Assembly (NCBI GenBank): GCA_002709075.1 | Contig: PAPV01000005.1 | Coordinates: 1 to 64,000, forward strand | Direction of reading: 5' to 3' | DNA from: Rhodospirillaceae bacterium | Lineage (GTDB): Bacteria; Pseudomonadota; Alphaproteobacteria; MPNO01; UBA2964 | DNA length: 64,000 nt | Shown: one piece after another, positions 1-64,000 of the stretch | Position numbering within the stretch: position 1 is the stretch's first letter | Layout of the letters: each line of letters opens with the position of its first letter | The notes under the pieces: generated by a model | What the model was told of the DNA's origin: nothing | What the model saw: the letters and a program-made list of their open reading frames with translations, nothing else | Databases searched by the model: none | Made by a program: the position numbers and the translations under genes

Positions 1-118
1 ACTGTAGAATAAATTTGTGAAATTATTGAGTAAAATTCCATTACAGAATGACTAGGTAGATGTTCCTGTGAGGATGTGGTTCTGATATTGCCAAATTTCT
101 TTGAAGTGAATTTATGAA

Positions 119-394
119 ATGTCTATTTCAATCAAGAAATTAAGCGATGATGTCTTCGAAGTGATTGTTGCAAAAACCTCAACAACCACTCATACGGTAA
201 CAGTCACTGACCAAAGTCTCACTGACCTTACCGACGACAATGCCACAAAGGTGCAACTGTTGGAGTTCTCTTTTAATTTCCTTTTAGAAAGAGAACCAAA
301 CACATCCATCCTGTCGTCATTCGATATCAACGTCATTTCTAGGTATTTTTCCGACTATAGGGATGAAGTCACAAGATGGTGCGATGAGAGTTAG
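119..394 (+). CDS. Conserved 91-aa protein of unknown function
   Basis: Small soluble protein without signal peptide or membrane segment. It has a Thr-rich strand region (TTTHTVTV at about residues 22-29), then a helical stretch ending LLEREPNTSIL (about 55-65) and RYF near residue 75. From memory this looks like a widespread small family in proteobacteria and cyanobacteria with the same THTVTV and FLLEREPNTSIL blocks; its function is unknown. The start at 119 is the only ATG that keeps the N-terminal block; a weak GAAGTGA precedes it. A decayed second copy of the gene lies at 1651-1844. The next gene, a zinc-ribbon protein, overlaps its 3' end, so the two are probably co-transcribed. Confidence 0.75.
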   Translation: MSISIKKLSDDVFEVIVAKTSTTTHTVTVTDQSLTDLTDDNATKVQLLEFSFNFLLEREPNTSILSSFDINVISRYFSDYRDEVTRWCDES

Positions 395-563
395 AACCAA
401 GGACTGTTATGTCTGTAATGACGCAAAGCAAGTCCTGTATCGGTGTCGATACGATGATTTGAAGGATTGGGTCTTTTTATGCGGAAAGTGTCTGACGGAT
501 GTTAAATCGAGATTTGAGGAGTTCTACCAATACGGTGGCACGTGGAAGAGTAAGAAAAAGTGA
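384..563 (+). CDS. Small zinc-ribbon protein (CxxC...CxxC)
   Basis: A 59-aa protein with two cysteine pairs, C8xxC11 and C33xxC36, spaced like a zinc ribbon, and a conserved-looking C-terminus YQYGGTWKSKKK. An upstream in-frame ATG at 363 would give 66 aa. I prefer 384, which overlaps the previous gene by only 11 bases. The fold is inferred from cysteine spacing alone; no enzymatic motif is visible. Because it overlaps the preceding conserved gene, translational coupling is likely. It could act in RNA or protein binding, but nothing in the sequence shows this. Confidence 0.6.
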   Translation: MRVRTKDCYVCNDAKQVLYRCRYDDLKDWVFLCGKCLTDVKSRFEEFYQYGGTWKSKKK

Positions 564-627
564 AATTTCTGAGAGTCCTTCTGCACCTCACTTTACTGAA
601 ATATCCAAATCAGATTAAAGTTTGAGT

Positions 628-1119
628 ATGAGAACTCTATTAATCATACCTCTAATTCTAATGTCTTTGGTTGGTGTATTATTTACCTTCCCCTCAATTC
701 TGAATGCTCAATATGTTGATACCAAATGGACGGTAACCGGATATTTTGGTGAGTTGTGGTTTGCCGAGGAAGTAGACATTCTTGGTAAGAAACAGAAATT
801 TTTTAAAGGATGGGCAGATGGTATCTTCTATTCCTGTGATTACGCGGGGCAGTCTAAAACTTATAATACTTATACAATTAAGGAATTCCTTAGCAATAAG
901 GAATTTCAACTAGTCAACCAAGAAAAAGCGTTCTCAAAAGTGTTTGCAGAAAATGGGTTGGTGGATGAGAGAACAAAGGTCTTTGTGCATCGAATTACTT
1001 GCAATGGAAAAAAAGTTGTCGACAGGAAGGTGCTGTATCCTTTTATTACTGTGGATGGTTTCAACAAGGCTTTTTATGTCTACGAAGGCGCAATAATTAC
1101 TCTAAAATTTGACAAGTAA
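628..1119 (+). CDS. Predicted secreted protein, unknown function
   Basis: A 163-aa protein with a typical Sec signal peptide: Arg near the N-terminus, a hydrophobic core of about 20 residues, and probable cleavage after LNA near residue 27. The mature part of about 135 residues is polar, with two cysteines that could pair in the periplasm, and no motif I recognise. An in-frame TTG at 622 is possible, but the ATG at 628 gives a cleaner signal peptide. It stands alone downstream of the two small genes, and about 1.7 kb without an intact gene follows. Function unknown. Confidence 0.6.
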   Translation: MRTLLIIPLILMSLVGVLFTFPSILNAQYVDTKWTVTGYFGELWFAEEVDILGKKQKFFKGWADGIFYSCDYAGQSKTYNTYTIKEFLSNKEFQLVNQEKAFSKVFAENGLVDERTKVFVHRITCNGKKVVDRKVLYPFITVDGFNKAFYVYEGAIITLKFDK

Positions 1120-1650
1120 ATTAGTGTCTTATGAAAAAATCACTATTTCTTAAATCCAAAATCACTTATTAAAATTGTCTTTTCCACTGCATCTATCCTA
1201 AAATCTGAGCACACTGGTGGATGCTAACGAGTCAGCAACTTTTCTTTTGCTAATGTCTTTTTCACGATTGAATGGGCGTATGCGCCTCTAAACGTTTTTC
1301 CAGAATTGATAGAGATCCCTAATTTTTCAACAACACAGTAAGGACATCAAAAGTCACTATTTTTTACGTTATCCTGAAATGTTCTAACAATTAAATAAAT
1401 GGTGTTCGGAGTATTGATCTCTGAATAGTGCGTGGGATTAACAGGTAAGTATAAATGCAAGATTGTGTCTAGGATGAAAACCTTTATTAACGTGCACAAA
1501 TTGTACTGGAAAATAAAATATCAAATTTGTTCTATAATTAATCTCTGCAGAGTGACTGGTTAAGCATTTCAGTAGGGATATAATTTTGAAACTCCGAAAT
1601 TACTAGGTTGAAGTATTTTAAAGGAAATTTTTTAACTGGCTTTTTAAATT
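1120..1650. other. Intergenic, no intact gene
   Basis: AT-rich and stop-rich in all frames. A short reading frame begins MKKSLFLKSK at about 1131 but stops at once, so it may be the start of a dead gene for an exported protein. No RNA gene, repeat or clear promoter was recognised. Confidence 0.5.
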
Positions 1651-1844
1651 AAAAAACGAAATGATAATTTTTTCTATGTCACTGTCGCAGACGCTGTAAC
1701 CACCACGCATTCGGTGATGGTTGCTGATAAAAGCCACGCTAATCTTACTGAACCTAACATTACTAAACCGCCAATATCAACTCAATTTGTAGATACTTCG
1801 CAGACTGTAAGAACGAGTTGAAAAGAAGATACAAAGGGGGATAG
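1651..1844 (+). pseudogene. Decayed copy of the 91-aa gene at 119-394
   Basis: Reading from 1651 gives KKRNDNFFYVTVADAVTTTH and continues to TEPNITK. This lines up with residues 6-44 of the intact gene (KKLSDDVFEVIVAK, then THTVTV, then DDNATK). After 1767 about 25 codons corresponding to the central helix are missing and the frame shifts. From 1773 the other frame reads NINSICRYFADCKNELKRR, which matches the intact C-terminus (INVISRYFSDYRDEVTR). The stop is at 1842. There is no start codon at the equivalent place. So this is a paralogous copy broken by an internal deletion and a frameshift. It has no zinc-ribbon gene after it. Confidence 0.8.
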
Positions 1845-2850
1845 AAATCAAAACACAATCAGAATAGTTTAAAATACTAAGACATGTTGCTGTATACTGA
1901 TGATTTGTAAATACTGGGTCTTTATTAAAATTAGACACCATAAATTAATCAAAAAAGCTTAATCTCTATCTCCTTTATCATATTGTCTTCATACAGGGTA
2001 TCTGGTATTGATCTGCTGTAACATCGATAATAGTTTCTTCGGACGTAAAGCCTGACAATGTTATGTACCGTGTCTCATGTTTTATATGTGATAAATTGAT
2101 TATCTGGGCGAAGAAATCAGGATGCTTGTCAAAGAGCTTTCCATAAAAAAATAAATTTTGGTATTTAAAGCACTTATGAACCGTCTTACCTAAAATGTGA
2201 TGTGGAAAATTTGTTTCCGAGCAAACAATGTAATACAAAAAAACTAAAAACATTTGGACATTAAAGTGATAATGAAAAGCCCTTCGGATAATCCGAAAAC
2301 AATAAAAACAATTTGTGGTATTGATAAATACCACGAACTAAAAAGTAACAGGTCTTTTTGGGGCAGATTAAGATTTGTATGGTTTGTTACAATCGCTACG
2401 ATAAGAGACCTCAATAAATAATTATTATTTAAAAACATCAAAGTTCAATTAGTGGTTATTTTCGAATAGGCTTCAAAAGTTAATGCGTCCGCAATGATAC
2501 TACACCGACTTCATTCATCCATTAAATCGAGAGTCCACTAGAAACTAAAAGTCCTTTTTGTAAAGAATTTTAAATATTTTTATGTTTTTATCCCTTAGGA
2601 TACCGAATTACCAAACGTCTCGATTGTTTTAATGCTATTATTATAGATATCTTATAAGTGAGACAGGGGAAAATAAGTCAATAGCATTAATGTTTAATCA
2701 CATAAACTGCTCGGTTTGGATGATGTTTTATTGCTTATTTTTAACACTAGAACGAATTGCCTTCTGGACAGTTTTTGGAATTTTTTCGTGACAAAGGATC
2801 AGTCAGTCTGATGTAATAATGCCATGAATATATGAGAGCTTAACGTTAAA
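1845..2850. other. Intergenic, possible gene remnants
   Basis: About 1 kb, AT-rich. On the minus strand 1978-2334 an open frame ends with IIDVTADQYQIP just before its stop. IDxTADQ is a pattern I associate with small papain- or transglutaminase-like proteins, so this may be the tail of a truncated gene; its N-terminal half looks like random coding. On the plus strand a 49-codon frame (2272-2421) has no ribosome binding site. Neither is convincing as a live gene. Confidence 0.35.
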
Positions 2851-3309
2851 ATGGAAAAATTTAAAAAACACCAATTAACCAAATCACAATGCTTATATGT
2901 ATTTATTCTTACAACCTTTTTTGTAGTGTCTGCAAATGTTTCATTGTCAAAAATTGTCACAATTGAATACACGGAGAGTGACTCATACAGTTTAGAGGTC
3001 GCAAGTATTGACGTTGGAGATACAGTGAAATGGATTCCTAAAAATGAAGGACACAATGTAGAATTTTTTGCAGGTCCTAAAATGAATAATTTACCACCAA
3101 AGTCGGAAATTGATAAACTTCATTCAATTGTTTTTCACGATGCGGGAGTGTATCTTTACGGTTGTACACCGCATGCCGATATGGGGATGATTGGTCTTAT
3201 TATCGTTGGTGGCGATTTTCATAATTTAGAAAAGATAAGTAACTTCAGAATGTCTCGAGTTGCTTCATCGGTGTTAAGGCGGTTGATTAAAAATGCTAAG
3301 CGTAATTAA
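2851..3309 (+). CDS. Pseudoazurin-type blue copper protein
   Basis: A 152-aa periplasmic electron carrier. The N-terminal signal peptide has a hydrophobic core at about residues 15-30. The type 1 copper ligands are visible: H68 in EGHNVEF, then C105, H108 and M113 in YGCTPHADMGM, with the Cys-x2-His-x4-Met spacing of pseudoazurin. The stretch after residue 120 is helical, as in the C-terminal helices of pseudoazurins. The family donates electrons to periplasmic reductases such as nitrite or nitrous oxide reductase, but none of these genes is in the window, so the partner is unknown. It is a single-gene unit with wide AT-rich flanks. Confidence 0.85.
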   Translation: MEKFKKHQLTKSQCLYVFILTTFFVVSANVSLSKIVTIEYTESDSYSLEVASIDVGDTVKWIPKNEGHNVEFFAGPKMNNLPPKSEIDKLHSIVFHDAGVYLYGCTPHADMGMIGLIIVGGDFHNLEKISNFRMSRVASSVLRRLIKNAKRN

Positions 3310-3580
3310 AGCTAATGCTAGAAACCTGATATTTGCAAAATTTAAGATATTGTAGGAAAAAATTTCTTTGTTTTCTGCGTTTAAGATACGCTTCGCAGGT
3401 GCCATTTTAGGGAAAATTATAATTTTTTTGAAAGCTTGTTATTCATAGTCATCAAACGAAACACCAGTATTTTAATTATAAAGCGTAAAAAAATAGGTCG
3501 AGTTATAGGTTCCATTGGTTCCCAAACAGAGTAATGTTTTGCCGTTTACTTCATGATACAGACTTCTGAAAATTATAACT

Positions 3581-4150
3581 ATGGTTAAACCAACTTTAAA
3601 TTTTACAGATATTTTTGACGGTTTGTGGAAAGATTTGGTAAGGGGATCACGAGATCGAAAATCGGAGTATCGGTGGTTAAATTTTTCTACAACAGAGTTA
3701 TCGGGAAGAGCTTCAATTCGAACAGTGGTTCTACGTGAAGCTATAAAGAACAACAGAATTCTGAGAATTTTTTCCGATTTTCGTGCAAAAAAAGTTGAGC
3801 AGATCAAAATTAATCCATTTGTGACAGCTCACTTTCATGATCGCAGAAAGGGCATCCAACTTCGTATGCTGGGGACTGCATATCTGGCAAATAAGGAATT
3901 AACACATTCTCATTGGATCAAACTATCGGAACAGCAAAGAAAGTTTTACAAAATCCTTAAAGGACCAGGAGAGCTGTACGAAAGCGACAAAGAGAATGCT
4001 TGCTATCTTGAAGAAAATGCTCATAAATTTTGCGTAATCGAAACCAAGATAACAGAGATTGACTGGTTGTCTCTTAATAATAAGGAACATCTTCGAGTAA
4101 AATTCCAATGCTCTAATTCGGATATTAAGATAGAACGGATAACACCCTAG
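3581..4150 (+). CDS. PNPOx-like FMN-binding protein (Alr4036 type)
   Basis: A 189-aa soluble protein of the pyridoxamine-5'-phosphate oxidase-like split-barrel group, closest in my judgement to the Alr4036 subfamily. Supporting pieces are RASIRTVVLR (about 43-52), a typical first barrel strand with substrate or FMN contacts; RIFSDFRAKKVEQI with NPFVTAHFHD; and a C-terminal IDWLSL. True PdxH motifs at the C-terminus are not visible, so it is probably a flavin reductase or oxidase of unknown substrate rather than PdxH. It is followed at 104 bases by an EamA permease on the same strand. Confidence 0.75.
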   Translation: MVKPTLNFTDIFDGLWKDLVRGSRDRKSEYRWLNFSTTELSGRASIRTVVLREAIKNNRILRIFSDFRAKKVEQIKINPFVTAHFHDRRKGIQLRMLGTAYLANKELTHSHWIKLSEQQRKFYKILKGPGELYESDKENACYLEENAHKFCVIETKITEIDWLSLNNKEHLRVKFQCSNSDIKIERITP

Positions 4151-4254
4151 AAATCCGTATCGGTGTTATTTATTGTTTTGACGTTTGAGAAAATGAAGCT
4201 TTTCTTTTAACAGAAAAAACTAGTCAATTTTGGAAACATAAGAATTCTGTCTAC

Positions 4255-5136
4255 ATGACTGAGTTGCACACAAGTAATGATACTCATTTTCCAGTACCCG
4301 GCATTATTTGGATGTGTGGGGCTACGATATTTTTTTCAGTTTCTTTTACATTAGTAAAATTTCTCCAGGATTCTGGTGTGACTGTTTTTCAAGCTGTGCT
4401 GTTTAGACAGGTTTTAGGTTTAGTGATTTTTTTACCCTCAGTTTTAGCAACCACCGAAATTAAACATTTAAAAACAAGTGTACCCTTCAAACATTCTTTA
4501 CGGGCGGTATTTGGGTTTCTGGGTATGTGCACCGGATATTATTCCTTGGCGCTAATTAATGTGGCGGACTCAGTCGCCCTCCAATTTACACTACCAATCT
4601 TTACTCTTTTTTGCGCAGCTTTGATTTTGCGTGAAAAAATATATTTTCACCGTGTTTTGGCAACAGTTATTGGTTTTTTGGGAGTTTTGATAATTGTACG
4701 ACCGGGATTTTCAGAAATTAATCTCGGAATATTACTGGCTATACTCTCTGCTGCTACCCATGCCCTCGCTGACACGTTTGCTCGTTATCTTGCGCGATAT
4801 GACAGTTTAAAAAACATTATGGTTTTCAATTTTTTATTTACTATACCGCTTGCATTATTGCCATCTGTCATTTGGTGGGTGCCAGTTTCTTCTGCAAATA
4901 TTCCATATTTAATTTGTTTTGGATTAGCCGGAGTCACTGCTCAATTTTGTCTTACGCGTTCATTTAGTCTTGCGGATGCCAGTTTAGTGTCACCTATATT
5001 ATTTCTTAGGCTGCCAATAGTTGCTGCAGTAGGTTTTTTAGCATTTGATCAAGTGCCGGAGAGTTGGACCTGGGTAGGCGCATGCATAATTATTCTGGCC
5101 ACTGTATGGATGGCAAGATCAGAGACAAAGCGATGA
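4255..5136 (+). CDS. EamA/DMT-family transporter
   Basis: A 293-aa inner-membrane protein with about ten hydrophobic segments and the internal two-fold repeat of EamA permeases: segments at about 13-35 and 150-175 start the two halves. Landmarks include LREKIYFHRVLATVIGFLGV at the end of the first half, which is characteristic of drug/metabolite transporters of the RhaT/YdcZ/SAM-carrier kind. The substrate cannot be told from the sequence. It starts at ATG 4255. An AT-rich inverted repeat follows the gene. Confidence 0.85.
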   Translation: MTELHTSNDTHFPVPGIIWMCGATIFFSVSFTLVKFLQDSGVTVFQAVLFRQVLGLVIFLPSVLATTEIKHLKTSVPFKHSLRAVFGFLGMCTGYYSLALINVADSVALQFTLPIFTLFCAALILREKIYFHRVLATVIGFLGVLIIVRPGFSEINLGILLAILSAATHALADTFARYLARYDSLKNIMVFNFLFTIPLALLPSVIWWVPVSSANIPYLICFGLAGVTAQFCLTRSFSLADASLVSPILFLRLPIVAAVGFLAFDQVPESWTWVGACIIILATVWMARSETKR

Positions 5137-5169
5137 ACCTAGTCTATTGTTTTGTTTTAATTGAAAAAT

Positions 5170-5190
5170 AGAAAATTAGTAATTTTCTTT
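5170..5190 (+). terminator. AT-rich hairpin after the EamA gene
   Basis: A perfect 9-bp inverted repeat (arms 5170-5178 and 5180-5188 around a single G), followed by a few T residues. It sits 30 bases after the stop codon. The stem is almost all A-T and the T tract is short, so terminator function is only possible. It also lies ahead of the convergent gene ending at 5253. Confidence 0.3.
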
Positions 5191-5252
5191 AGAAGGCTGG
5201 CAGTCTAGAACATCGCAAAAAAACGTTCAGGTGTATTTATTAAAAAAGATAT

Positions 5253-6026
5253 TCAATGTCGGCTTTTATTAAAGTGAGTGCTTACCTTTCCATATAAGCA
5301 CCGGGGTATAAACGGATAAGTCTTTGTAATGAAGTAAACATACCTGCCTTCGTGAAAACCTCCGTTGCATTCATCAAGCCTATTATCCCCGCCGATGAAA
5401 TGATAATCCTCATTATAGGTACCACTGTATTCACCGGGAGGCCCAGATTTTCTCAAACCTTTTTTTAAAACCCATCCTGATAATTTGTATTTCGGCAAAT
5501 AATGGATTTCAAACCCATCTCCAGCGTAACCCACTAAAGAGCCTTTTAAATTTTCAATTAATCCTGTAGGTGATCCATGATAGTGGTACATACCGCCCTT
5601 ACCAACATGGGCATTATTTGAATCTAGGCCCAATCGTCCTTTCAAACCAAATATGTCAACATTCCAGTTTTTATTTCCCCATCGGCTATGTCCTCTTTTT
5701 GCCCGAGGATCCCAAAAACCTGCGGTGCTGGGCCGAAAGAATACTCCATTTACTGCGATTCCTATTATTCCTCTTATCTTCGTGTAGGTTAATAACTTTA
5801 CCGGATTGAGTGGAACACAAACGTTAATATTTTGTTCTTCGATTTGATTTGGGTTGCCCCGGTTGGGGAAAATTCCCACCTTATGGTTGGGAAGCCCATT
5901 GCTTTTAAAGCACCGGTTTTCCGCAGTAAAATATATTAACGAAACATTTACATCATTTGCGTTCAATTGCGTTGAAATTTGTACTATGCACAACGTTAAT
6001 AATAATTTTATTACTTTTGCTTTCAT
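5253..6026 (-). CDS. YHYH-domain secreted protein
   Basis: A 257-aa exported protein. The start at 6026 gives a clean signal peptide (MKAKVIKLLLTLCIV, cleavage near LNAN); an upstream ATG at 6107 would add 27 residues that bury it. The YHYH motif lies in GGMYHYHGSP, with upstream GVFFRPS and downstream GYAGDGFEIHY, GTYNEDYHFIGG and LDECNGGFHEG, which mark the YHYH family (PF14240). These proteins are periplasmic or extracellular, with a proposed metal site, and are often near two-component or copper-related genes. Here it lies directly downstream of a sensor kinase gene and may belong to that operon. Function unknown. Confidence 0.85.
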   Translation of the reverse strand: MKAKVIKLLLTLCIVQISTQLNANDVNVSLIYFTAENRCFKSNGLPNHKVGIFPNRGNPNQIEEQNINVCVPLNPVKLLTYTKIRGIIGIAVNGVFFRPSTAGFWDPRAKRGHSRWGNKNWNVDIFGLKGRLGLDSNNAHVGKGGMYHYHGSPTGLIENLKGSLVGYAGDGFEIHYLPKYKLSGWVLKKGLRKSGPPGEYSGTYNEDYHFIGGDNRLDECNGGFHEGRYVYFITKTYPFIPRCLYGKVSTHFNKSRH

Positions 6027-6107
6027 AACTATCTTATCCCATGTTGTGTAGGCAATCACCACCAATGGATACTTAACGCTCTGCGTTGTCGTCCAACTAA
6101 TGCCCAA

Positions 6108-7493
6108 TTATAAAGTTTCTGAAATATGGCCTTTAGGCAATTTTAAAATAGCTCGTAGACCGCCTTTTGGAGAAGCAGCTAAATGAATGCTGCCACCATA
6201 CAAATTAGCTATTTGTTTTACAATTGATAGACCAAATCCGCTTCCGGGAACTGTTTCATCATATCGGTTCCCCCGTGAAAACATAGTTTCCCGATTTTCT
6301 GGCGCTATTCCTGGACCATCGTCTTCGATTAAAAATCTAAGCATCGGTTTTGGGATTTCTTTACTTTTTATTTCTTCCACATTTATCCAAATATTGGCCT
6401 TGCAAAATTTACCGGCATTTTCAATCAGGTTTCCAAGTAATTCTTCGAGGTCCGTTTGAGCACCCTTGAATGTCAAAGCTTCATCCACTTCAATGTGAAT
6501 ATTTATTTTGCGATCTATATATTGTTTTTTTACAGCGTTTGATAATGCTGAAACTACATTTTTTACATTCGTACTAGCTTTATAAATTAATGGATTTATG
6601 TAAGTTTCTCTCTCTCTACGTAAGTAACTAGAAATATGTCTCTCGATTTTATCAATTTCCACTTGGACAATTTTATTACATTGGGTTGTTGGTTCTCTGT
6701 TTTCATTTGAGATTACAGAAATTGGAGTTTTTAATGCATGCGCTAAATTACCAACTTCGGCCCGCGCACTTAAGAGCACCTTTTCTGTGTGATTTATGTG
6801 TGCATTAATTTCTTCAACCAGTGGCTTAACCTCAATTGGATAGGAGTCATCAAGGTTATGTTTTTTCCCTTCTCTAATTTCACTTAGAGACCTTTTTAAA
6901 TTTTCTAGTGGACGTAATGAAAATGTAACTTGTGCCAAAATACCAATCAATAATGTGAACACTATAATACCAAATGCATAAATTAAACGTTCATTAACTT
7001 TATCTACAGAATCAACCAAATTTTTTGCATCAGTCGCGATTAAAAACTGAAATTCCATGTTAGTTCCTTTTCCGATCACAAATTTTTGTTTTACGTGTAA
7101 GTCTGTGTCTTCAGGTCCGGCTCCAAATAAAATATTTGGTGGTGTTGTTTTTGATGATTCGCGATATGAAATTTCAAATCCTTTCATCGATAGGGAACGT
7201 CCAACGATTACCTCATCTTTAACCCTTGATATTTGCCAATACCATCCAGAATTTTGGCGGTTGAACTTGTTATCTGTGTAATATGTTTTGTAGGGTTTAA
7301 TTTCGCCTGCAGGTGTAAAAGAAGTAAACTCTATGAGATATGTTAATTCTTGTTCAACTTGTCTATCTAATGACTCAAGAATCGGGGCTTTAAGAAAACT
7401 GCTTGTAAGTACACCCCCTAGAATAAGCGGAAATAGTATCCAAAGCGTTGCAGAGCCTAACAAACGTTGAGTAATAGAACGGGTCTTAGTCAT
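6108..7493 (-). CDS. Sensor histidine kinase, PhoQ-like
   Basis: A 461-aa inner-membrane kinase. It has two membrane segments (about 14-35 and 170-192) around a periplasmic sensor region of about 135 residues, then a HAMP region (about 193-245). The phosphoacceptor is H252 in LAHALKTP, the PhoQ/QseC-type H-box. The ATPase has its N-box at about 351-362 (N355, N359), DGPG at 392-395 and GSGFGLS at 417-423. All catalytic motifs are intact. It lies 24 bases after the response regulator gene and is presumably co-transcribed with it. The ligand is unknown; PhoQ relatives sense divalent cations or envelope stress. Confidence 0.9.
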   Translation of the reverse strand: MTKTRSITQRLLGSATLWILFPLILGGVLTSSFLKAPILESLDRQVEQELTYLIEFTSFTPAGEIKPYKTYYTDNKFNRQNSGWYWQISRVKDEVIVGRSLSMKGFEISYRESSKTTPPNILFGAGPEDTDLHVKQKFVIGKGTNMEFQFLIATDAKNLVDSVDKVNERLIYAFGIIVFTLLIGILAQVTFSLRPLENLKRSLSEIREGKKHNLDDSYPIEVKPLVEEINAHINHTEKVLLSARAEVGNLAHALKTPISVISNENREPTTQCNKIVQVEIDKIERHISSYLRRERETYINPLIYKASTNVKNVVSALSNAVKKQYIDRKINIHIEVDEALTFKGAQTDLEELLGNLIENAGKFCKANIWINVEEIKSKEIPKPMLRFLIEDDGPGIAPENRETMFSRGNRYDETVPGSGFGLSIVKQIANLYGGSIHLAASPKGGLRAILKLPKGHISETL

Positions 7494-7517
7494 CGACGAG
7501 ACAATCCAAATGCGCAG

Positions 7518-8228
7518 TCAAAATGGTGGTGGAGCTAATCTATAACCGCGTCCACGTATTGTCTCAATCATTCCGCTTGGGAACTTTTTCCTTAAGCGTG
7601 CTACAAAAACATCAATGGTATTAGAGTCCTTTATAGAGTCCGGGTCGTGTTGAAGATTGTAAATGTGTTCACCAATTTCAGTACGACTCAACACCTGCTC
7701 CGCATGATGCATTAAGTATTCAAATACTTTAAATTCATGCGCAGTTAATTCAACTCGTTTTCCATCTACTGAAACCCTGGAAGTACGAGTATCTAGTATT
7801 ACTGGACCCCACTCAATCAGGGCTGTGGAATAACCGGATGAGTATCGACGGATGATCGCGCGTAATCTTGCAAGGACTTCTTCGATGTGAAATGGTTTAG
7901 TCACAAAGTCGTCGGCACCATTATCGAATACAGTTACCTTTTCAGACCAAGTATTTCGTGCTGTTAGTACTAGAACTGGTACATTTTTTGCGGCTAGGTC
8001 ATCCGCGGTTTCCCGCCAACTCTTCAATATCGACACGCCGTCAAGTTCTGGCAAACCAAGATCTAAAATTATTGCGTCATAGCTCTCTGTATCACCTAAA
8101 AATTTTCCCTCTTCACCATCGAATGCGGTGTCAACAACATAGTGTTCATTTTCGAGTGCCCGAACTAATTGCTTATTTAATTCGGGATCATCTTCTATGA
8201 CCAAAATTCGCACAGTAACGATCTCCAT
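7518..8228 (-). CDS. OmpR/PhoB-family response regulator
   Basis: A 236-aa transcription factor. The receiver domain (1-120) has the acidic pocket at E12-D14, phosphoacceptor D56 in LDLGLPELDG and K111 in VTKPF. A C-terminal winged-helix DNA-binding domain follows (about 140-232), ending with IETIRGRGYRL. I chose the ATG at 8228 because the 17 residues before it do not belong to the receiver fold. It is the first gene of the leftward operon with the sensor kinase. It is divergent from the envelope cluster that begins at 8453 and so could control it; the perfect inverted repeat in between is a candidate site. Confidence 0.9.
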   Translation of the reverse strand: MEIVTVRILVIEDDPELNKQLVRALENEHYVVDTAFDGEEGKFLGDTESYDAIILDLGLPELDGVSILKSWRETADDLAAKNVPVLVLTARNTWSEKVTVFDNGADDFVTKPFHIEEVLARLRAIIRRYSSGYSTALIEWGPVILDTRTSRVSVDGKRVELTAHEFKVFEYLMHHAEQVLSRTEIGEHIYNLQHDPDSIKDSNTIDVFVARLRKKFPSGMIETIRGRGYRLAPPPF

Positions 8229-8274
8229 TTTATTTTTTAAAAACAAATTCCGCACAGAATAAATAACTAAATTC

Positions 8275-8309
8275 AGCAAGAAATATCAAACATTTTGATA
8301 TTTCTTGCT
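8275..8309. promoter_or_regulatory. Perfect 16-bp inverted repeat between divergent genes
   Basis: The arms AGCAAGAAATATCAAA (8275-8290) and its exact complement (8294-8309) are separated by CAT. It lies in the only gap between the leftward two-component operon and the rightward envelope cluster. Because it is between two starts it is unlikely to be a terminator. It could be an operator or a stem-loop in the 5' leader of the rightward transcript. Confidence 0.5.
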
Positions 8310-8452
8310 CTCCATTTCATGAATATTTGATGAACGAGGCATTCAAAATCTGTTCATTGGTCGGCTGCTTATATAGCACTTCAGAGTCAAACCGGCACTT
8401 GATTTACTGTAACGATTTTTCTCTGAAAACAATAAAACTAGAGAAGGTCAAT

Positions 8453-9307
8453 ATGCCAAACATTAGTAAAAAAACCAAGTTGTTAGTATTGTTGATGGTA
8501 GCAATTAAGATTTGGATGGGGTCTCACAATATAGTAATCGCCCACCCAAATGCGTCACTAAACACCGAGAACTTTAATTCATTAGCAGAACAAATCATTA
8601 ATGGATTAGATGCGTCACCGATAAATGATTTTACATTTCGGTCTGGATATGATCGACCCGGCATAGAAATTTCTTCCTTCAGTAAACATAAAATGCAAGG
8701 TGACCAGTTCCTTTCTGACTTAGCTAACGAGTTTAACTCCGGTTTATTGGCAGCGTTAATCAGAAAAACAGAAGGGCGGTTTAAATTCTTTTCCCAATCA
8801 GCTCAACAGTCCAAGAGAGGCCCAAAGTTATTTTGTAAGATGGGAGAACATTGTGGGTTTACGGGCAATAGCTCTATAAGATCATCCGAAGCTGATATAT
8901 TAATTATTGGTTCAATGCGTATCTCAGGAAGGTATGCATTTCTTTCGTATAAAGCTATATCCATAGATAATGGACTAATCCTGGCGGCCACATCGACTGT
9001 TCAGTCCGAACTTTCCACTAATTTATTAAAAAGAAGACATGGCCAAAGAGAGATCCGTCTATCAGAACACAAAAGTACTATAGTGTCTGATCGGACGGAT
9101 TTTACTTGCCCCGATCTTAAGTCCCTAAAACGGGCTTTAGTTGATTTAGGATATTACTCCGAAAATTTTAATGACAAAAATGGGCCGGCTACTCAAATGG
9201 CGATTAAGGCCTACCAGTGGCATCACAACTTTCCCGAAACCGGAAAATATAGCTGTGAATTGGCGAAGCATGTGAGATCGGAAATAAAAGCAAGGGGGCT
9301 TGATTAA
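8453..9307 (+). CDS. Secreted protein with C-terminal peptidoglycan-binding domain
   Basis: A 284-aa protein; the start at 8453 is chosen because GAGAAGG precedes it and it gives a signal peptide (cleavage near residue 30). The middle part (about 40-190) has the pattern of small envelope lipoprotein domains of the FlgO/LpoB/CsgG kind: LSDLANEFNSGL followed by SEADILIIGSMRI and LSYKAISIDNGLILAA. This is inference. Residues 219-276 look like a PG_binding_1 domain (CPDLKSLKRALVDLGYY, then TQMAIKAYQ). It would sit in the periplasm holding peptidoglycan. It is the first gene of the envelope cluster; the next gene begins one base after its stop. Confidence 0.7.
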   Translation: MPNISKKTKLLVLLMVAIKIWMGSHNIVIAHPNASLNTENFNSLAEQIINGLDASPINDFTFRSGYDRPGIEISSFSKHKMQGDQFLSDLANEFNSGLLAALIRKTEGRFKFFSQSAQQSKRGPKLFCKMGEHCGFTGNSSIRSSEADILIIGSMRISGRYAFLSYKAISIDNGLILAATSTVQSELSTNLLKRRHGQREIRLSEHKSTIVSDRTDFTCPDLKSLKRALVDLGYYSENFNDKNGPATQMAIKAYQWHHNFPETGKYSCELAKHVRSEIKARGLD

Positions 9308-9308
9308 T

Positions 9309-9755
9309 ATGGTTGGTGAGAACCAAGAAACAGCAATGACAGAAATAGCCTTAGCCATGGCAATGGGTTTTTTTAGTTTGATGATTTTGGCAATCGTATC
9401 GGTTGGTATCCCTAAAGAAACAAATAAAGCTGCTAGTACAACTGCTGTCATAGCTAAATTCACGACATTACAATCAAAAAATAATAGTCCAATTGGCAAA
9501 AAGGTTACTAAAAAAGATATTTTTATTGTTTACGATGGTAAGGCGTTTCTGAACAAAAATCTGGAAACTATTAATCCTGAAAATATTAAGCCCGATAAGA
9601 GGATAATTCTTGGTTTGGAACCGGATTTTTCCGTGCAACGCGCACTATTGGTTCAGTCAAAATTGAGAGGCATGAATGTTGTCCTGGTTGCCCTTAACGA
9701 TCAATGGCGGACAGCGTTAGATAGAAAAAAGAAGGCTAACGCAAATGTCAGATAA
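9309..9755 (+). CDS. Possible ExbD/TolR-like single-pass protein
   Basis: A 148-aa protein with a short cytoplasmic N-terminus, one membrane helix (about 13-34) and a C-terminal domain outside. The layout and the C-terminal run PDKRIILGLEPDF with LRGMNVVLVAL resemble the ExbD/TolR periplasmic domain (a strand, then a helix with KxxGxxxVxLV). However, the conserved Asp in the ExbD/TolR membrane helix is absent; the only acid nearby is E12 at the membrane edge. ATG 9309 is preferred over TTG 9300 because AGGGGG lies ten bases upstream. A TolQ-like channel gene lies at 12231, supporting the pairing. Homology is suggestive, not certain. Confidence 0.5.
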   Translation: MVGENQETAMTEIALAMAMGFFSLMILAIVSVGIPKETNKAASTTAVIAKFTTLQSKNNSPIGKKVTKKDIFIVYDGKAFLNKNLETINPENIKPDKRIILGLEPDFSVQRALLVQSKLRGMNVVLVALNDQWRTALDRKKKANANVR

Positions 9756-10284
9756 TCGTAAATTGAATAATATTTTTTGGAAGACCTATCTTAATTGTAT
9801 AATTTTAGGCGTTTTATCAATGTCGTCCGTAAAAGCGTTTGAAAGAGCTTCTACCAACGATAATCGGGTAATTATAAAAAAAATGGTGTTAGAACAGGCG
9901 GCGAAGATTGGGGTCTCAGCCCCACTTGCCCTTGCGGTTGCTCATGCCGAATCAAATTTTAACCCCTATGCTAAGAGTACAAAAGGAGCGCGTGGTGTGA
10001 TGCAAATTATGCCTGCGACATCTCTTGGAGAATACGGAATCGCGCCTGATAAACTTTGGAATCCCAAGGTAAATATTTCTGTAGGATTGCATTACCTCAA
10101 AAAACTCTTAATCAGATATCGTGGTCGCGTTGATTTAGCTCTTTCGTTTTACAATGGTGGTTCTGCCGTTGATCGAAAAGGAATTGGTCGTCCGCAGGTA
10201 ATTCCCTACACACAAAAATACGTGATGAAAGTGACCCGTTTAAGGTTCACTTATCAAAAACAGCTGGGTTTGGGAAATTTTTAG
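9745..10284 (+). CDS. Lytic transglycosylase, SLT family
   Basis: A 179-aa exported peptidoglycan-cleaving enzyme. A signal peptide or anchor covers about residues 10-31. The SLT domain (about 45-165) has catalytic E69 in AHAESNFNPYA, then GVMQIMP (84-90), NPKVNISVGLHYL (about 106-118) and ALSFYNGG (132-139), all typical of family 1 transglycosylases. It cleaves the MurNAc-GlcNAc bond. The gene overlaps the previous one by 11 bases. Within this cluster it probably opens the peptidoglycan so that the trans-envelope complex can be inserted, as transglycosylases do for secretion systems and flagella. Confidence 0.85.
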   Translation: MSDNRKLNNIFWKTYLNCIILGVLSMSSVKAFERASTNDNRVIIKKMVLEQAAKIGVSAPLALAVAHAESNFNPYAKSTKGARGVMQIMPATSLGEYGIAPDKLWNPKVNISVGLHYLKKLLIRYRGRVDLALSFYNGGSAVDRKGIGRPQVIPYTQKYVMKVTRLRFTYQKQLGLGNF

Positions 10285-10331
10285 CTGAAATAAAATAATT
10301 ACTGACTTTAATCAAGAAGGAAACATTTCTA

Positions 10332-10892
10332 ATGTTAAATATAAATTTAAAGCGCTTCAAAAACGTTATACTTGCCCTTCCTATGTTAATTTTGTTTAGC
10401 GCATGTTCGTTAGAGCATGCCCCGAGCACCACCGGTATAGGTTTTCGGGAAGCCAGATTTGCTGAAATTGCAGAAATGCGCAAATTCCGTGAATGTGTAA
10501 AAGAGGGTGAGAAACTTGATAAAATCGCAAGTCGTTCTGGGGGATATGGTGCCTATTTGTCAAGTGCCAGGGTCTTAGAAAAATGTGAGACAGAAATTGG
10601 TCCCAACTTTAGTGGAGTTGGCACTGAGGAGAGAATGCAAGCATATGCACTTGCGATTCAGAACTATGTAAAAGGACGAAATATTAAAAACGCAAAATCT
10701 GGCTTAAAGAAATTTAAATTAAAATTCCGTAATAAAGATTTTTATTATCCGGATGGGACTTCATTTCTTCAGACAATGGAGGTCCTAATCGGTACGCACG
10801 ATCCAATGTCATTCGGCCACCTTTCTTCTCTCAATGTAAATAAAGTTCTCAAAAGTGAGATGAGAAGAATCGACTATTGGAAAAATCAATAA
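10332..10892 (+). CDS. Predicted lipoprotein, unknown function
   Basis: A 186-aa protein with a lipoprotein signal peptide: basic start, hydrophobic core and lipobox LFSAC with acylated C25. The mature part is helical and charged, with two further cysteines (in REC and EKC) that could form a disulfide. AAGGAAA precedes the ATG. No family recognised. Ser after the lipid Cys gives no Asp+2 inner-membrane signal, so outer-membrane anchoring is expected. It lies 47 bases after the transglycosylase gene and 19 before the next gene, in the same operon. Confidence 0.65.
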   Translation: MLNINLKRFKNVILALPMLILFSACSLEHAPSTTGIGFREARFAEIAEMRKFRECVKEGEKLDKIASRSGGYGAYLSSARVLEKCETEIGPNFSGVGTEERMQAYALAIQNYVKGRNIKNAKSGLKKFKLKFRNKDFYYPDGTSFLQTMEVLIGTHDPMSFGHLSSLNVNKVLKSEMRRIDYWKNQ

Positions 10893-10911
10893 ACGAACAA
10901 GGATTTTTCAA

Positions 10912-11820
10912 ATGAGGGATAAATATTGTAAAGCAATGAAAATATACTTTCAAGAAGTGACAAATTTCGCCAAAATATTTTTGACCTTTGTCCTTAGTTT
11001 TTCTCTTTTTGTTAGTAGTTCATATGGAAAGGCAGAACCAGGTGATGAACAATGGCTTCCAAAGACGAGTGAAAGACTCATTAAATTACCTGCAAAAATT
11101 CTAAAGAAGTCCGTCAATAAAGATTTTAAGAGTTCAGAACTAGCAATTGGTCTGGATAAAAATCAAAAATTAATAAACCTAAAGGTAAAAACCCTAGGTG
11201 ATATCAGTGTTGCGCTTAATAAAACACAGGATGAAAGGCTGGAAACCGAACTGCGCCATCAATATTTAGCGGAAAAGCAAGCATATCTCAAATTAGTAGA
11301 GAAAAATCAAAGACTAAGACGAGCAAAGGCGAGTACAAAATTAAAACTATACAAAGGAATTTTAAAGAAATTGATCCATGAAAATGGTCTCCAACTGCGG
11401 CAAAATAAAAAGATAGAACTTTTACAAAAAACAGCGCGCAAGCGGTTTGAAAAAAACATCTCTAAAGTCGACCAGCATCTGTTGGAATTGAGACCCGGTA
11501 AGAAAAGTAAATACGAAAAAAAGTATGCAGCTAATTCTGATGCAATACAAAGGCTTGTTAACGCAATAAATATGCATCCGTTAAGTCAGAGGACAGAGAA
11601 AAGCGATAGCCAGTATAACAAGGCTGAGTTTTTAAGAGAGGAAATATATGAGCTTGAAGCAACTCTCGCGATTTTGGGTCAAGAAAAACAGATACTTGGT
11701 CACATGGCTAAAATTGTAGCGTTGGATGCACGTGCACTTGCTGAAAGCTTGGCGGATCACACCGATAACAGACGCGGATTGGATGGATCACCCGAGGCTC
11801 TTAAATTTTTTGTGAACTAG
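10912..11820 (+). CDS. Secreted coiled-coil protein, unknown
   Basis: A 302-aa basic protein. Its signal sequence ends near SSSYGKA (about residue 40) if the ATG at 10912 is used; AAGGA lies eight bases upstream. An internal ATG at 10936 would shorten the n-region. Most of the mature part, especially about 100-200 and 230-280, is Lys/Glu/Leu-rich helix with heptad-like spacing, consistent with a periplasmic coiled coil. No known domain was recognised. The stop is nine bases before the next gene. Possibly a structural rod or scaffold of the complex; this is inference. Confidence 0.6.
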   Translation: MRDKYCKAMKIYFQEVTNFAKIFLTFVLSFSLFVSSSYGKAEPGDEQWLPKTSERLIKLPAKILKKSVNKDFKSSELAIGLDKNQKLINLKVKTLGDISVALNKTQDERLETELRHQYLAEKQAYLKLVEKNQRLRRAKASTKLKLYKGILKKLIHENGLQLRQNKKIELLQKTARKRFEKNISKVDQHLLELRPGKKSKYEKKYAANSDAIQRLVNAINMHPLSQRTEKSDSQYNKAEFLREEIYELEATLAILGQEKQILGHMAKIVALDARALAESLADHTDNRRGLDGSPEALKFFVN

Positions 11821-11829
11821 GAGAAAGAA

Positions 11830-12228
11830 ATGAAGAAATTAATGTGTGGATTCTTGATGTCCGTGATGGGATCTTTGATTTTGCTTGGCCCGACCGGTAT
11901 GTCACTAGCTGGCAATTTAGAAAACTTGGAGCGGGAGCGTGCAATAATGCTAGAATCATTCTTAGTATTAGAGCCTCATGCAAAAAAAGGTATGGATCAT
12001 AAATTAATAACTAGGCAACGGCTAATTGATTTAGAGCGCTTAGTATTAAGGGATAACAAATTGTTGAAAAAGAATAGGTCCGCAGTGCGGGTTGCTCTGA
12101 GTAACTACGATCTAACCTTTCTGATGCATGCCTCTGTAGAAAAAAACAAAGATGTATTTGAACATTGGCTCCAAGAAGTTGGAATTTCCTCTACAAGCCT
12201 CAAAAAGGCGAGGGTTGGAAGGCGGTAA
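11830..12228 (+). CDS. Small secreted helical protein, unknown
   Basis: A 132-aa protein with a clear Sec signal peptide (MKKLMCGFLMSVMGSLILL, cleavage near SLAGN at about residue 28). The mature part of about 100 residues is helical and rich in Leu, Arg and Glu, without cysteine. AGGAG lies eight bases before the ATG. It ends two bases before the TolQ-like channel gene, so the two are surely co-transcribed and probably coupled. No recognised domain; by position it may be an accessory periplasmic subunit of the channel. Confidence 0.6.
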   Translation: MKKLMCGFLMSVMGSLILLGPTGMSLAGNLENLERERAIMLESFLVLEPHAKKGMDHKLITRQRLIDLERLVLRDNKLLKKNRSAVRVALSNYDLTFLMHASVEKNKDVFEHWLQEVGISSTSLKKARVGRR

Positions 12229-12230
12229 TA

Positions 12231-12713
12231 ATGTTTGCAGATGTTTTTGAGATGAAAATGGTGTTTCGAGCAATGAGTTACATGCTCGGTACGATCATTA
12301 TCTTTCTGGCTGTGTTCTTTATGTTTACGGATTTTCATATTTACCAAACACTTAATTGGGTTCGGGAAATGTTGGGATATTCTTTTCTGATCTTGACAAT
12401 GACTTTGTCGTTAATTGCCATTTATTGTTGGTTAAAAATTTCTTCAGAGAAGCAAAGTGAACACAAATTCTGGATGGCTATTGGGTTACATTCTGCGAAT
12501 GGGATAATGACCCTTGCTCTCACCTACACCCTTCTTGGTATAAGCCTTGGTATTGGTTCGTTGTCTGGGAAATCATTAAGTCCAGAGACGGTTCAAATAG
12601 CAGTCCAAGAAATGACTACCAATTTCAGTCTTGCATTTATGACCACTGTTATTGGCCTTCCTTTATCCACAATTTTAAAAGCTTTTTTAATTATTACCCA
12701 TAATAAAAGATAG
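12231..12713 (+). CDS. MotA/TolQ/ExbB-like proton channel protein
   Basis: A 160-aa inner-membrane protein with four predicted helices (about 15-35, 47-69, 90-113, 130-155). The last two carry the channel-family pattern: LGISLGIGSLSG, then a loop with AVQEMTTNFSLAF, then TTVIGLPLS. This mirrors the LLGLLGTVxGM ... GIAEALxTTAxGL pair of TolQ/ExbB and the related region of ZorA-like proteins. The large cytoplasmic domain of TolQ/ExbB is missing, so it is a minimal form. ATG 12231 with AAGG upstream is preferred over in-frame starts inside the previous gene. The family powers periplasmic machines by proton or sodium flow. Confidence 0.65.
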   Translation: MFADVFEMKMVFRAMSYMLGTIIIFLAVFFMFTDFHIYQTLNWVREMLGYSFLILTMTLSLIAIYCWLKISSEKQSEHKFWMAIGLHSANGIMTLALTYTLLGISLGIGSLSGKSLSPETVQIAVQEMTTNFSLAFMTTVIGLPLSTILKAFLIITHNKR

Positions 12714-12748
12714 TCTGTGAAACTTGGATTAGCAAAGGAGGATACAAA

Positions 12749-13327
12749 GTGAAATATCTTATTTTTAATATTGCAGTTGTTTTTTCTCTTGCGGCCATAA
12801 TTTGGGATAAACCAGGAGATAGATCGCAAATAACAGAGCAATTTCAAAGTTTGTTTGACGATGTTAAAAGAAGCATAAACTGGTCCAGTGATTTTAAAGA
12901 GAAAACTCGAAAAGGTTTAGGTGGTAGTAACAAAAACCTAGTAAAAAACTCGGAGGGACTACCGAAAGTCGTATTAGAAAGGTCAGAGAGCCAACAATTG
13001 GAAAGCATCCCAAATGAAAAGAGGTCTCAGAAACTTCCTAGAACCAGTCAAAAAACAGAGCTTTCAAAGAAAACTAAAAACAGTAAAAAAACAAATTCAG
13101 CAAAAACTGTTAATACGAAGTCAGAAATTACAAATTTAGATGTTATTCAAAAACCCATAAAGAATAATTCACATTTTGGCTCTTCTTTGTCAGAGGTAAA
13201 ACAAAAAAAGGCAAAAACATTAGAGTCGGAACAAAGTTTGGCAATTTCTAATGATAATCGTCGCCGTGCATTATTAACCCTTTCTGAAGAAATGGAATTT
13301 ATTCACGCACGTTTTGTTTATGAATAG
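12749..13327 (+). CDS. Single-pass protein with basic linker (TonB/TolA-like layout)
   Basis: A 192-aa protein starting at GTG 12749, set by a near-perfect AAAGGAGG five bases upstream. One hydrophobic segment at residues 3-19 is followed by a long Lys/Ser/Thr-rich, low-complexity stretch (about 50-165) and a short helical end (LLTLSEEMEFIHARF). This is the layout of proteins that reach from the inner membrane through the periplasm, such as TonB or TolA, but there is no sequence match I can claim. It could also be a cleaved signal peptide. It follows the channel gene by 35 bases and overlaps the next gene by eight. Confidence 0.55.
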   Translation: MKYLIFNIAVVFSLAAIIWDKPGDRSQITEQFQSLFDDVKRSINWSSDFKEKTRKGLGGSNKNLVKNSEGLPKVVLERSESQQLESIPNEKRSQKLPRTSQKTELSKKTKNSKKTNSAKTVNTKSEITNLDVIQKPIKNNSHFGSSLSEVKQKKAKTLESEQSLAISNDNRRRALLTLSEEMEFIHARFVYE

Positions 13328-14321
13328 AGAAGTAAACAGAAACAATATGTCCAAGAGAAAAACAAGCTGCTTATCAATTGTTATTAGTTTTTCATTGATA
13401 GGCTTCTCTGTCTTTATAATTTTACCTATGGAGCCTTTGAGAAAGGTTGATAAGAAGTCTACGGTATCATCAAAAATAATACAAAAGGAAGAAGCTTCTC
13501 CTGAAATTATAGTGATACCGAGAGCACCAGTCTTTCATTCTTTAAAAGAAAAAAAATCAATTGATGCACATGAAAAGAAAAATAATTTTTCCCAAACACC
13601 TCTGCAGAGGCGGATGTTGTCAGTAAAAAAGAGAAATAACAAAGTGAAGGAAGGTCAAACTCAATTTAGTACAGGAAGACTACTTGATAAAAATAGTGAT
13701 GAAAGTTTATCAGAAAATAAAATAGGTGAAAATACTCTAACCGCGGCCCAAAAAAAGGATAATAGCAATTTAAAAAAGGAGACCAGTGTAAGTATTCCAG
13801 ACGGGCGCTTTCTTTTGAGAATACTTGAGCATGGCAAAGGTCCAGAGATATTTATTGGTTGGCCACAAAATCTTTCTGATAGGAGCCGCCTTTATCATCT
13901 TTTACGCAAGTGTTACGGGATGAAAAATGCTGTAATTAGCCAGAAGAATGTGCTTTATTCAGAAGCAACTTTGCCGGGAAGAACTTGGATTCCTAACACG
14001 GATTTATTCAGTGGTTTTTTGCGTTCGCCAATTGGACAGCCAATTAAATCCGAGGATCAAAATTTTGAAAAGATTGCTCAACGACATAATCTTTCAATTT
14101 GGAATCCTGTTCGAATTTTTCCAAGAAATGTTGATGCAATGATACTATCTGGTTTGCGTAATTTGATTGGTCAAAAATATCAGAAAGCACAAATTGTACG
14201 AGCTCATTACATGTTGAAAGGTGGATCTTTTCTCTACCTTCATAAGATAACAGTTGATAGAAAGCCGGTTTTTGGTGAAATCAGAATTCCACTTAATAAT
14301 AAATTGTTATGCGCAGCTTAA
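13320..14321 (+). CDS. Single-pass protein with long linker and C-terminal domain
   Basis: A 333-aa protein. A membrane anchor at about 18-36 is followed by a charged disordered linker (about 40-156, rich in Lys, Ser, Asn) and a compact C-terminal domain (about 158-333) that starts IPDGRFLLRILEHGKGPEIF and has conserved-looking aromatic and Gly positions. The layout is that of TolA/TonB: inner-membrane anchor, periplasm-spanning linker, terminal domain near the outer membrane. The C-terminal fold is not recognised. ATG 13320 lies inside the stop of the previous gene (TATGAATAG), so translation is coupled. Linker codons are very AT-rich. Confidence 0.6.
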   Translation: MNREVNRNNMSKRKTSCLSIVISFSLIGFSVFIILPMEPLRKVDKKSTVSSKIIQKEEASPEIIVIPRAPVFHSLKEKKSIDAHEKKNNFSQTPLQRRMLSVKKRNNKVKEGQTQFSTGRLLDKNSDESLSENKIGENTLTAAQKKDNSNLKKETSVSIPDGRFLLRILEHGKGPEIFIGWPQNLSDRSRLYHLLRKCYGMKNAVISQKNVLYSEATLPGRTWIPNTDLFSGFLRSPIGQPIKSEDQNFEKIAQRHNLSIWNPVRIFPRNVDAMILSGLRNLIGQKYQKAQIVRAHYMLKGGSFLYLHKITVDRKPVFGEIRIPLNNKLLCAA

Positions 14322-14992
14322 TGCGTTTTCTTAGTTCAGGGCGTTTTGCTCTCATTTCTTTATGTTTTCTGATCTGGATATTGCCTGCGGCGTGTATGCA
14401 AACTTCATATTCGGAAATAAGTGATGCACCCCAAAGAACAAATTTTTTTGATCGATCGGTGGAATTTAAGCTGTATAGAGAATTCTTTCAATTTGCACCT
14501 GAATGCGTGGTTATTTCGATAAGGTCAAGCCACGCTATAAATCCCGTAAGCTTATTAATAGCACGTTCATTTGAGAGGTATCTTAGAGATAAAATCAAAA
14601 AAGTTATTGGATTGAGACATGCAGTTAAATTATCCAGAAAGATTGGAGTCAGTTTGGATTATCAAGAAGATCGAATAATTTTCGCAAATTTGTCTAAATG
14701 CAGCTTTCTTGCAGAAATAGAGATTAGAAGAATAGAAGATACATTTCTTTTTATATGGGCAAACCGATCAATTGATTTGAATTTTCAATTATTATGTTTG
14801 CTAACAGGAAAGACCCTTTTTAAAAGTTCTCATACTGCAAAGCGGGGCAACGGTGGAATACCGCTATCCGCATATGCCATGCCCATTTCTCTTGCTCAAG
14901 CCGCTAAGGTAACAGGGGATAGAGAGATATTTCTTTCTCTTGCTGACGATGCAGCGCGACGGATGTTAAAGCCGCTACCTGATCTGCGTTAA
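14321..14992 (+). CDS. Predicted outer-membrane lipoprotein
   Basis: A 223-aa lipoprotein. The start at 14321 forms a TAATG stop-start overlap with the previous gene; ATG 14309 adds four residues. The lipobox is LPAAC with acylated C25. The mature domain has the pattern of small LpoB/GNA1162-like envelope lipoproteins: NPVSLLIARSFERYL, a central strand region with FLAEIEIRRIEDTF, and a C-terminal SLADDAARRMLKPLP. The assignment to that fold is inference. It is the last gene of the rightward operon and converges on the gene ending at 15029. Confidence 0.65.
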   Translation: MRFLSSGRFALISLCFLIWILPAACMQTSYSEISDAPQRTNFFDRSVEFKLYREFFQFAPECVVISIRSSHAINPVSLLIARSFERYLRDKIKKVIGLRHAVKLSRKIGVSLDYQEDRIIFANLSKCSFLAEIEIRRIEDTFLFIWANRSIDLNFQLLCLLTGKTLFKSSHTAKRGNGGIPLSAYAMPISLAQAAKVTGDREIFLSLADDAARRMLKPLPDLR

Positions 14993-15001
14993 ATATCAAA
15001 T

Positions 15002-15015
15002 AATCCACGTGGATT
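15002..15015. repeat. 14-bp perfect palindrome in the convergent gap
   Basis: AATCCACGTGGATT lies in the 36-base gap between the convergent genes ending at 14992 and 15029. It has no loop and no T tract, so it is a poor terminator; it could be a protein-binding site or chance. Confidence 0.35.
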
Positions 15016-15028
15016 GTGTTCCTTACAT

Positions 15029-16564
15029 CTAAAAATCTTGTGACTCTGTCGAACCACTAAGTTTGCCTCGACGTAATGGAAATTTATCTTCCTTGTATCG
15101 TAACGCTTTATCTTCATTGTTAGGAATTTTTGTAGGATCTGTTGTATTTTGTTGGTGTTTAAATTTTCTAGCACCAGCAGCTTTATTTGCGTTCCAAGAG
15201 ACGATCACACCATATATTCCCTGGCTGGTCACTGGATGAGGTGCTTGCCAATCTAAAACCTCATGAATGCCGTTTATTTTTGCGAACCCTGCCCCCTGTT
15301 CCATTTTTTTTCGGGCACTCCTATTAAGTTGGACTTTCGCAACTTTATTTTTATATGTTCTTACATCTTGTGATGTTTTGGAAGCTTCTTGGAGTGCGAC
15401 TGTTTGATTAATAAAGAGGCGTAATAGATTTTCAGCAGCTAATTTCGCGTTAGTCTTCGCCGCAATTATAGAACTGCTATCGTTGCGGTCGACCTCAGAT
15501 TGTCCGTATGAAATTAAGTTAACGTGGCCATTTTCGTCTACTTTAATCGTTAAACCCCAGCTATTAATTAAATCAAATAATTCGTTTTGATTATTCGGAT
15601 TTGGAAGTTGATCTCTGATAGGTCGATTTGGAAACAGGGTTGGTACACCAGAAAAATTTCTGGCTGCCATTGCATCGGCTAGTCTCTCTGATTTTCGGCT
15701 ATATCGCAAAACTACGCAAATTTGTGCATACTGATTATTTGTTGTTAAATTTTCGCTAACATACTGAGTGTATATACCTTTCATACGTTCTTTTGCTGTC
15801 GCTTCGATTATTTCGTCAAATTGGCGAGTGCGAAGTAATTTTTTAGCCTCCTCTTCAGCCTTTTTTGCTGCCTTTATAAGCTCTTGACGTTTGGTCTGAT
15901 TTGACTCATTTCGTGCTTTTTTTTCGGCATCTATATCGATGCCACGCTTTCTTAAATCCTCGTCAATCAGGGTATTTAGCCATTTAAAGCCTTTATCCAT
16001 AGTACTAGACAAGGAGGGTTTTTGATAACGTTTTTGATCCAAGAGAGCCAATTTTTTCCGTAAACTGGCTGCCTGATCAGCCGCACTTTTCTCAGTTTTA
16101 TTCAAGGATGTTTGGGGAGCTAATCTAACGCTTGCTTCGCTCAAGATCTTTTTTTCTAGCGAGGCAGCCATTTTCGTATTTGCATCCATCCATGCTTCAC
16201 GAAATGCTACATAGCGACTATCAATGAAACCGGGCTGCCCAATCTTTATTTCCGTAGATGCAATCCCTAGCGCTAAAGCAAATTCATTATTTTTACTCAG
16301 GTTGTTGAACCCTTCGGTCCAACCTTTTTCTCTTATATATTTTCCACATGAACTTCCGCTAATAGTTCTCGCCATGCTCAATCTAAGCATAGTTCCTTGT
16401 TTCGGTGAGAAACCGGTGATTTTACCATTTACATCAACATTTGAGGGTAAGAATTTAGTCTGAACTTGAGCAAAAGCACTAAACGTTAAAAAAGAAAGAA
16501 TACTTGCAAATACGATTAATGAACCTGATTCTGTAAAGTTAACTTTCCGGATCCTTAATTTCAT
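15029..16564 (-). CDS. Large secreted protein with central coiled coil
   Basis: A 511-aa exported protein. The signal peptide ends at AFAQVQ (about residue 33). An N-terminal domain (about 45-150) contains AFREAWMDANTKMAAS. A charged helical region (about 160-275) has a coiled-coil core rich in Lys, Ala and Glu. A C-terminal domain has TNAKLAAENLLRLFINQTVA and a Gly-rich end (GAGFAKINGIHE, GIYGVIVSW). It resembles uncharacterised proteins (DUF6844-type, from memory only) found next to CsgG-like genes. It is the last gene of the leftward three-gene operon. Function unknown; likely periplasmic or outer-membrane associated. Confidence 0.65.
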   Translation of the reverse strand: MKLRIRKVNFTESGSLIVFASILSFLTFSAFAQVQTKFLPSNVDVNGKITGFSPKQGTMLRLSMARTISGSSCGKYIREKGWTEGFNNLSKNNEFALALGIASTEIKIGQPGFIDSRYVAFREAWMDANTKMAASLEKKILSEASVRLAPQTSLNKTEKSAADQAASLRKKLALLDQKRYQKPSLSSTMDKGFKWLNTLIDEDLRKRGIDIDAEKKARNESNQTKRQELIKAAKKAEEEAKKLLRTRQFDEIIEATAKERMKGIYTQYVSENLTTNNQYAQICVVLRYSRKSERLADAMAARNFSGVPTLFPNRPIRDQLPNPNNQNELFDLINSWGLTIKVDENGHVNLISYGQSEVDRNDSSSIIAAKTNAKLAAENLLRLFINQTVALQEASKTSQDVRTYKNKVAKVQLNRSARKKMEQGAGFAKINGIHEVLDWQAPHPVTSQGIYGVIVSWNANKAAGARKFKHQQNTTDPTKIPNNEDKALRYKEDKFPLRRGKLSGSTESQDF

Positions 16565-16611
16565 TTTTTACACCACCATATTTAATTTGTATTTTTGCAA
16601 CCTTATCTATG

Positions 16612-17865
16612 TCAGTCTGTTTGAAAATCGAGATCAATCATCTTCTCAATATCACTGAATTTTTTTTTAATAATTCTCTTTCGGTAATTTTGTTGTTGTT
16701 GGCGAGCGATAAGATCACTCTTTAATATGTCACTGCGAGCAATCTTTAAATCAACAATTTCTCCTGTGGAAACTTTTGATTGACTTCCAATTATTTTTAT
16801 CATCCCAACAGTTTCTTCTTTTCTTCCCAAAGATTCTCCTGTGTATGGGTCAATAAGTTTTCTACCCAACGCCACAAGATTGTATTGGGTTCCAATTTTG
16901 ACCGTGTCTCCACCCTGGCCAAGCGTGACTATATTTCCACTTACATCTAAAACTGATATAGGAAAGATCGCGTCCACGATCTTTCTACCGAAAATTTCTG
17001 CAAACTTCCTTGCTAAAGTCTCCATCGAGCCATCCTTATGGCTCAGTTGCTCGGTTGCAGAAAATTTTATCTGTGTGCTGACAATATCAATAATTCTTAT
17101 AGTAATTTTCGCCGACGTCTTAGTGGTTTTTATGAGTTGCCCTGTCGTTTTAATTGCAGTTTTTGAAAGTTTATAACGCGCTCGTTCTACAAGCCCAGTA
17201 ATTATATAATCAGCACCAAGACGATTACCTAAACGTGCCAATTCATCTGCGTTTGTTCCATCCCTTTTTAAGAAGTCTAACTCACTGTCTTGTTCGTCAA
17301 GAAAAATACGGTCGAGCACTGCAAATTTTCGAGACTGTGTAATATAATTTTCTAAATTAAGGCGAAAAACCCTTTCAAAATTCTGTATATGACTTTTGGG
17401 AGTCGTTTTTTCCAAAATCCTAAGAGGAACAAGAGACAGTTTTATGCGGCGCAATTGAGAATTGTGTTTAAATACTGGAACGGTGACTCTTAATAATACA
17501 CGATAAAGTTTAGATCGTGTATCTTTTTTTCGACTTATAATTTCATAGCTTTTTACAATTCCCTGTGTTCTTTTCGAAATACTTTCCTCAAAAAATTTTT
17601 TAGTTTGTGTAATCTTTTTATTATTTTTAGAAAAAGCTTTTTGAGACAACAAATTGTTAGCCCGGCTGCTTATTATTGATCCGTTAACTTTATTTATACC
17701 TACTATCAATGCTCTTTCTACTGCACGTTGCAGACTAACACCCCTACCTTCTGCGTCTACAGTTCGATATTCGATGCGGGCACTAACATTTCTGGTGCTG
17801 AGTAAAATTAAACAAATCAACGTAATACAGGTAGCTGACAAGTACACAGGTTTATTTTGTATCAT
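16612..17865 (-). CDS. CsgG/FlgT-like envelope assembly protein
   Basis: A 417-aa exported protein in three parts. After a signal peptide (about 1-29) comes an N-terminal domain with VSLQRAVERALIVGINKVNG (43-62), like the FlgT N-domain. A central CsgG-like domain (about 135-300) has FAVLDR (181-186) and LGNRLGADYIITGLVE (212-227). A C-terminal SH3-like part (about 305-360) has GDTVKIGTQYNLVALGRKL, like FlgT-C. FlgT builds the H ring of sodium-driven flagella and CsgG is a secretion pore, but no flagellar or curli gene is in the window. AAGGTGG precedes the start. It is the middle gene of the operon 18996-15029. Confidence 0.7.
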   Translation of the reverse strand: MIQNKPVYLSATCITLICLILLSTRNVSARIEYRTVDAEGRGVSLQRAVERALIVGINKVNGSIISSRANNLLSQKAFSKNNKKITQTKKFFEESISKRTQGIVKSYEIISRKKDTRSKLYRVLLRVTVPVFKHNSQLRRIKLSLVPLRILEKTTPKSHIQNFERVFRLNLENYITQSRKFAVLDRIFLDEQDSELDFLKRDGTNADELARLGNRLGADYIITGLVERARYKLSKTAIKTTGQLIKTTKTSAKITIRIIDIVSTQIKFSATEQLSHKDGSMETLARKFAEIFGRKIVDAIFPISVLDVSGNIVTLGQGGDTVKIGTQYNLVALGRKLIDPYTGESLGRKEETVGMIKIIGSQSKVSTGEIVDLKIARSDILKSDLIARQQQQNYRKRIIKKKFSDIEKMIDLDFQTD

Positions 17866-17880
17866 CAGAAACCACCTTAG

Positions 17881-18996
17881 CTATTTCAAACCCTTTTTTT
17901 GCAATTCTTTTGCAATAATTTGCCCTGTCATTTTTCCTGCTCTCATCAATGCATTAGTTCGAGCAGATTTTTCATTTGTCCCAAGTCCAGACCATTGTTT
18001 TTGAACTGCAGAAACTTTTCTAGAGAATCTTTTTGAGACATCATAAACTGCTACATTAACACGAACGGACACCATTCTGCGTCCACGATAATTTCGGGCG
18101 GCATCAACTGTCATACTGCCTCGTGCAAAAAACTTAAAGTCACACCGTCGCGCGGCTTTGCGTATTTGATTCCAGTGTCTACCTGCCATTTTGTTTTTAC
18201 TTTTGAAAATAGAGGATACTGTCTCGGCTGAGGGAATTTGCCCACATTCATCGGCGGCCCCAACCAACTCGCCATATGGCGTCCATTCGTATCCAGCGTT
18301 TGTCAATTGTCCGCTGACTGCCGTATTAAAGTCATCATCACTGATAATTTTGTATTTTATATTATCAGATTTTCTTATTGTGCTGCCACCCGTTTCACTC
18401 TTCTGTTTAGACACATCCGCGTTGTAAACCAGCGCTTTACCATCTGAGGCCTGAGAAATTTGCTTAGATTTTGCTTTACTCAGAGATTTAGAATTTTTCT
18501 TTCGATTTACGTCAAATGTTTCCGCAGTTTGAGCCTGTCTTGCAATAAAAAGGGCTGTGAACGCGGAACCTGCACCGGATACTATAGGTTGTTTCTTCTT
18601 AATATTGAGTGCCTGTAAAATTCGTGTACTGTCGATATTTAAACAGACATCGGTTTTTAAAGTTTGTTCAGACTCAGAAAATTCACGTTTGCCAGCTTCA
18701 TTATAATTAGAGATGTAAAAACCCAAATTTTTAAGAAAAATATTTTTTTTTAACTCATAAGCTTTAAACTGATCTCCATCGAGAGAATGGATAAAATTTT
18801 TCCACGCGGCCAATACAGCTTTTTTCTTCCCATCTATTATATGCTCATCGGAAGCTTCTTCCACCTCCTCATATTCATCAGTTTTTATTACTGAAGTACC
18901 CTTAATACATGAGGCAGAAAGGATTGAAGTAGATATTACAAAAGATAAAAAAAAGGCGATGTATGCTATGATCATATTTTTGGGTAAAACTAACAT
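17881..18996 (-). CDS. Secreted protein of the envelope cluster, unknown
   Basis: A 371-aa exported protein. The ATG at 18996 has a strong AGGAAGG five bases upstream, which settles the start. A signal peptide runs to about residue 29. An N-terminal part has KKAVLAAWKNFIHSLD (about 58-73). A Lys/Ser-rich linker (about 160-210) follows. The C-terminal domain (about 213-368) has YKIISDDDFNTAVSGQL, then FARGSMTVDAARNYRGRRM and a final AGKMTGQIIAKEL. The C-terminal pattern of strand plus SMTV and VRVNVAVYD suggests the same ABD/LpoB-like fold as other cluster members, as inference. It is the first gene of the leftward operon, divergent from the Tat-exported protein. Confidence 0.65.
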   Translation of the reverse strand: MLVLPKNMIIAYIAFFLSFVISTSILSASCIKGTSVIKTDEYEEVEEASDEHIIDGKKKAVLAAWKNFIHSLDGDQFKAYELKKNIFLKNLGFYISNYNEAGKREFSESEQTLKTDVCLNIDSTRILQALNIKKKQPIVSGAGSAFTALFIARQAQTAETFDVNRKKNSKSLSKAKSKQISQASDGKALVYNADVSKQKSETGGSTIRKSDNIKYKIISDDDFNTAVSGQLTNAGYEWTPYGELVGAADECGQIPSAETVSSIFKSKNKMAGRHWNQIRKAARRCDFKFFARGSMTVDAARNYRGRRMVSVRVNVAVYDVSKRFSRKVSAVQKQWSGLGTNEKSARTNALMRAGKMTGQIIAKELQKKGLK

Positions 18997-19064
18997 TTAA
19001 CCTTCCTAGTTTTTTTAGCATTAAAAGGTAAAATATAAAAAAAACTGACTAAAGGAAACAAAAA

Positions 19065-20429
19065 ATGAAACTTCTCCATTTATCCCGCAGACAGGTGATA
19101 AAGGGTATGACTGCTGGTAGTTTTATTGCTTCTTTTGACTCCGCTGTATCTGCAGTTCCGCGGATACCAATTAGGATTCTTTGGACTGGGGTTACATTTA
19201 TGCGGAGCTGTCCAATCGAAAGTGCTTCTTGCAAAGAATTAGATGACTATTTTCCTCATACCTGGGCTACGCTCTCTAGCAGCGTTGGAAATAGTGAAAA
19301 AATTCATTTACTAGATAAGGTGGTATTCAGATCAGTTGCTCCAATTACGGGCAAATATAATAATATTCGAATGATTTTCCCGGGGCCGGAAAATTCATTT
19401 GGTGCGTCAATCGAGACAAATTTGGGGATGTTTGTTGGCATATCATCGGATAGAGACATTGCACATCACTATGTAAAATCAGAGAACCAACTTGTTCAAA
19501 TTGCGGAATTGCAGACTTACGTAATTGTTTTTGACATAAAAAACTATTCTATTATTCAGAGTTATCCTCTTCGTTTTGTGGGAATTGATTCGACACAGAA
19601 AAAAAATAGACGAGAGTTTGTTAAAAAAATGCAGTGGGAAACACTTGTGGGCACTGGTTCAAATGAAAAAAGTTTATCCAGAGCTCTTGCAAAAACTTTA
19701 AAAAAACTTGTCGTCAATCAACAAAAACCCGTCGGTGTAAGGGTAACGAGGATACAATTAAAGGGTGTTGCTAAGAAATGGTTAGAGCAGGAACCAACCG
19801 CATCAAAACATACGGAGAGTGATTATCGTGAAATACTTGGTAATGCTTTGACCTCAGCCATTTCGGAGAAACTTCAAATAGGTATACAACCATTTTCTCC
19901 TGCTGATTCCATCATGCGTGTAACCGACAGCATGGTTAACAAAAGCAGTGAACTCTTAGATAAAGATTTTAATAATGGAAATATTGATTGGGATATCCGT
20001 TTAACGGCTTTTGGAACCCAAATACAAAATAAAAGGATTGCCGGAAGAAAGTACCTTTTTAATCGCAGAATAGACATATTTGTTGGAATTTCAGTGGGTA
20101 AGTATAAACGCTCCTATGCTGATGAACAAAGACTTATTGAAATTAAAGAAGACCAAATTCTTGAAAAGGAAGTATTTAAAAATAAATTTCATGCAGTTTC
20201 AATAGAAGAAACAACTGGCACGTGGTCAAACAACTGGTTTTATGCGCTTGATCTTCATACAAGACTATTCGAGTGGCTTTTTGAAAATTTGAGAAAAGAA
20301 AACTACGCACTTATTTTTAATGGGGAACAAAAAAATCTAAAAACTAGAAGGTTTCTTACGAAAGCTCACTCGCACAATTTTTCTCAATTTAAAGAACAAG
20401 CGAAGGCTCTAAGAAATATTTTAATATGA
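19065..20429 (+). CDS. Tat-exported protein of the envelope cluster, unknown
   Basis: A 454-aa protein with a twin-arginine signal peptide: S7-R8-R9-Q-V-I-K, a mildly hydrophobic core, and probable cleavage after VSA (about residue 29). The mature protein has two parts, about 30-200 and 225-454, with no cofactor motif I recognise. A twin-arginine route implies folding or cofactor loading in the cytoplasm, which is unusual in this cluster of Sec-exported proteins. AAAGGAAA lies upstream of ATG 19065. It is divergent from the operon starting at 18996 (68-base shared promoter region) and convergent with the gene ending at 20448 (18-base gap). Confidence 0.65.
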   Translation: MKLLHLSRRQVIKGMTAGSFIASFDSAVSAVPRIPIRILWTGVTFMRSCPIESASCKELDDYFPHTWATLSSSVGNSEKIHLLDKVVFRSVAPITGKYNNIRMIFPGPENSFGASIETNLGMFVGISSDRDIAHHYVKSENQLVQIAELQTYVIVFDIKNYSIIQSYPLRFVGIDSTQKKNRREFVKKMQWETLVGTGSNEKSLSRALAKTLKKLVVNQQKPVGVRVTRIQLKGVAKKWLEQEPTASKHTESDYREILGNALTSAISEKLQIGIQPFSPADSIMRVTDSMVNKSSELLDKDFNNGNIDWDIRLTAFGTQIQNKRIAGRKYLFNRRIDIFVGISVGKYKRSYADEQRLIEIKEDQILEKEVFKNKFHAVSIEETTGTWSNNWFYALDLHTRLFEWLFENLRKENYALIFNGEQKNLKTRRFLTKAHSHNFSQFKEQAKALRNILI

Positions 20430-20447
20430 AATTGTATCACTGAAACG

Positions 20448-21821
20448 TTACTGGTCAAAAATCTTCATGTTTGCTTCTTCCGCATTAATGATGCCATTAT
20501 TTACAGGGATTTCTTTTTTTGCTGCGTAATCTGTAAGTGCGTGATGGAGTTTGCAGGCTGTTTTGAGGCCTTTGTCCATTGCTGGTGCAACTGCCACAGT
20601 GTCACTCAGTGAACCAAAGTTGTTGAAAAAGCTGAGAGTAGTTTTTCCTAATTGCGCAATAACATACCTGTTCATTCCTCTTGCTCTTTTCAGTTTCTCT
20701 TTTCCAATTGGGTCGAGTTCATGCGTTGCATTAGAAATTTTTCTTTCAACCAAATCGGCTGCCGCTGTGGAGATCCTCACCAGCTTTCTTATAACCTGTT
20801 GGTTTTCATCAGCTTGATTTACCAAATCTTGAAAGCGTTTTTTTATTTCTGCTTGCTCTTTAGCAAAATCAAAGGCCTCGAGAAGGAGAAGCCCAGCTTG
20901 CATCTGGATCCTAACTAATTTTTCTGTGTCTCTTCTTAAGGTTGACCCGGAATTGCTTACAATTTGCCTTTTTAGATCTGCTTTGATTTTCAACGCCTGA
21001 GCTGCATAACGCCGGTTACGTTCATGATATGGGTTTCTGGGATCCACAGCAACAATGTGAAATAGTTTGACGATATTTTGCCATTCGTTCCCATCTTGGT
21101 TTTTCCAGTCGTCAGGATTTGAGAGAACATTTGCTGCTTTGGGTATGTTTTGTCTTACTCCATCGATGCCGAAGAAGAGCCGATGTCCAACAACATAAAT
21201 TGCACCCAACGAAAAGTTTTCATATGCATCCATCAATATACGTTCTTGGTAGGCTTGTTTTGTATGAACACCGTTGAAATGAGCAAGTATTAGAGAATAT
21301 GCAAACTTGGCATCATTTTGTTCTATTTCATCAAGGTCGTCGTTTGAAATTGCATATTTGATTTTTGCTGCAATCTCTAGTCTTCTTAGCCCGTCTACAA
21401 TAAAGTTCTCAAAAAGACGTTGAATCTTCGAGGAATTAAATCCATTTCGATACCAAATAAGGTCCCGTGCCCATTTTTTTCCGTCCAATCTATTCATAAA
21501 GATAATGTTTTGTGTATCCGTTGTACCTTTGTTGAAATCTACAGCTACATCTTTTTTTATTGACTTAATATTAGCGTCAGATGCGTCATGCATCCATTCA
21601 AGTGGATCTGCATTTCTTCTGCATAGAAAACTAATAATAGAACCAGAAGAATAATTTAGATTGCCATTTTGGTCTTGGGTATCTGGCTGAATAAAGGTAG
21701 GCGAATTATTTTTTGAAAGATTTTTAAACAAATTGTTTAGTTCAAAAGCATATGTGTTTGTGTTTGAACCCAATAGAAAAATAAATATAAAATATTTAAC
21801 AATTAGAGCTGATTTACGCAT
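20448..21821 (-). CDS. Secreted helical protein, unknown
   Basis: A 457-aa exported protein. The signal peptide (MRKSALIVKYFIFIFLLG) cleaves near TYAFE. The mature part is largely alpha-helical and charged, with two cysteines near 67 and 426. The middle has YAISNDDLDEIEQNDAKF and GAIYVVGHRLFFGIDGV; the C-terminal half looks like a helical bundle. No known domain was recognised. AGGAC precedes the ATG at 21821 by seven bases. It is a single-gene leftward unit that closes the envelope cluster; codon use and secretion signal match its neighbours. Confidence 0.6.
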   Translation of the reverse strand: MRKSALIVKYFIFIFLLGSNTNTYAFELNNLFKNLSKNNSPTFIQPDTQDQNGNLNYSSGSIISFLCRRNADPLEWMHDASDANIKSIKKDVAVDFNKGTTDTQNIIFMNRLDGKKWARDLIWYRNGFNSSKIQRLFENFIVDGLRRLEIAAKIKYAISNDDLDEIEQNDAKFAYSLILAHFNGVHTKQAYQERILMDAYENFSLGAIYVVGHRLFFGIDGVRQNIPKAANVLSNPDDWKNQDGNEWQNIVKLFHIVAVDPRNPYHERNRRYAAQALKIKADLKRQIVSNSGSTLRRDTEKLVRIQMQAGLLLLEAFDFAKEQAEIKKRFQDLVNQADENQQVIRKLVRISTAAADLVERKISNATHELDPIGKEKLKRARGMNRYVIAQLGKTTLSFFNNFGSLSDTVAVAPAMDKGLKTACKLHHALTDYAAKKEIPVNNGIINAEEANMKIFDQ

Positions 21822-22095
21822 TTATTTGTCCTGAAATATTACTATTCAAGGCGACAACTTATTTTTTTCCGGACAGTGTTTTCCAAATTTAGCCAATTTA
21901 TCAGATACCTTGCTGAAAATAAATTAGATATTTGGAAAAAATATGTAAATTAAAGTTAGGCCGGCACTTGTTTGTTCTTCTAAAAACCTAAAATAGGATG
22001 GTAATTTAATTATATATAAAGTGATAAATTTTTGCTATCTAAATTTTGGCTTTAATAGCCCCAAAGACTTTAAGCTTGTTTATCAAATAACGGTA

Positions 22096-22302
22096 ATGAA
22101 CTTAACAATGATTAGTCTTCATGTAGTAGTTTGTCATTTCTGCTTTGAAAATTTTGAGGTGGAAATAGAAACCGATGGGTTGTTCACCGGAAAAAATCTT
22201 GAGATATTTGATTGCACAGTGTGTTGTAACCCTAATAAAGTAGAATACAGTGTTTGGGATGGAATAACTTCTATTCGAAATGTCGGCGATGGAAATGCAT
22301 AA
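22096..22302 (+). CDS. CPXCG-type cysteine-rich zinc-ribbon protein
   Basis: A 68-aa protein if started at ATG 22096 (64 aa from 22108); an ATA/GTG-started longer frame from 22021 adds an unlikely N-terminus. The pattern VVCHFCFENFEVEIE, then IFDCTVCCNP, matches the small CPXCG family, normally CPYCG...(E)DCxVCCxP. Here the first knuckle is CHFC, without the Pro and Gly. Four or five Cys would bind one zinc. Function of the family is unknown. No operon partner: the next gene is on the other strand and decayed DNA follows. Confidence 0.6.
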   Translation: MNLTMISLHVVVCHFCFENFEVEIETDGLFTGKNLEIFDCTVCCNPNKVEYSVWDGITSIRNVGDGNA

Positions 22303-22392
22303 ATGGGTAAATAATGCGTCAATGAGATTAAGACTTAGAAAAAAACTACTCAAAAAAGTAAGTTGTCAAGTCAATGTAAACAGCTAATAGAT

Positions 22393-22770
22393 CTAATCCT
22401 TCAACCATGGCAATTGCCCGTCCCAGTCAATATCTAAATTATACCTTTCCATAAGGTATGAGCGTACTTTCTTCTCAGAACTTCTTGTTACTGTTGATAC
22501 ATCTGTCCCAAAATAGAGCCACTCGCTTCCCGTAATTGCCCTGCAAAATAATTCTTCACTTAAAGCTTTATGTTTTCTACTATGGTGATGACTGATAACT
22601 CTTAATCTAACAACATTCTTTTTATCACCAAACCCAATCTTAAGATCAATAGAGACATCTTGTGCGTTAAAGGTTTGATCTTGCGTGTGCGTTACTGAGA
22701 CAGCCCCAGGTGGGCTTCTGTCGAAAAGGTCGATATAGTCTTCTTGGTTCTTAACCATAACCTTCCACAT
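22393..22770 (-). CDS. Hypothetical 125-aa protein
   Basis: A soluble protein of up to 125 aa, or 121 aa if the second ATG (22758) is used. It has a normal amino-acid mix, with SPPGAVSVTHTQDQTF near the N-terminus, a basic central stretch RVISHHHSRKHKAL, and a C-terminus WDGQLPWLKD. No signal peptide, no membrane segment, no family recognised. It stands alone between the CPXCG gene and about 1 kb of decayed DNA. It could be a real accessory gene; composition and length favour that over chance. Confidence 0.45.
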   Translation of the reverse strand: MWKVMVKNQEDYIDLFDRSPPGAVSVTHTQDQTFNAQDVSIDLKIGFGDKKNVVRLRVISHHHSRKHKALSEELFCRAITGSEWLYFGTDVSTVTRSSEKKVRSYLMERYNLDIDWDGQLPWLKD

Positions 22771-23833
22771 CGGTATCCGTGGTTTGTGAATTTCTTTGTT
22801 TAATGTACGTAATACTCTTTACTCTAGATTTTTAAGAAATCCCGTAAGAAAAATAAATAATTTATTTAAACCGATTAAGGTTTCCTAAATTTTCGTCGAA
22901 AAGCAGTTTTGCACGGCTTTTTTGTGGAGTGAAGAAATGTAAAAAGTAATCGTAATAGTGAGTCTCCCCAATTTGGGCAGTGCTGAAGATGGATTTTTCG
23001 TTAACGAGGGTTTTTGAGTATTGGCGCCATCTTGTGGTTGTTCTAAATTCACGTAATAGCAAGCATTAGAAAGAAGAATTGAGGAATTTGAAACTGTGGA
23101 TAATACGGTGTTAAAAATCAAATTTAATTTTTTCAATTCTGAGTCCAGATAAAGCTCAGTTACTCGCTGAAGAAACTGCAGCGGTAATGATTTTGCATTT
23201 AGCGCAGAATGTTTTTGTGGACTGCAATGGAATATATCTAAACACCGGGTTCTGCCTGCAAACTGTAATTGAGAGAGCGGAGGGCTTTCTTCGCAGATGT
23301 GGCATTGGTTGGTTGGAAACGGCAACCGAAACAAAAAAATACCATTTTTTTGTTTTTCTCTGGTATCTCCGAGCCTTCAGTAATAGATGGCCATGGATTA
23401 AGTGTGATTGATCTTGGTTTTCATGTTAGGCGAGCTTCTAATATAAAAATTAGCAATGGCGCTTGGAATGAGGGGGCTTTTACAATATACACGGCTGTAA
23501 TGCTTGCAGCCCGGGCTTATGGGTTTGCGGATATTTTGAGAAAACATCCTCCAGACAGTCAGGCTGGAACGATAGTAAAGACTAATAATGCTAGTAATGG
23601 TTTACCGGCGTTCTCGCTCTTTGTATTGCTTAAATGGAGGAAGTTGCAAAGACGTTTTAAAGTATCGTTATATAGCTGTTTTCCATGACGCAGCAGCTTA
23701 ACTTTTTCGTTTTTTACGCTCCAAGGCATCGAATAATGAAAGACGTGAAATGAATGAACCCAAGCGGCCCGCAACGGAGGTTTTAAAAAAGACAGCATTA
23801 AAGTTACAAATGTTTAGGGATCAGTAGACAAGG
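22771..23833. other. Decayed region, probable unidentified pseudogene
   Basis: About 1 kb with no intact gene. On the plus strand a protein-like reading moves between frames. About 22939-23010 reads KVIVIVSLPNLGSAEDGFF. About 23148-23260 reads LLAEETAAVMILHLAQNVFVDC. From about 23355 another frame reads SGISEPSVIDGHG, SNGAWNEGAF and ARAYGFADIL. The composition looks coding, with frameshifts between pieces, so this is probably a dead gene, but I could not name the family. Confidence 0.4.
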
Positions 23834-25069
23834 ATGCAGAGAACATTGTTCGGAGAAATCGGCTCGGTATTATCGCATCGGCAATACCGATTATATTTTT
23901 TTTCGAATTTAATTTCTTCTATTGGTAGGTGGATTTATAGGTCATCTGCCGCGTGGTTCACTTGGGAATTAACCGATTCCTATGAGTGGTTAGGTATAAT
24001 AGCGTTTGCCGATATTTTCCCAATGGTTATATTGGCAATGATTGCTGGTGCTTTGTCAGATCGCATTGGGTATATGCGGGTTATCAAATTTACTCAATTT
24101 TTTGCTTGGGTGCTCGCACTGATATTAGCGATCCTAATCCTCACAGATCTTATAACCATATGGGTGTTACTCGGCATTACAATTCTGCACGGATGTAACG
24201 AGGCAATGTCTACCCCTCCGAGACTCTCCATTGTCAATGCGCTTGTGCCCAAAGAAAAGCTCTCTACAGCCATTGGTTTAAACTCGGCGGCATTTAACGC
24301 TTGTAGGGTTTTTGGTCCGGCAATTGGTGGTGGTTTGTTGTTATTCTTCAACGCGGGATGGGTTTTTGGTATTGCAGCGCTAACTTTCGTGCAATTTTAT
24401 GTTGCATTATTTTTTATCCGCACGGAGTCTGGTAATGCTGGTGGTCATGGAAAACCTTCTTTTAGTATATTAAAGGATATTGGTGAGGGAGTCAGTTATG
24501 CATGGAATATGCCCGGCATTCGTTTCTTGTTGGCTCTTCTTGCTCTTCAGGGTGTGTTGTTGCGTCCTTTTATGGAGCTGGCCCCAGGCTTTGCGGATAA
24601 GGTTTTTGGTATGCAATCTGACGGTATGGCAATTATCCTGTCTTCGGTAGGGTTTGGCGGACTGATTGGTTCACTTTTTATCGCTCGGCGGGGTAAAATA
24701 GCTGGGCTAACGATGTTGGTGACCTGGTGTGTCGGGCTCCAGTCAGTTGCATTGATGTTGTTTGTTGCAACTAATTACATTTGGCTTGGTACAGTCTTTT
24801 TATTTGTTATTGGTGTAACTATGCTTGTGTCTGGCGCAGGGTCTCAAACATTAATTCAGAATACCGTCGCTTCATCTGTTCGGGCTAGGGTCATGAGTTT
24901 ATTTGTAATGCTGTCATGGGGTTTACCGGCAGTAGGTGCGTGGATTGAGGGTATGTTGGCTGAATTCTATGGCTTGCGATGGACCGTTGGTTTTGGAGCA
25001 GCTGTTTGTCTCGTATTAGGTATTTGGTCGATCAGATGGGGGAAAAAATATAGAAGTGAATTAGAATAA
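23834..25069 (+). CDS. MFS transporter, EntS-like (MFS_3)
   Basis: A 411-aa permease with twelve predicted helices. The loop 2-3 signature is GALSDRIGYMRVIKF (about 72-86). Features of the MFS_3/EntS subgroup include AAWFTWELT near residue 42, PPRLSIVNALVP (about 128-139), GSQTLIQNTV and RVMSLFVMLSWG. These permeases usually export small molecules such as siderophores, but the substrate here is unknown. It has two paralogues in this window (51789 and 53116). It stands alone between decayed DNA and gabD. Confidence 0.85.
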   Translation: MQRTLFGEIGSVLSHRQYRLYFFSNLISSIGRWIYRSSAAWFTWELTDSYEWLGIIAFADIFPMVILAMIAGALSDRIGYMRVIKFTQFFAWVLALILAILILTDLITIWVLLGITILHGCNEAMSTPPRLSIVNALVPKEKLSTAIGLNSAAFNACRVFGPAIGGGLLLFFNAGWVFGIAALTFVQFYVALFFIRTESGNAGGHGKPSFSILKDIGEGVSYAWNMPGIRFLLALLALQGVLLRPFMELAPGFADKVFGMQSDGMAIILSSVGFGGLIGSLFIARRGKIAGLTMLVTWCVGLQSVALMLFVATNYIWLGTVFLFVIGVTMLVSGAGSQTLIQNTVASSVRARVMSLFVMLSWGLPAVGAWIEGMLAEFYGLRWTVGFGAAVCLVLGIWSIRWGKKYRSELE

Positions 25070-25189
25070 TTTTTTGGAGCTGCCTATTATCTTCGCATTT
25101 GTTCTGAAAGTTATGACTAAAATCATATCATTTGCTAATATCAAAATTTAAAGTTTCTAGATACGCTAAAATAGATAAGGAGATAACAG

Positions 25190-26665
25190 ATGCCTCGTGA
25201 TCTTGGTTTTCCGTTGACTGATGAAAATTTACTGCGCGAAAAATGTTTTATTAACGGCGAATGGGTAAACTCAGAAACCGGCGATGTTATCGAAGTTACT
25301 AATAAGGCGAGTGGTGAAATTATTGGTGTTGTTCCCAAAATGGGAAAGGCAGAAACTCGTCGAGCCATTGAGGCTGCAAATGATGCACTTTCAAGTTGGC
25401 GGGAAAAAACAGCCAAAGAACGGGCAATAATTTTACGTAGATGGCATGAGTTAATGATAGAGAACCAAGATGATTTGGCACTTCTCATGACTGCGGAACA
25501 GGGTAAACCTCTGGCAGAGTCAAAAGGTGAAATTTTATATGCTGCATCTTTTCTTGAGTGGTTCGCAGAGGAAGGAAAACGTGTGTACGGTGATGTGATT
25601 CCGACTTTTGCACCAGACAAGCGAGTGATAGTTACGAAAGAACCAATTGGTGTAGTCGCCGCTATAACTCCCTGGAATTTTCCTCATGCAATGATTACTA
25701 GAAAATCTGGGCCAGCAATTGCTGCTGGCTGCACAATGATTCTGAAACCTGCTTCCGCTACACCATTTTCCGCGTTGGCTCAGGCAGCGCTCGCAGACCG
25801 AGCGGGCATGCCTCCAGGAGTGTTTAACGTTGTAACAGGTGCTGCGGGGGATATTGGTACCGAAATGACCTCGAATTCAACTGTTCGCAAATTGACCTTT
25901 ACTGGTTCAACTGAAATTGGCAAGACTCTGATGAAACAATGTGCTGGGACTGTAAAAAAAGTTTCTATGGAGTTGGGGGGAAACGCCCCTTTTATTGTGT
26001 TTGATGATGCTGATTTGGACTCTGCGGTGAAGGGGGCGATGGCATCCAAGTTTCGCAATACGGGACAGACCTGTGTTTGTGCTAATCGATTGTACGTTCA
26101 AGAGACTGTCTATAAAGAGTTTACACAAAAGTTGGTTACTGCAGTTGAAGAATTGGTGATTGGTAACGGGCTCACTGGGGAAACACATCAAGGTCCACTG
26201 ATTGACTTAGCTGCAGTCGAAAAAGTAGAGGAACATATTGAAGATGCTTTATTAAAAGGTGGTTTGGTGCAGACTGGCGGTAATCGGCATAAGCTTGGGG
26301 GCACATTTTTTGAGCCCACTGTTTTAACTGGTGTCACTTCAGAAATGAAAGTAGCAAGGGAAGAAACTTTTGGTCCTGTAGCTCCACTTTTTTCATTCGG
26401 GAGAGAAGAAGAGGTGATTGCTTTGGCAAATGACACCGAATTTGGGCTCGCATCATATTTCTATAGTCGTGATATTGGTCGTATCTGGCGAGTTATGGAA
26501 AATTTGGAATATGGTATTATTGGTATCAACGAAGGGATAATTTCCACTGAAGTTGCACCCTTCGGCGGTGTAAAAGAGTCCGGAATTGGTCGAGAAGGAT
26601 CCAAATACGGAATCGATGATTTTCTTGAAGTTAAGTACGCACTGCTGGGTGGCATTGATGCTTAA
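25190..26665 (+). CDS. gabD: NAD(P)-dependent succinate-semialdehyde dehydrogenase
   Basis: A 491-aa aldehyde dehydrogenase, full length for GabD. TPWNFPHAM (about 159-167) lies in the cofactor pocket. FTGSTEIGK (about 238-246) is the NAD loop. MELGGNAPF (about 260-268) carries the general base Glu. GQTCVCANR (about 292-300) carries the nucleophile Cys in the form typical of succinate-semialdehyde dehydrogenases. It oxidises succinate semialdehyde to succinate at the end of GABA degradation. No GABA transaminase gene is next to it; gor follows at 62 bases. A strong AAGGAG precedes the ATG. Confidence 0.92.
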   Translation: MPRDLGFPLTDENLLREKCFINGEWVNSETGDVIEVTNKASGEIIGVVPKMGKAETRRAIEAANDALSSWREKTAKERAIILRRWHELMIENQDDLALLMTAEQGKPLAESKGEILYAASFLEWFAEEGKRVYGDVIPTFAPDKRVIVTKEPIGVVAAITPWNFPHAMITRKSGPAIAAGCTMILKPASATPFSALAQAALADRAGMPPGVFNVVTGAAGDIGTEMTSNSTVRKLTFTGSTEIGKTLMKQCAGTVKKVSMELGGNAPFIVFDDADLDSAVKGAMASKFRNTGQTCVCANRLYVQETVYKEFTQKLVTAVEELVIGNGLTGETHQGPLIDLAAVEKVEEHIEDALLKGGLVQTGGNRHKLGGTFFEPTVLTGVTSEMKVAREETFGPVAPLFSFGREEEVIALANDTEFGLASYFYSRDIGRIWRVMENLEYGIIGINEGIISTEVAPFGGVKESGIGREGSKYGIDDFLEVKYALLGGIDA

Positions 26666-26727
26666 TTTAAGGATTTTTTTGGATACATAATGGTTTTATC
26701 CGGTTTGTGGCTGCGCGGAGTAATTAA

Positions 26728-28068
26728 ATGGGCAAGTATGATTTCGATCTTTTCACTATTGGTGCAGGTTCAGGAGGCGTGAGAGCATCTCGCATGAGCG
26801 CTAGTTATGGAGCTCGTGTCGGTGTTGCAGAAGAACGCTATCTTGGAGGTACTTGTGTTAATGTCGGGTGCATTCCCAAAAAACTATTTAGCTACGGTGC
26901 TCATTACACACATGAATTTGAGGACGCAGCCGCTTACGGCTGGAGAATGCAGAGGGCCTCTTTGGACTGGCCAACAGTAATGGAAAATAAGAATAAAGAA
27001 ATTAAACGGTTGAATGAAGTTTATTGGAATATTCTTAAAAAGAATAATGTAAAGATTTATGAAGATAAGGCTGTTTTATTGGATGCACATACTTTAAAGA
27101 TTGGTGGTCAAACGGTAACGGCAGATAAGATATTAATTGCCACTGGTGGTCACCCAATTAAACCAAAATTTCAAGGTGCTGAGTATGCGATTTCTTCAGA
27201 TGAAGCATTTTATCTACAGGAGATACCAAAAAGAACGTTAGTTGCAGGTGGTGGGTATATAGCGGTTGAGTTTGCAAGCATATTCAAGGGATATGGTTCA
27301 GATGTAACCCAGTTATACAGAGGAGACCTATTTCTTAGAGGATTTGATGATGACGTTCGTGCTCATTTGGCTAAAGAGTTCAAAAAAAACGGAATAAAGT
27401 TATGTTTTAATGCTGACGTTGTTTCAATAAAAAAAATTCAGGATGAATTGCTGGTAGAAATGTCAGATGGCAGAATAATTAAATCGGATACCGTATTTTT
27501 TGCGATTGGACGTAGGCCAAACACAAAGAATATCGGGCTCGAGGCTGTTGGAGTTAAAATGAAGCCAGATGGTTCAATTTGTGTAAATGAATATTTTGAG
27601 ACAAGCAAAAGCAATATTTACGCATTAGGCGATATAATTGACCGCTATCAGCTGACGCCAGTAGCCATTTCGGAAGCAATGATTTTATCAAATAATCTTT
27701 TTAACGGAACCAATAAAAAAATGAATTATGACGATATTGCTACTGCGGTTTTTTCAGAACCTAACATTGCGACAGTTGGACTCACAGAAGCCCAAGCGCG
27801 AAAAACGTATAGTAGTGTAAAAATTTACCGTTCCGAGTTTCGTCCCTTAAAACATACGGTTACTGGAAGAGATCAGCAATGTTTAATGAAACTCATTGTT
27901 GATGAGGAAACTGATCGTGTTGCTGGAATTCATATGGTAGGAGCAGAAGCTGGAGAAATAATCCAAGGTTTTGCTGTGGCGTTGAAGGCAGGTGCCACGA
28001 AGTCCCATTTTGACTCAACAATTGGGATCCATCCCACCTCCGCGGAAGAATTTGTGACGATGAATTAG
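26728..28068 (+). CDS. gor: Glutathione-disulfide reductase
   Basis: A 446-aa FAD- and NADPH-binding enzyme that reduces glutathione disulfide in the cytoplasm. The FAD site is GAGSGGVRAS (about 12-21), with the redox-active disulfide in GGTCVNVGCIPKK (about 40-52). The NAD(P) site is VAGGGYIAVEFAS (about 170-182). The C-terminal dimer domain ends GIHPTSAEEFVTM, with the catalytic His-Glu pair. The length is usual for the family. It follows gabD by 62 bases on the same strand and may share its transcript. The glutaredoxin gene at 38275 fits an intact glutathione system. Confidence 0.92.
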   Translation: MGKYDFDLFTIGAGSGGVRASRMSASYGARVGVAEERYLGGTCVNVGCIPKKLFSYGAHYTHEFEDAAAYGWRMQRASLDWPTVMENKNKEIKRLNEVYWNILKKNNVKIYEDKAVLLDAHTLKIGGQTVTADKILIATGGHPIKPKFQGAEYAISSDEAFYLQEIPKRTLVAGGGYIAVEFASIFKGYGSDVTQLYRGDLFLRGFDDDVRAHLAKEFKKNGIKLCFNADVVSIKKIQDELLVEMSDGRIIKSDTVFFAIGRRPNTKNIGLEAVGVKMKPDGSICVNEYFETSKSNIYALGDIIDRYQLTPVAISEAMILSNNLFNGTNKKMNYDDIATAVFSEPNIATVGLTEAQARKTYSSVKIYRSEFRPLKHTVTGRDQQCLMKLIVDEETDRVAGIHMVGAEAGEIIQGFAVALKAGATKSHFDSTIGIHPTSAEEFVTMN

Positions 28069-28194
28069 CCTGCATCGTTAAAAAAATCTAAAGTATATTT
28101 TTGAGAATTAGTGCTCTACAACATGTCTAAAAAACCGTGCAGTTCCAGAAATTTTTAATCAATTTTGTTGCGGTGATGGTATTAAATATGGGGA

Positions 28195-28854
28195 CTAAAG
28201 AATTTCACATATTTCACTAAAGTTGAAACGCGGAAGCTTCTCAAAAAGAGTTTGCGAGTTACCATACCCAACATTACATAAAAAATTTGATTTTATATCA
28301 GTATTTGCAAAAAATTCCTCGTCAACCTTTTGATTATTGAATCCTGACATAGGACCAGTATCTAAGCCAACCGCGCGAGCAGCCAAAATAAAATACGCGC
28401 CCTGAAGAGAACTGTTTCTGAACGCTGCGGTCTTGGCGGCCGCAGTGTTATTGCGAAAGTTGGCCGACATATCTTTATGGGGAAACATTCTTGGGAGGTG
28501 CACCCAAAATGAGAGATCATAGCCAATAATTGCTGTAACAGGAGCGGAATTAATTTTAGCAACATTACCTTCGCCTACACAGGGTATCAATCGTTGCTTT
28601 GCTTCGGCTGTTGTACAAAAAATAAATCGTGATGGTTGGCAGTTAGTGCTGGTGGGGCCACTTATGGCTAGTTCAAATATAAGTTTCAATTTATCGTCAC
28701 TTACCGGTTTGTCTAACCAACCATTGTGTGTCCTTGCCTCTAGGAATAATAGGTTCAGTCCATCATCATCGAGCTCGGTCATTGATTTGCGCAGTTTTTC
28801 TAAATCATTCATTTTTTCTTGTTTTTCATCTTGCATTTTATCTAACTCGCTCAT
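28195..28854 (-). CDS. RutE/HadB-family nitroreductase (malonic semialdehyde reductase-like)
   Basis: A protein of up to 219 aa of the nitroreductase fold that matches RutE strongly: ARTHNGWLDKPVSD (about 40-53), GPTSTNCQPSRFIF (about 70-83), SAPVTAIIGYD and GLDTGPMSGF (about 164-173). RutE reduces malonic semialdehyde to 3-hydroxypropionate in pyrimidine breakdown using FMN. No other rut genes are nearby, so the true substrate is open. The start is uncertain: ATG 28854 overlaps the upstream gene by 17 bases, while 28812 or 28782 would give lengths closer to E. coli RutE. It is downstream of the fumarylacetoacetase-family gene. Confidence 0.85.
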   Translation of the reverse strand: MSELDKMQDEKQEKMNDLEKLRKSMTELDDDGLNLLFLEARTHNGWLDKPVSDDKLKLIFELAISGPTSTNCQPSRFIFCTTAEAKQRLIPCVGEGNVAKINSAPVTAIIGYDLSFWVHLPRMFPHKDMSANFRNNTAAAKTAAFRNSSLQGAYFILAARAVGLDTGPMSGFNNQKVDEEFFANTDIKSNFLCNVGYGNSQTLFEKLPRFNFSEICEIL

Positions 28855-29725
28855 TAGAAAGTTTTTCTTCTTTAATGGGATTTCTCAATATACCAATATC
28901 CTCAATTTCAATTTCACAAATATCGCCGGGTTTCATCCAGAGGGGAGGATTGCGCGCGTGTCCGACGCCTGATGGAGTTCCCATAACTATCAAATCTCCT
29001 GGTTCTAAAGTAAGACATTGGGTTAAAAGATAGACTGTTTCTTCGACATTAAATAACATCATGTCAGTATTGGCATTCTGAAGAGTGTTACCATTCAGTC
29101 GGGTCTGTATTTGCATACCGCTCGCCCCCTCCGGCAATTCATCAGAAGTAACAACGATCGGTCCGAATCCTCCCGTACTATCGAAATTTTTACCTATAGT
29201 CCATTGAGCAGTTTTGCGCTGATATTCCCGGATACTTGCGTCATTAAAAATTGAATATCCCCAGATATAGTTTAATGCATTTTCTCTTTTTACATGTCTT
29301 GCATGTTTTCCAACGACAGCAACCAATTCTGCCTCATAATCGAGAGTTTCAGAGGCCTGCGGACGGATAATTGGTTTTTCGTGTGCTACAAGGCTGGTGT
29401 TGCTACGCATGAAAAAAGAGGGATAAGATGGACGCTCATACCCTCCTTCAGCAGCATGAGCCGCATAATTAAGTCCAAGACAAATTATTTTTCCTGCTTT
29501 TCTGGTGGGCGGCAGCCAATCAATAGAATGCAGTGGAATATAAGAGTCCTTGGGTGCTAACTTAACACAATTTTTTATTTGTTGCAGAAATATTTCTCCA
29601 CCTGAAATAATTTCCACTAATTCATTCGGAAGTGAGGGATCCGCCATACTTAAATTAACAACATTTTCACCTTCTAGCACTCCAATTTGCTGACAATCCC
29701 CTTTTTGAAACGACAATAACCTCAT
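28838..29725 (-). CDS. Fumarylacetoacetate hydrolase-family protein
   Basis: A 295-aa enzyme of the FAH superfamily, which cleaves C-C bonds or decarboxylates or isomerises acylpyruvates. The core begins ICLGLNYAAHAAE (about 79-91). The metal ligands are in ETLDYEAELVAVVGK (about 124-138), with downstream YSIFNDASIREYQ and the catalytic-site LEPGDLIVMGTPSGVG (about 238-253). The length suits the 2-hydroxyhepta-dienedioate isomerase/ureidoglycolate lyase-type members. The exact substrate is unknown. It is first in a two-gene leftward unit with the RutE-like reductase, so both may act on a small dicarbonyl. Confidence 0.88.
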   Translation of the reverse strand: MRLLSFQKGDCQQIGVLEGENVVNLSMADPSLPNELVEIISGGEIFLQQIKNCVKLAPKDSYIPLHSIDWLPPTRKAGKIICLGLNYAAHAAEGGYERPSYPSFFMRSNTSLVAHEKPIIRPQASETLDYEAELVAVVGKHARHVKRENALNYIWGYSIFNDASIREYQRKTAQWTIGKNFDSTGGFGPIVVTSDELPEGASGMQIQTRLNGNTLQNANTDMMLFNVEETVYLLTQCLTLEPGDLIVMGTPSGVGHARNPPLWMKPGDICEIEIEDIGILRNPIKEEKLSNERVR

Positions 29726-30134
29726 TAATTTTCTCCATGTATTTGAGCGTTGAAAATTAAAAACTCTGAAAATCGAGGTTTCAACTGCAGTCTTGATATT
29801 TTTTGATCAAGCAGTACGATAAGACAATTATCTTTGAAAAACAAATCCACTAGCTGAATGTGAGCAAAGCCGGTTATAGTATTATCAGAAATTTAATATT
29901 TGAACGCGGAAAAAAATTATTCCGGTATGGGTTAGATGCATATACTGTTTAAATCAGCAACATGACAATTATTGGTAAACGTTTAGATAATAAAGTCTTT
30001 TTAAAATTTTTGTAGTGGTCGAGTAATTATTAATGTAATCAAGCTGGAAAATCATTCAAAAAAGCGTACTTTTTAAAACAAATTGAAGCTTAATAAAAAA
30101 ATAGACTAAAGCGGTAATATACGGATATAAGATT
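29726..30134. other. Divergent intergenic region
   Basis: About 400 bases of AT-rich DNA between the leftward FAH-family gene and the rightward DAHP synthase gene; it should hold both promoters. No operator, attenuator or RNA element was recognised. Confidence 0.5.
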
Positions 30135-31523
30135 ATGACGATAAATTGGACCCCTGATAGCTGGCGAAGCAAAAACATTCGTCAAGTTCCTGTTTATTCT
30201 GATCAGGATGCGCTTGCCGCCGCAGAGGAACAGTTGCGAACTTCTCCACCGTTGGTTTTTGCTGGTGAAGCACGACGGTTACGCGAAGCTCTTGCGGATG
30301 TTTCTGCTGGCCGAGCATTTTTATTGCAGGGGGGTGATTGCGCAGAGAGCTTCGCAGAATTTCACCCGGATAATATACGTGATACATTTCGCCTCCTACT
30401 TCAAATGGCAGTTGTTTTGACATTTGCGGCATCGCGGCCTGTGGTAAAAGTTGGACGTCTTGCGGGGCAATTTGCCAAGCCACGGTCGGAAGCTACTGAA
30501 ACAAAGAATGGTGTGGAATTACCCAGCTATCGGGGTGATTCTGTAAACTCAATCGAATTCAGTCGCCTTGCTAGAGATCCGAACCCCGAACGTATGGTCA
30601 GGGGATACAATCAATCCGCAGCCACTCTGAACCTTTTACGAGCACTATCTCAAGGAGGTTATGCGGATTTGAAGCAAATTCATAGATGGACACTCGGATT
30701 TTTGGATAATAGTCCAGCAGGAGATCGTTATGGTGATTTGGCCTCCAGAATTGGAGAGGCACTAGCATTCATGGAAGCTTGTGGTTTAACCTCAAAAACT
30801 ACTCCGCAATTAAGAGAAACCGAATTTTACACCTCGCACGAGGCACTTTTGCCAAATTATGAAGAAGCCATGACCCGAATTGATAGTACTACCGGAAACT
30901 GGTACGATACTTCTGCTCATTTGCTTTGGATTGGTGATCGAACGCGTGACCCTGATGAAGCACATATTGAGTTCCTAAGAGGAGTAGCCAATCCACTTGG
31001 TTGCAAAGCTGGTCCGACACAGGACGGGGATGGGCTTTTAAGAGTGATAGATACACTTAACCCTGAAAATATACCTGGAAAAATTACGGTTATTACGCGT
31101 ATGGGGAATGATAAAGTTGAAGACAAATTGCCGGCCTTAATACGTTCAATTGAACGTGAGGGCCGTCAGGTCGTTTGGTCATGTGACCCCATGCATGGAA
31201 ACACAATAAAGTCAGCCAATGGCTTTAAGACTCGGCCGTTTGATCGCGTTCGTGATGAAGTTGAACGCTGTTTTGATGTTCATCGTGCCGAGGGAACATA
31301 TTTAGGTGGCATTCATTTGGAACTTACGGGGCAGAACGTGACAGAATGTGTGGGTGGTGCACAGGCAATTACCGAAGCCTCACTGGCTGACCGTTATCAT
31401 ACACATTGTGACCCGCGCTTGAATGCTGATCAATCTCTAGAGCTCGCTTTTTTGATTGCAGAGACCTTGAAACGAGAACGAGATGATCGAGATGTTGGAT
31501 CGTCGCAGGTGGCTACTGGTTAA
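30135..31523 (+). CDS. Class II DAHP synthase (shikimate pathway, first step)
   Basis: A 462-aa enzyme joining phosphoenolpyruvate and erythrose 4-phosphate. Class II (plant/AroG-II) features are RQVPVYSD near the N-terminus, [11 protein letters not shown] (about 63-73) with the metal Cys, [14 protein letters not shown] (about 267-280), [10 protein letters not shown] (about 347-356) and [15 protein letters not shown] (about 390-404) with metal ligands. It lacks a fused chorismate mutase. It is the first gene of a rightward housekeeping series (nadE follows at 60 bases). Class II enzymes are common in alphaproteobacteria. Confidence 0.93.
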
Positions 31524-31583
31524 TTTGAAAAGCTATATTCCGGACCAATCAATACGTTTGGTAGGCGACGAGGTTAAACTATT

Positions 31584-33242
31584 ATGACAAATGAGATTTC
31601 TATTGCTCTGGCCCAACTTAATCCAAAAGTTGGTGACCTTGATGGCAATGCAGAGAAAATTAGAGCCGCGCGTCAGCGAGCTAGCTTAGACAAAGCTGAC
31701 TTGCTTGTTACCAGTGAACTTATGTTAACTGGATACCCCCCAGAAGATTTAGTGTTGCGTGCTGCTTTTCAAGAAGCATCAGAAAAAAAAGTTCGTATGC
31801 TTGCTAAAGAAACCAGAGACGGGGGGCCTGCTATGCTGATTGGGTCAATTTGGTGCGAAAAAAATCAATTGTACAACGCAGCGATATTTTTGGATGATGG
31901 AGAAATCAAAAGTATTCGCTATAAGCATGACCTGCCAAATTATGGGGTCTTTGATGAAAAACGAGTATTCAAAGAGGGACCTCTTCCTGGACCAGTAAAC
32001 ATACGTGGCGTAAGAGTTGGGGTAATGATTTGTGAAGACATGTGGGCACCAGATGTGACAGAGTGTTTGCAGGAGTCTGGAGCAGAATTTTTGGTTGTAC
32101 TAAATGGCTCGCCTTATTCCATGGAAAAATGGGATCAACGCTTAACGCTTGCAGCAGCGCGTGTTGGTGAGAGTGGACTGCCCTTAATATATGTAAACCA
32201 AGTTGGTGGACAGGATGAACTCGTTTTCGACGGTGGGTCATTCGCAATTGGTAATGACAGAATTATGAAGGCTAGATGCCCTGATTGGATTGAAGAAGTA
32301 CAGATTACCAATTGGGACCGTGAACAAAATGGATGGCAGTGTACATTTGGTAAATGTGCTGTTTCTGAAGGAAAAATTGACAGTATTTATTCTGCGATGA
32401 TTTTAGGTCTGCGTGACTATGTTGAAAAAAATAAATTTCCTGGGGTTTTAGTAGGGCTTTCAGGAGGAATTGACTCCGCACTCACAACATCTGTAGCTGT
32501 TGATGCGTTAGGTGCAAACAAAGTTAGCTGTGTGATGATGCCTTCGCCATACACATCGACCCAAAGTTTAGACGATGCAAAATCCTGTGCAGCTTTGCTT
32601 GGGGTTAAATTAGATGAAGTGAATATTGGACCTGCGATGGCAGCATTTGAAAAAATGACCCACGACGTGTTTTTAGGAGCACCACCGGATACGACCGAGG
32701 AAAATATTCAGTCACGCTCTCGAGGCATCACACTGATGGCGTTGTCGAACAAACTAGGTTCGATGTTAATATCCACAGGAAATAAATCCGAAATGTCAGT
32801 TGGATATGCAACGCTCTATGGTGATATGTGTGGCGGTTTTTCAGTTTTGAAAGATGTATATAAAACTCTTGTATTTGATCTGTGCCGTTGGCGGAATAGG
32901 AACAAACCGCACAATTCCCATGGTCCCGAGGGAATGGTAATTCCAGAGTCAATAATAACAAAGCCGCCCTCAGCAGAACTCAGGGCTGATCAAAAAGATG
33001 AAGATAGTTTGCCTCCATACAGCATTCTTGATGAGGTTTTGACTTGCTTAGTGGAAAAGGACTTGGGAGTTGAGGATACTATTGCGTGCGGTCATGATCG
33101 CGACCTGGTAACAAGTATTTGGCGTATGCTTGTGAAAGCTGAATATAAGCGGCGTCAGGCACCGCCAGGAGTGAAAATTAGCGAAAGATCTTTTGGAGGC
33201 GATCGAAGATATCCAATTACCGACGGGTTTATGGACGGTTAG
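31584..33242 (+). CDS. nadE: Glutamine-dependent NAD+ synthetase
   Basis: A 552-aa two-domain enzyme. The N-terminal nitrilase domain (about 1-250) releases ammonia from glutamine: Glu in ELMLTGYPPEDL (about 45-56), Lys in KHDLPNYGVFDE, and nucleophile Cys in VMICEDMW. The C-terminal synthetase domain (about 265-552) has the ATP-pyrophosphatase loop GLSGGIDSAL (about 290-299) and GNKSEMSVGYATLYGD (about 390-405). It converts nicotinate adenine dinucleotide to NAD+. cysS begins four bases after its stop, so the two are co-transcribed. Confidence 0.95.
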   Translation: MTNEISIALAQLNPKVGDLDGNAEKIRAARQRASLDKADLLVTSELMLTGYPPEDLVLRAAFQEASEKKVRMLAKETRDGGPAMLIGSIWCEKNQLYNAAIFLDDGEIKSIRYKHDLPNYGVFDEKRVFKEGPLPGPVNIRGVRVGVMICEDMWAPDVTECLQESGAEFLVVLNGSPYSMEKWDQRLTLAAARVGESGLPLIYVNQVGGQDELVFDGGSFAIGNDRIMKARCPDWIEEVQITNWDREQNGWQCTFGKCAVSEGKIDSIYSAMILGLRDYVEKNKFPGVLVGLSGGIDSALTTSVAVDALGANKVSCVMMPSPYTSTQSLDDAKSCAALLGVKLDEVNIGPAMAAFEKMTHDVFLGAPPDTTEENIQSRSRGITLMALSNKLGSMLISTGNKSEMSVGYATLYGDMCGGFSVLKDVYKTLVFDLCRWRNRNKPHNSHGPEGMVIPESIITKPPSAELRADQKDEDSLPPYSILDEVLTCLVEKDLGVEDTIACGHDRDLVTSIWRMLVKAEYKRRQAPPGVKISERSFGGDRRYPITDGFMDG

Positions 33243-33246
33243 TCCA

Positions 33247-34656
33247 ATGGATTTAACATTATATAATACATACTCCGGTCAGAAAGAGATATTTGTACCA
33301 GTAGATGCAGAGCATATTCGAATGTATGTGTGCGGACCTACAGTTTATAATTATGCGCACATTGGTAATGCCCGTCCCGTCGTTGTTTTTGACACTCTGG
33401 CTAGGTTATTGCGAAAGCTTTTTCCAAAGGTAACATATGTTCGTAACATCACCGACATTGATGACAAAATTATAAGCGCTGCGAGCGAACAAGGTAAGAA
33501 AATAAACTTTATTACGACGCGTTATACTAATCAATTCCATGCCGATATGGCAGAATTGAATGATAATGGCCCGGATATTGAGCCACATGCGACCGATCAC
33601 ATAACTGAAATGATTAAGATGGTTGAGTGTCTAATCGAAAAGAACTTTGCTTACGTGAAAGAAGGGCACGTATTGTTTTCAGTGAAAAAGATGAAAGATT
33701 ATGGAAAGCTGTCCTCTCATTCACCCGATGAGTTAATAGCAGGAGCCCGTATCGAGGTTTCTTCCTATAAAAATAGTCCAGCAGATTTTGTGCTGTGGAA
33801 GCCATCAAGTTCAGAACAGCCAGGTTGGCATAGCCCATGGGGGCGTGGTCGACCTGGCTGGCACCTTGAATGTTCAGCAATGAGTGAAAAACACTTGGGT
33901 GAAACTTTCGATATTCACGGGGGGGGCCAAGATCTTATTTTTCCACATCATGAGAATGAGATTGCGCAATCAGTATGTGCCCATTCAGGCGCTCCTTTTG
34001 TAAATTATTGGATGCACAATGGATATTTAACTGTTGATGGTGAAAAGATGTCAAAATCACTCGGCAATTTCTATACAGTGAGGCAGTTGTTAGATGAAGG
34101 TTGGGATGGTGAAACCATCAGGCTGGCTCTTTTAAAATCACATTATCGTCAGCCTCTGAATTTTTCGTTGAGAGGTTTACAAGATGCGAAATCAGAACTT
34201 GATAGATTTTACAGGGTTCTTAGAGGGCATAGTTTAGCAGAAATAATAAATTTCTCTTCAGAATCTCAGCACTCGACAATAGAAGCAACATTAAAGAATG
34301 ATCTCAATACACCTGGTGCTATTCATCAATTACACGGTGAGGCATCGCGTTTGTTCCGCTTGTCAAATAATGACCAATCCACTCTTAAATTAAAAAATCA
34401 ATTTTTTAAAGATGCGTCCTTACTAGGGATATTGCAACGTGATCCAGAGGACTGGTTTAAAGGCAATAACAAAAAATCAAATGATAAAATTGACATGGTT
34501 TTTGTAGAAGACACAATCGCTCTTCGTAACGCAGCCCGTGCTAGGGGCGATTTCATAGAGGCCGACCGATTGCGCGACATCCTATCTGCAAAAAATATTA
34601 TGTTAGAGGATAATGTTGACGGCACGGTTTGGAAAGTTGGTGAAGGTCAAAAATAA
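33247..34656 (+). CDS. cysS: Cysteinyl-tRNA synthetase
   Basis: A 469-aa class I aminoacyl-tRNA synthetase. The HIGH motif is in YAHIGNARP (about 36-44) and KMSKS in GEKMSKSLGN (about 272-281). Zinc ligands include the Cys in MYVCGPTVYNY and the WHLECSAMSEKHLG region with GGGQDLIFPHHENE (about 228-241). The start at 33247 is four bases after nadE and gives the normal N-terminus MDLTLYNT; the longer frame from 33193 lies within nadE. The C-terminal helical domain is complete. Confidence 0.95.
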   Translation: MDLTLYNTYSGQKEIFVPVDAEHIRMYVCGPTVYNYAHIGNARPVVVFDTLARLLRKLFPKVTYVRNITDIDDKIISAASEQGKKINFITTRYTNQFHADMAELNDNGPDIEPHATDHITEMIKMVECLIEKNFAYVKEGHVLFSVKKMKDYGKLSSHSPDELIAGARIEVSSYKNSPADFVLWKPSSSEQPGWHSPWGRGRPGWHLECSAMSEKHLGETFDIHGGGQDLIFPHHENEIAQSVCAHSGAPFVNYWMHNGYLTVDGEKMSKSLGNFYTVRQLLDEGWDGETIRLALLKSHYRQPLNFSLRGLQDAKSELDRFYRVLRGHSLAEIINFSSESQHSTIEATLKNDLNTPGAIHQLHGEASRLFRLSNNDQSTLKLKNQFFKDASLLGILQRDPEDWFKGNNKKSNDKIDMVFVEDTIALRNAARARGDFIEADRLRDILSAKNIMLEDNVDGTVWKVGEGQK

Positions 34657-34901
34657 ATGCAATTATGGTCGAGTGGAATTTTCTCACCCAGTAACAAATA
34701 ATTAAGGTGTTGGATATTCAAGAAAAGTATTGGGTGCTTTTAATCAGAAACTGTTTTTTTTGCTTATCAATTAGCGTACTGTAAGTAACATAGTCTAGTC
34801 AGTCTCGAAATGTAGATAGACTGTCCAAATTTTGTTTAGTTTTTTGTCAAGCAAAAAAATATAGCTTTGATAAACCTAGTTGTTAACGTTGAGTTGTCTC
34901 C

Positions 34902-35741
34902 ATGCCAAATCAAGAACCAACGAAAAGAATGGTTGCTGAACGAACATTAGCCGCAGCACCGGTGGTCATAATGGTTGAACCCTCTTTGGCAGAAAATGTT
35001 GGGATGGCTGCCCGAGCAATGCTGAATTTCGGACTGAAAGAATTGCGTTTGGTTCGCCCCCAATTTACTTGGCCTAATGCCAATGCAATAAATGCTTCTT
35101 CGGGAGCCCACTCAGTTTTAGAAAATGCAATACATTATGATGATACTGCAACAGCCGTTAGTGGTCTTCATCGTCTCGCCGCTACAACAGCACGAATGCG
35201 TGATATGGTAAAAGATGTGCAATCACCTAGGGAATGGGGAATTGACTTCCGTGATGCAATCAAAAATCGCGGGCAACGTGCTGGTATACTTTTTGGATCT
35301 GAGCGTGTTGGATTAAATAATAATGATGTGGCTCTAGCAGACACGTTGGTGAGTGTTCCAACAAATCCGGCATTTTCCTCTATTAATCTAGCACAGACAA
35401 TCCTTTTGTTAGGTTACGAGTGGATATTAACAGGAAATGAAACGCTTCCAAAAAACAGAGTCGTGCGCAAAGGGTATGGAGCCGAGTTGGCACCACTTGA
35501 GGAAGTAATAGCGTTTCACAAACATTTGGAAGACGAATTAGAGAAAGCCGGTTTTTTGAGGGTGCAGGAGAAACGGCCAAGAATGGTACGTAATATACGA
35601 AACATATTTAATCGGGTTAAACTTACATCACAGGAAGTCAGAACTCTACGAGGGATAATAGTAGCGCTTTCCCGAAAGAAGTGGCAGCCATCAGAAAAAA
35701 ACAGGGGCAGGGAGAAGAAAAATGAAGAAAGAAAATTATGA
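34902..35741 (+). CDS. trmJ: tRNA (cytidine/uridine-32 2'-O)-methyltransferase
   Basis: A 279-aa SPOUT-class RNA methyltransferase. [17 protein letters not shown] (about 25-41) begins the TrmH-type fold with the catalytic Asn and Arg. [15 protein letters not shown] (about 128-142) and [17 protein letters not shown] (about 158-174) form the knotted SAM site. The C-terminal extension of about 80 residues suits TrmJ, which methylates position 32 of several tRNAs. It follows cysS by 245 bases and overlaps the next gene by 20 bases. Its neighbour cysS also serves translation. Confidence 0.88.
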
Positions 35742-37341
35742 TTTCATAATTGTAGGTGCTGGTTCTGCAGGCTGCACTTTAGCTAACCGTCTCTCCGAAG
35801 ATGATAATAATAAAGTTTTGCTGCTGGAAGCCGGAGGAAAGGACTTTGATCCGTTAATTCATGTACCTCTTGCTTTTCAAAAGATGCAGGCGTGGAAGCT
35901 TCATGACTGGGGTTATGTTTCCGAACCGATTTCTGGTTTTGAAGGCCGAAGTCTAGAAGTTAAACGCGGGAAAGTTTTAGGTGGTTCCAGTTCTATCAAT
36001 CATATGGCTTATACACGGGGACATCCGGGTGATTTTGACAGGTGGGCGAGAAACGGAGCTTCAGGGTGGTCATTTTCTGAGGTTTTACCCTACTTTAAGA
36101 AAACTGAATCTTGGGAGCTAGGAGAAACTGAAACTCGGGGTGGGGGCGGACCTGTTGGAACAGGATATGGTAAAACGCAGGACCCTTTGTATGAGGCCTG
36201 GCTGTCTGCTGCAGAGCAGGCTGGTTGGCCTTTAACTGATGATTATAATGGTTTGAATTCCGAAGGATTTGGTCGTAGCCAATACACAATTCGTAATGGC
36301 CATCGCTCATCATCCGCTAACGCTCACTTGAGACCCACAACCAAGCGAAAGAACTTATTTATAAAAACCAATTCATTGACCACCAAAATCATCATGGATA
36401 AAAAACGTGCGATAGGTGTAAAGTATTTCAAGAGGGGTGAAATTGGAGAAGCCTATGCCAATAACGAAATAGTTGTAGCAGGAGGGACTATAAATTCACC
36501 GCAAATTTTAATGTTATCGGGTATTGGTCCAGCCGACCATTTAAGAGAGTTTGGAATTGATCCAATCGTTGATTTGCCAGTCGGAAAGAATTTACAAGAT
36601 CATCAGGTATCAGATATTGCGTGGGCACGTCCTGATGGAAATGCTAGTCAGTTTAGAGAGGAAATGAGATTCGATCGGATGGTTTTCTCAATGATAAGAG
36701 CATATATTTTTCGAAGTGGTCCTGCGACAGTTCTACCCGGTGGCATGCATGCATTTATAAAAAGTTCCTCTGAGCTTGAAGTTCCAGACATTGAATTCAT
36801 GTTCCGCGGAGCACCGCTCAATGCACACTTATGGTTCCCCGGTCTAAGAAAAAAATATGTGGATGGATATGCTATTCGACCCGCAATTTTACACCCTAAA
36901 AGCCGTGGGGAGATACTTCTCCGTTCAGCAAATCCTATGGATAAAGTGAGAATATTTTATAATTTTTTGTCCAACCCAGATGATTTGGTGTCGCTCAGAA
37001 ATGCTTTTAAGATAGCACGTGAGGTAGGAAGGCAAGAAGCAATGGATCCCTTTAGAGGTGAAGAAACTGTTCCTGGCTCAGATGTAAAAAGCGATGATGA
37101 GATTGACAAATATATCCGAATGACCTGTCAAACTGTATATCACCCTGTAGCAACTTGTCCGATGGGTACTGGAGATGACGCCGTTTTGGATTGTGACCTT
37201 CGGGTAAAGGGGGTAGAGGGTTTGCGGGTTGTGGATGCTTCAGCTATGCCCGATTTAGTATCGGCGCATACTAATGCCTGCGCGCTTATGATAGGGGAAA
37301 AAGGCTCTGATATGATATTGGGAAAGCAGCCATCAGCCTAG
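35722..37341 (+). CDS. GMC-family FAD oxidoreductase (choline dehydrogenase-like)
   Basis: A 539-aa flavoprotein. FAD binding: [18 protein letters not shown] (about 7-24) and LLLEAGG. GMC signatures: [16 protein letters not shown] (about 83-98) and [17 protein letters not shown] (about 254-270). The active-site His region is [13 protein letters not shown] (about 470-482), and the end domain has [18 protein letters not shown]. It oxidises an alcohol; choline, an alkanol or polyethylene glycol are all possible. There is no betaine aldehyde dehydrogenase nearby. Its start overlaps trmJ by 20 bases, although the two functions look unrelated. Confidence 0.88.
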
Positions 37342-37465
37342 TGTTTGTAAATAAAACTATCGCTATGAAGAAATTTAGACTTTTAAGATTTCCATGGGGA
37401 TTGTGTTTGGATTATTTTTATCAATCATCCAACTTCTTGACAAATCATTGACTTTGACGGTGTTA

Positions 37466-37557
37466 TCCTTATAGTCCCGCCCCATTCCTGAGAATGTGGA
37501 TAGCAAACTTGGTTTTTGTTTATCCCGCCGCTGGAAAACCAAATCGGACTATCAGGA
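37466..37557 (+). promoter_or_regulatory. Predicted structured leader RNA upstream of rpsD
   Basis: The sequence just ahead of rpsD can fold into a closed structure. An outer helix pairs ATAGTCC (37471-37477) with GGACTAT (37546-37552), and after one mismatch TCCT (37466-37469) with AGGA (37554-37557). Inside are a hairpin CATTC-CTGA-GAATG (37483-37496) and a second hairpin GGATA (37498-37502) with TATCC (37521-37525), extended by AAC/GTT. The element ends seven bases before the rpsD Shine-Dalgarno AGGAA. Ribosomal protein S4 is known to bind leaders of its own or operon mRNAs in other bacteria; this could be a similar control element. Confidence 0.45.
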
Positions 37558-37574
37558 CAAAAAAGGAATGAAAA

Positions 37575-38192
37575 ATGAGCAAAAGGCAAAATGCGAAGTA
37601 TAAGATTAATCGGCGTCTCATGTGTAATTTGTGGGGACGTCCAAAATCACCCTATAATACGCGAGAATACCGACCGGGAGAGCATGGACAAGCCCGCCGA
37701 AGAAAACCGTCGGATTTTGGAATACAGCTTGCAGCCAAGCAACGTCTTAAAGGTTATTATGGTAATATAACTGAAAAACAATTTCGGCGGACGTATGATG
37801 AGGCAGTGCGTAGAAGAGGTGACACATCGGAAAATTTAATTGGATTATTGGAACGTCGTCTTGATTCAGTGGTTTATCGTTTGAAATTTGTGCCCACAGT
37901 ATTTGCTGCACGCCAATTCATTAGTCACGGACATATTCTTGTAAATGGAAAAAAAGTAAATATTCCATCATACCGATTGGTTGAAGGTGATACGATCCAG
38001 TTACGTGAAAAGTCAAGAGAAATACCACAAGTGCTTGAAGCCATTGATTCTGTGGAACGGGATGTACCGGAATATTTACAGGTAGAATATAAAACGATGA
38101 AGGGTGATTTTATACGAATCCCAAAACTTGCAGATGTACCATATCCGGTTTTAATGGAACCTAACCTGGTAATTGAATTTTATTCGCGATAG
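37575..38192 (+). CDS. rpsD: 30S ribosomal protein S4
   Basis: A 205-aa full-length S4. The N-terminus [15 protein letters not shown] suits alphaproteobacterial S4. [12 protein letters not shown] (about 28-39) is the conserved early block. The S4 RNA-binding domain (about 95-160) has [15 protein letters not shown] and [17 protein letters not shown]. It binds 16S rRNA early in 30S assembly. It is a single-gene unit with SD AGGAA six bases before the ATG and a structured leader further upstream. It converges with grxD. Confidence 0.97.
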
Positions 38193-38274
38193 ATAGTTGG
38201 TACCAAAGAAGCTGACAGATTATCCCAAAACGCATTTATTTTACCTAATAAAATCGAACAGTTGTTCAAAAAGC

Positions 38275-38628
38275 TTATTCTGTTTCCTGCTTTTGTATAT
38301 TTATCTCAATCCCTTTATCGGTAAAATATTCAATTATTTCTCCCTGCTCCGCCATCTCACGTATTATGTCACAGCCACCCGCAAATTCGCCCTTTACATA
38401 AAGTTGAGGTATAGTTGGCCAGGAAGAAAATTCTTTCACAGCCTCTCGTATTTCGGGATCAGCAAGCACGTCAACCCCCTTGAATTCAATTCCCATGTAG
38501 GTAAGAACTTGAACTACGGTTGCTGAGAAACCGCACTGAGGGAACACAGGGGTTCCCTTCATAAAAAGAACCACATCATTCCCTTCAATTTCATTCTTTA
38601 TGCGTTGAAATACTGGATTATCAGTCAT
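38275..38628 (-). CDS. grxD: Monothiol glutaredoxin, Grx4 family
   Basis: A 117-aa CGFS-type glutaredoxin. VLFMKGTPVFPQCGFSATVV (about 20-39) holds the active-site CGFS and the cis-Pro region, with WPTIPQLYVKGEFAGGCDII (about 70-89) giving the TIPQ and GGCD glutathione-binding motifs. These proteins bind a [2Fe-2S] cluster bridged with a BolA partner and act in iron-sulfur delivery. The bolA gene lies 37 bases upstream in the same operon, which supports this. It ends the leftward purS-purQ-purL-bolA-grxD series. Confidence 0.95.
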   Translation of the reverse strand: MTDNPVFQRIKNEIEGNDVVLFMKGTPVFPQCGFSATVVQVLTYMGIEFKGVDVLADPEIREAVKEFSSWPTIPQLYVKGEFAGGCDIIREMAEQGEIIEYFTDKGIEINIQKQETE

Positions 38629-38665
38629 GGCTTGAACTCCTGCGATTGAGAATTAAATTTCAGCC

Positions 38666-38896
38666 TTAAGGTGGAGAGGTTTGTAATGCCAATGCATGCA
38701 ACTCTCCTCCCATTCTTCCTTTTAATGCCTGATAAACAAGTTGATGCTGTTGGACACGGCTTTTCCCTTTGAAAGTATTAGAGATAACACATGCAGACCA
38801 ATGGTCCCCATCACCAACAAGGTCTTTAAGCGTTACCTCTGCATCCGGTATGGCTTCTTTTATCAAGCGTTCAATATTTTCTGGATCCATCGGCAT
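38666..38896 (-). CDS. bolA: BolA-family protein
   Basis: A 76-aa small BolA homologue (YrbA/IbaG size). IERLIKEAIPDAEVTLKDL begins the fold. DGDHWSACVIS (about 30-40) contains the conserved His-Trp region, and the end VYQALKGRMGGELHALAL carries the His near the C-terminus that can bind a [2Fe-2S] cluster with Grx4. It lies between purL (12 bases upstream) and grxD, an order widely kept in alphaproteobacteria. The partner is most likely GrxD. Confidence 0.93.
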   Translation of the reverse strand: MPMDPENIERLIKEAIPDAEVTLKDLVGDGDHWSACVISNTFKGKSRVQQHQLVYQALKGRMGGELHALALQTSPP

Positions 38897-38908
38897 ATTT
38901 TTTCTCCC

Positions 38909-41113
38909 TCATGCACTGTAGTCGGTTTTCATATAATTTGAGAACCAATATTCATGAGCATTTTTCAATTTGTCCAACGATATAGGTGGATGTCCTGCGA
39001 CAGTCAATGCATTACCTCCACTACGCCCTAGATATTTTACTGGAATTCCTGCGTTATCAGCGCGATCAATTATTGTGTTTGCATCTGTGGTTGCTATCAA
39101 ATATCTACTTTGATCTTCTCCAAAACAATAATGTGCTAGTTTTATCTTACCTGGGTCGAGTTTAACTTCTGCCCCACAGTTTCCTGCCAGAATCATTTCG
39201 ACTAGAGCGACCAACAGTCCACCCCCGGATAGGTCATGACAAGCACCAATAAGAGAATTTTTAATATATTTTCTCACAAAATCACCGTTGAGACGCTCAA
39301 AATGCAAGTTGACGGGTGGCGGTTCTCCAACTTCTAGTTCTCCAATTTCACGAAGCCACAAAGAAGCTCCAATATGACCTTTTGTTTCCCCTATCAAAAT
39401 TATATCAGAACTTTGAGGTAACGCGATCTTGCACATGTGTGAAATATCATCAATTACACCAACACCGCCAATTACTGGAGTTGGAAGAATTGCTGATCCA
39501 TTAGTCTCATTGTAGAGTGATACATTCCCGGACACCACTGGAAAATCAAGAAGCTTGCAGGCGTCTGCCATCCCGTCAATGCAGCCGACAAATTGCCCTA
39601 ATATTTCTGGCCGCTCGGGATTTCCAAAATTTAAATTGTCAGTTACTGCGAGTGGTTGAGCACCGGTAGCTGTGAGATTTCGCCAGGCCTCTGCGATAGC
39701 TTGTCGTCCTCCTTCGATTGGGTTGGCGTTACAATAACGCGGTGTGCAATCGGTTGTGATAGCAAGTCCTTTTTTTGTTCCATGCACGCGGATAACTGCT
39801 GCATCGCCTCCAGGACGTTGTATTGTATCTGCCATCACCATATGGTCATATTGTTCCCAAATCCATCTTCGAGAACACAAATCGGGTGACCCAATTAAAG
39901 TCAAAAGGGCCTCTTCAATCGACAAATCGCTTGCTGCAATATTTTCCGGTACTGGTAACGGTGCGGACGAGGTTTTATAAGGCCGTTCGTATACCGGCGC
40001 TTCGGACACAAGTGGCGTTATAGGTATATCGCATACAACTTTATCATTTTCTTTGAGAATTAGGTTCTGTGTGTCTGTAACTCTTCCTATCACGGCAAAA
40101 TCGAGATCCCATTTCATAAATATATTTTTAGCAATTTCCTCACAGTCCGGTTTTATAACCATGAGCATTCGTTCTTGGCTCTCTGAAAGCATTATTTCAT
40201 AAGTGGACATTCCATCTTCACGGATAGGAATTTCATTTATATCTATTTCTAGCCCAACTCCCCCTTTGGACGCCATTTCTACAGATGAGGATGTGAGACC
40301 TGCAGCTCCCATGTCCTGTATTGCTACAATCGCATTTGTTGACATTAACTCAAGGCATGCTTCTATTAGTAATTTTTCAGTGAATGGATCACCAACCTGA
40401 ACAGAAGGGCGTTTATCATTTGCGTCTTCGCCAAATTCATTAGAGGCCATTGTAGCACCATGAATCCCATCTCTACCGGTTTTCGAACCAACATAAACGA
40501 CTGGGTTGCCAACTCCTGCGGCAGCTGAATAAAAAATTTTATCTGCATTGGCAATGCCGACTGTCATTGCGTTTACCAGTATATTTCCATCGTACGCGTG
40601 ATGAAAATCACATTCGCCTCCAACAGTTGGTATGCCTACACAATTCCCATATCCTCCTATTCCTGCAATAACACCAGATAAAAGGTGTCGTGTTCTGGGG
40701 TCATCTGGATGTCCAAATCGTAGTGCATTTAAATTAGCCACTGGCCGAGCGCCCATAGTGAAAACATCACGTAAAATACCTCCTACTCCGGTAGCCGCAC
40801 CCTGGAAAGGCTCTATAAATGAGGGGTGATTGTGACTTTCCATTTTAAAAACAGCGGCCAATCCACCTCCTATATCAATAACACCAGCATTCTCTCCTGG
40901 ACCCTGAATCACCCATGGAGCCTTAGTTGGAAGACGTTTTAGCCAGTGGCGAGAGGATTTATATGAACAATGCTCACTCCACATTACTGAGAATATTCCT
41001 AACTCAATAAGGTTAGGAGAACGTTTTAAAATTGATAATAATCTTTGGTATTCATCTTTAGTCAGACCATGCTCTAGAACTAAATCCATGTTGATTATGT
41101 TCTTGCCATTCAT
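38909..41113 (-). CDS. purL: Phosphoribosylformylglycinamidine synthase II (small PurL)
   Basis: A 734-aa synthetase subunit using ATP to convert FGAR to FGAM in purine synthesis. Landmarks: [14 protein letters not shown] (about 46-59) with the catalytic His, [12 protein letters not shown] (about 71-82), [21 protein letters not shown] (about 89-109, metal and ATP site) and GGECDFH. The length is that of the small, three-protein form, which needs PurQ for ammonia and PurS as adaptor; both genes lie directly upstream. The ATG overlaps the purQ stop by four bases (ATGA). Confidence 0.96.
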
Positions 41114-41802
41114 TTCGAAATCTTTCCGGCCAGTTTTTCAAAAAAAAGTTTGCCATCGGTGCCACCAAGAACTTTAGCCACCATTCTTTCTGGGTGAGGC
41201 ATCATTCCGAGAACGTTGCCAACATCATTCAAGACTCCGGCGATATTTTTTACAGACCCGTTGGGGTTAGCATTTTCATTGTCTATCCCCTTGCTCGTGC
41301 AATACCGAAAGGCCACACGATTATCGTTTTCAATTCGTTTGAGTGTCTCGGGATCTGTTACATAATTACCCTCATGATGAGCTATAGGCATCTTCAAAAT
41401 ATCACCCGTATTATAGCTTTGAGTGAAGAGTGCCTTATCATTTTCAACTCGCAAATGTACATCCCGGCAAATAAACTTTAAGTCGGTATTTTGTATCAGC
41501 GCTCCAGGCAATACTCCCGCTTCACACAATATTTGGAATCCATTACAAATCCCAAGAACTGGCACACCTGCTTCTGCATGTTTGATTACTTCACGAATTG
41601 CCGGTGAATGAGCAGCAATGCATCCGGCACGTAGATAATCGCCGAAAGAAAAACCGCCCGGAATAATAATTAGATCTGTTGGCCCGATTTCTGTTTCACG
41701 ATGCCAAATCATTTTGGGCTCTAACTTAAAGGTATCACGCAAACAAACTTGGATATCCCGATCACAATTTGAGCCTGGAAAAACAATTATAGTAGAATTC
41801 AT
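41110..41802 (-). CDS. purQ: FGAM synthase glutaminase subunit
   Basis: A 230-aa class I glutamine amidotransferase that feeds ammonia to Pur[11 protein letters not shown] (about 7-16) begins the family, [12 protein letters not shown] (about 49-60) follows, the nucleophile Cys is in [10 protein letters not shown] (about 84-93), and the His/Glu of the triad in MMPHPERM (about 209-216). It overlaps purS and purL by four bases at each end, giving strict coupling of the three subunits. Confidence 0.96.
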
Positions 41803-42041
41803 GAGCCAATATCTATCCGGTAGTTTTCAATCACTGTATTAGCTAGCAATTTCTGGCACATTTCTTCAGCTTTGCTTTTTGCTTTTTCAGAGTTGTTCTC
41901 GCTAATTTCCAGTTCGATATATTTACCTTGTCGAACTTCTTCAACCCCAGTGAACCCTATATCTGCCAGAGTTTTTTCTATAGCCTTACCTTGCGGGTCG
42001 AGCACAGAACTTTTTAAAGTAATATAGACTAAAACTTTCAA
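41799..42041 (-). CDS. purS: FGAM synthase adaptor subunit
   Basis: An 80-aa adaptor that joins PurL and PurQ. KVLVYITLKSSVLDPQG begins the family, GKYIELEI marks the second strand, and the end TVIENYRIDI is typical. I place the start at TTG 42041: GAGGAAA lies seven bases upstream and the protein then begins exactly at the usual family N-terminus. An in-frame ATG at 42077 would add 12 unrelated residues and remove that ribosome site from use. First gene of the purS-purQ-purL-bolA-grxD operon. Confidence 0.9.
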   Translation of the reverse strand: MKVLVYITLKSSVLDPQGKAIEKTLADIGFTGVEEVRQGKYIELEISENNSEKAKSKAEEMCQKLLANTVIENYRIDIGS

Positions 42042-42276
42042 ATTATTTTCCTCATTAAATACAAAAACGCTCCTCACTATTACTCGAATCGAGCCTCTAT
42101 TAAACTTCTTTTCACGACACTAAAAGTTAGTATAAAAGTCTACGTGTTCGTTTATATTAAGCATTCAATAAAAATGGTTTAAATCTCAGGGCAATCGAAT
42201 GCCGTGCTAAATAAAACCGCAGCTTTTAATTATAATTCTCGAAGATATAATTCCTAGCTCATAATCTGTATTGGTA

Positions 42277-43035
42277 TTAATTAAGGTTGACATCATAATA
42301 GGCATTGGTCTCTTGCGGCGATTCTGAGAACTTCCAGTGTATTCTTGGTTTGCCAAAATTTGGCCCCTCAAGTGCGATAAGACTTGATGAAAGTGTACCG
42401 AATCCATTTTGTGCTGAAATAAATATGTTTTTACGCGGGTCTGCACAATTTCCATATTTTTTACCAGCTACAAGATCAATCCATTCGGACCAGTCCCCTT
42501 GTTCGGGTCTTGGTGCCGAAGCAGATTTGAAGAGGGGCAGGTAATGATTGCTTCTTGGGGACGCAACCTCATTCATCCCCAAAGCTGTAATTATCGAAAT
42601 TCCTTCCGGAATTTCAAATGCTTCAACCTTTGTAGAATCTGGCCCAGTGCTTCTAATCCACCAAGCATCTCTATTATCTGCGACGAAAAGATTAAAACTC
42701 CTGTAAGCAGCAGGCTCAAGATCGAGCAAAGCATCCATAGATGACAATGCGTCGCAATGGTCTAGCGCCTCAAGTACAAGTTCTCCTCGACTTCTTAAAC
42801 GTGGGTCAGGACCGAGTGATCCACTGCGGTTTAATATACCAGAGACGATACCATCATCATTGACCCCAAGCCACGTGCCGCCTCCAAGCTCATCCAATCC
42901 AGCAGTGACATTCTGGCGGCTTTTCCAATGCCGACCGGGGTTTTTCCATGGTCGTTTAATTGACTCATCACGATTTGCTGCGAGAAGAATTGGCCATTGA
43001 TGTTCAGGACGACGTAAAAAAACTACAGTACACAC
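42277..43035 (-). CDS. NRDE-family (TANGO2-like) protein
   Basis: A 252-aa protein with the N-terminal hallmark MCTVVFLRR and AANRDESIKRPW (about 19-30, the NRDE motif), then GGTWLGVNDDGIVSGILNR (about 52-70). Cys2 at the start suggests an N-terminal nucleophile fold, as in this family. TANGO2 relatives have been linked to heme or lipid handling, but bacterial function is unclear. It stands alone upstream of purS on the same strand, across a gap of about 235 bases. Confidence 0.88.
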   Translation of the reverse strand: MCTVVFLRRPEHQWPILLAANRDESIKRPWKNPGRHWKSRQNVTAGLDELGGGTWLGVNDDGIVSGILNRSGSLGPDPRLRSRGELVLEALDHCDALSSMDALLDLEPAAYRSFNLFVADNRDAWWIRSTGPDSTKVEAFEIPEGISIITALGMNEVASPRSNHYLPLFKSASAPRPEQGDWSEWIDLVAGKKYGNCADPRKNIFISAQNGFGTLSSSLIALEGPNFGKPRIHWKFSESPQETNAYYDVNLN

Positions 43036-43289
43036 AGTAGACTATATGTTAAATGATAATGATCTTGTTGCGGTTACAATATTAATTAATATCAACATAA
43101 AAAGAACTAGTAAAAAGATTTTATAGTGATTTTTATCGTAACACGCCTAATTTACCAAAAAAACATATATTTAGAACAAAATAGCATTGATTCTTTTTTT
43201 ATCACCGTGATGTAAGTTTAGTTTTACTGTCACTTCTGTAAAATTACCTAATAGGATTGTTGTGATCAAAATACGTAGTCTAATTGTTG

Positions 43290-44410
43290 GAAAACTTGAC
43301 CAGAATTATTTGGTTTAGTGGAAACGCTTTGAAAAAAAATAATTTTGTGACTTTGGATTGTTCACAATGCCTTGTGAAAGGCTTTAAAAGCGTAATCATA
43401 CCAAGCCTACATCGATCCAAGACGCCGCAATACCAAATTTATTGTTTGGCTCTAATTTTTTGGTCTTGCTCAAACGGGAACCGGAAAAACCGGTGCGTTT
43501 AAATTACTTATCGTCCATCTGTACGAAAATTTCAACAAACTAGGTGAAAAAAACCGCGGGCTTTTGTATTCTTACCAACGCGCGAGCGGGCCATATAAAT
43601 TGGTAATAAAATGACAGCTTATAAGTCGCGCTTGAAAATAAGACATGATGTTATTTTGGGTGGTGTCATTCAAAGTGATCAAGTAAATGCACTACGGCGT
43701 GGAGTTGACATGATTGTGGCAACGCCTGGCCGCTTATTGGATCTCAGGGGACAAAGCCATATAAAATTTTCTGAAGTTCAGTTTTGAATTTTAGATGATG
43801 CAGATCGTATACTGGATATGGTGTTTATAATGGATATACAAAATAACCATGACGCTTCCAAAGAAGCGTCAGTCCCTACTATTTTCTGCAACCTGCTTAA
43901 GAAAATCTCAGCTCTCTTTACTGATTACTTTGCAATCCTGTAAAAAAAGAAATTAAGACTCAAGTTCACCCTATATCCGAGATCGAACAACACTTTTACT
44001 ATACATCTAATTTAAGAAACGTAATCTCTTTCTAGAAAGGTTATCATATAAGAAATAATAAGAAGTTATAGTTTTCGCAAATATGAAGCACAGAACAAAT
44101 CGGTTAGCTCAGCACCCATGCAAATGCGTTATAAAAGCTAACTCTATTAACGGGAACAAATTCAGTCAGCAAGGCAGCAAATCTTAAAGCGATTTAAAAT
44201 AATGATGTCGTTTTTGATTGCCAGCGATATGCCTTCTCGCGGAATTGATATCGATAGAGTAACTCACATTATTAATTGTCATATGCCAAATGAACCTGAG
44301 TCATATATTCATAGAATAGTAAGAACCGCGCGAGCAGGCGCTGTGGCCACTTCAATTTCACTATGTACTGAGAGTAAAATAGAAATATTTTGGCCTATAT
44401 AGAAGTTTAT
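43290..44410 (+). pseudogene. DEAD-box RNA helicase pseudogene (RhlE/DeaD type)
   Basis: Fragments of all the main helicase motifs are readable in changing frames. Q-motif region PTSIQDAAIPNLLFGSNF (about 43406-43459); Walker A AQTGTGKTGAF in another frame (about 43468-43500); GGVIQSDQVNALRRGVDM then VATPGRLLDL (43659-43746); a stop, then ILDDADRILDM (about 43789-43821, DEAD changed to DDAD); LLFSAT after 43876; then SRGIDIDRVTHIIN and HRIVRTARAG (44237-44339, motifs V and VI, the latter with G changed to V). Several stops and frameshifts show it is dead. A length of about 1.1 kb suits the helicase core without its tail. Confidence 0.88.
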
Positions 44411-44606
44411 AGACGTTCTAGTAAAGATTGTTGGGGAAGTACAAAATTCAGTTTCCACGCGTAAAAAGAAAAAACTTATTACGTGACCCAAAACAGTAGA
44501 AAAGGAAAAAAAAGAGAAAATATTTTGTCTTCCTTGGAGTCCTATATTCGCTAATATTGTTTCATAAATTCCATAACAAGATACCAATTATAACAATACT
44601 ATCGAT

Positions 44607-45899
44607 TTATGAAAAAACGCGATTAAAGATCTTGTCAACTTCCTTGAGGTGATATTTTAAATCAAATAATTCGGCAAGCTGGTCCTTTTTTAGGTGAGAG
44701 GTCACATCGGTGTCGGACTCAAGCTCTATAAGAAAATCTGCTCCGGTTTTCCAAACTTTCATAGCGTTACGCTGCACGCATAAATAAGCTTCTTCTCGGC
44801 TCATGCCCGCCTGTACAAGCCCAAGTAAGACTCTTTGCGAGAATACTAGTCCGCCTAAAGACTCAAGATTTTCTTCCATTATTTCGGGGTATACCAGTAA
44901 TTTCTCAATTACCCCAGTCATGCGTGCGAGTGCAAAATCTAATGTGACTGTAGTGTCTGGGGCAATCATTCGCTCTACAGAAGAATGAGAAATATCCCGC
45001 TCGTGCCAAAGAGTCACATTCTCCATTGCTGGTACAGATGCTGACCGCACAATTCGAGCTAATCCGGTTATATTTTCACTTAGAATTGGATTCCGTTTAT
45101 GAGGCATGGCAGAAGAGCCTTTTTGTCCAGAAGAAAAAAATTCTTCTACCTCGCGGACCTCTGTCCTCTGCAAATGTCGAATTTCCACTGCTAATCGTTC
45201 CAAGCTACTTGCTATAACGCCCAAAGTAGAAAAAAACACAGCATGTCTGTCTCGAGGAATTACTTGTGTTGATATTGGTTCTACGACAAGACCAAGTTTA
45301 CCGGCTACATATTCCTCAACTCGAGGGTCTATGTTGGCAAATGTTCCTACCGCGCCTGAGATTGCACAGGTTGCTATTTCATTTCTCGCGAGGATCAATC
45401 TATCACGATTGCGTTTGAATTCTGCATAATGGCCAGCAAGTTTTAGGCCAAACGTAGTCGGCTCAGCATGAATGCCATGGCTGCGTCCGACGCATACTGT
45501 TTTCTTATGTTCGTAAGCCTGTATTTTGAGTTTATCCAAAAGTGCGTCAATATCGGCGATAAGAAGGTCGGATGCTTGTGAAAGTTGTATAGAAAGGCAT
45601 GTATCAAGAACATCGGATGAAGTCATACCCTGATGGATGAAGCGAGCATCTTCGCCGATATGCTCTGCAAGATTCGTAAGGAACGCGATGACATCATGTT
45701 TGGTTTCTCGTTCAATTTCGTCTATCCTTTCGATTTGCCATTTACCACGCTCTCTTATTGCTGTTGCGGCCGTTGCAGGTATAACTCCAAGTTTTGCTTG
45801 TGCATCGGAGGCATGAGCTTCTATTTCAAACCAGATACGAAATTTATTTTCTGGTTCCCATATTGCAGTCATTTGCGGTCGTGAGTAACGAGGAATCAT
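44607..45899 (-). CDS. purB: Adenylosuccinate lyase
   Basis: A 430-aa member of the fumarase/aspartase superfamily, making AICAR and AMP. MIPRYSRPQM is the usual start. TSSDVLDTCLS (about 88-98) and GRSHGIHAEPTTFG (about 138-151) carry catalytic residues including the His. The signature SSAMPHKRNPI (about 262-272) lies in the mobile active-site loop. Full length. It is a leftward single-gene unit between two gene ruins; purC lies divergently at 46306. Confidence 0.95.
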   Translation of the reverse strand: MIPRYSRPQMTAIWEPENKFRIWFEIEAHASDAQAKLGVIPATAATAIRERGKWQIERIDEIERETKHDVIAFLTNLAEHIGEDARFIHQGMTSSDVLDTCLSIQLSQASDLLIADIDALLDKLKIQAYEHKKTVCVGRSHGIHAEPTTFGLKLAGHYAEFKRNRDRLILARNEIATCAISGAVGTFANIDPRVEEYVAGKLGLVVEPISTQVIPRDRHAVFFSTLGVIASSLERLAVEIRHLQRTEVREVEEFFSSGQKGSSAMPHKRNPILSENITGLARIVRSASVPAMENVTLWHERDISHSSVERMIAPDTTVTLDFALARMTGVIEKLLVYPEIMEENLESLGGLVFSQRVLLGLVQAGMSREEAYLCVQRNAMKVWKTGADFLIELESDTDVTSHLKKDQLAELFDLKYHLKEVDKIFNRVFS

Positions 45900-45989
45900 C
45901 CTTTTTTGCCTTCTTATATCCCTATTGTCTGATACAATAGGAGTATATCATTTAAGTCTTTTTAGACCATAGTTTAAGTTTTTGTTAAA

Positions 45990-46190
45990 ATTGTGAGTCA
46001 ACTTCACCGTGTTTCTGTTGTTTCTTCCACATTGCAGTATATTTCCCATTAAGTGCAATTAGCTCAATGTGATTATCACGTTCAAGTATCATACCTTTTT
46101 TAAAAATTTAAAATTTTATCGGCGTCCATTACAGTTGATAAGAGGTGAGTTATAATGAGGGTAGTTTTTTCAGACGATAGGGAGCGTAAA
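45990..46190 (-). pseudogene. Remnant of an ATM1/MsbA-type ABC transporter (C-terminus)
   Basis: On the minus strand, about 46190-46105 reads RSLSSEKTTLIITHLLSTVM and then DADKILNF before a stop. After a frameshift, about 46103-45995 reads KKGMILERDNHIELIALNGK and then YTAMWKKQQK. This matches the end of the ATPase domain of exporter-type ABC proteins (RTTLVIAHRLSTxxDAD ... GxIxERGTHxELLxxNGxYAxMWxxQ). The switch His survives in ITH, but the Walker motifs are gone. It lies directly upstream of purB. Confidence 0.78.
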
Positions 46191-46305
46191 TTTTTTGCAT
46201 TAAGCTCTCCGCTTAAAAGTTGAGCCTAGATTACGCTGTGTAAGATTAATAAAATATAATCAGTGTTTTATTGATATAGGTTTTTAAAGGAGGATAGTGG
46301 CTCTT

Positions 46306-47280
46306 ATGTCGATCAATATTGTTGAATGCCTTACAGAAGCATTTTTCCCAGAATTACCAAATTTTTACTCCGGGAAAGTTCGGGACTCCTATGATCTGCC
46401 TGATGGACGGCGAGTGATGATTTCAACAGATCGACAGTCGGCATTTGACCAAATATTGGCTGCGGTGCCTTACAAAGGACAGGTCTTAAACCAGACTGCC
46501 CGTTTTTGGTTTGAGCAAACAGTAGATATTTGCCCTAACCATGTCCTTAGTTATCCTGATAAGAATGTGCTTATAGCAAAAAAACTTCAAATGTTACCAG
46601 TTGAGATGGTGGTACGTGACTACTTAACTGGTTCGACCGAAACCAGCATTTGGCCAATGTATAAAATTGGCAATCGAAATATGTATGGATTAAAATTCCC
46701 GGATGATCTTATAAAAAATCAAAAATTACCGAAGACTATTGTCACGCCAACGACCAAGGCAGCATATGATGCACATGATAAACCTATTTCTCCTGACGAA
46801 ATAATAAGAACTGGGTTGTTAAATAAGAGCCAGTGGAAAAGTTTGAAGGATATAAGTCTTGCCCTTTTTGCACGTGGTCGTGAGATTGCCGCAGGAAATG
46901 GCTTAATATTGGTCGACACTAAATACGAGTTTGGGCTTTCTAGCGACGGATGCATAGTTGTAGCGGATGAAATTCACACTCCGGACTCAAGCCGCTACTG
47001 GTATGCTAACTCTTATAAAGAATGTTTCAAAGCAGGACGAGAGCCTATTAGCCTTGATAAAGAGTTTTTGAGGCTATGGATTACTAAACGGTGCGATCCC
47101 TACACTGATTTAATCCCAGATATTCCTATTGAAACAGTGAAAGAATTTAGCAATCGTTACATACATCTTTATGAGAGAGTAACTGGACAAACTTTCGAAA
47201 ATTCACAAATAACAACGCCTATTATTGACCGCATTCGAAAAAATCTCTCAAGAGTTCTTCCAGAGTTTTTTGCCCACTAG
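46306..47280 (+). CDS. purC: SAICAR synthetase, long form
   Basis: A 324-aa enzyme (327 if GTG 46297 is used) joining aspartate to CAIR in purine synthesis. YSGKVRDSYDLPDGRRVMI (about 20-38) is the ATP-binding start, then STDRQSAFDQ, VVRDYLTGST (about 105-114) and LVDTKYEFG (about 204-212). E. coli PurC has 237 residues; this one is closer in length to yeast Ade1-type enzymes. AAAGGAGG lies three bases before the GTG and 12 before the ATG, so the start is open. It is divergent from purB and separate from purSQL. Confidence 0.93.
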   Translation: MSINIVECLTEAFFPELPNFYSGKVRDSYDLPDGRRVMISTDRQSAFDQILAAVPYKGQVLNQTARFWFEQTVDICPNHVLSYPDKNVLIAKKLQMLPVEMVVRDYLTGSTETSIWPMYKIGNRNMYGLKFPDDLIKNQKLPKTIVTPTTKAAYDAHDKPISPDEIIRTGLLNKSQWKSLKDISLALFARGREIAAGNGLILVDTKYEFGLSSDGCIVVADEIHTPDSSRYWYANSYKECFKAGREPISLDKEFLRLWITKRCDPYTDLIPDIPIETVKEFSNRYIHLYERVTGQTFENSQITTPIIDRIRKNLSRVLPEFFAH

Positions 47281-47351
47281 GAAAAGAAGACGAACATCGG
47301 ATATAATACGAATTTATTGAGCCATCCAATAAGTTATTAAAATTAATTGTG

Positions 47352-47954
47352 TCAAAATTTTTGTGCTACTATATGAAAGATATGCCAGTGTTTATAATAC
47401 CCTCTTGGAGTTTTGCTGTCTTCTTCTTCTTCCCTAAATAATTCGACGTTTAGTGATTTAAGAAGTGCCATAATCTCAGAGTGAGAAAAAAAAGTCATTC
47501 TAGGATTTCCGAACCAGCTATCGCGTTCTCCATAAAGTTGACAAGCTATTCTCCCACCCGTGATAAGCGAAGAAAGTATATTTTCCCAAAGTGCAGGGAA
47601 TTTGTTGGGCGGAACTAGCGGCAGTGCAAAGCTAGAGTTTACTAAATGAACGGGTGAAGGGAATAATGTTTCCTCGAACCTCGAGCAGATCGTTCTAATA
47701 CTGGCCTTTGCAGGGATGTCTGTTCTTTGCATTAAGCCCTCGATAGCGGTTATTTCAGAATCTATCGCTGTAACTCGCCATTGGTTGAGTAAAAGTTCTA
47801 TTGTATCCCTTCCACTGCCACAGCCGAGATCTATGGCATCATATGGTTCTGCGAGAAATGTTTCAGTTTCAAATTGTTTTATTGCGAACTTGAGTGTTTC
47901 GCGGGGTTTTCTGTTACCCGTTATACTGTAGTAATTCTTCCACTTAGAATTCAT
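47352..47954 (-). CDS. SAM-dependent methyltransferase, class I
   Basis: A 200-aa methyltransferase when started at ATG 47954 (217 aa from 48005, whose first 17 residues look non-native). The SAM motif I is AIDLGCGSGRDTIELL (about 39-54), followed by an acidic residue in VTAIDSE. NSSFALPLVPP (about 106-116) is motif IV with an unusual sequence, and RIACQLYGERDSWFG follows. It resembles small-molecule (TehB/thiopurine-like) methyltransferases; the substrate is unknown. Single-gene leftward unit, convergent with purC. Confidence 0.75.
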   Translation of the reverse strand: MNSKWKNYYSITGNRKPRETLKFAIKQFETETFLAEPYDAIDLGCGSGRDTIELLLNQWRVTAIDSEITAIEGLMQRTDIPAKASIRTICSRFEETLFPSPVHLVNSSFALPLVPPNKFPALWENILSSLITGGRIACQLYGERDSWFGNPRMTFFSHSEIMALLKSLNVELFREEEEDSKTPRGYYKHWHIFHIVAQKF

Positions 47955-48179
47955 AGAACTATCTTTCTTAAAAAATAAGATTTTGTGAATAATTTTTTCA
48001 AACACAATTTACCTTTTTAATTACAGCGCTACTCATGAAGACCATGGCTTTTTAAGAAGAAAACAAACTTGCTAGGCTTGTTTTAAACTGCTTTTAAAGT
48101 CAATTACAACAAGCTATAAAATGTTTATATGGAACAGATTGTAAACTTGTTTAGCAATATTTTTATTCGGTGAAAATTT

Positions 48180-48800
48180 TTGACGGAATATCTCACTAAT
48201 TTTGAAATTTGGCCTATAATTCAAGTTATTATTATTGACCTAGTGCTTGCTGGTGACAATGCAATTGTGGTTGGTATGGCTGCCGCGGCTGTAGACCCGG
48301 TTTATAGAAAAAAAGTAATTTTTCTCGGTATCGGGTTAGCTGTGATAATGCGAATTATTTTTGCGGCGTTGACAATACAACTTCTTGGTATTGTCGGTCT
48401 AACATTTGTAGGCGGTTTATTGCTGTTTTGGGTTTGCTGGAAGCTTCTCTTAGATTTGCAAGCTCAAAAGTCCAATAAGAAAGGGAATGTATTAGAATCC
48501 AAACATATTCCAACTGCAAAGAGGAAATCAGTATCTTCGGCTATTTTTCAGGTTGCAGTAGCAGATATTTCGATGTCACTGGACAATGTTTTAGCAGTTG
48601 CTGGAGTGGCGGATGATAATATTACAGTATTGATTATAGGGCTTGGTTTGTCTGTTATCTTGATGGGGGTTGGTGCAAGCCTTATTGCGAAGATCTTGGA
48701 AAGGAATCAGTGGGTAGGGTACGTGGGCCTTCTTCTTATAGTCTATGTCGCAATCGGCATGGTTTGGCGTGGAGGTGCAGAGTTGGGAAACTACCTGTAG
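48180..48800 (+). CDS. TerC/YjbE-family membrane protein, likely metal exporter
   Basis: A 206-aa inner-membrane protein with about seven helices. Two repeated acidic motifs IDLVLAGDNAIVVG (about 19-32) and ADISMSLDNVLAVAG (about 127-141) form the metal site of the TerC superfamily. Members of the YjbE/MeeY group export Mn2+ to load secreted enzymes. The start is TTG 48180; no ATG suits the conserved N-terminus and only CGGTGA is upstream. No Mn riboswitch (yybP-ykoY) was recognised in the 180 bases before it. Single gene, rightward. Confidence 0.85.
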   Translation: MTEYLTNFEIWPIIQVIIIDLVLAGDNAIVVGMAAAAVDPVYRKKVIFLGIGLAVIMRIIFAALTIQLLGIVGLTFVGGLLLFWVCWKLLLDLQAQKSNKKGNVLESKHIPTAKRKSVSSAIFQVAVADISMSLDNVLAVAGVADDNITVLIIGLGLSVILMGVGASLIAKILERNQWVGYVGLLLIVYVAIGMVWRGGAELGNYL

Positions 48801-49155
48801 GTTTTTTAAACAGACTTTTTGTGTCAAACTCAGTAAACAAAAAAATAAATATTTTTCATTAGACCGAACAACTTGTTTCCTTTCTTTAGCTAATCCATAA
48901 ACGATCATTAGCGTAATTACGCTCTATATTTCTAACCGTGTTTACAAAACACTTATTGTGCCGTTAACTTTTATATTTTCGTTGGTGGTGGTTTTTTAAA
49001 AATTTAGATTTTTATAAAATGCTTGTTAAAATCTCTTTAATGAAAATTGTTTGTATTTCTGCCATCTTCCCATTATTAGGTGATTGTCTCAGTTAAATCT
49101 GGAAAATTTTTTGATAAATGTAAATTTTATATAATTTTTTTCCTCGTGACACTGT
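48801..49155. other. Convergent intergenic region, nothing seen
   Basis: About 350 bases of AT-rich DNA between the convergent TerC-type and map genes. No gene remnant, RNA or clear terminator was recognised. Confidence 0.5.
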
Positions 49156-49959
49156 TTAATAAGGTGGGCAATTCAGTCCCCTTTGTGAAAGTGTAAAAAT
49201 TTCACATCCATTTGAGGTTACCCCTAAAGAGTGTTCAAATTGAGCGGATAATGATTTATCCCTGGTAACCGCAGTCCACCCATCTGCTAAAATCTTACAA
49301 TCTGGTTTGCCCGCGTTTATCATTGGCTCAATAGTAAAGAACATTCCTTCTACTAACTCGGGGCCTTCCCCAGGGCGACCGTAGTGCAAAATGCTAGGGG
49401 GGGTGTGGAAAACTCGGCCGAGTCCGTGACCACAAAAGTCTTTTACCACAGAAAATCTTAATGGTTCGATGTAGGACTGAATTGTATAGCCAATGTCACC
49501 AAGAGTAATTCCAGGGCGCACTATATCAATTGCCTTCATCAAGCTATTATAAGTTGCTTGGATAAGTCGTTCAGCCTTTTTATTAATTTTTCCGACAGGA
49601 AACATCCGACTCGAGTCGCCGTGCCAGCCATCAACGATTGGTGTCACATCAATATTAATAATATCTCCGTCATGCAGCACACGGTTCCCTGGAATACCAT
49701 GGCACACTACATGATTTATCGAGGTGCAAATAGATTTCGGAAAACCTTTGTAATTTAGGGGGGCTGGTATTGCACCATGTTCAATTGTGTATTCGTAGCA
49801 GATTTTATCTAATACATCCGTTGTTACCCCTGGCTCAACAAATGGAACAATATAATCGAGAAGATCAGCAGCTAGCTGGCCGGCTTTCCGCATCCCTTTG
49901 AATCCGTCTTCATCATGGATTGTGAACTGTGAGTTGGTGGATCTGACTGTTTCATTCAT
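49156..49959 (-). CDS. map: Methionine aminopeptidase, type I
   Basis: A 267-aa metalloprotease removing N-terminal Met from new proteins. Metal ligands: Asp in INIDVTPIVDGWHGDSSRMF (about 105-124, two Asp), His in KDFCGHGLGRVFHTPPSI (about 172-189), and Glu in GMFFTIEPMIN (about 206-216) with a further Glu near SAQFEHSLGVT. The ATG 49959 is preferred over 50001, whose extra 14 residues are not typical. A type I enzyme without the zinc-finger extension. Single-gene unit. Confidence 0.94.
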   Translation of the reverse strand: MNETVRSTNSQFTIHDEDGFKGMRKAGQLAADLLDYIVPFVEPGVTTDVLDKICYEYTIEHGAIPAPLNYKGFPKSICTSINHVVCHGIPGNRVLHDGDIINIDVTPIVDGWHGDSSRMFPVGKINKKAERLIQATYNSLMKAIDIVRPGITLGDIGYTIQSYIEPLRFSVVKDFCGHGLGRVFHTPPSILHYGRPGEGPELVEGMFFTIEPMINAGKPDCKILADGWTAVTRDKSLSAQFEHSLGVTSNGCEIFTLSQRGLNCPPY

Positions 49960-50437
49960 TATAATTCTTTTATTAGTTTTTATATTTTGTTGGCATCGCA
50001 CGTTTTAATACCGACGGCAAGAAACACTTTATTAACTACCTATGATGGACAAAGTATATTTCTTTCAATTTGCTTCTTTTTTCTTAGGTCTTATAATCGT
50101 TTTAATACTTTATAATAATTTTTAACATAAATTCTTTTTTATCAAAGAATATTCACCTCAAAGAATAGTTATAATATTACAGAACATCAAAAAAGTCGTT
50201 TGCGTGATTTGAAATCAGTAAAGATTATAAAGTTGAGTGTTTTGTTGATTTTTCGAAATCGCGAGGATAATATTTCATGAAACGGTAGTCCTGAATATCC
50301 GCTTGTTTTACTTCATTAATTTTGTTTGTGTTCATTTGTGGGACAGTGTTCGAATGGATAGAATTATGCAATACACTTACTCTTAGGAGGCCTCGGAAAC
50401 ATAGGTGTGAAAATGTTAGATATGTTAGATTACCATT
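49960..50437. other. Divergent intergenic region
   Basis: About 480 bases of AT-rich DNA between map (leftward) and the CinA-type gene (rightward). It must hold both promoters. No RNA or gene remnant was recognised; TAGGAGG at about 50385 is not next to a start in any useful frame. Confidence 0.4.
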
Positions 50438-51241
50438 ATGACTGAAACCCGTATATATACCGCAAGCCTGATTCTTATTGGTAACGAGCTTCTATCAGGC
50501 CGTACTCAAGATAAAAACCTCACATTTATAGCCAAGGGTTTGAACGAAATTGGAATTAGCATGTTAGCTGCTTACGTAATTCCAGATGTTAGAGAAACCA
50601 TAATTAACTTGTTAAATGAAGTGAGAACAAAGTACGATTACGTTTTTACCACGGGCGGTATTGGTCCTACTCATGATGATATAACCACCGAATGTGTGGC
50701 TGCAGCATTTGGAGTGGGAACATATGTTGACGAAGAGACGGCAGAGCTTCTGACCAAGCGTATTCAGGCACGCGGAGAAATAATGAATCCAGCTCGATTG
50801 AGAATGGCAACCTTCCCACAAGGCTCAGAACTCTTGAAAAATGAAGTGAGTGCAGCACCCGGTTACAAACTTGAAAATGTTTTTGTTATGGCAGGCGTGC
50901 CCCGTATCATGCAATTAATGTTTAGGGAGGCAAAAAAACATTTGCGAGGAGGTCAGATTATAAAATCTCGTGGTGCGGTCACTGATATAGGTGAAGGAAC
51001 GATTGCAGCTCCTTTAGCGGAATTGCAAAAGCGTTATCCAATGATTGATATTGGATCTTATCCACAAATGCGGCAAAATGTCGGTTTTCGAGTATCTATT
51101 GTTTTGCGAGGCACAAATGAGCATATTCTCAATCGTGCGCATGAAGAATTAATGGGATTTTTGCATGATCTTGGAGGTAATCCAATTGAAGAAGATCCAC
51201 AAACCACACAAGGTTCTGCAGAACCTGAGGATTTAAAATGA
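50438..51241 (+). CDS. Molybdopterin-binding (CinA N-terminal-type) protein
   Basis: A 267-aa protein of the MoaB/Mog fold as in the N-terminal half of CinA: LILIGNELLSGRTQDKN (about 12-28), TTGGIGPTHDDITTE (about 71-85), then MATFPQGSELL and APGYKLENVFVMAGVP (about 144-159). The C-terminal nicotinamide-nucleotide amidase domain of full CinA is missing, which is common in alphaproteobacteria. Related stand-alone proteins may have ADP-ribose pyrophosphatase activity. The stop overlaps the next small gene by four bases (ATGA). Confidence 0.88.
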   Translation: MTETRIYTASLILIGNELLSGRTQDKNLTFIAKGLNEIGISMLAAYVIPDVRETIINLLNEVRTKYDYVFTTGGIGPTHDDITTECVAAAFGVGTYVDEETAELLTKRIQARGEIMNPARLRMATFPQGSELLKNEVSAAPGYKLENVFVMAGVPRIMQLMFREAKKHLRGGQIIKSRGAVTDIGEGTIAAPLAELQKRYPMIDIGSYPQMRQNVGFRVSIVLRGTNEHILNRAHEELMGFLHDLGGNPIEEDPQTTQGSAEPEDLK

Positions 51242-51438
51242 ATTGGCAGCCCGTGTTGTTGGGTGTCACCCTCGGTGCTGGACTTTGGATCGCGTTTTCC
51301 GGCCTCCGTCGTATGTTTAATAACAAATTGTCCGAAAACGAACGGAAAAAGGGCTTTTGGCCGATGAATGCGGGATTTGCTCTTGCTTGCCTCTCAATGT
51401 ATCTAATGGGACGTTTCAGCGAAACTGGTGGCGGATAG
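51238..51438 (+). CDS. Small two-helix membrane protein
   Basis: A 66-aa protein with two hydrophobic segments (about 4-22 and 43-58) joined by a charged loop (FNNKLSENERKKGFW). Start and stop form an ATGA overlap with the CinA-type gene, which makes it a real coupled gene despite its size. No family recognised. Possibly an inner-membrane accessory protein of unknown role. Confidence 0.65.
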   Translation: MNWQPVLLGVTLGAGLWIAFSGLRRMFNNKLSENERKKGFWPMNAGFALACLSMYLMGRFSETGGG

Positions 51439-51788
51439 CCTTTAACTGTAAATTAATGGTATTTCTCCGATATTATTTTGAGAAATTGTTTCGTGCAGGT
51501 AGGTTACGTACCCGTCAGGATATAGTTTTAGAGAATAATTAAATATTCAAATTTTTTAAACGGTAGGTGAAGAAAATTTTATTGAAGTATTGTTTTGATT
51601 GAAGTTGATTGATTGGGAACGATCAAACATACGCAGATGTTTGGCGTTTTGCTATCAATCTTATATCGAATTTTACGTATTTTATGGTCCTCAGATCTTA
51701 GAAACTATCAGATAACTCAATCTGTCCTAGTATTTACTAGACATGTGAATTTTGTGCGTGCAGTTCAAACTGCCGAAAGGGCAAATGC
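51439..51788. other. Intergenic region upstream of the MFS pair
   Basis: About 350 bases of AT-rich DNA. A 60-codon frame with a TTG start (51613-51795) lacks a ribosome site and runs into the next gene. No other element was recognised. Confidence 0.45.
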
Positions 51789-53048
51789 ATGGTAATAAAA
51801 AATAACGTAAAAAGTGCCTTCGGAGCGTGGACCCAAAGAAATTATGCATGGTACATGGGTGGCGCTTCGGTTTCTTTATTTGGAATGTGGGCTCAGCGTA
51901 TTGCAGTTGCGTGGTTAGCTTGGGAGCTAACTCGTTCTGAACTGTGGTTAGGTTTGATAGCTTTTGCAGATCTCTTTCCGACAGTTATAATTACTCCAAT
52001 AGCTGGAGCAATAGCTGACCGAACAAATCGTTTATGGATGTCGCGGATTAGCATTTTCCTCGCCGGTTGCCAAGCGTTTATGCTTGCATGGATGGCGTAC
52101 AACGGTTATTTGACCGAAGCTTCTGATGTATGGTGGCTATTCTTTCTTTCTTTGTTTCTTGGAATCGTTATGGCCTTTGCTACCGCCGCTAGATTGTCAA
52201 TGGTTCCATTATTGATAGAGCCCGATTTTTTGCCCTCTGCATTGGCTAATGATGCAGCAATTTTTAATAGTGCTCGGGTTGTGGGACCGATGCTTGCGGC
52301 ACTTATAATATCTACTTGGAATGCTGGCACCGCATTTTTGCTAAATGGTTTTGTTTTCATGATTTTTGTTTGTTGTTTGATGGTAGTAAGGCTTCTTCGT
52401 AATGAGTCCAAGAGCAGTCCTAGTGGCAATGTGATAGCTGATACTATAGAGGGTATGCGTGCTGCGGCTGTACACCAGGGTATTGGGCCAATGTTGATTG
52501 TACTGTCTGCTGTTGCCATTGGTGTAAAATCATTCTTTGATCTATTACCTGCTGTCTCAGATGAAGTTTTTAATGCTGGAGTAGATGGTTTTGCGCACCT
52601 CGCTGCTGCGGGCGGTTTCGGGGCTGTATCAGCCGCAATTTGGTTAGCAATGCGCGGAAGTTTAGAGGGATTAACCTCAATAACATTAGGTGCAATGGCT
52701 ATTGGAATGGCTGGAATTTCACTGATGTGTGCGACAGATAATATATGGATCGGTTTGCTTGGTTCATTCTTTGGAGGGGTAGCTGTGACTTTATGCGGAA
52801 CGGGGACCCAAACACTGATGCAAAATGCTGTAGAGGGTCATCTCCGTGGTCGTATAATGTCAATTTATGGAATGTTACACCGCGGCGCCCCCGCCGTTGG
52901 TGCGCTTACAATGGGGGCTGCAGCTGAAATCTTTGGAGTGCAATGGGCATTAATCACTACTTGTACAATTGTTTGTGCCCCGGTGCTTTTGTGGGCATGG
53001 CCACGCAGAACAAAAATCGCCAAAGCCCTTGAGAATAACGAATACTAA
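51789..53048 (+). CDS. MFS transporter, EntS-like paralogue 2
   Basis: A 419-aa permease with twelve predicted helices. Near the start, SLFGMWAQRIAVAWLAWELT (about 29-48); loop 2-3 signature GAIADRTNRLWMSR (about 76-89); ATAARLSMVPLL (about 130-141); GTQTLMQNAV and RGRIMSIYGML (about 337-366). It shares these blocks with the next gene and with the permease at 23834, so the three are one subfamily. Such permeases export small molecules; the substrate is unknown. It lies 67 bases upstream of its tandem copy. Confidence 0.88.
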   Translation: MVIKNNVKSAFGAWTQRNYAWYMGGASVSLFGMWAQRIAVAWLAWELTRSELWLGLIAFADLFPTVIITPIAGAIADRTNRLWMSRISIFLAGCQAFMLAWMAYNGYLTEASDVWWLFFLSLFLGIVMAFATAARLSMVPLLIEPDFLPSALANDAAIFNSARVVGPMLAALIISTWNAGTAFLLNGFVFMIFVCCLMVVRLLRNESKSSPSGNVIADTIEGMRAAAVHQGIGPMLIVLSAVAIGVKSFFDLLPAVSDEVFNAGVDGFAHLAAAGGFGAVSAAIWLAMRGSLEGLTSITLGAMAIGMAGISLMCATDNIWIGLLGSFFGGVAVTLCGTGTQTLMQNAVEGHLRGRIMSIYGMLHRGAPAVGALTMGAAAEIFGVQWALITTCTIVCAPVLLWAWPRRTKIAKALENNEY

Positions 53049-53115
53049 TTTTGTTCAGTTAAATAAGTCGGTATGAAGAAACGATTGCATACAAAACAGT
53101 GTTGGATGTTGGTTT

Positions 53116-54378
53116 ATGGCTTCAGAAAGAACTAAAAAACCCGTTGCCTTTCGCGTCATCATGCAAAAAACCTATGGTTTATACACGGCTGGAAGTACAA
53201 TTTCATTATTTGGGATGTGGGCGCACAAGCTTGCTACCGCATGGCTTGCTTGGGAGTTAACGAAGTCAAGTTTTTGGGTGGGGTTAGTTGCTTTCTCTGA
53301 ACTTGTTCCAACTTTGTTATTAACGCCGTTTGCCGGTGTCTTAGTGGAACGCTATGACCGGTTAAGATTGATAAGAATTAGCCAATTTTGTGGGATGATT
53401 CAATCACTCGCACTCGCCTTGATGGTTTTAACAGGCCAAATGTCAGAATATCATGACATTTATTGGCTTATTGTTTGGACTGTCTTCCTTGGTATCGTAT
53501 GGTCCTTGAATACTGCGGCGAGATTGTCTGTTGTGCCTAATCTTGTTTTACGTGATGACGTACCATCTGCAGTTGCAATGAATTCAGCGATATTTAATTT
53601 AGCCCGAGTTATAGGTCCTGCTCTTGGTGGCTGGCTTATTTTTAGAGGTGGTGTAGGAGAAGCATTTCTATTCAACAGCGTGACTTATATTTTTTTTATT
53701 ATCGCTCTATTTCTGATAAAACCAGTGCGAGATGATCGCCGTCCAGCTACCGGAAGAAGTATAATTAGCCAAGCTGCTGATGGCATTCATTATGCATCAC
53801 ACCATCCAGGAATTGGTCCTTTGCTTGTTGTTTTAATAGCAATGGCCTTGGGTGGTAAATCACTACTGGAGCTTATGCCAGAATTTGTTGATAAAGTTTT
53901 TCACACTGGTGAAGTTGGCCTCGGATACCTTTTCTCTGCGGCGGGAGCAGGTGGTCTTTTTGCAGCTGTTTGGTTGACTGCTCGAGGCAGAGTTGAAGGT
54001 CTGACAACCATTTCAATTGGTGCTTTATTTGCAACAGCGATTGCTGTTTTCTCTTTCGTAATAACAGAATCGTTCTTTGTTGCATTAATATCAGTGTTCC
54101 TTTTAGGTGTTACTGGAATATGTGGTGGTACTTCGACCCAGACATTGATGCAACACGCAGTGGATGAAAACCTGAGGGGCCGTGTAATGAGTCTCTATGG
54201 TATGATAAATCGAGGTGCACCAGCTCTAGGCGCTTTAGCTATGGGTGCACTTGCTGAGGTATTTGGCATTCGTTATGCAGTAGCGATTGGCAGTGCCGTA
54301 TGCATTTTAGTTTGGATATGGGTGTTACCTAAAACATCTGCCCTGCGCAGCATTCTTGAAACCAAACAAAATCGTTAG
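53116..54378 (+). CDS. MFS transporter, EntS-like paralogue 3
   Basis: A 420-aa permease, tandem paralogue of the preceding gene. SLFGMWAHKLATAWLAWELT near residue 30-49, FAGVLVERYDRLRLIRIS (loop 2-3), NTAARLSVVPNLVL, STQTLMQHAV and RGRVMSLYGMINRGAPALGA. The loop 2-3 signature has V-E-R in place of the usual D-R pair. Both genes of the pair are intact, so either they carry different substrates or they form a duplicated efflux pair. About 700 bases without a gene follow. Confidence 0.88.
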   Translation: MASERTKKPVAFRVIMQKTYGLYTAGSTISLFGMWAHKLATAWLAWELTKSSFWVGLVAFSELVPTLLLTPFAGVLVERYDRLRLIRISQFCGMIQSLALALMVLTGQMSEYHDIYWLIVWTVFLGIVWSLNTAARLSVVPNLVLRDDVPSAVAMNSAIFNLARVIGPALGGWLIFRGGVGEAFLFNSVTYIFFIIALFLIKPVRDDRRPATGRSIISQAADGIHYASHHPGIGPLLVVLIAMALGGKSLLELMPEFVDKVFHTGEVGLGYLFSAAGAGGLFAAVWLTARGRVEGLTTISIGALFATAIAVFSFVITESFFVALISVFLLGVTGICGGTSTQTLMQHAVDENLRGRVMSLYGMINRGAPALGALAMGALAEVFGIRYAVAIGSAVCILVWIWVLPKTSALRSILETKQNR

Positions 54379-55083
54379 TGGATATGGTTTAGGACACATA
54401 TTGAAAAAAATAATAGAAACTATGAGTTAGCCCTGAATGAATTCTGGTTCCAAATAAGGGTCATATTATCCGCCTATCAATGTTTTCGTTTATATAAATC
54501 CTTAAGATGATAACTCATTAGGCTTTAGATGATTTACCTTGCCATTCGTTTATTGGAATTTACAAATGTAAGTACCAATTTAAACCAGGATCTAATAAAG
54601 AGTCTTACTTTTTAATCATCACTGGGATATGTAACAAAATCAGATTTATTAATACTAATTTGGAGTAAGTAAATTGAATAAATGGTATAAAAATCTTTTG
54701 AACTATTGCAAAAAAAGTACAGTGTGGAATGACCATTGGGATGACCGGATATATACCAATATCCAATCAAAAACACAGATTGAACAGATTAAAAGGTAAT
54801 ATTCTTCTCTCTGTTCATATTTGTTATGTCTATGGAAGCTCGCCGTTTGGCCTTTATTCTTTTTTACGTTTAAACCTCTTCCACCTTTTAGGTCCTCCTG
54901 ATAAATTAACCTCTTTAATTCTTTACTGTTCATAGGAATCCTTAGGAACTATTGTGAAGATATGAAAAATAAGTCAAATTTTTCCGACTCTGTGGTACGA
55001 ATTTGAAAGAGAAATAGTAAAAAATAACAGGTGCTTTCTACCAAAAATTATATAAGTAACTGTTTTTTTGAGTAAAAATAGAT
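54379..55083. other. Intergenic region before tRNA-Leu
   Basis: About 700 bases, AT-rich. A minus-strand frame (54703-54933) starts MNSKELKRLIYQEDLKGGRG, but its second half is hydrophobic and random-looking, and there is no ribosome site; I do not call it a gene. The tRNA promoter should lie near the right end. Confidence 0.45.
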
Positions 55084-55171
55084 GCGGGCGTGGTGGAATT
55101 GGTAGACACAAGGGACTTAAAATCCCTCGATCGATAAGATCGTGCCGGTTCAAGTCCGGCCGCCCGCACCA
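55084..55171 (+). tRNA. tRNA-Leu, anticodon TAA (reads UUA/UUG)
   Basis: A complete class II tRNA. Acceptor arm GCGGGCG (55084-55090) pairs with CGCCCGC (55161-55167), discriminator A, and CCA is encoded (55169-55171). The D arm has TGGTGGAATTGGTAGACA, the anticodon stem is AGGGA/TCCCT with loop CTTAAAA and anticodon TAA at 55118-55120, the long variable arm is CGATC...GATCG, and the T arm is CCGGTTCAAGTCCGG. All arms pair. No integrase or duplicated 3' end was seen beside it. Confidence 0.98.
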
Positions 55172-55367
55172 CTTTTTCAAAATCATTCCAGCTACTTTTT
55201 TGCGGTGCGGGAAGACAACTCAATTGTTATGCATATTAAGAAGTTATCCCATTTATTCTTCGGTTCGTTAGGCTAGAACATCCGCTTAGGCATTTCAGCG
55301 ATATGTATTAAATGGCAAGCACCTTTAATACGCAAACCCATTATTTTGTACGAGAGTATATTGAATA

Positions 55368-56003
55368 TTACTTTAATATAAGACTCTCTATTTGTTCTAT
55401 CAAAAATACAAGTCCAACCCCCAGAGCTATTGCTCCCCCAATGCGTGGTTGAATTTCTTGCGTATGTTTTGCTTTCCAAACAGTTAAAATTAACCAAGAT
55501 GTGCCCATCGCTATGCAATATTGTATTACTGCAAAACCTATTAAATACGAGAGAAAAGGTGATGTTTCCGCGCCAAGAATTGCGGCACCGTATGCACACC
55601 CATGGAAAAATCCGGCAATTGCGAAGATTGCAGCAAATATTTTTGTGTTATACTTATGTCCGGAAACTACAAGTATTCCAGCCAAAACTACAGAACTAGC
55701 AATTGTTGCTTCAAGAAACGGTAGCATGAGTCCATTCGTACTAACTATGCATCCGGTAACAGTTGCTGTGATAAAAGTAATAGTTAATATTTTACGTAAA
55801 GAACAAAAAGCTACCGCAATGCCAACTAAAATAATGAAAGCTAAATGATCAAATCCAATAACCGGATGTCCGAAACCTGATAAAAGACCTTGCCAAAATG
55901 TTACAGGCACTTGTCCCCCCATGGGATGGTGAGCAAATACCGGGTTTGCGAATAATGTTGCGCTCGGAATCCCAAGAACAATAAGGTTTTTGATCTTTAC
56001 CAT
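55368..56003 (-). CDS. HupE/UreJ-family membrane protein
   Basis: A 211-aa inner-membrane protein with a signal-like N-terminus and His-rich start of the mature part (FAHHPMGG, about 23-30). Then GFGHPVIGFDHLAFIILVGI (about 43-62) and GFFHGCAYGAAILGAE (about 132-147), the two conserved His motifs of HupE/UreJ, which are nickel or cobalt permeases. No hydrogenase, urease or cobalamin genes are in the window, and no cobalamin riboswitch was recognised in the 165 bases upstream. Single leftward gene. Confidence 0.88.
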   Translation of the reverse strand: MVKIKNLIVLGIPSATLFANPVFAHHPMGGQVPVTFWQGLLSGFGHPVIGFDHLAFIILVGIAVAFCSLRKILTITFITATVTGCIVSTNGLMLPFLEATIASSVVLAGILVVSGHKYNTKIFAAIFAIAGFFHGCAYGAAILGAETSPFLSYLIGFAVIQYCIAMGTSWLILTVWKAKHTQEIQPRIGGAIALGVGLVFLIEQIESLILK

Positions 56004-56167
56004 TTCCTTAACATATATTTATTAATGCAAAAAAACATTTAGTTTTCAAATTGATAAAAACTCTTTTCATATGTTGCAATATATTGCGCTTATAATTTGG
56101 ATGGTTAAATGGTTGAAATGGTTTTACAGTTCAAAAAATATATAATCAAGGACTCAAGGAGGCCAAA

Positions 56168-57574
56168 ATGTCAAGGAATCAAGATCTCCGATCTTTTATT
56201 AGCCAAGTACGGAAACTTGGGCCAAAATTCTATCAGAGTGTCTCACGGTCCGTAAAACCTCAGTATGAAAGCTGCGTTATACAGCAAAAGCTTGCAGTTC
56301 AAGATCGCTATCCCATTGTATCTTTCTCGAAAGTAAGTGGTTCGAAGCGGTCCATGATCTCAAATATCTTCGGTAGTTATGATCTATTGGGTTTGGCCCT
56401 AGGTGTAAGCCCAGGCGGAGACAGATCTATGGTTTTAAAAGCTTTCAGAGAACGGGCAGAAAATCCTTTTCAACCAGTTTATGTTTCTAAAAATTACGCG
56501 CCAGTGCGAGAGGTTATTGAAACTGGAGATGATGTTGATCTTTCTTCATTGCCGATTGTTCATCACGCTGAACAGGATTCAGGGAAATACATTACTGCTG
56601 GAGTATTAATTGTAAAAGACCCTGATTCTGGCGTGTTCAATACAGGTATGTACAGACACGAGTTGAAGGGAAAAAAAGAACTTAGTTGTATGTTTAATCC
56701 TGCGCACCATGCTGCTCATATTTATCGCCGTTGTAGGGATCTCAAAAAACCAATGGAGGCAATTCTTTTCATCGGCCATCATCCCGCAGCACTAATCGGA
56801 TCTTTATCAGAAGGCACAATAAATACATCAGAACTAGATATTATGGGAGGCTTGATGGGAGAACCGCTAGCAGTCATAAATGGTGAAACTGTGGATCTTC
56901 CAGTGCCTGCATTTGCCGAAATTGCTATTGAGGGATACCTTGATCCCGATAGTGAAACATCAGATGGTCCATTTGCCGAGTTTACTAACTATTACGGACC
57001 AGCGAAAGATACTGTAGGTCTTTTGAATGTAACCGCAATTACTAGACGCGGAGATGCTATTTATCATGATCTTGATCCTGCACACCAAGAACATAATCTT
57101 GCAAATGCATTATCACTTGAAAGCCGAGTTTTTGATAGCGTTAAGACGCTTGTGCCGTCAGTAAGCGCAGTTTCTGTTCCTGTAGCCGGTTCATGTAGAT
57201 TCATGACTTATGTTGCGATTCGGAAAACTGTTCCGGGCCAAGGAAAATCAGCTGGTATTGCTGCGATAAGCGCAAATCCTAATTTAAAAACCGTAATTGT
57301 GGTTGATGCCGATGTTGATATTTACGACGATACTCGTGTTCTTTGGGCGCTAAATACTTGTTGCGAGGCCGACCAAGATCTTACAATCATTCCCTATGCG
57401 TTGGGTTCTCACCTTAATCCTTCATCATATGGGGAGTGGCGCGATAAACGGGGCCCTATGAATACTAAAATGATTTTCGATGCTACTCGTCCTGTTTCTA
57501 AATCCTTTGAGGAACCAATTTTTCCGCCTAAGGAAGCTTGGTCACGCATCAATTTAAACGACTGGCTAGATTAA
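56168..57574 (+). CDS. UbiD-family decarboxylase
   Basis: A 468-aa member of the UbiD family, which uses prenylated FMN to decarboxylate or carboxylate aromatic or unsaturated acids. MSRNQDLRSFISQ is a usual start. NTGMYRHELKGKKEL (about 158-172), the HHAAHIYRR region, EPLAVINGETVDLPVPAFAE (about 239-258) and DGPFAEFTNYYG (about 273-284) carry the conserved Arg and Glu residues. AAGGAGG precedes the ATG. No ubiX-type flavin prenyltransferase is next to it. Its place in a catabolic region suggests an aromatic or other unsaturated acid as substrate, not ubiquinone synthesis. Confidence 0.88.
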   Translation: MSRNQDLRSFISQVRKLGPKFYQSVSRSVKPQYESCVIQQKLAVQDRYPIVSFSKVSGSKRSMISNIFGSYDLLGLALGVSPGGDRSMVLKAFRERAENPFQPVYVSKNYAPVREVIETGDDVDLSSLPIVHHAEQDSGKYITAGVLIVKDPDSGVFNTGMYRHELKGKKELSCMFNPAHHAAHIYRRCRDLKKPMEAILFIGHHPAALIGSLSEGTINTSELDIMGGLMGEPLAVINGETVDLPVPAFAEIAIEGYLDPDSETSDGPFAEFTNYYGPAKDTVGLLNVTAITRRGDAIYHDLDPAHQEHNLANALSLESRVFDSVKTLVPSVSAVSVPVAGSCRFMTYVAIRKTVPGQGKSAGIAAISANPNLKTVIVVDADVDIYDDTRVLWALNTCCEADQDLTIIPYALGSHLNPSSYGEWRDKRGPMNTKMIFDATRPVSKSFEEPIFPPKEAWSRINLNDWLD

Positions 57575-57800
57575 TCTATATCCAAGTTATGCAAAAAGCC
57601 TGTGTATTATTAATAAGAGGAAGCTTACTTGCGGGGTTTTTTAGTCAGTAAGTTTTCTTTTAGGTCAAGTCCCGTAAATAATATTGAAAAACGCAAGAGT
57701 TCTGATGAGTTCATTAATTATAAAACCATATCTGATTTACTAACTTTGCCTAAAATTACAAAGATTTCCTTTGCACATTTTTTCTTACTACATGTCAGGG

Positions 57801-59147
57801 TTATCGTTTGTTTTCTGGATGTACCTCTGGATGAATAAACAAAAGCCATGCGAGCCAGAACATGAATATTGTCGATATTAAACCAATTACAAAGAAACTA
57901 GCTTCCAGTCCTATCAGTCCAGCAAGCCAACCCATGAGAACTGGGGCTCCAACGGAAGTAAAACGGTTTGCAGTTCCACGAAGGCCAATTGCACGGCCTT
58001 TAGATTCAGGTCCAGCTGTCGCTAGCATTAAATTAATAATTAATGGTTGGTGAATTCCATTTGATAAATTCCGTACACAAGACATTATACAAAATGCTAC
58101 GTACACAGCTATAAGTGGAGAAATTTCAAGTAGCCAATTTATACTACCTGCAACAAAAGATTTTACCGGTGTGGTTGATATTAAAGGGGTAATGCAAATC
58201 AACACCAACCCTATAAATACGGAAGTCCAGAGTAACCAGTAGGCCTTTATGTGGCGCCGCAAAGATTGTGCCCAAAGTGACCCTATAGCTGCGGTTGCAG
58301 ATGAAAGAGACACCAAATAACCAATTAAGGTCGCCGAAATGTTCTCAACCTCGCCCAACCAATAAATAAAAAAAGTACTGTTAATATTATTTCCGACATG
58401 GACCATCATGCCAATCATCACTGTGATTGAGACTGCGGGTATAGACAATAGCCGTAAAGAAAAAACGTACTCCGTAAAACGTGGTTTGATTTCGCGGAGG
58501 GTGATAGGTGGAATTGGTGTCCCTTTTTTTTCTGCTTCGCGCTCACGAGCATTTTTAATTGGGGGTAAAAACAAAATACATAAAATAAATCCAACACCGC
58601 ATAGACCGACGAGGCTGAATGCTGCCCATGGCCCTGCTAAGTCCCAAGTATGACCAACAACCGGGGGCCCTAACATGTGGCCAATTCTTATAACGGCTCC
58701 GAGTCTGCCCGCATATCTTGTTCTTCCTTTCATTACCTGACCCACAAGAGTCTGTGCCCCCATCCAACCGATCGAGTCTGTCATGCCTGATATCAATTGG
58801 ATGATTATAAAAGCCCATATAAACGGAAGAGCTGGATACATAAAAGGCGTCACTAAAGCAGCAAGACCGATAACTAAAAGAACGCGATTAGTGCCTATTC
58901 GGTCCATAAGGATGCCGGCATGTATTGAAAATAAAAGAGATAATACGGGCCGACATCCAAGTGCGATTCCAGCAAGAAGACCTGCCTGAAGACCCAACTG
59001 CTGAGCCGCAAATAGCGGCACAATTGGCATTAACATAAAATGGGTACTGGTAGAGAATAACCCAATTCCATAAATAGCAACTTCATGCCGGAGGGGAATT
59101 GATTCAACCGGTAAACTTTTTGAAGATTGTTTATTGTTTTTTTTCAC
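57801..59147 (-). CDS. MFS transporter
   Basis: A 448-aa permease with twelve predicted helices. Loop 2-3 signature region HAGILMDRIGTNRVLLVIG (about 76-94); helix 4-5 region IQLISGMTDSIGWMGAQTLVG; RTRYAGRLGAVIRIGHMLGP before helix 5; second half from about 230. The protein is not of the EntS subgroup found elsewhere in the window. The substrate is unknown; its place between UbiD and acyl-CoA synthetase genes suggests an organic acid. It is divergent from the MDR gene at 59279. Confidence 0.85.
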   Translation of the reverse strand: MKKNNKQSSKSLPVESIPLRHEVAIYGIGLFSTSTHFMLMPIVPLFAAQQLGLQAGLLAGIALGCRPVLSLLFSIHAGILMDRIGTNRVLLVIGLAALVTPFMYPALPFIWAFIIIQLISGMTDSIGWMGAQTLVGQVMKGRTRYAGRLGAVIRIGHMLGPPVVGHTWDLAGPWAAFSLVGLCGVGFILCILFLPPIKNAREREAEKKGTPIPPITLREIKPRFTEYVFSLRLLSIPAVSITVMIGMMVHVGNNINSTFFIYWLGEVENISATLIGYLVSLSSATAAIGSLWAQSLRRHIKAYWLLWTSVFIGLVLICITPLISTTPVKSFVAGSINWLLEISPLIAVYVAFCIMSCVRNLSNGIHQPLIINLMLATAGPESKGRAIGLRGTANRFTSVGAPVLMGWLAGLIGLEASFFVIGLISTIFMFWLAWLLFIHPEVHPENKR

Positions 59148-59278
59148 GTCTATTAATATTTACACAACGGAATTTTTCATAAATTAAAGCCGTATATCTG
59201 TCTACTCTCGGGGTTTTATAGAACCTATGGCAGTGTTATCTTTTTATACTAATTTTTTGAATAATCCGAGGAAAAAAA

Positions 59279-60271
59279 ATGCGTGCAGTCGTCATCGACG
59301 AATTTGGGCCAGTTGAAAACCATCAACTTAAAGAAATCAATAAGCCAAAACCGGGCGAGGGTGAGGTCCTCATCGACGTGGTTGCAATCGGCGTGAATTT
59401 TCCGGACACGCTTATGATGCAGGGGTTATATCAGACTAAACCTCAACGTCCTTTCACTCCGGGAAGAGATATTGCCGGTACAGTAACAGAAGTTGGAAGT
59501 GGAGTTGTAGAATTTAGTCCAGGTGACCGAGTTGTTGCAATTGTTCCATGGGGTGGCTACGCAGAATTCGCGGTCGCGCCGGTAGCAAGATGTTTTAGTC
59601 TTCCTGACCATGTTGATTACGAAACTGCAGCCGGAATGATTACTACCTATATGACTGCTTGGGTAGCTTTGATGGAACGTGGTGCCTACAATGTAGGCGA
59701 AAAGGTTTTAGTTCTTGGCGCAAGTGGCGGCGTTGGATTAGCGGCAATCCAAATTATAAAAGCAAAAGGCGGTGTGGCAGTCGGTGGCTCCTTATCGGCA
59801 GCTAGTCGGAAGGTCGTTACAGAAAATGGTGCAGATGCTGTAATCGATTTGGCGCGTGGAGACCCAAAAGAGAGCTTGCGAGCTCAGGTTTTTGAGGCAG
59901 TTGGTGAAGATGGTGTTGATATTTGCTTAGATCCAGTGGGAGGGCAGTATTTTGATGCCGCACTGCGGGCACTTTCCTTCGCTGGCAGGATTGTTGTGAT
60001 TGGATTTGTAGATGGTATACCAACCGCACGTCCCAATTATTTTAATGTTAAAAATTTGACTATGGCAGGAATGGCGTTGGATCTGCATTTTCGATTTAAA
60101 CCGGAGGTGATTAATAAGGCGATCTCTGATATTTTTTTAATGTACAAAGAGAAAAGTATTAGTCCAGTAATTACCTCCGTGGTTGCACTTGATAAATGGA
60201 AGGATGCAGTGACTCAAATAGGTAAGGGTAAAAGTGCTGGAAAAATCGTTTTGTCGACCAGTCGAGAATAG
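59279..60271 (+). CDS. MDR-family NADPH:quinone oxidoreductase-like enzyme
   Basis: A 330-aa medium-chain dehydrogenase/reductase without zinc ligands. GVNFPDTLMMQGLYQTKP (about 38-55), FTPGRDIAGTVTEVGSGV (about 60-77), and the NADPH-binding VLGASGGVGLAAIQIIKAKG (about 143-162). The QOR signature is present and no structural-zinc Cys cluster is seen. Family members reduce quinones or enoyl-CoA or acryloyl compounds. It is followed ten bases later by the acyl-CoA synthetase beta gene, so it may act on the same pathway. AGGAAA precedes the ATG. Confidence 0.88.
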   Translation: MRAVVIDEFGPVENHQLKEINKPKPGEGEVLIDVVAIGVNFPDTLMMQGLYQTKPQRPFTPGRDIAGTVTEVGSGVVEFSPGDRVVAIVPWGGYAEFAVAPVARCFSLPDHVDYETAAGMITTYMTAWVALMERGAYNVGEKVLVLGASGGVGLAAIQIIKAKGGVAVGGSLSAASRKVVTENGADAVIDLARGDPKESLRAQVFEAVGEDGVDICLDPVGGQYFDAALRALSFAGRIVVIGFVDGIPTARPNYFNVKNLTMAGMALDLHFRFKPEVINKAISDIFLMYKEKSISPVITSVVALDKWKDAVTQIGKGKSAGKIVLSTSRE

Positions 60272-60281
60272 GAGCTTATTT

Positions 60282-60974
60282 ATGGCTAACCGGACCCAAA
60301 AAATTATTCAAAACGCGCTAAGCCGAGGACAATCTGCTCTTTCTGAGTACGAGAGTAAAAGAGTGCTTGCGGCTTACGGAATACCAATTAGTAAGGAATT
60401 ACTGGTAACTTCTGCTTCTCAAGCGCGCGCTGCTGCAAAAAAGATTGGTTATCCAATTGTGCTCAAGGCCTGCTCACCAAATGAAACTCATAAAACCGAA
60501 AAGGGATTAGTAGTTGTCAACTTATCAAATCAAAAAGAATTGAACTTAGCTTGGTTGTCCCTTGGAAAAAAAGCAGGCAAGTCATACAAAGGTGCTTGGT
60601 TGGTCCAAGAGATGGTAAAGGGTTCACGCGAAATTATGATCGGGATGCATCGCGACCCCGGATTTGGCCCAGCTGTGATGTTCGGTTTAGGGGGTATTTT
60701 TACTGAAATTCTACAAGATGTGGTATTCCGGGTAGCGCCATTACGCAAAAGAGATGCGAGCGATATGCTGCGTGGCATAAGAGCAAAAAAAATACTTAAT
60801 GAAATCCGTGGTTTGCCTGCTGCTAATCGAGAGATTTTAACACACACTTTGATGGCAGTTGGACAAATCGCTTTGGATCACCCAGATATTGCCGAAATCG
60901 ATATTAATCCGATGATTATTCGCGGAGCAAAAGCGGTTGCAGTTGATGGTTTGATTATGTTTTCGGAGAGCTAA
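60282..60974 (+). CDS. NDP-forming acyl-CoA synthetase, beta (ATP-grasp) subunit
   Basis: A 230-aa protein started at ATG 60282 (AGGAG upstream); the longer frame runs into the previous gene. LSEYESKRVLAAYGIPISKE (about 20-39), YPIVLKACSPNETHKTEKGLV (about 58-78) and the ATP-grasp part LVQEMVKGSREIMIGMHRD (about 107-125), then FGLGGIFTEILQDVVFR. The end AEIDINPMIIR is typical. With the next gene (three bases on) it makes the split form of the acetate-CoA ligase (ADP-forming)/Pat-type enzyme, linking acyl-CoA to NTP formation. Confidence 0.9.
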   Translation: MANRTQKIIQNALSRGQSALSEYESKRVLAAYGIPISKELLVTSASQARAAAKKIGYPIVLKACSPNETHKTEKGLVVVNLSNQKELNLAWLSLGKKAGKSYKGAWLVQEMVKGSREIMIGMHRDPGFGPAVMFGLGGIFTEILQDVVFRVAPLRKRDASDMLRGIRAKKILNEIRGLPAANREILTHTLMAVGQIALDHPDIAEIDINPMIIRGAKAVAVDGLIMFSES

Positions 60975-60977
60975 ATA

Positions 60978-62369
60978 ATGCCTTCGATTATGGAAAGGTT
61001 TTTCAATCCTAAGTCTGTGGTAATTGTTGGCGCGTCGGGTACGGTGGGAAAACCAGGAAACGTTGTAATTCAGAATATGCTGGATAATAAATATAGGGGC
61101 GAAATTTTTCTGGTTAATCCACGTGGTGGTAAAATTGGGAAGTTACCAGTGATAACGTCCATAAATAAACTACCAGAAAATATTGATCAGGCCGTGGTAA
61201 CACTCCCCGCTGATTTGGTGCCAGAGACGATTCGTGCGCTATCCAAAAAAGGTGTTAATGCAATAATTTTAGCCGCAAGCGGGTTTGCGGAAGTAGACCA
61301 ATTGGGAGAGAAACGTCAAAAAGAACTGCTTCAAGTAATCAAAGAAACTGGTGCCCGAGTAATTGGGCCTAATACCACGGGGCATATTTCGGTTCCCTCT
61401 AATTTTACATCGAGTTTTTTTCCGCTTGGCAAAGTTCCGCGAGGGAGTGTTTCTTACATTGCACAAACCGGAAACTTTTGCGGGATATCTATACGCCATT
61501 TAATAAGCGCAGAAAATTATGGTATAGCACGATCCTGTGGTCTCGGAAATAAAGCTGATCTGGATGAATGCGATATTTTAGAATTCTATGGGCAAGACGA
61601 TGAAACCAAATCTATTTTCATGTACTTGGAGAGCATAAGCAATCCAACACGGTTTTTGAGAGTTGCTAAGCGTGTTTCAAGGAACAAGCCAGTTTTTTTA
61701 CTCAAAGGGGGAGCAACAGAAGCAGGAGCTGCAGCTGCTCTGGCTCACACAGGATCGTTGGCGGCCGATGGCAGGATTGTTGAGGGTGCTATTATGCAAG
61801 CAGGTGTGACAAGGCTTACTCAATACTCACAGCTATTTCACGTTGCAAAAGCGCTAGATATGATGCCAATCCCCCGGGGTAATCGTGTGTCATTTCTCTC
61901 CCCATCTGGAGCATTTACTGTTTGCATGACTGATGTGTGTCGCAGTCTTGGTCTCGAAGTACCTGAGTTAGAGGATAAAACATGTAAGCGACTTCAGGAT
62001 TTTGCCCCACCTTTTATTCGTATGCGCAATCCAGTAGATATTTTTGGATCAGTTGGAATTCATGGATATGATGTTGCATACAAAGATGCGTTAGAGGGGG
62101 TGTTAATAGATCGTAATATAGACTCTGTTGTTGCTATTTTAATGCTTACTACTGAAACGGGAATACCGGATTTAAAATTTATTGTTGATCTAGCTAATAA
62201 ATATTCAACCAAGCCAATTTATGTCACTTTTATGGGTGAACACAGACACAATATGGCTTCCAAGGAATTCCTAGAAGCTTCGGGTGTTCCGTGTTATTTA
62301 GAAATTGAGAGGCCATTCGAGGTTCTGTCAATTTTGGCGAAGTGCCGCCAATATATGCGTCGAAGTTGA
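60978..62369 (+). CDS. NDP-forming acyl-CoA synthetase, alpha (CoA-binding) subunit
   Basis: A 463-aa protein with the three succinyl-CoA-synthetase-like domains: CoA-binding (about 1-130) with SVVIVGASGTVGKPGNVV (about 13-30), central part (about 145-300), and a C-terminal flavodoxin-like ligase domain (about 300-463). ALAHTGSLAAD (about 255-265) holds the His that carries the phosphate. It follows the beta gene by three bases. Together they could activate or release acids made by the nearby UbiD, MDR and molybdenum-hydroxylase enzymes; the substrate cannot be read from the sequence. Confidence 0.9.
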   Translation: MPSIMERFFNPKSVVIVGASGTVGKPGNVVIQNMLDNKYRGEIFLVNPRGGKIGKLPVITSINKLPENIDQAVVTLPADLVPETIRALSKKGVNAIILAASGFAEVDQLGEKRQKELLQVIKETGARVIGPNTTGHISVPSNFTSSFFPLGKVPRGSVSYIAQTGNFCGISIRHLISAENYGIARSCGLGNKADLDECDILEFYGQDDETKSIFMYLESISNPTRFLRVAKRVSRNKPVFLLKGGATEAGAAAALAHTGSLAADGRIVEGAIMQAGVTRLTQYSQLFHVAKALDMMPIPRGNRVSFLSPSGAFTVCMTDVCRSLGLEVPELEDKTCKRLQDFAPPFIRMRNPVDIFGSVGIHGYDVAYKDALEGVLIDRNIDSVVAILMLTTETGIPDLKFIVDLANKYSTKPIYVTFMGEHRHNMASKEFLEASGVPCYLEIERPFEVLSILAKCRQYMRRS

Positions 62370-62447
62370 TAAGTTTGACGCTGAGTTAGTAAATGGAAAA
62401 TTAAATTTCTATTTTGTTAACTTAGAAATGCACCGGGTATTAATGAA

Positions 62448-62945
62448 CTATTTATTTGGTCTATTTTCACAATAATCCATTACCGCCCTAACCATACCGA
62501 CATATCCAGTACAACGGCACAAATGCCCGGAAAGCACTGTTCGCAATTCTTCCTCAGTCGGATTTGGGCTTTCCCGAAGGTAAGCTGTGACAGACATTAA
62601 TACACCGGTAGTGCAATAGCCGCATTGTAATCCATGATGTTTTTTAAACGCTTTCTGTAGACCCGAGAGTTCACCATTTTCATCTGCCAGACTCTCTGAC
62701 GTATCTACTGTACACCCGTCAGCTTGAACTGCAAAAGTTAGACATGCTCTAGTAATATTTCCGTCAACTAAGACTGTACATGCACCGCAAACACCGTGCT
62801 CGCATCCTACATGACAACTTGTAATTCCAATTTCATGAGTTAAAAAATCTGTTAGAAGCATCCTTGGTTCAGCATAACCATTTACTTCCTTACCATTTAA
62901 ATTAATCGTTACAGGATGTTTAGCTTCCTTATTTAGCTGCGGCAT
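62448..62945 (-). CDS. coxS: Molybdenum hydroxylase small subunit, 2x[2Fe-2S] (CoxS)
   Basis: A 165-aa iron-sulfur subunit of the xanthine oxidase/CO dehydrogenase family. The plant-type [2Fe-2S] site is CHVGCEHGVCGAC (about 40-52) with a distal Cys in ITRACLTF. The second site is QCGYCTTGVLMS (about 98-109) and HLCRCTGYVGMVRAV (about 141-155). Electrons pass from the Mo site to FAD through it. The start overlaps coxM by 13 bases. No large (Mo) subunit gene follows, so the enzyme's substrate is open; the name is by family, not proof of CO oxidation. Confidence 0.9.
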   Translation of the reverse strand: MPQLNKEAKHPVTINLNGKEVNGYAEPRMLLTDFLTHEIGITSCHVGCEHGVCGACTVLVDGNITRACLTFAVQADGCTVDTSESLADENGELSGLQKAFKKHHGLQCGYCTTGVLMSVTAYLRESPNPTEEELRTVLSGHLCRCTGYVGMVRAVMDYCENRPNK

Positions 62946-63760
62946 TTTTTGGCTTCCTCAATTGTGTTTTTACCTAATCGCCTGACTAACTCTCTTCGGT
63001 ACCGCGATGTTGCGTGAACATCATCATAACCGCCAAGATCCCAAGCAAAAGCGTTCAGTGCATCTTCCAGCGCACTTCCATCCAACATATTCCATTCCCT
63101 AACTGTCGGTTTATCTGCAACACCCCCAATCCCAAGTTTAATTTTATCGGCCGTAACTACCGCGGCGACAGCCACAATCGCATAATCCCCGTGCCTCTGT
63201 GACATTTCACGAAAAGCATAGCCAGCGTCTGGATTTGCTATCGGATAACGCGCTGCGGTTACCATTTCATTGCTGCGCTTAGCTACAGACAACATACCAG
63301 TTTGAAATTCCTTAGCCTTAAGACTTCGAGTTCCCGTGGCTGATGAAAGTACAACTTCGCCGCCTAACGTAGCTAAACAAAGTGGAAGTTCAGAAGAAGG
63401 ATCTGCATGTACGAGAGAACCACATACAGTACCGCGTGCCCGGGTTTGATAGTGTCCGAGAACAGGAAGCGCTTTTGCTATCAAAGGAAGTTTACTTTGT
63501 GTTTGGGGCCATTTTTCAAGTTCGCATTGACGGGTTGCCGACCCGATTTCAATCATCCCATTTGTTTCTTTTATATACTTGCGTTCTTCGATCTTAGAAA
63601 TATCAATTAATATAGAAGGTTCCACTAAGCGAAAGTTTAACATTGGAACTAAAGACATGCCTCCAGCAATCAATCTTGCATCCTCGCCACCTTGCTCAAG
63701 CGCGTGAGTCGCTTCAGCAACCGACCCGACTTTCAAATAATCAAATCCCTTTGGCTTCAT
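62933..63760 (-). CDS. coxM: Molybdenum hydroxylase medium subunit, FAD-binding (CoxM)
   Basis: A 275-aa FAD subunit. FDYLKVGSVAEATHALEQGG begins the domain, AGGMSLVPMLNFRL (about 32-45) is the FAD pyrophosphate site, and ARGTVCGSLVHADPSSELP (about 105-123) is the second FAD site. ATG 63760 overlaps the coxG stop by four bases (ATGA) and is preferred over ATG 63796 (12 extra residues). The chain coxG-coxM-coxS is tightly coupled. Confidence 0.9.
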   Translation of the reverse strand: MKPKGFDYLKVGSVAEATHALEQGGEDARLIAGGMSLVPMLNFRLVEPSILIDISKIEERKYIKETNGMIEIGSATRQCELEKWPQTQSKLPLIAKALPVLGHYQTRARGTVCGSLVHADPSSELPLCLATLGGEVVLSSATGTRSLKAKEFQTGMLSVAKRSNEMVTAARYPIANPDAGYAFREMSQRHGDYAIVAVAAVVTADKIKLGIGGVADKPTVREWNMLDGSALEDALNAFAWDLGGYDDVHATSRYRRELVRRLGKNTIEEAKKCRS

Positions 63761-64000
63761 GGCTTTAATCTCAACATACGAAGTACTAACTCCCAAATAT
63801 TCGTTACTATTACAAAAGCATTATGTTTCGTTTTGACGCCTGAAATTTGCCCAGCGAGCCTCTGAAAAAATTGACCAACTAATGCCTTTGCAGCACCTTG
63901 CAACATACGACCTCCTACAGATGCTACGGTCCCAGACAATTCTATAGCGTATTTATAAGATACTTCTGTCCCACGGTCGTGGATCTCAAGTTTAACATCA
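63757..64000 (-). CDS. coxG: CoxG-like SRPBCC protein, partial (5' end outside window)
   Basis: The C-terminal 80 residues of a CoxG-family protein, cut by the window edge. In frame from 63999: TEVSYKYAIELSG and then GGRMLQGAAKALVGQFFQRL, the typical end of the START/SRPBCC domain of carbon monoxide dehydrogenase subunit G. A C-terminal hydrophobic tail of about 15 residues (FVIVTNIWELVLRML) may bind the membrane. Such proteins help assemble or tether molybdenum hydroxylases. It is first among the three visible genes; a large subunit gene may lie further right. Confidence 0.85.
   Translation of the reverse strand, partial: DVKLEIHDRGTEVSYKYAIELSGTVASVGGRMLQGAAKALVGQFFQRLAGQISGVKTKHNAFVIVTNIWELVLRMLRLKP

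Follow-up and report, generated by a model that had tools for sequence, protein, structure and literature searches.

The well-studied machines with channels of the MotAB/TolQR type, namely Tol, Ton, the flagellar stators, and Agl-Glt, use an aspartate in the helix of the B subunit. According to reviews, this mid-membrane Asp is conserved in MotB, TolR, and AglQ/S (PMC9389320). In the AglRQS-Glt system of Myxococcus, involved in gliding and focal adhesion, AglR and AglQ match the Pfam families PF01618 and PF02472 at 4e-18 and 7e-18 (PMC3169522), and a precedent exists for a lytic transglycosylase that couples an AglRQS-type machine to the cell wall (PMC11444678). Here we describe a conserved gene cluster that shares parts of this layout and lacks the sequence markers of all these systems.

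The window analyzed is a stretch of 64,000 nucleotides at the start of contig 5 in a 2.5-Mb, 99.9% complete alphaproteobacterial genome, and 15 genes (g01-g15) lie within positions 8453-21821. A preliminary description had taken this 13-kb span for a single unit of twelve exported or membrane proteins in a row. The exported character was confirmed: a strongly hydrophobic N-terminal 15-mer is present in 14 of the 15 cluster genes compared to 8 of the 37 other genes of the window, and the remaining gene, g14, has a twin-arginine signal (SRRQVIK) instead; export signals were judged from the hydropathy of this 15-mer rather than by a signal-peptide predictor. The number and the unity were not: there are 15 genes, and the span consists of two separable modules, module 1 (g01-g10, positions 8453-14992), encoded entirely on the plus strand with short gaps or overlaps between genes, and module 2 (g11-g15), where only g14 is on the plus strand. 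The only Pfam domains over cutoff in g01-g15 are SLT (g03), PG_binding_1 (g01), and CsgG with LpoB (g12), and NCBIfam adds no family for g01-g10 except partial SLT matches. Neither collection provides a family for g04-g10 (seven of the ten module 1 proteins) or for g02, the eighth. Our main reading, with a probability of about 0.58, is that module 1 encodes a single envelope-spanning machine around a pair of the ExbB/ExbD type, probably transmitting force.

The channel-like subunit of this pair would be g07 (12225..12713, plus strand; 162 aa), a minimal MotA/TolQ/ExbB/ZorA-like membrane protein, which starts either with a GTG overlapping the g06 stop codon or with the ATG at 12231. The PADLOC ZorA2 model matches its residues 53-161 (E=3e-5), and in hhalign comparisons a profile of ZorA relatives matches its TM3-TM4 region at 3e-4 (the TolQ control scored 3e-5 and an unrelated control 0.24), while no sequence match to TolQ was found. 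The AlphaFold model of g07 has a pLDDT of 91.6, and Foldseek ranks 1-13 in PDB are all ZorA, TolQ, ExbB, or MotA, none of them significant singly (best E 0.32). The proposed MotA/TolQ/ExbB-like character is thus seen in the ZorA2 model, the ZorA profile, and the fold, whereas Pfam and NCBIfam fail to reproduce it: g07 of the window has no match to Pfam MotA_ExbB (PF01618) or to NCBIfam, 2 of the 55 g07 family members match PF01618 weakly (best E 0.073), and over all members the matches in both collections are largely noise, with ZorA_2 as a repeated match (7 of 55). PDB sequence profiles give no convincing match either. Both the large cytoplasmic domain and the long ZorA tail are missing from g07. 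Its residues T100, T102, G105, and G109 are invariant in all 55 sequences, as is T140 in 52 of 52.

The second subunit, g02 (9309..9755, plus strand; 139 aa, with the start inferred from orthologs), has one transmembrane helix followed by a periplasmic domain. Its AlphaFold model (pLDDT 79, with low values for the linker) has an ExbD-like predicted fold, Foldseek ranks 1-5 in PDB being ExbD, ExbD, ExbD, TolR, and ExbD (probabilities 0.77-0.96; E values 0.05-0.17, weak singly). Placement of g02 in the ExbD/TolR class therefore stands on the predicted fold, whereas all profile searches fail, with no sequence match to PF02472, to an ExbD profile, or to any other profile searched. A TolR-type assignment by hhalign against the TolR set was also tried and gave no match. 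In one relative, L220, the g02 and g07 genes are direct neighbours that overlap by 4 bp, on a short contig devoid of g04-g06. Taken together, the model, profile, and fold matches of g07, the fold of g02, and this adjacency make it likely, at the level of predicted folds, that g07 and g02 form a diverged minimal ExbB/ExbD-like pair. On the same contig (L220:1-5975), inspection by eye places a caspase-like protein and two ORFs resembling tyrosine recombinases next to the overlapping genes, which suggests a mobile stand-alone version of g02-g07.

The helix of g02 starts with M-T-E-I, like that of TolR from the same genome (MSEINVTPFVDV...), but the position of the TolR Asp, which is Asp in that TolR, is occupied in 48 g02 sequences by Gly (31), Ala (16), or Ser (1). 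No acidic residue is found at helix positions 4-23 in any of the 48, and E3, L6, M10, and S22 are invariant. The earlier proposal of an ion-driven machine is thus not supported by the g02 helix, where the canonical position carries no carboxylate. Given that MotB, TolR, and AglQ/S conserve this Asp, the sequences imply that the g07-g02 pair would either use another ion site or not conduct at all. If it is ion-driven, the usual Asp would have to be replaced by the invariant Thr residues of g07 together with the g02 residue Glu3, at the helix end that faces the cytoplasm. We tentatively suggest, with less confidence than for the machine itself, that the cluster represents a new machine family whose pair works without a transmembrane Asp, through such another ion site (g02 Glu3, g07 Thr) or as a mechanical or signalling hub that conducts no ions. 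If true, a stripped-down pair devoid of the Asp, along with several families that neither Pfam nor NCBIfam contains, would widen the range of known designs and offer a direct test of whether the Asp of this superfamily is indispensable.

The remaining module 1 proteins, all encoded on the plus strand, include most of the other components listed in the preliminary description. The peptidoglycan-binding-domain protein is g01 (8453..9307), an exported protein with a CsgG/FlgO-like domain and a C-terminal PG_binding_1 domain (2.3e-10); in its ortholog from L027 both CsgG (6.6e-7) and PG_binding_1 (4.9e-14) are over the Pfam cutoff. The expected SLT lytic transglycosylase is the exported g03 (9745..10284; Pfam SLT 5.9e-22), with a Glu-containing ES motif in 63 of 70 homologs. 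Two predicted lipoproteins of no known family, g04 (10332..10892) and g10 (14309..14992), were likewise recovered, each with an invariant signal cysteine among 25 aligned sequences: in g04 C25 and C55 are invariant and a lipobox-like pattern occurs in 70 of 77 homologs, and in g10 C29 and C66 are invariant, C131 is conserved in at least 90%, and the pattern occurs in 32 of 44. Neither has a Pfam match; among PDB sequence profiles g04 has no convincing match (best E 0.11) and g10 none.

Two further proteins have the anticipated TonB/TolA layout, with an N-terminal transmembrane segment and a linker. In g08 (12749..13327) these precede a conserved C-terminal RRxxLxxLxEEMEL helix, and the transmembrane motif M[KR]F..FN is matched by 57 of 71 homologs, in which F6 and N7 are invariant, N7 being required by the pattern itself. 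In g09 (13314..14321) the linker is Pro-rich with an LPPPP motif and leads to a conserved C-terminal domain of about 170 aa, with 35-49% identity in the first relatives and 21 invariant columns in 30 sequences; this domain has no detectable relation to TonB or TolA, and its best match among PDB sequence profiles is unconvincing (E 0.27). Finally, g05 (10912..11820) encodes a charged helical protein with a signal-like N-terminus, found conserved across 91 ORFs from the set of loci, and g06 (11830..12228) a small exported protein, the most conserved of the cluster with 33 invariant columns among 11 sequences. Both belong to no known family, and PDB sequence profiles give no convincing match for g05 (best E 0.93). 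In the g05 gene tree the sequence from the window (10912-11820) has a very long branch and deviating composition.

We propose the following arrangement for module 1. In the inner membrane g07, probably as an oligomer, would form the minimal pair with g02, and g09, possibly with g08, would be the linker spanning the periplasm. Peptidoglycan would be opened by g03 and gripped by g01, g05 and g06 would be periplasmic, and g04 and g10 would be lipoproteins anchored in a membrane, probably the outer one. The SLT and peptidoglycan-binding domains of g03 and g01 and the lipoprotein cysteines of g04 and g10 are what we count in favor of a machine that spans the envelope. Most likely it would serve to relay force, or a change in conformation, outward across the wall, from inner to outer membrane. 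That the products form one complex, and which stoichiometry, ion drive, and output it may have, we infer from these parts.

Compared with described systems, the layout is reminiscent of Tol and Ton and most of all of Agl-Glt, yet the sequence markers of these systems are absent throughout. The cluster shares with ExbBD-TonB and TolQRA the predicted periplasmic fold of g02, the MotA/TolQ/ExbB-like g07, and the transmembrane-linker-domain arrangement of g09; it differs in the missing ion-binding Asp, a much smaller A subunit, an unrelated C-terminal domain of the linker, and the SLT and peptidoglycan-binding partners in the operon. No Pfam match to TolB, Pal, or TolA was found among g01-g15. With AglRQS-Glt it has in common a channel pair, linkers (there GltG and GltJ), periplasmic and outer-membrane parts, and a lytic transglycosylase (AgmT, on which that machinery depends). 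In contrast, AglR and AglQ have direct Pfam matches and reportedly retain the Asp, and GltG has FHA and TonB domains, whereas the cluster has neither a PF01618/PF02472 motor nor a TonB-domain GltG; no Glt Pfam domain occurs in it, and FHA is found only in some gammaproteobacterial neighbours.

With the anti-phage Zorya ZorAB the link is g07, for which ZorA2 is the best of the family models used and ZorA the best fold, but the cluster lacks the long cytoplasmic tail and has periplasmic and peptidoglycan parts instead. Zorya is defined by the ZorA tail, the peptidoglycan-binding domain of ZorB, and ZorC/D/E; g07 and g02 are just 162 and 139 aa, and a PADLOC scan of g01-g07 and g09 gave no match to ZorB-E. 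The CsgG/FlgO-like domain of g01 and the CsgG/LpoB-like g12 are reminiscent of Vibrio FlgO/FlgP/FlgT and CsgG-type outer-membrane proteins, but no linkage of the cluster to flagellar genes is seen in the loci that were read. As previously stated, no Tol-Pal, flagellar, or Zorya gene lies within the cluster, while TolQ/TolR, PomAB, and FlhA are encoded elsewhere in the same genome. That the cluster is a Tol, Ton, Agl-Glt, or Zorya system that has diverged very far is therefore highly improbable: the similar general layout and the position of ZorA as best model and fold for g07 would agree with it, but g07 and g02 miss PF01618 and PF02472, matches to TolB/Pal, the TonB C-terminal domain, and ZorC/D/E are lacking, and TolQR and PomAB exist separately.

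The claim that the locus fits no known system agrees with these comparisons. No description of the cluster was found in open-access papers on known conflict systems, nor by term search in two 2025 surveys of the superfamily. The cluster is real, conserved, and undescribed in the open-access literature that was consulted, with a description elsewhere possible, and what it most likely encodes is a novel version of a machine crossing the envelope.

The neighbourhood is preserved well beyond the window, as the preliminary description required for its proposal to survive. When g06 was used as the probe in 84,980 species genomes, 102 relatives were obtained, of which 80 were kept, and tblastn showed the ten-gene order retained in related genomes: the order of module 1 is kept in about 80 other genomes at roughly 25-65% identity. 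The block g04-g05-g06-g07-g08-g09 is nearly always contiguous (neighbouring pairs counted 62-78 times in about 80 loci), g02-g03 are upstream of it in most loci, and g01 and g10 are also found around it. Most of the relatives are Rhodospirillales-like alphaproteobacteria from the sea; gammaproteobacteria are represented by Aestuariibacter and two Pseudoalteromonas. Cultured species with the cluster include Terasakiella brassicae, Aestuariispira insulae, Thalassobaculum litoreum, and Pseudoalteromonas denitrificans. A chance neighbourhood of ordinary envelope genes, with which the occurrence of module 2 without module 1 in L035 would agree, deserves next to no credence and conflicts, for module 1, with an order that is maintained over about 80 diverged loci.

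Among 385 alphaproteobacterial genomes, g06 is present in 17, all 17 of which have g07, and g07 occurs without g06 in two more; module 1 is therefore accessory but tightly co-inherited. Some genomes carry two copies of the cluster (L045 and L108 in one genome, L091 and L095 in another). Such a patchy distribution and the double copies, along with the CsgG-like protein of module 2 and peptidase neighbours at some loci, could also point to a cluster that drives or gates secretion, adhesion, or attack on neighbouring cells, like SiiAB or other accessory channel pairs. We regard this as improbable, since genes for a secreted substrate, adhesin, or toxin were not seen to be conserved alongside and no outer-membrane channel family was found in module 1.

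Module 2 is composed of exported proteins, among which g12 (16612..17865, minus strand) is the CsgG-like protein predicted earlier (Pfam CsgG 6.1e-6 and LpoB 9.6e-5, both over cutoff). Its neighbour g11 (15029..16564, minus) has a weak match to DUF6844 (5e-4, below cutoff). No family was assigned to g13 (17881..18996, minus; no Pfam over cutoff), conserved by g12/g14 in L035 and L037, to the Tat-signal protein g14 (19065..20429, plus; no Pfam), conserved in the same two loci, or to g15 (20448..21821, minus; no Pfam), conserved in L035, L036, and L037. In L035, which is from the same genus, g11-g15 occur without module 1 nearby, and g07 was not found in that 86%-complete genome, while in L039, L078, and L109 module 2 genes adjoin module 1.

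In many relatives, three genes, u0-u2-u1, are inserted between g03 and g04. The u1 protein has a Lon-like domain in which Ser79 and Lys128 are invariant (one member also has DUF4384), and u0 has no convincing match in PDB sequence profiles. This Lon-like regulatory trio also occurs without module 1 in L210, L214, L215, and L218, in some of them beside g01-like or g03-like genes. Proteins of the caspase, FGE, kinase, trypsin, FHA, and OmpA types are encoded near some loci. Upstream of the cluster in the window is a divergent response regulator and histidine kinase pair (6108..8279, minus; Pfam RR 4.1e-23, HATPase 1.3e-20), a possible regulator; a pair of this kind directly precedes the cluster in L025 and L078, and several further loci have one at a distance of a few genes.

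These neighbours bear on a further alternative, which we consider unlikely, albeit the strongest of the rivals, namely that g07-g02 is an ExbBD-derived, non-conducting scaffold or sensor whose ion path was lost and which signals the state of the envelope or peptidoglycan inward, often to the Lon-like/u0/u2 trio. The lack of the Asp from all g02 sequences, the Lon-like membrane protein u1 with u0 and u2 in the operon of many relatives, the adjoining two-component pair, and the caspase, FHA, kinase, FGE, and trypsin-like neighbours agree with it, but the invariant T100, T102, and T140 of g07 and Glu3 of g02 would fit a retained pore, and the trio is missing from the genome of the window, where u0 is absent and u1 has just a weak Lon-type match (E=1.7e-4). 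The force-transmitting machine remains our preferred reading of module 1. Two further genes flank the region in the window: a YHYH protein (5253-6107; Pfam 8.1e-39) directly follows the histidine kinase gene, and a small CPXCG cysteine-rich protein (22021-22302; Pfam 2.6e-6) is encoded just beyond the cluster.
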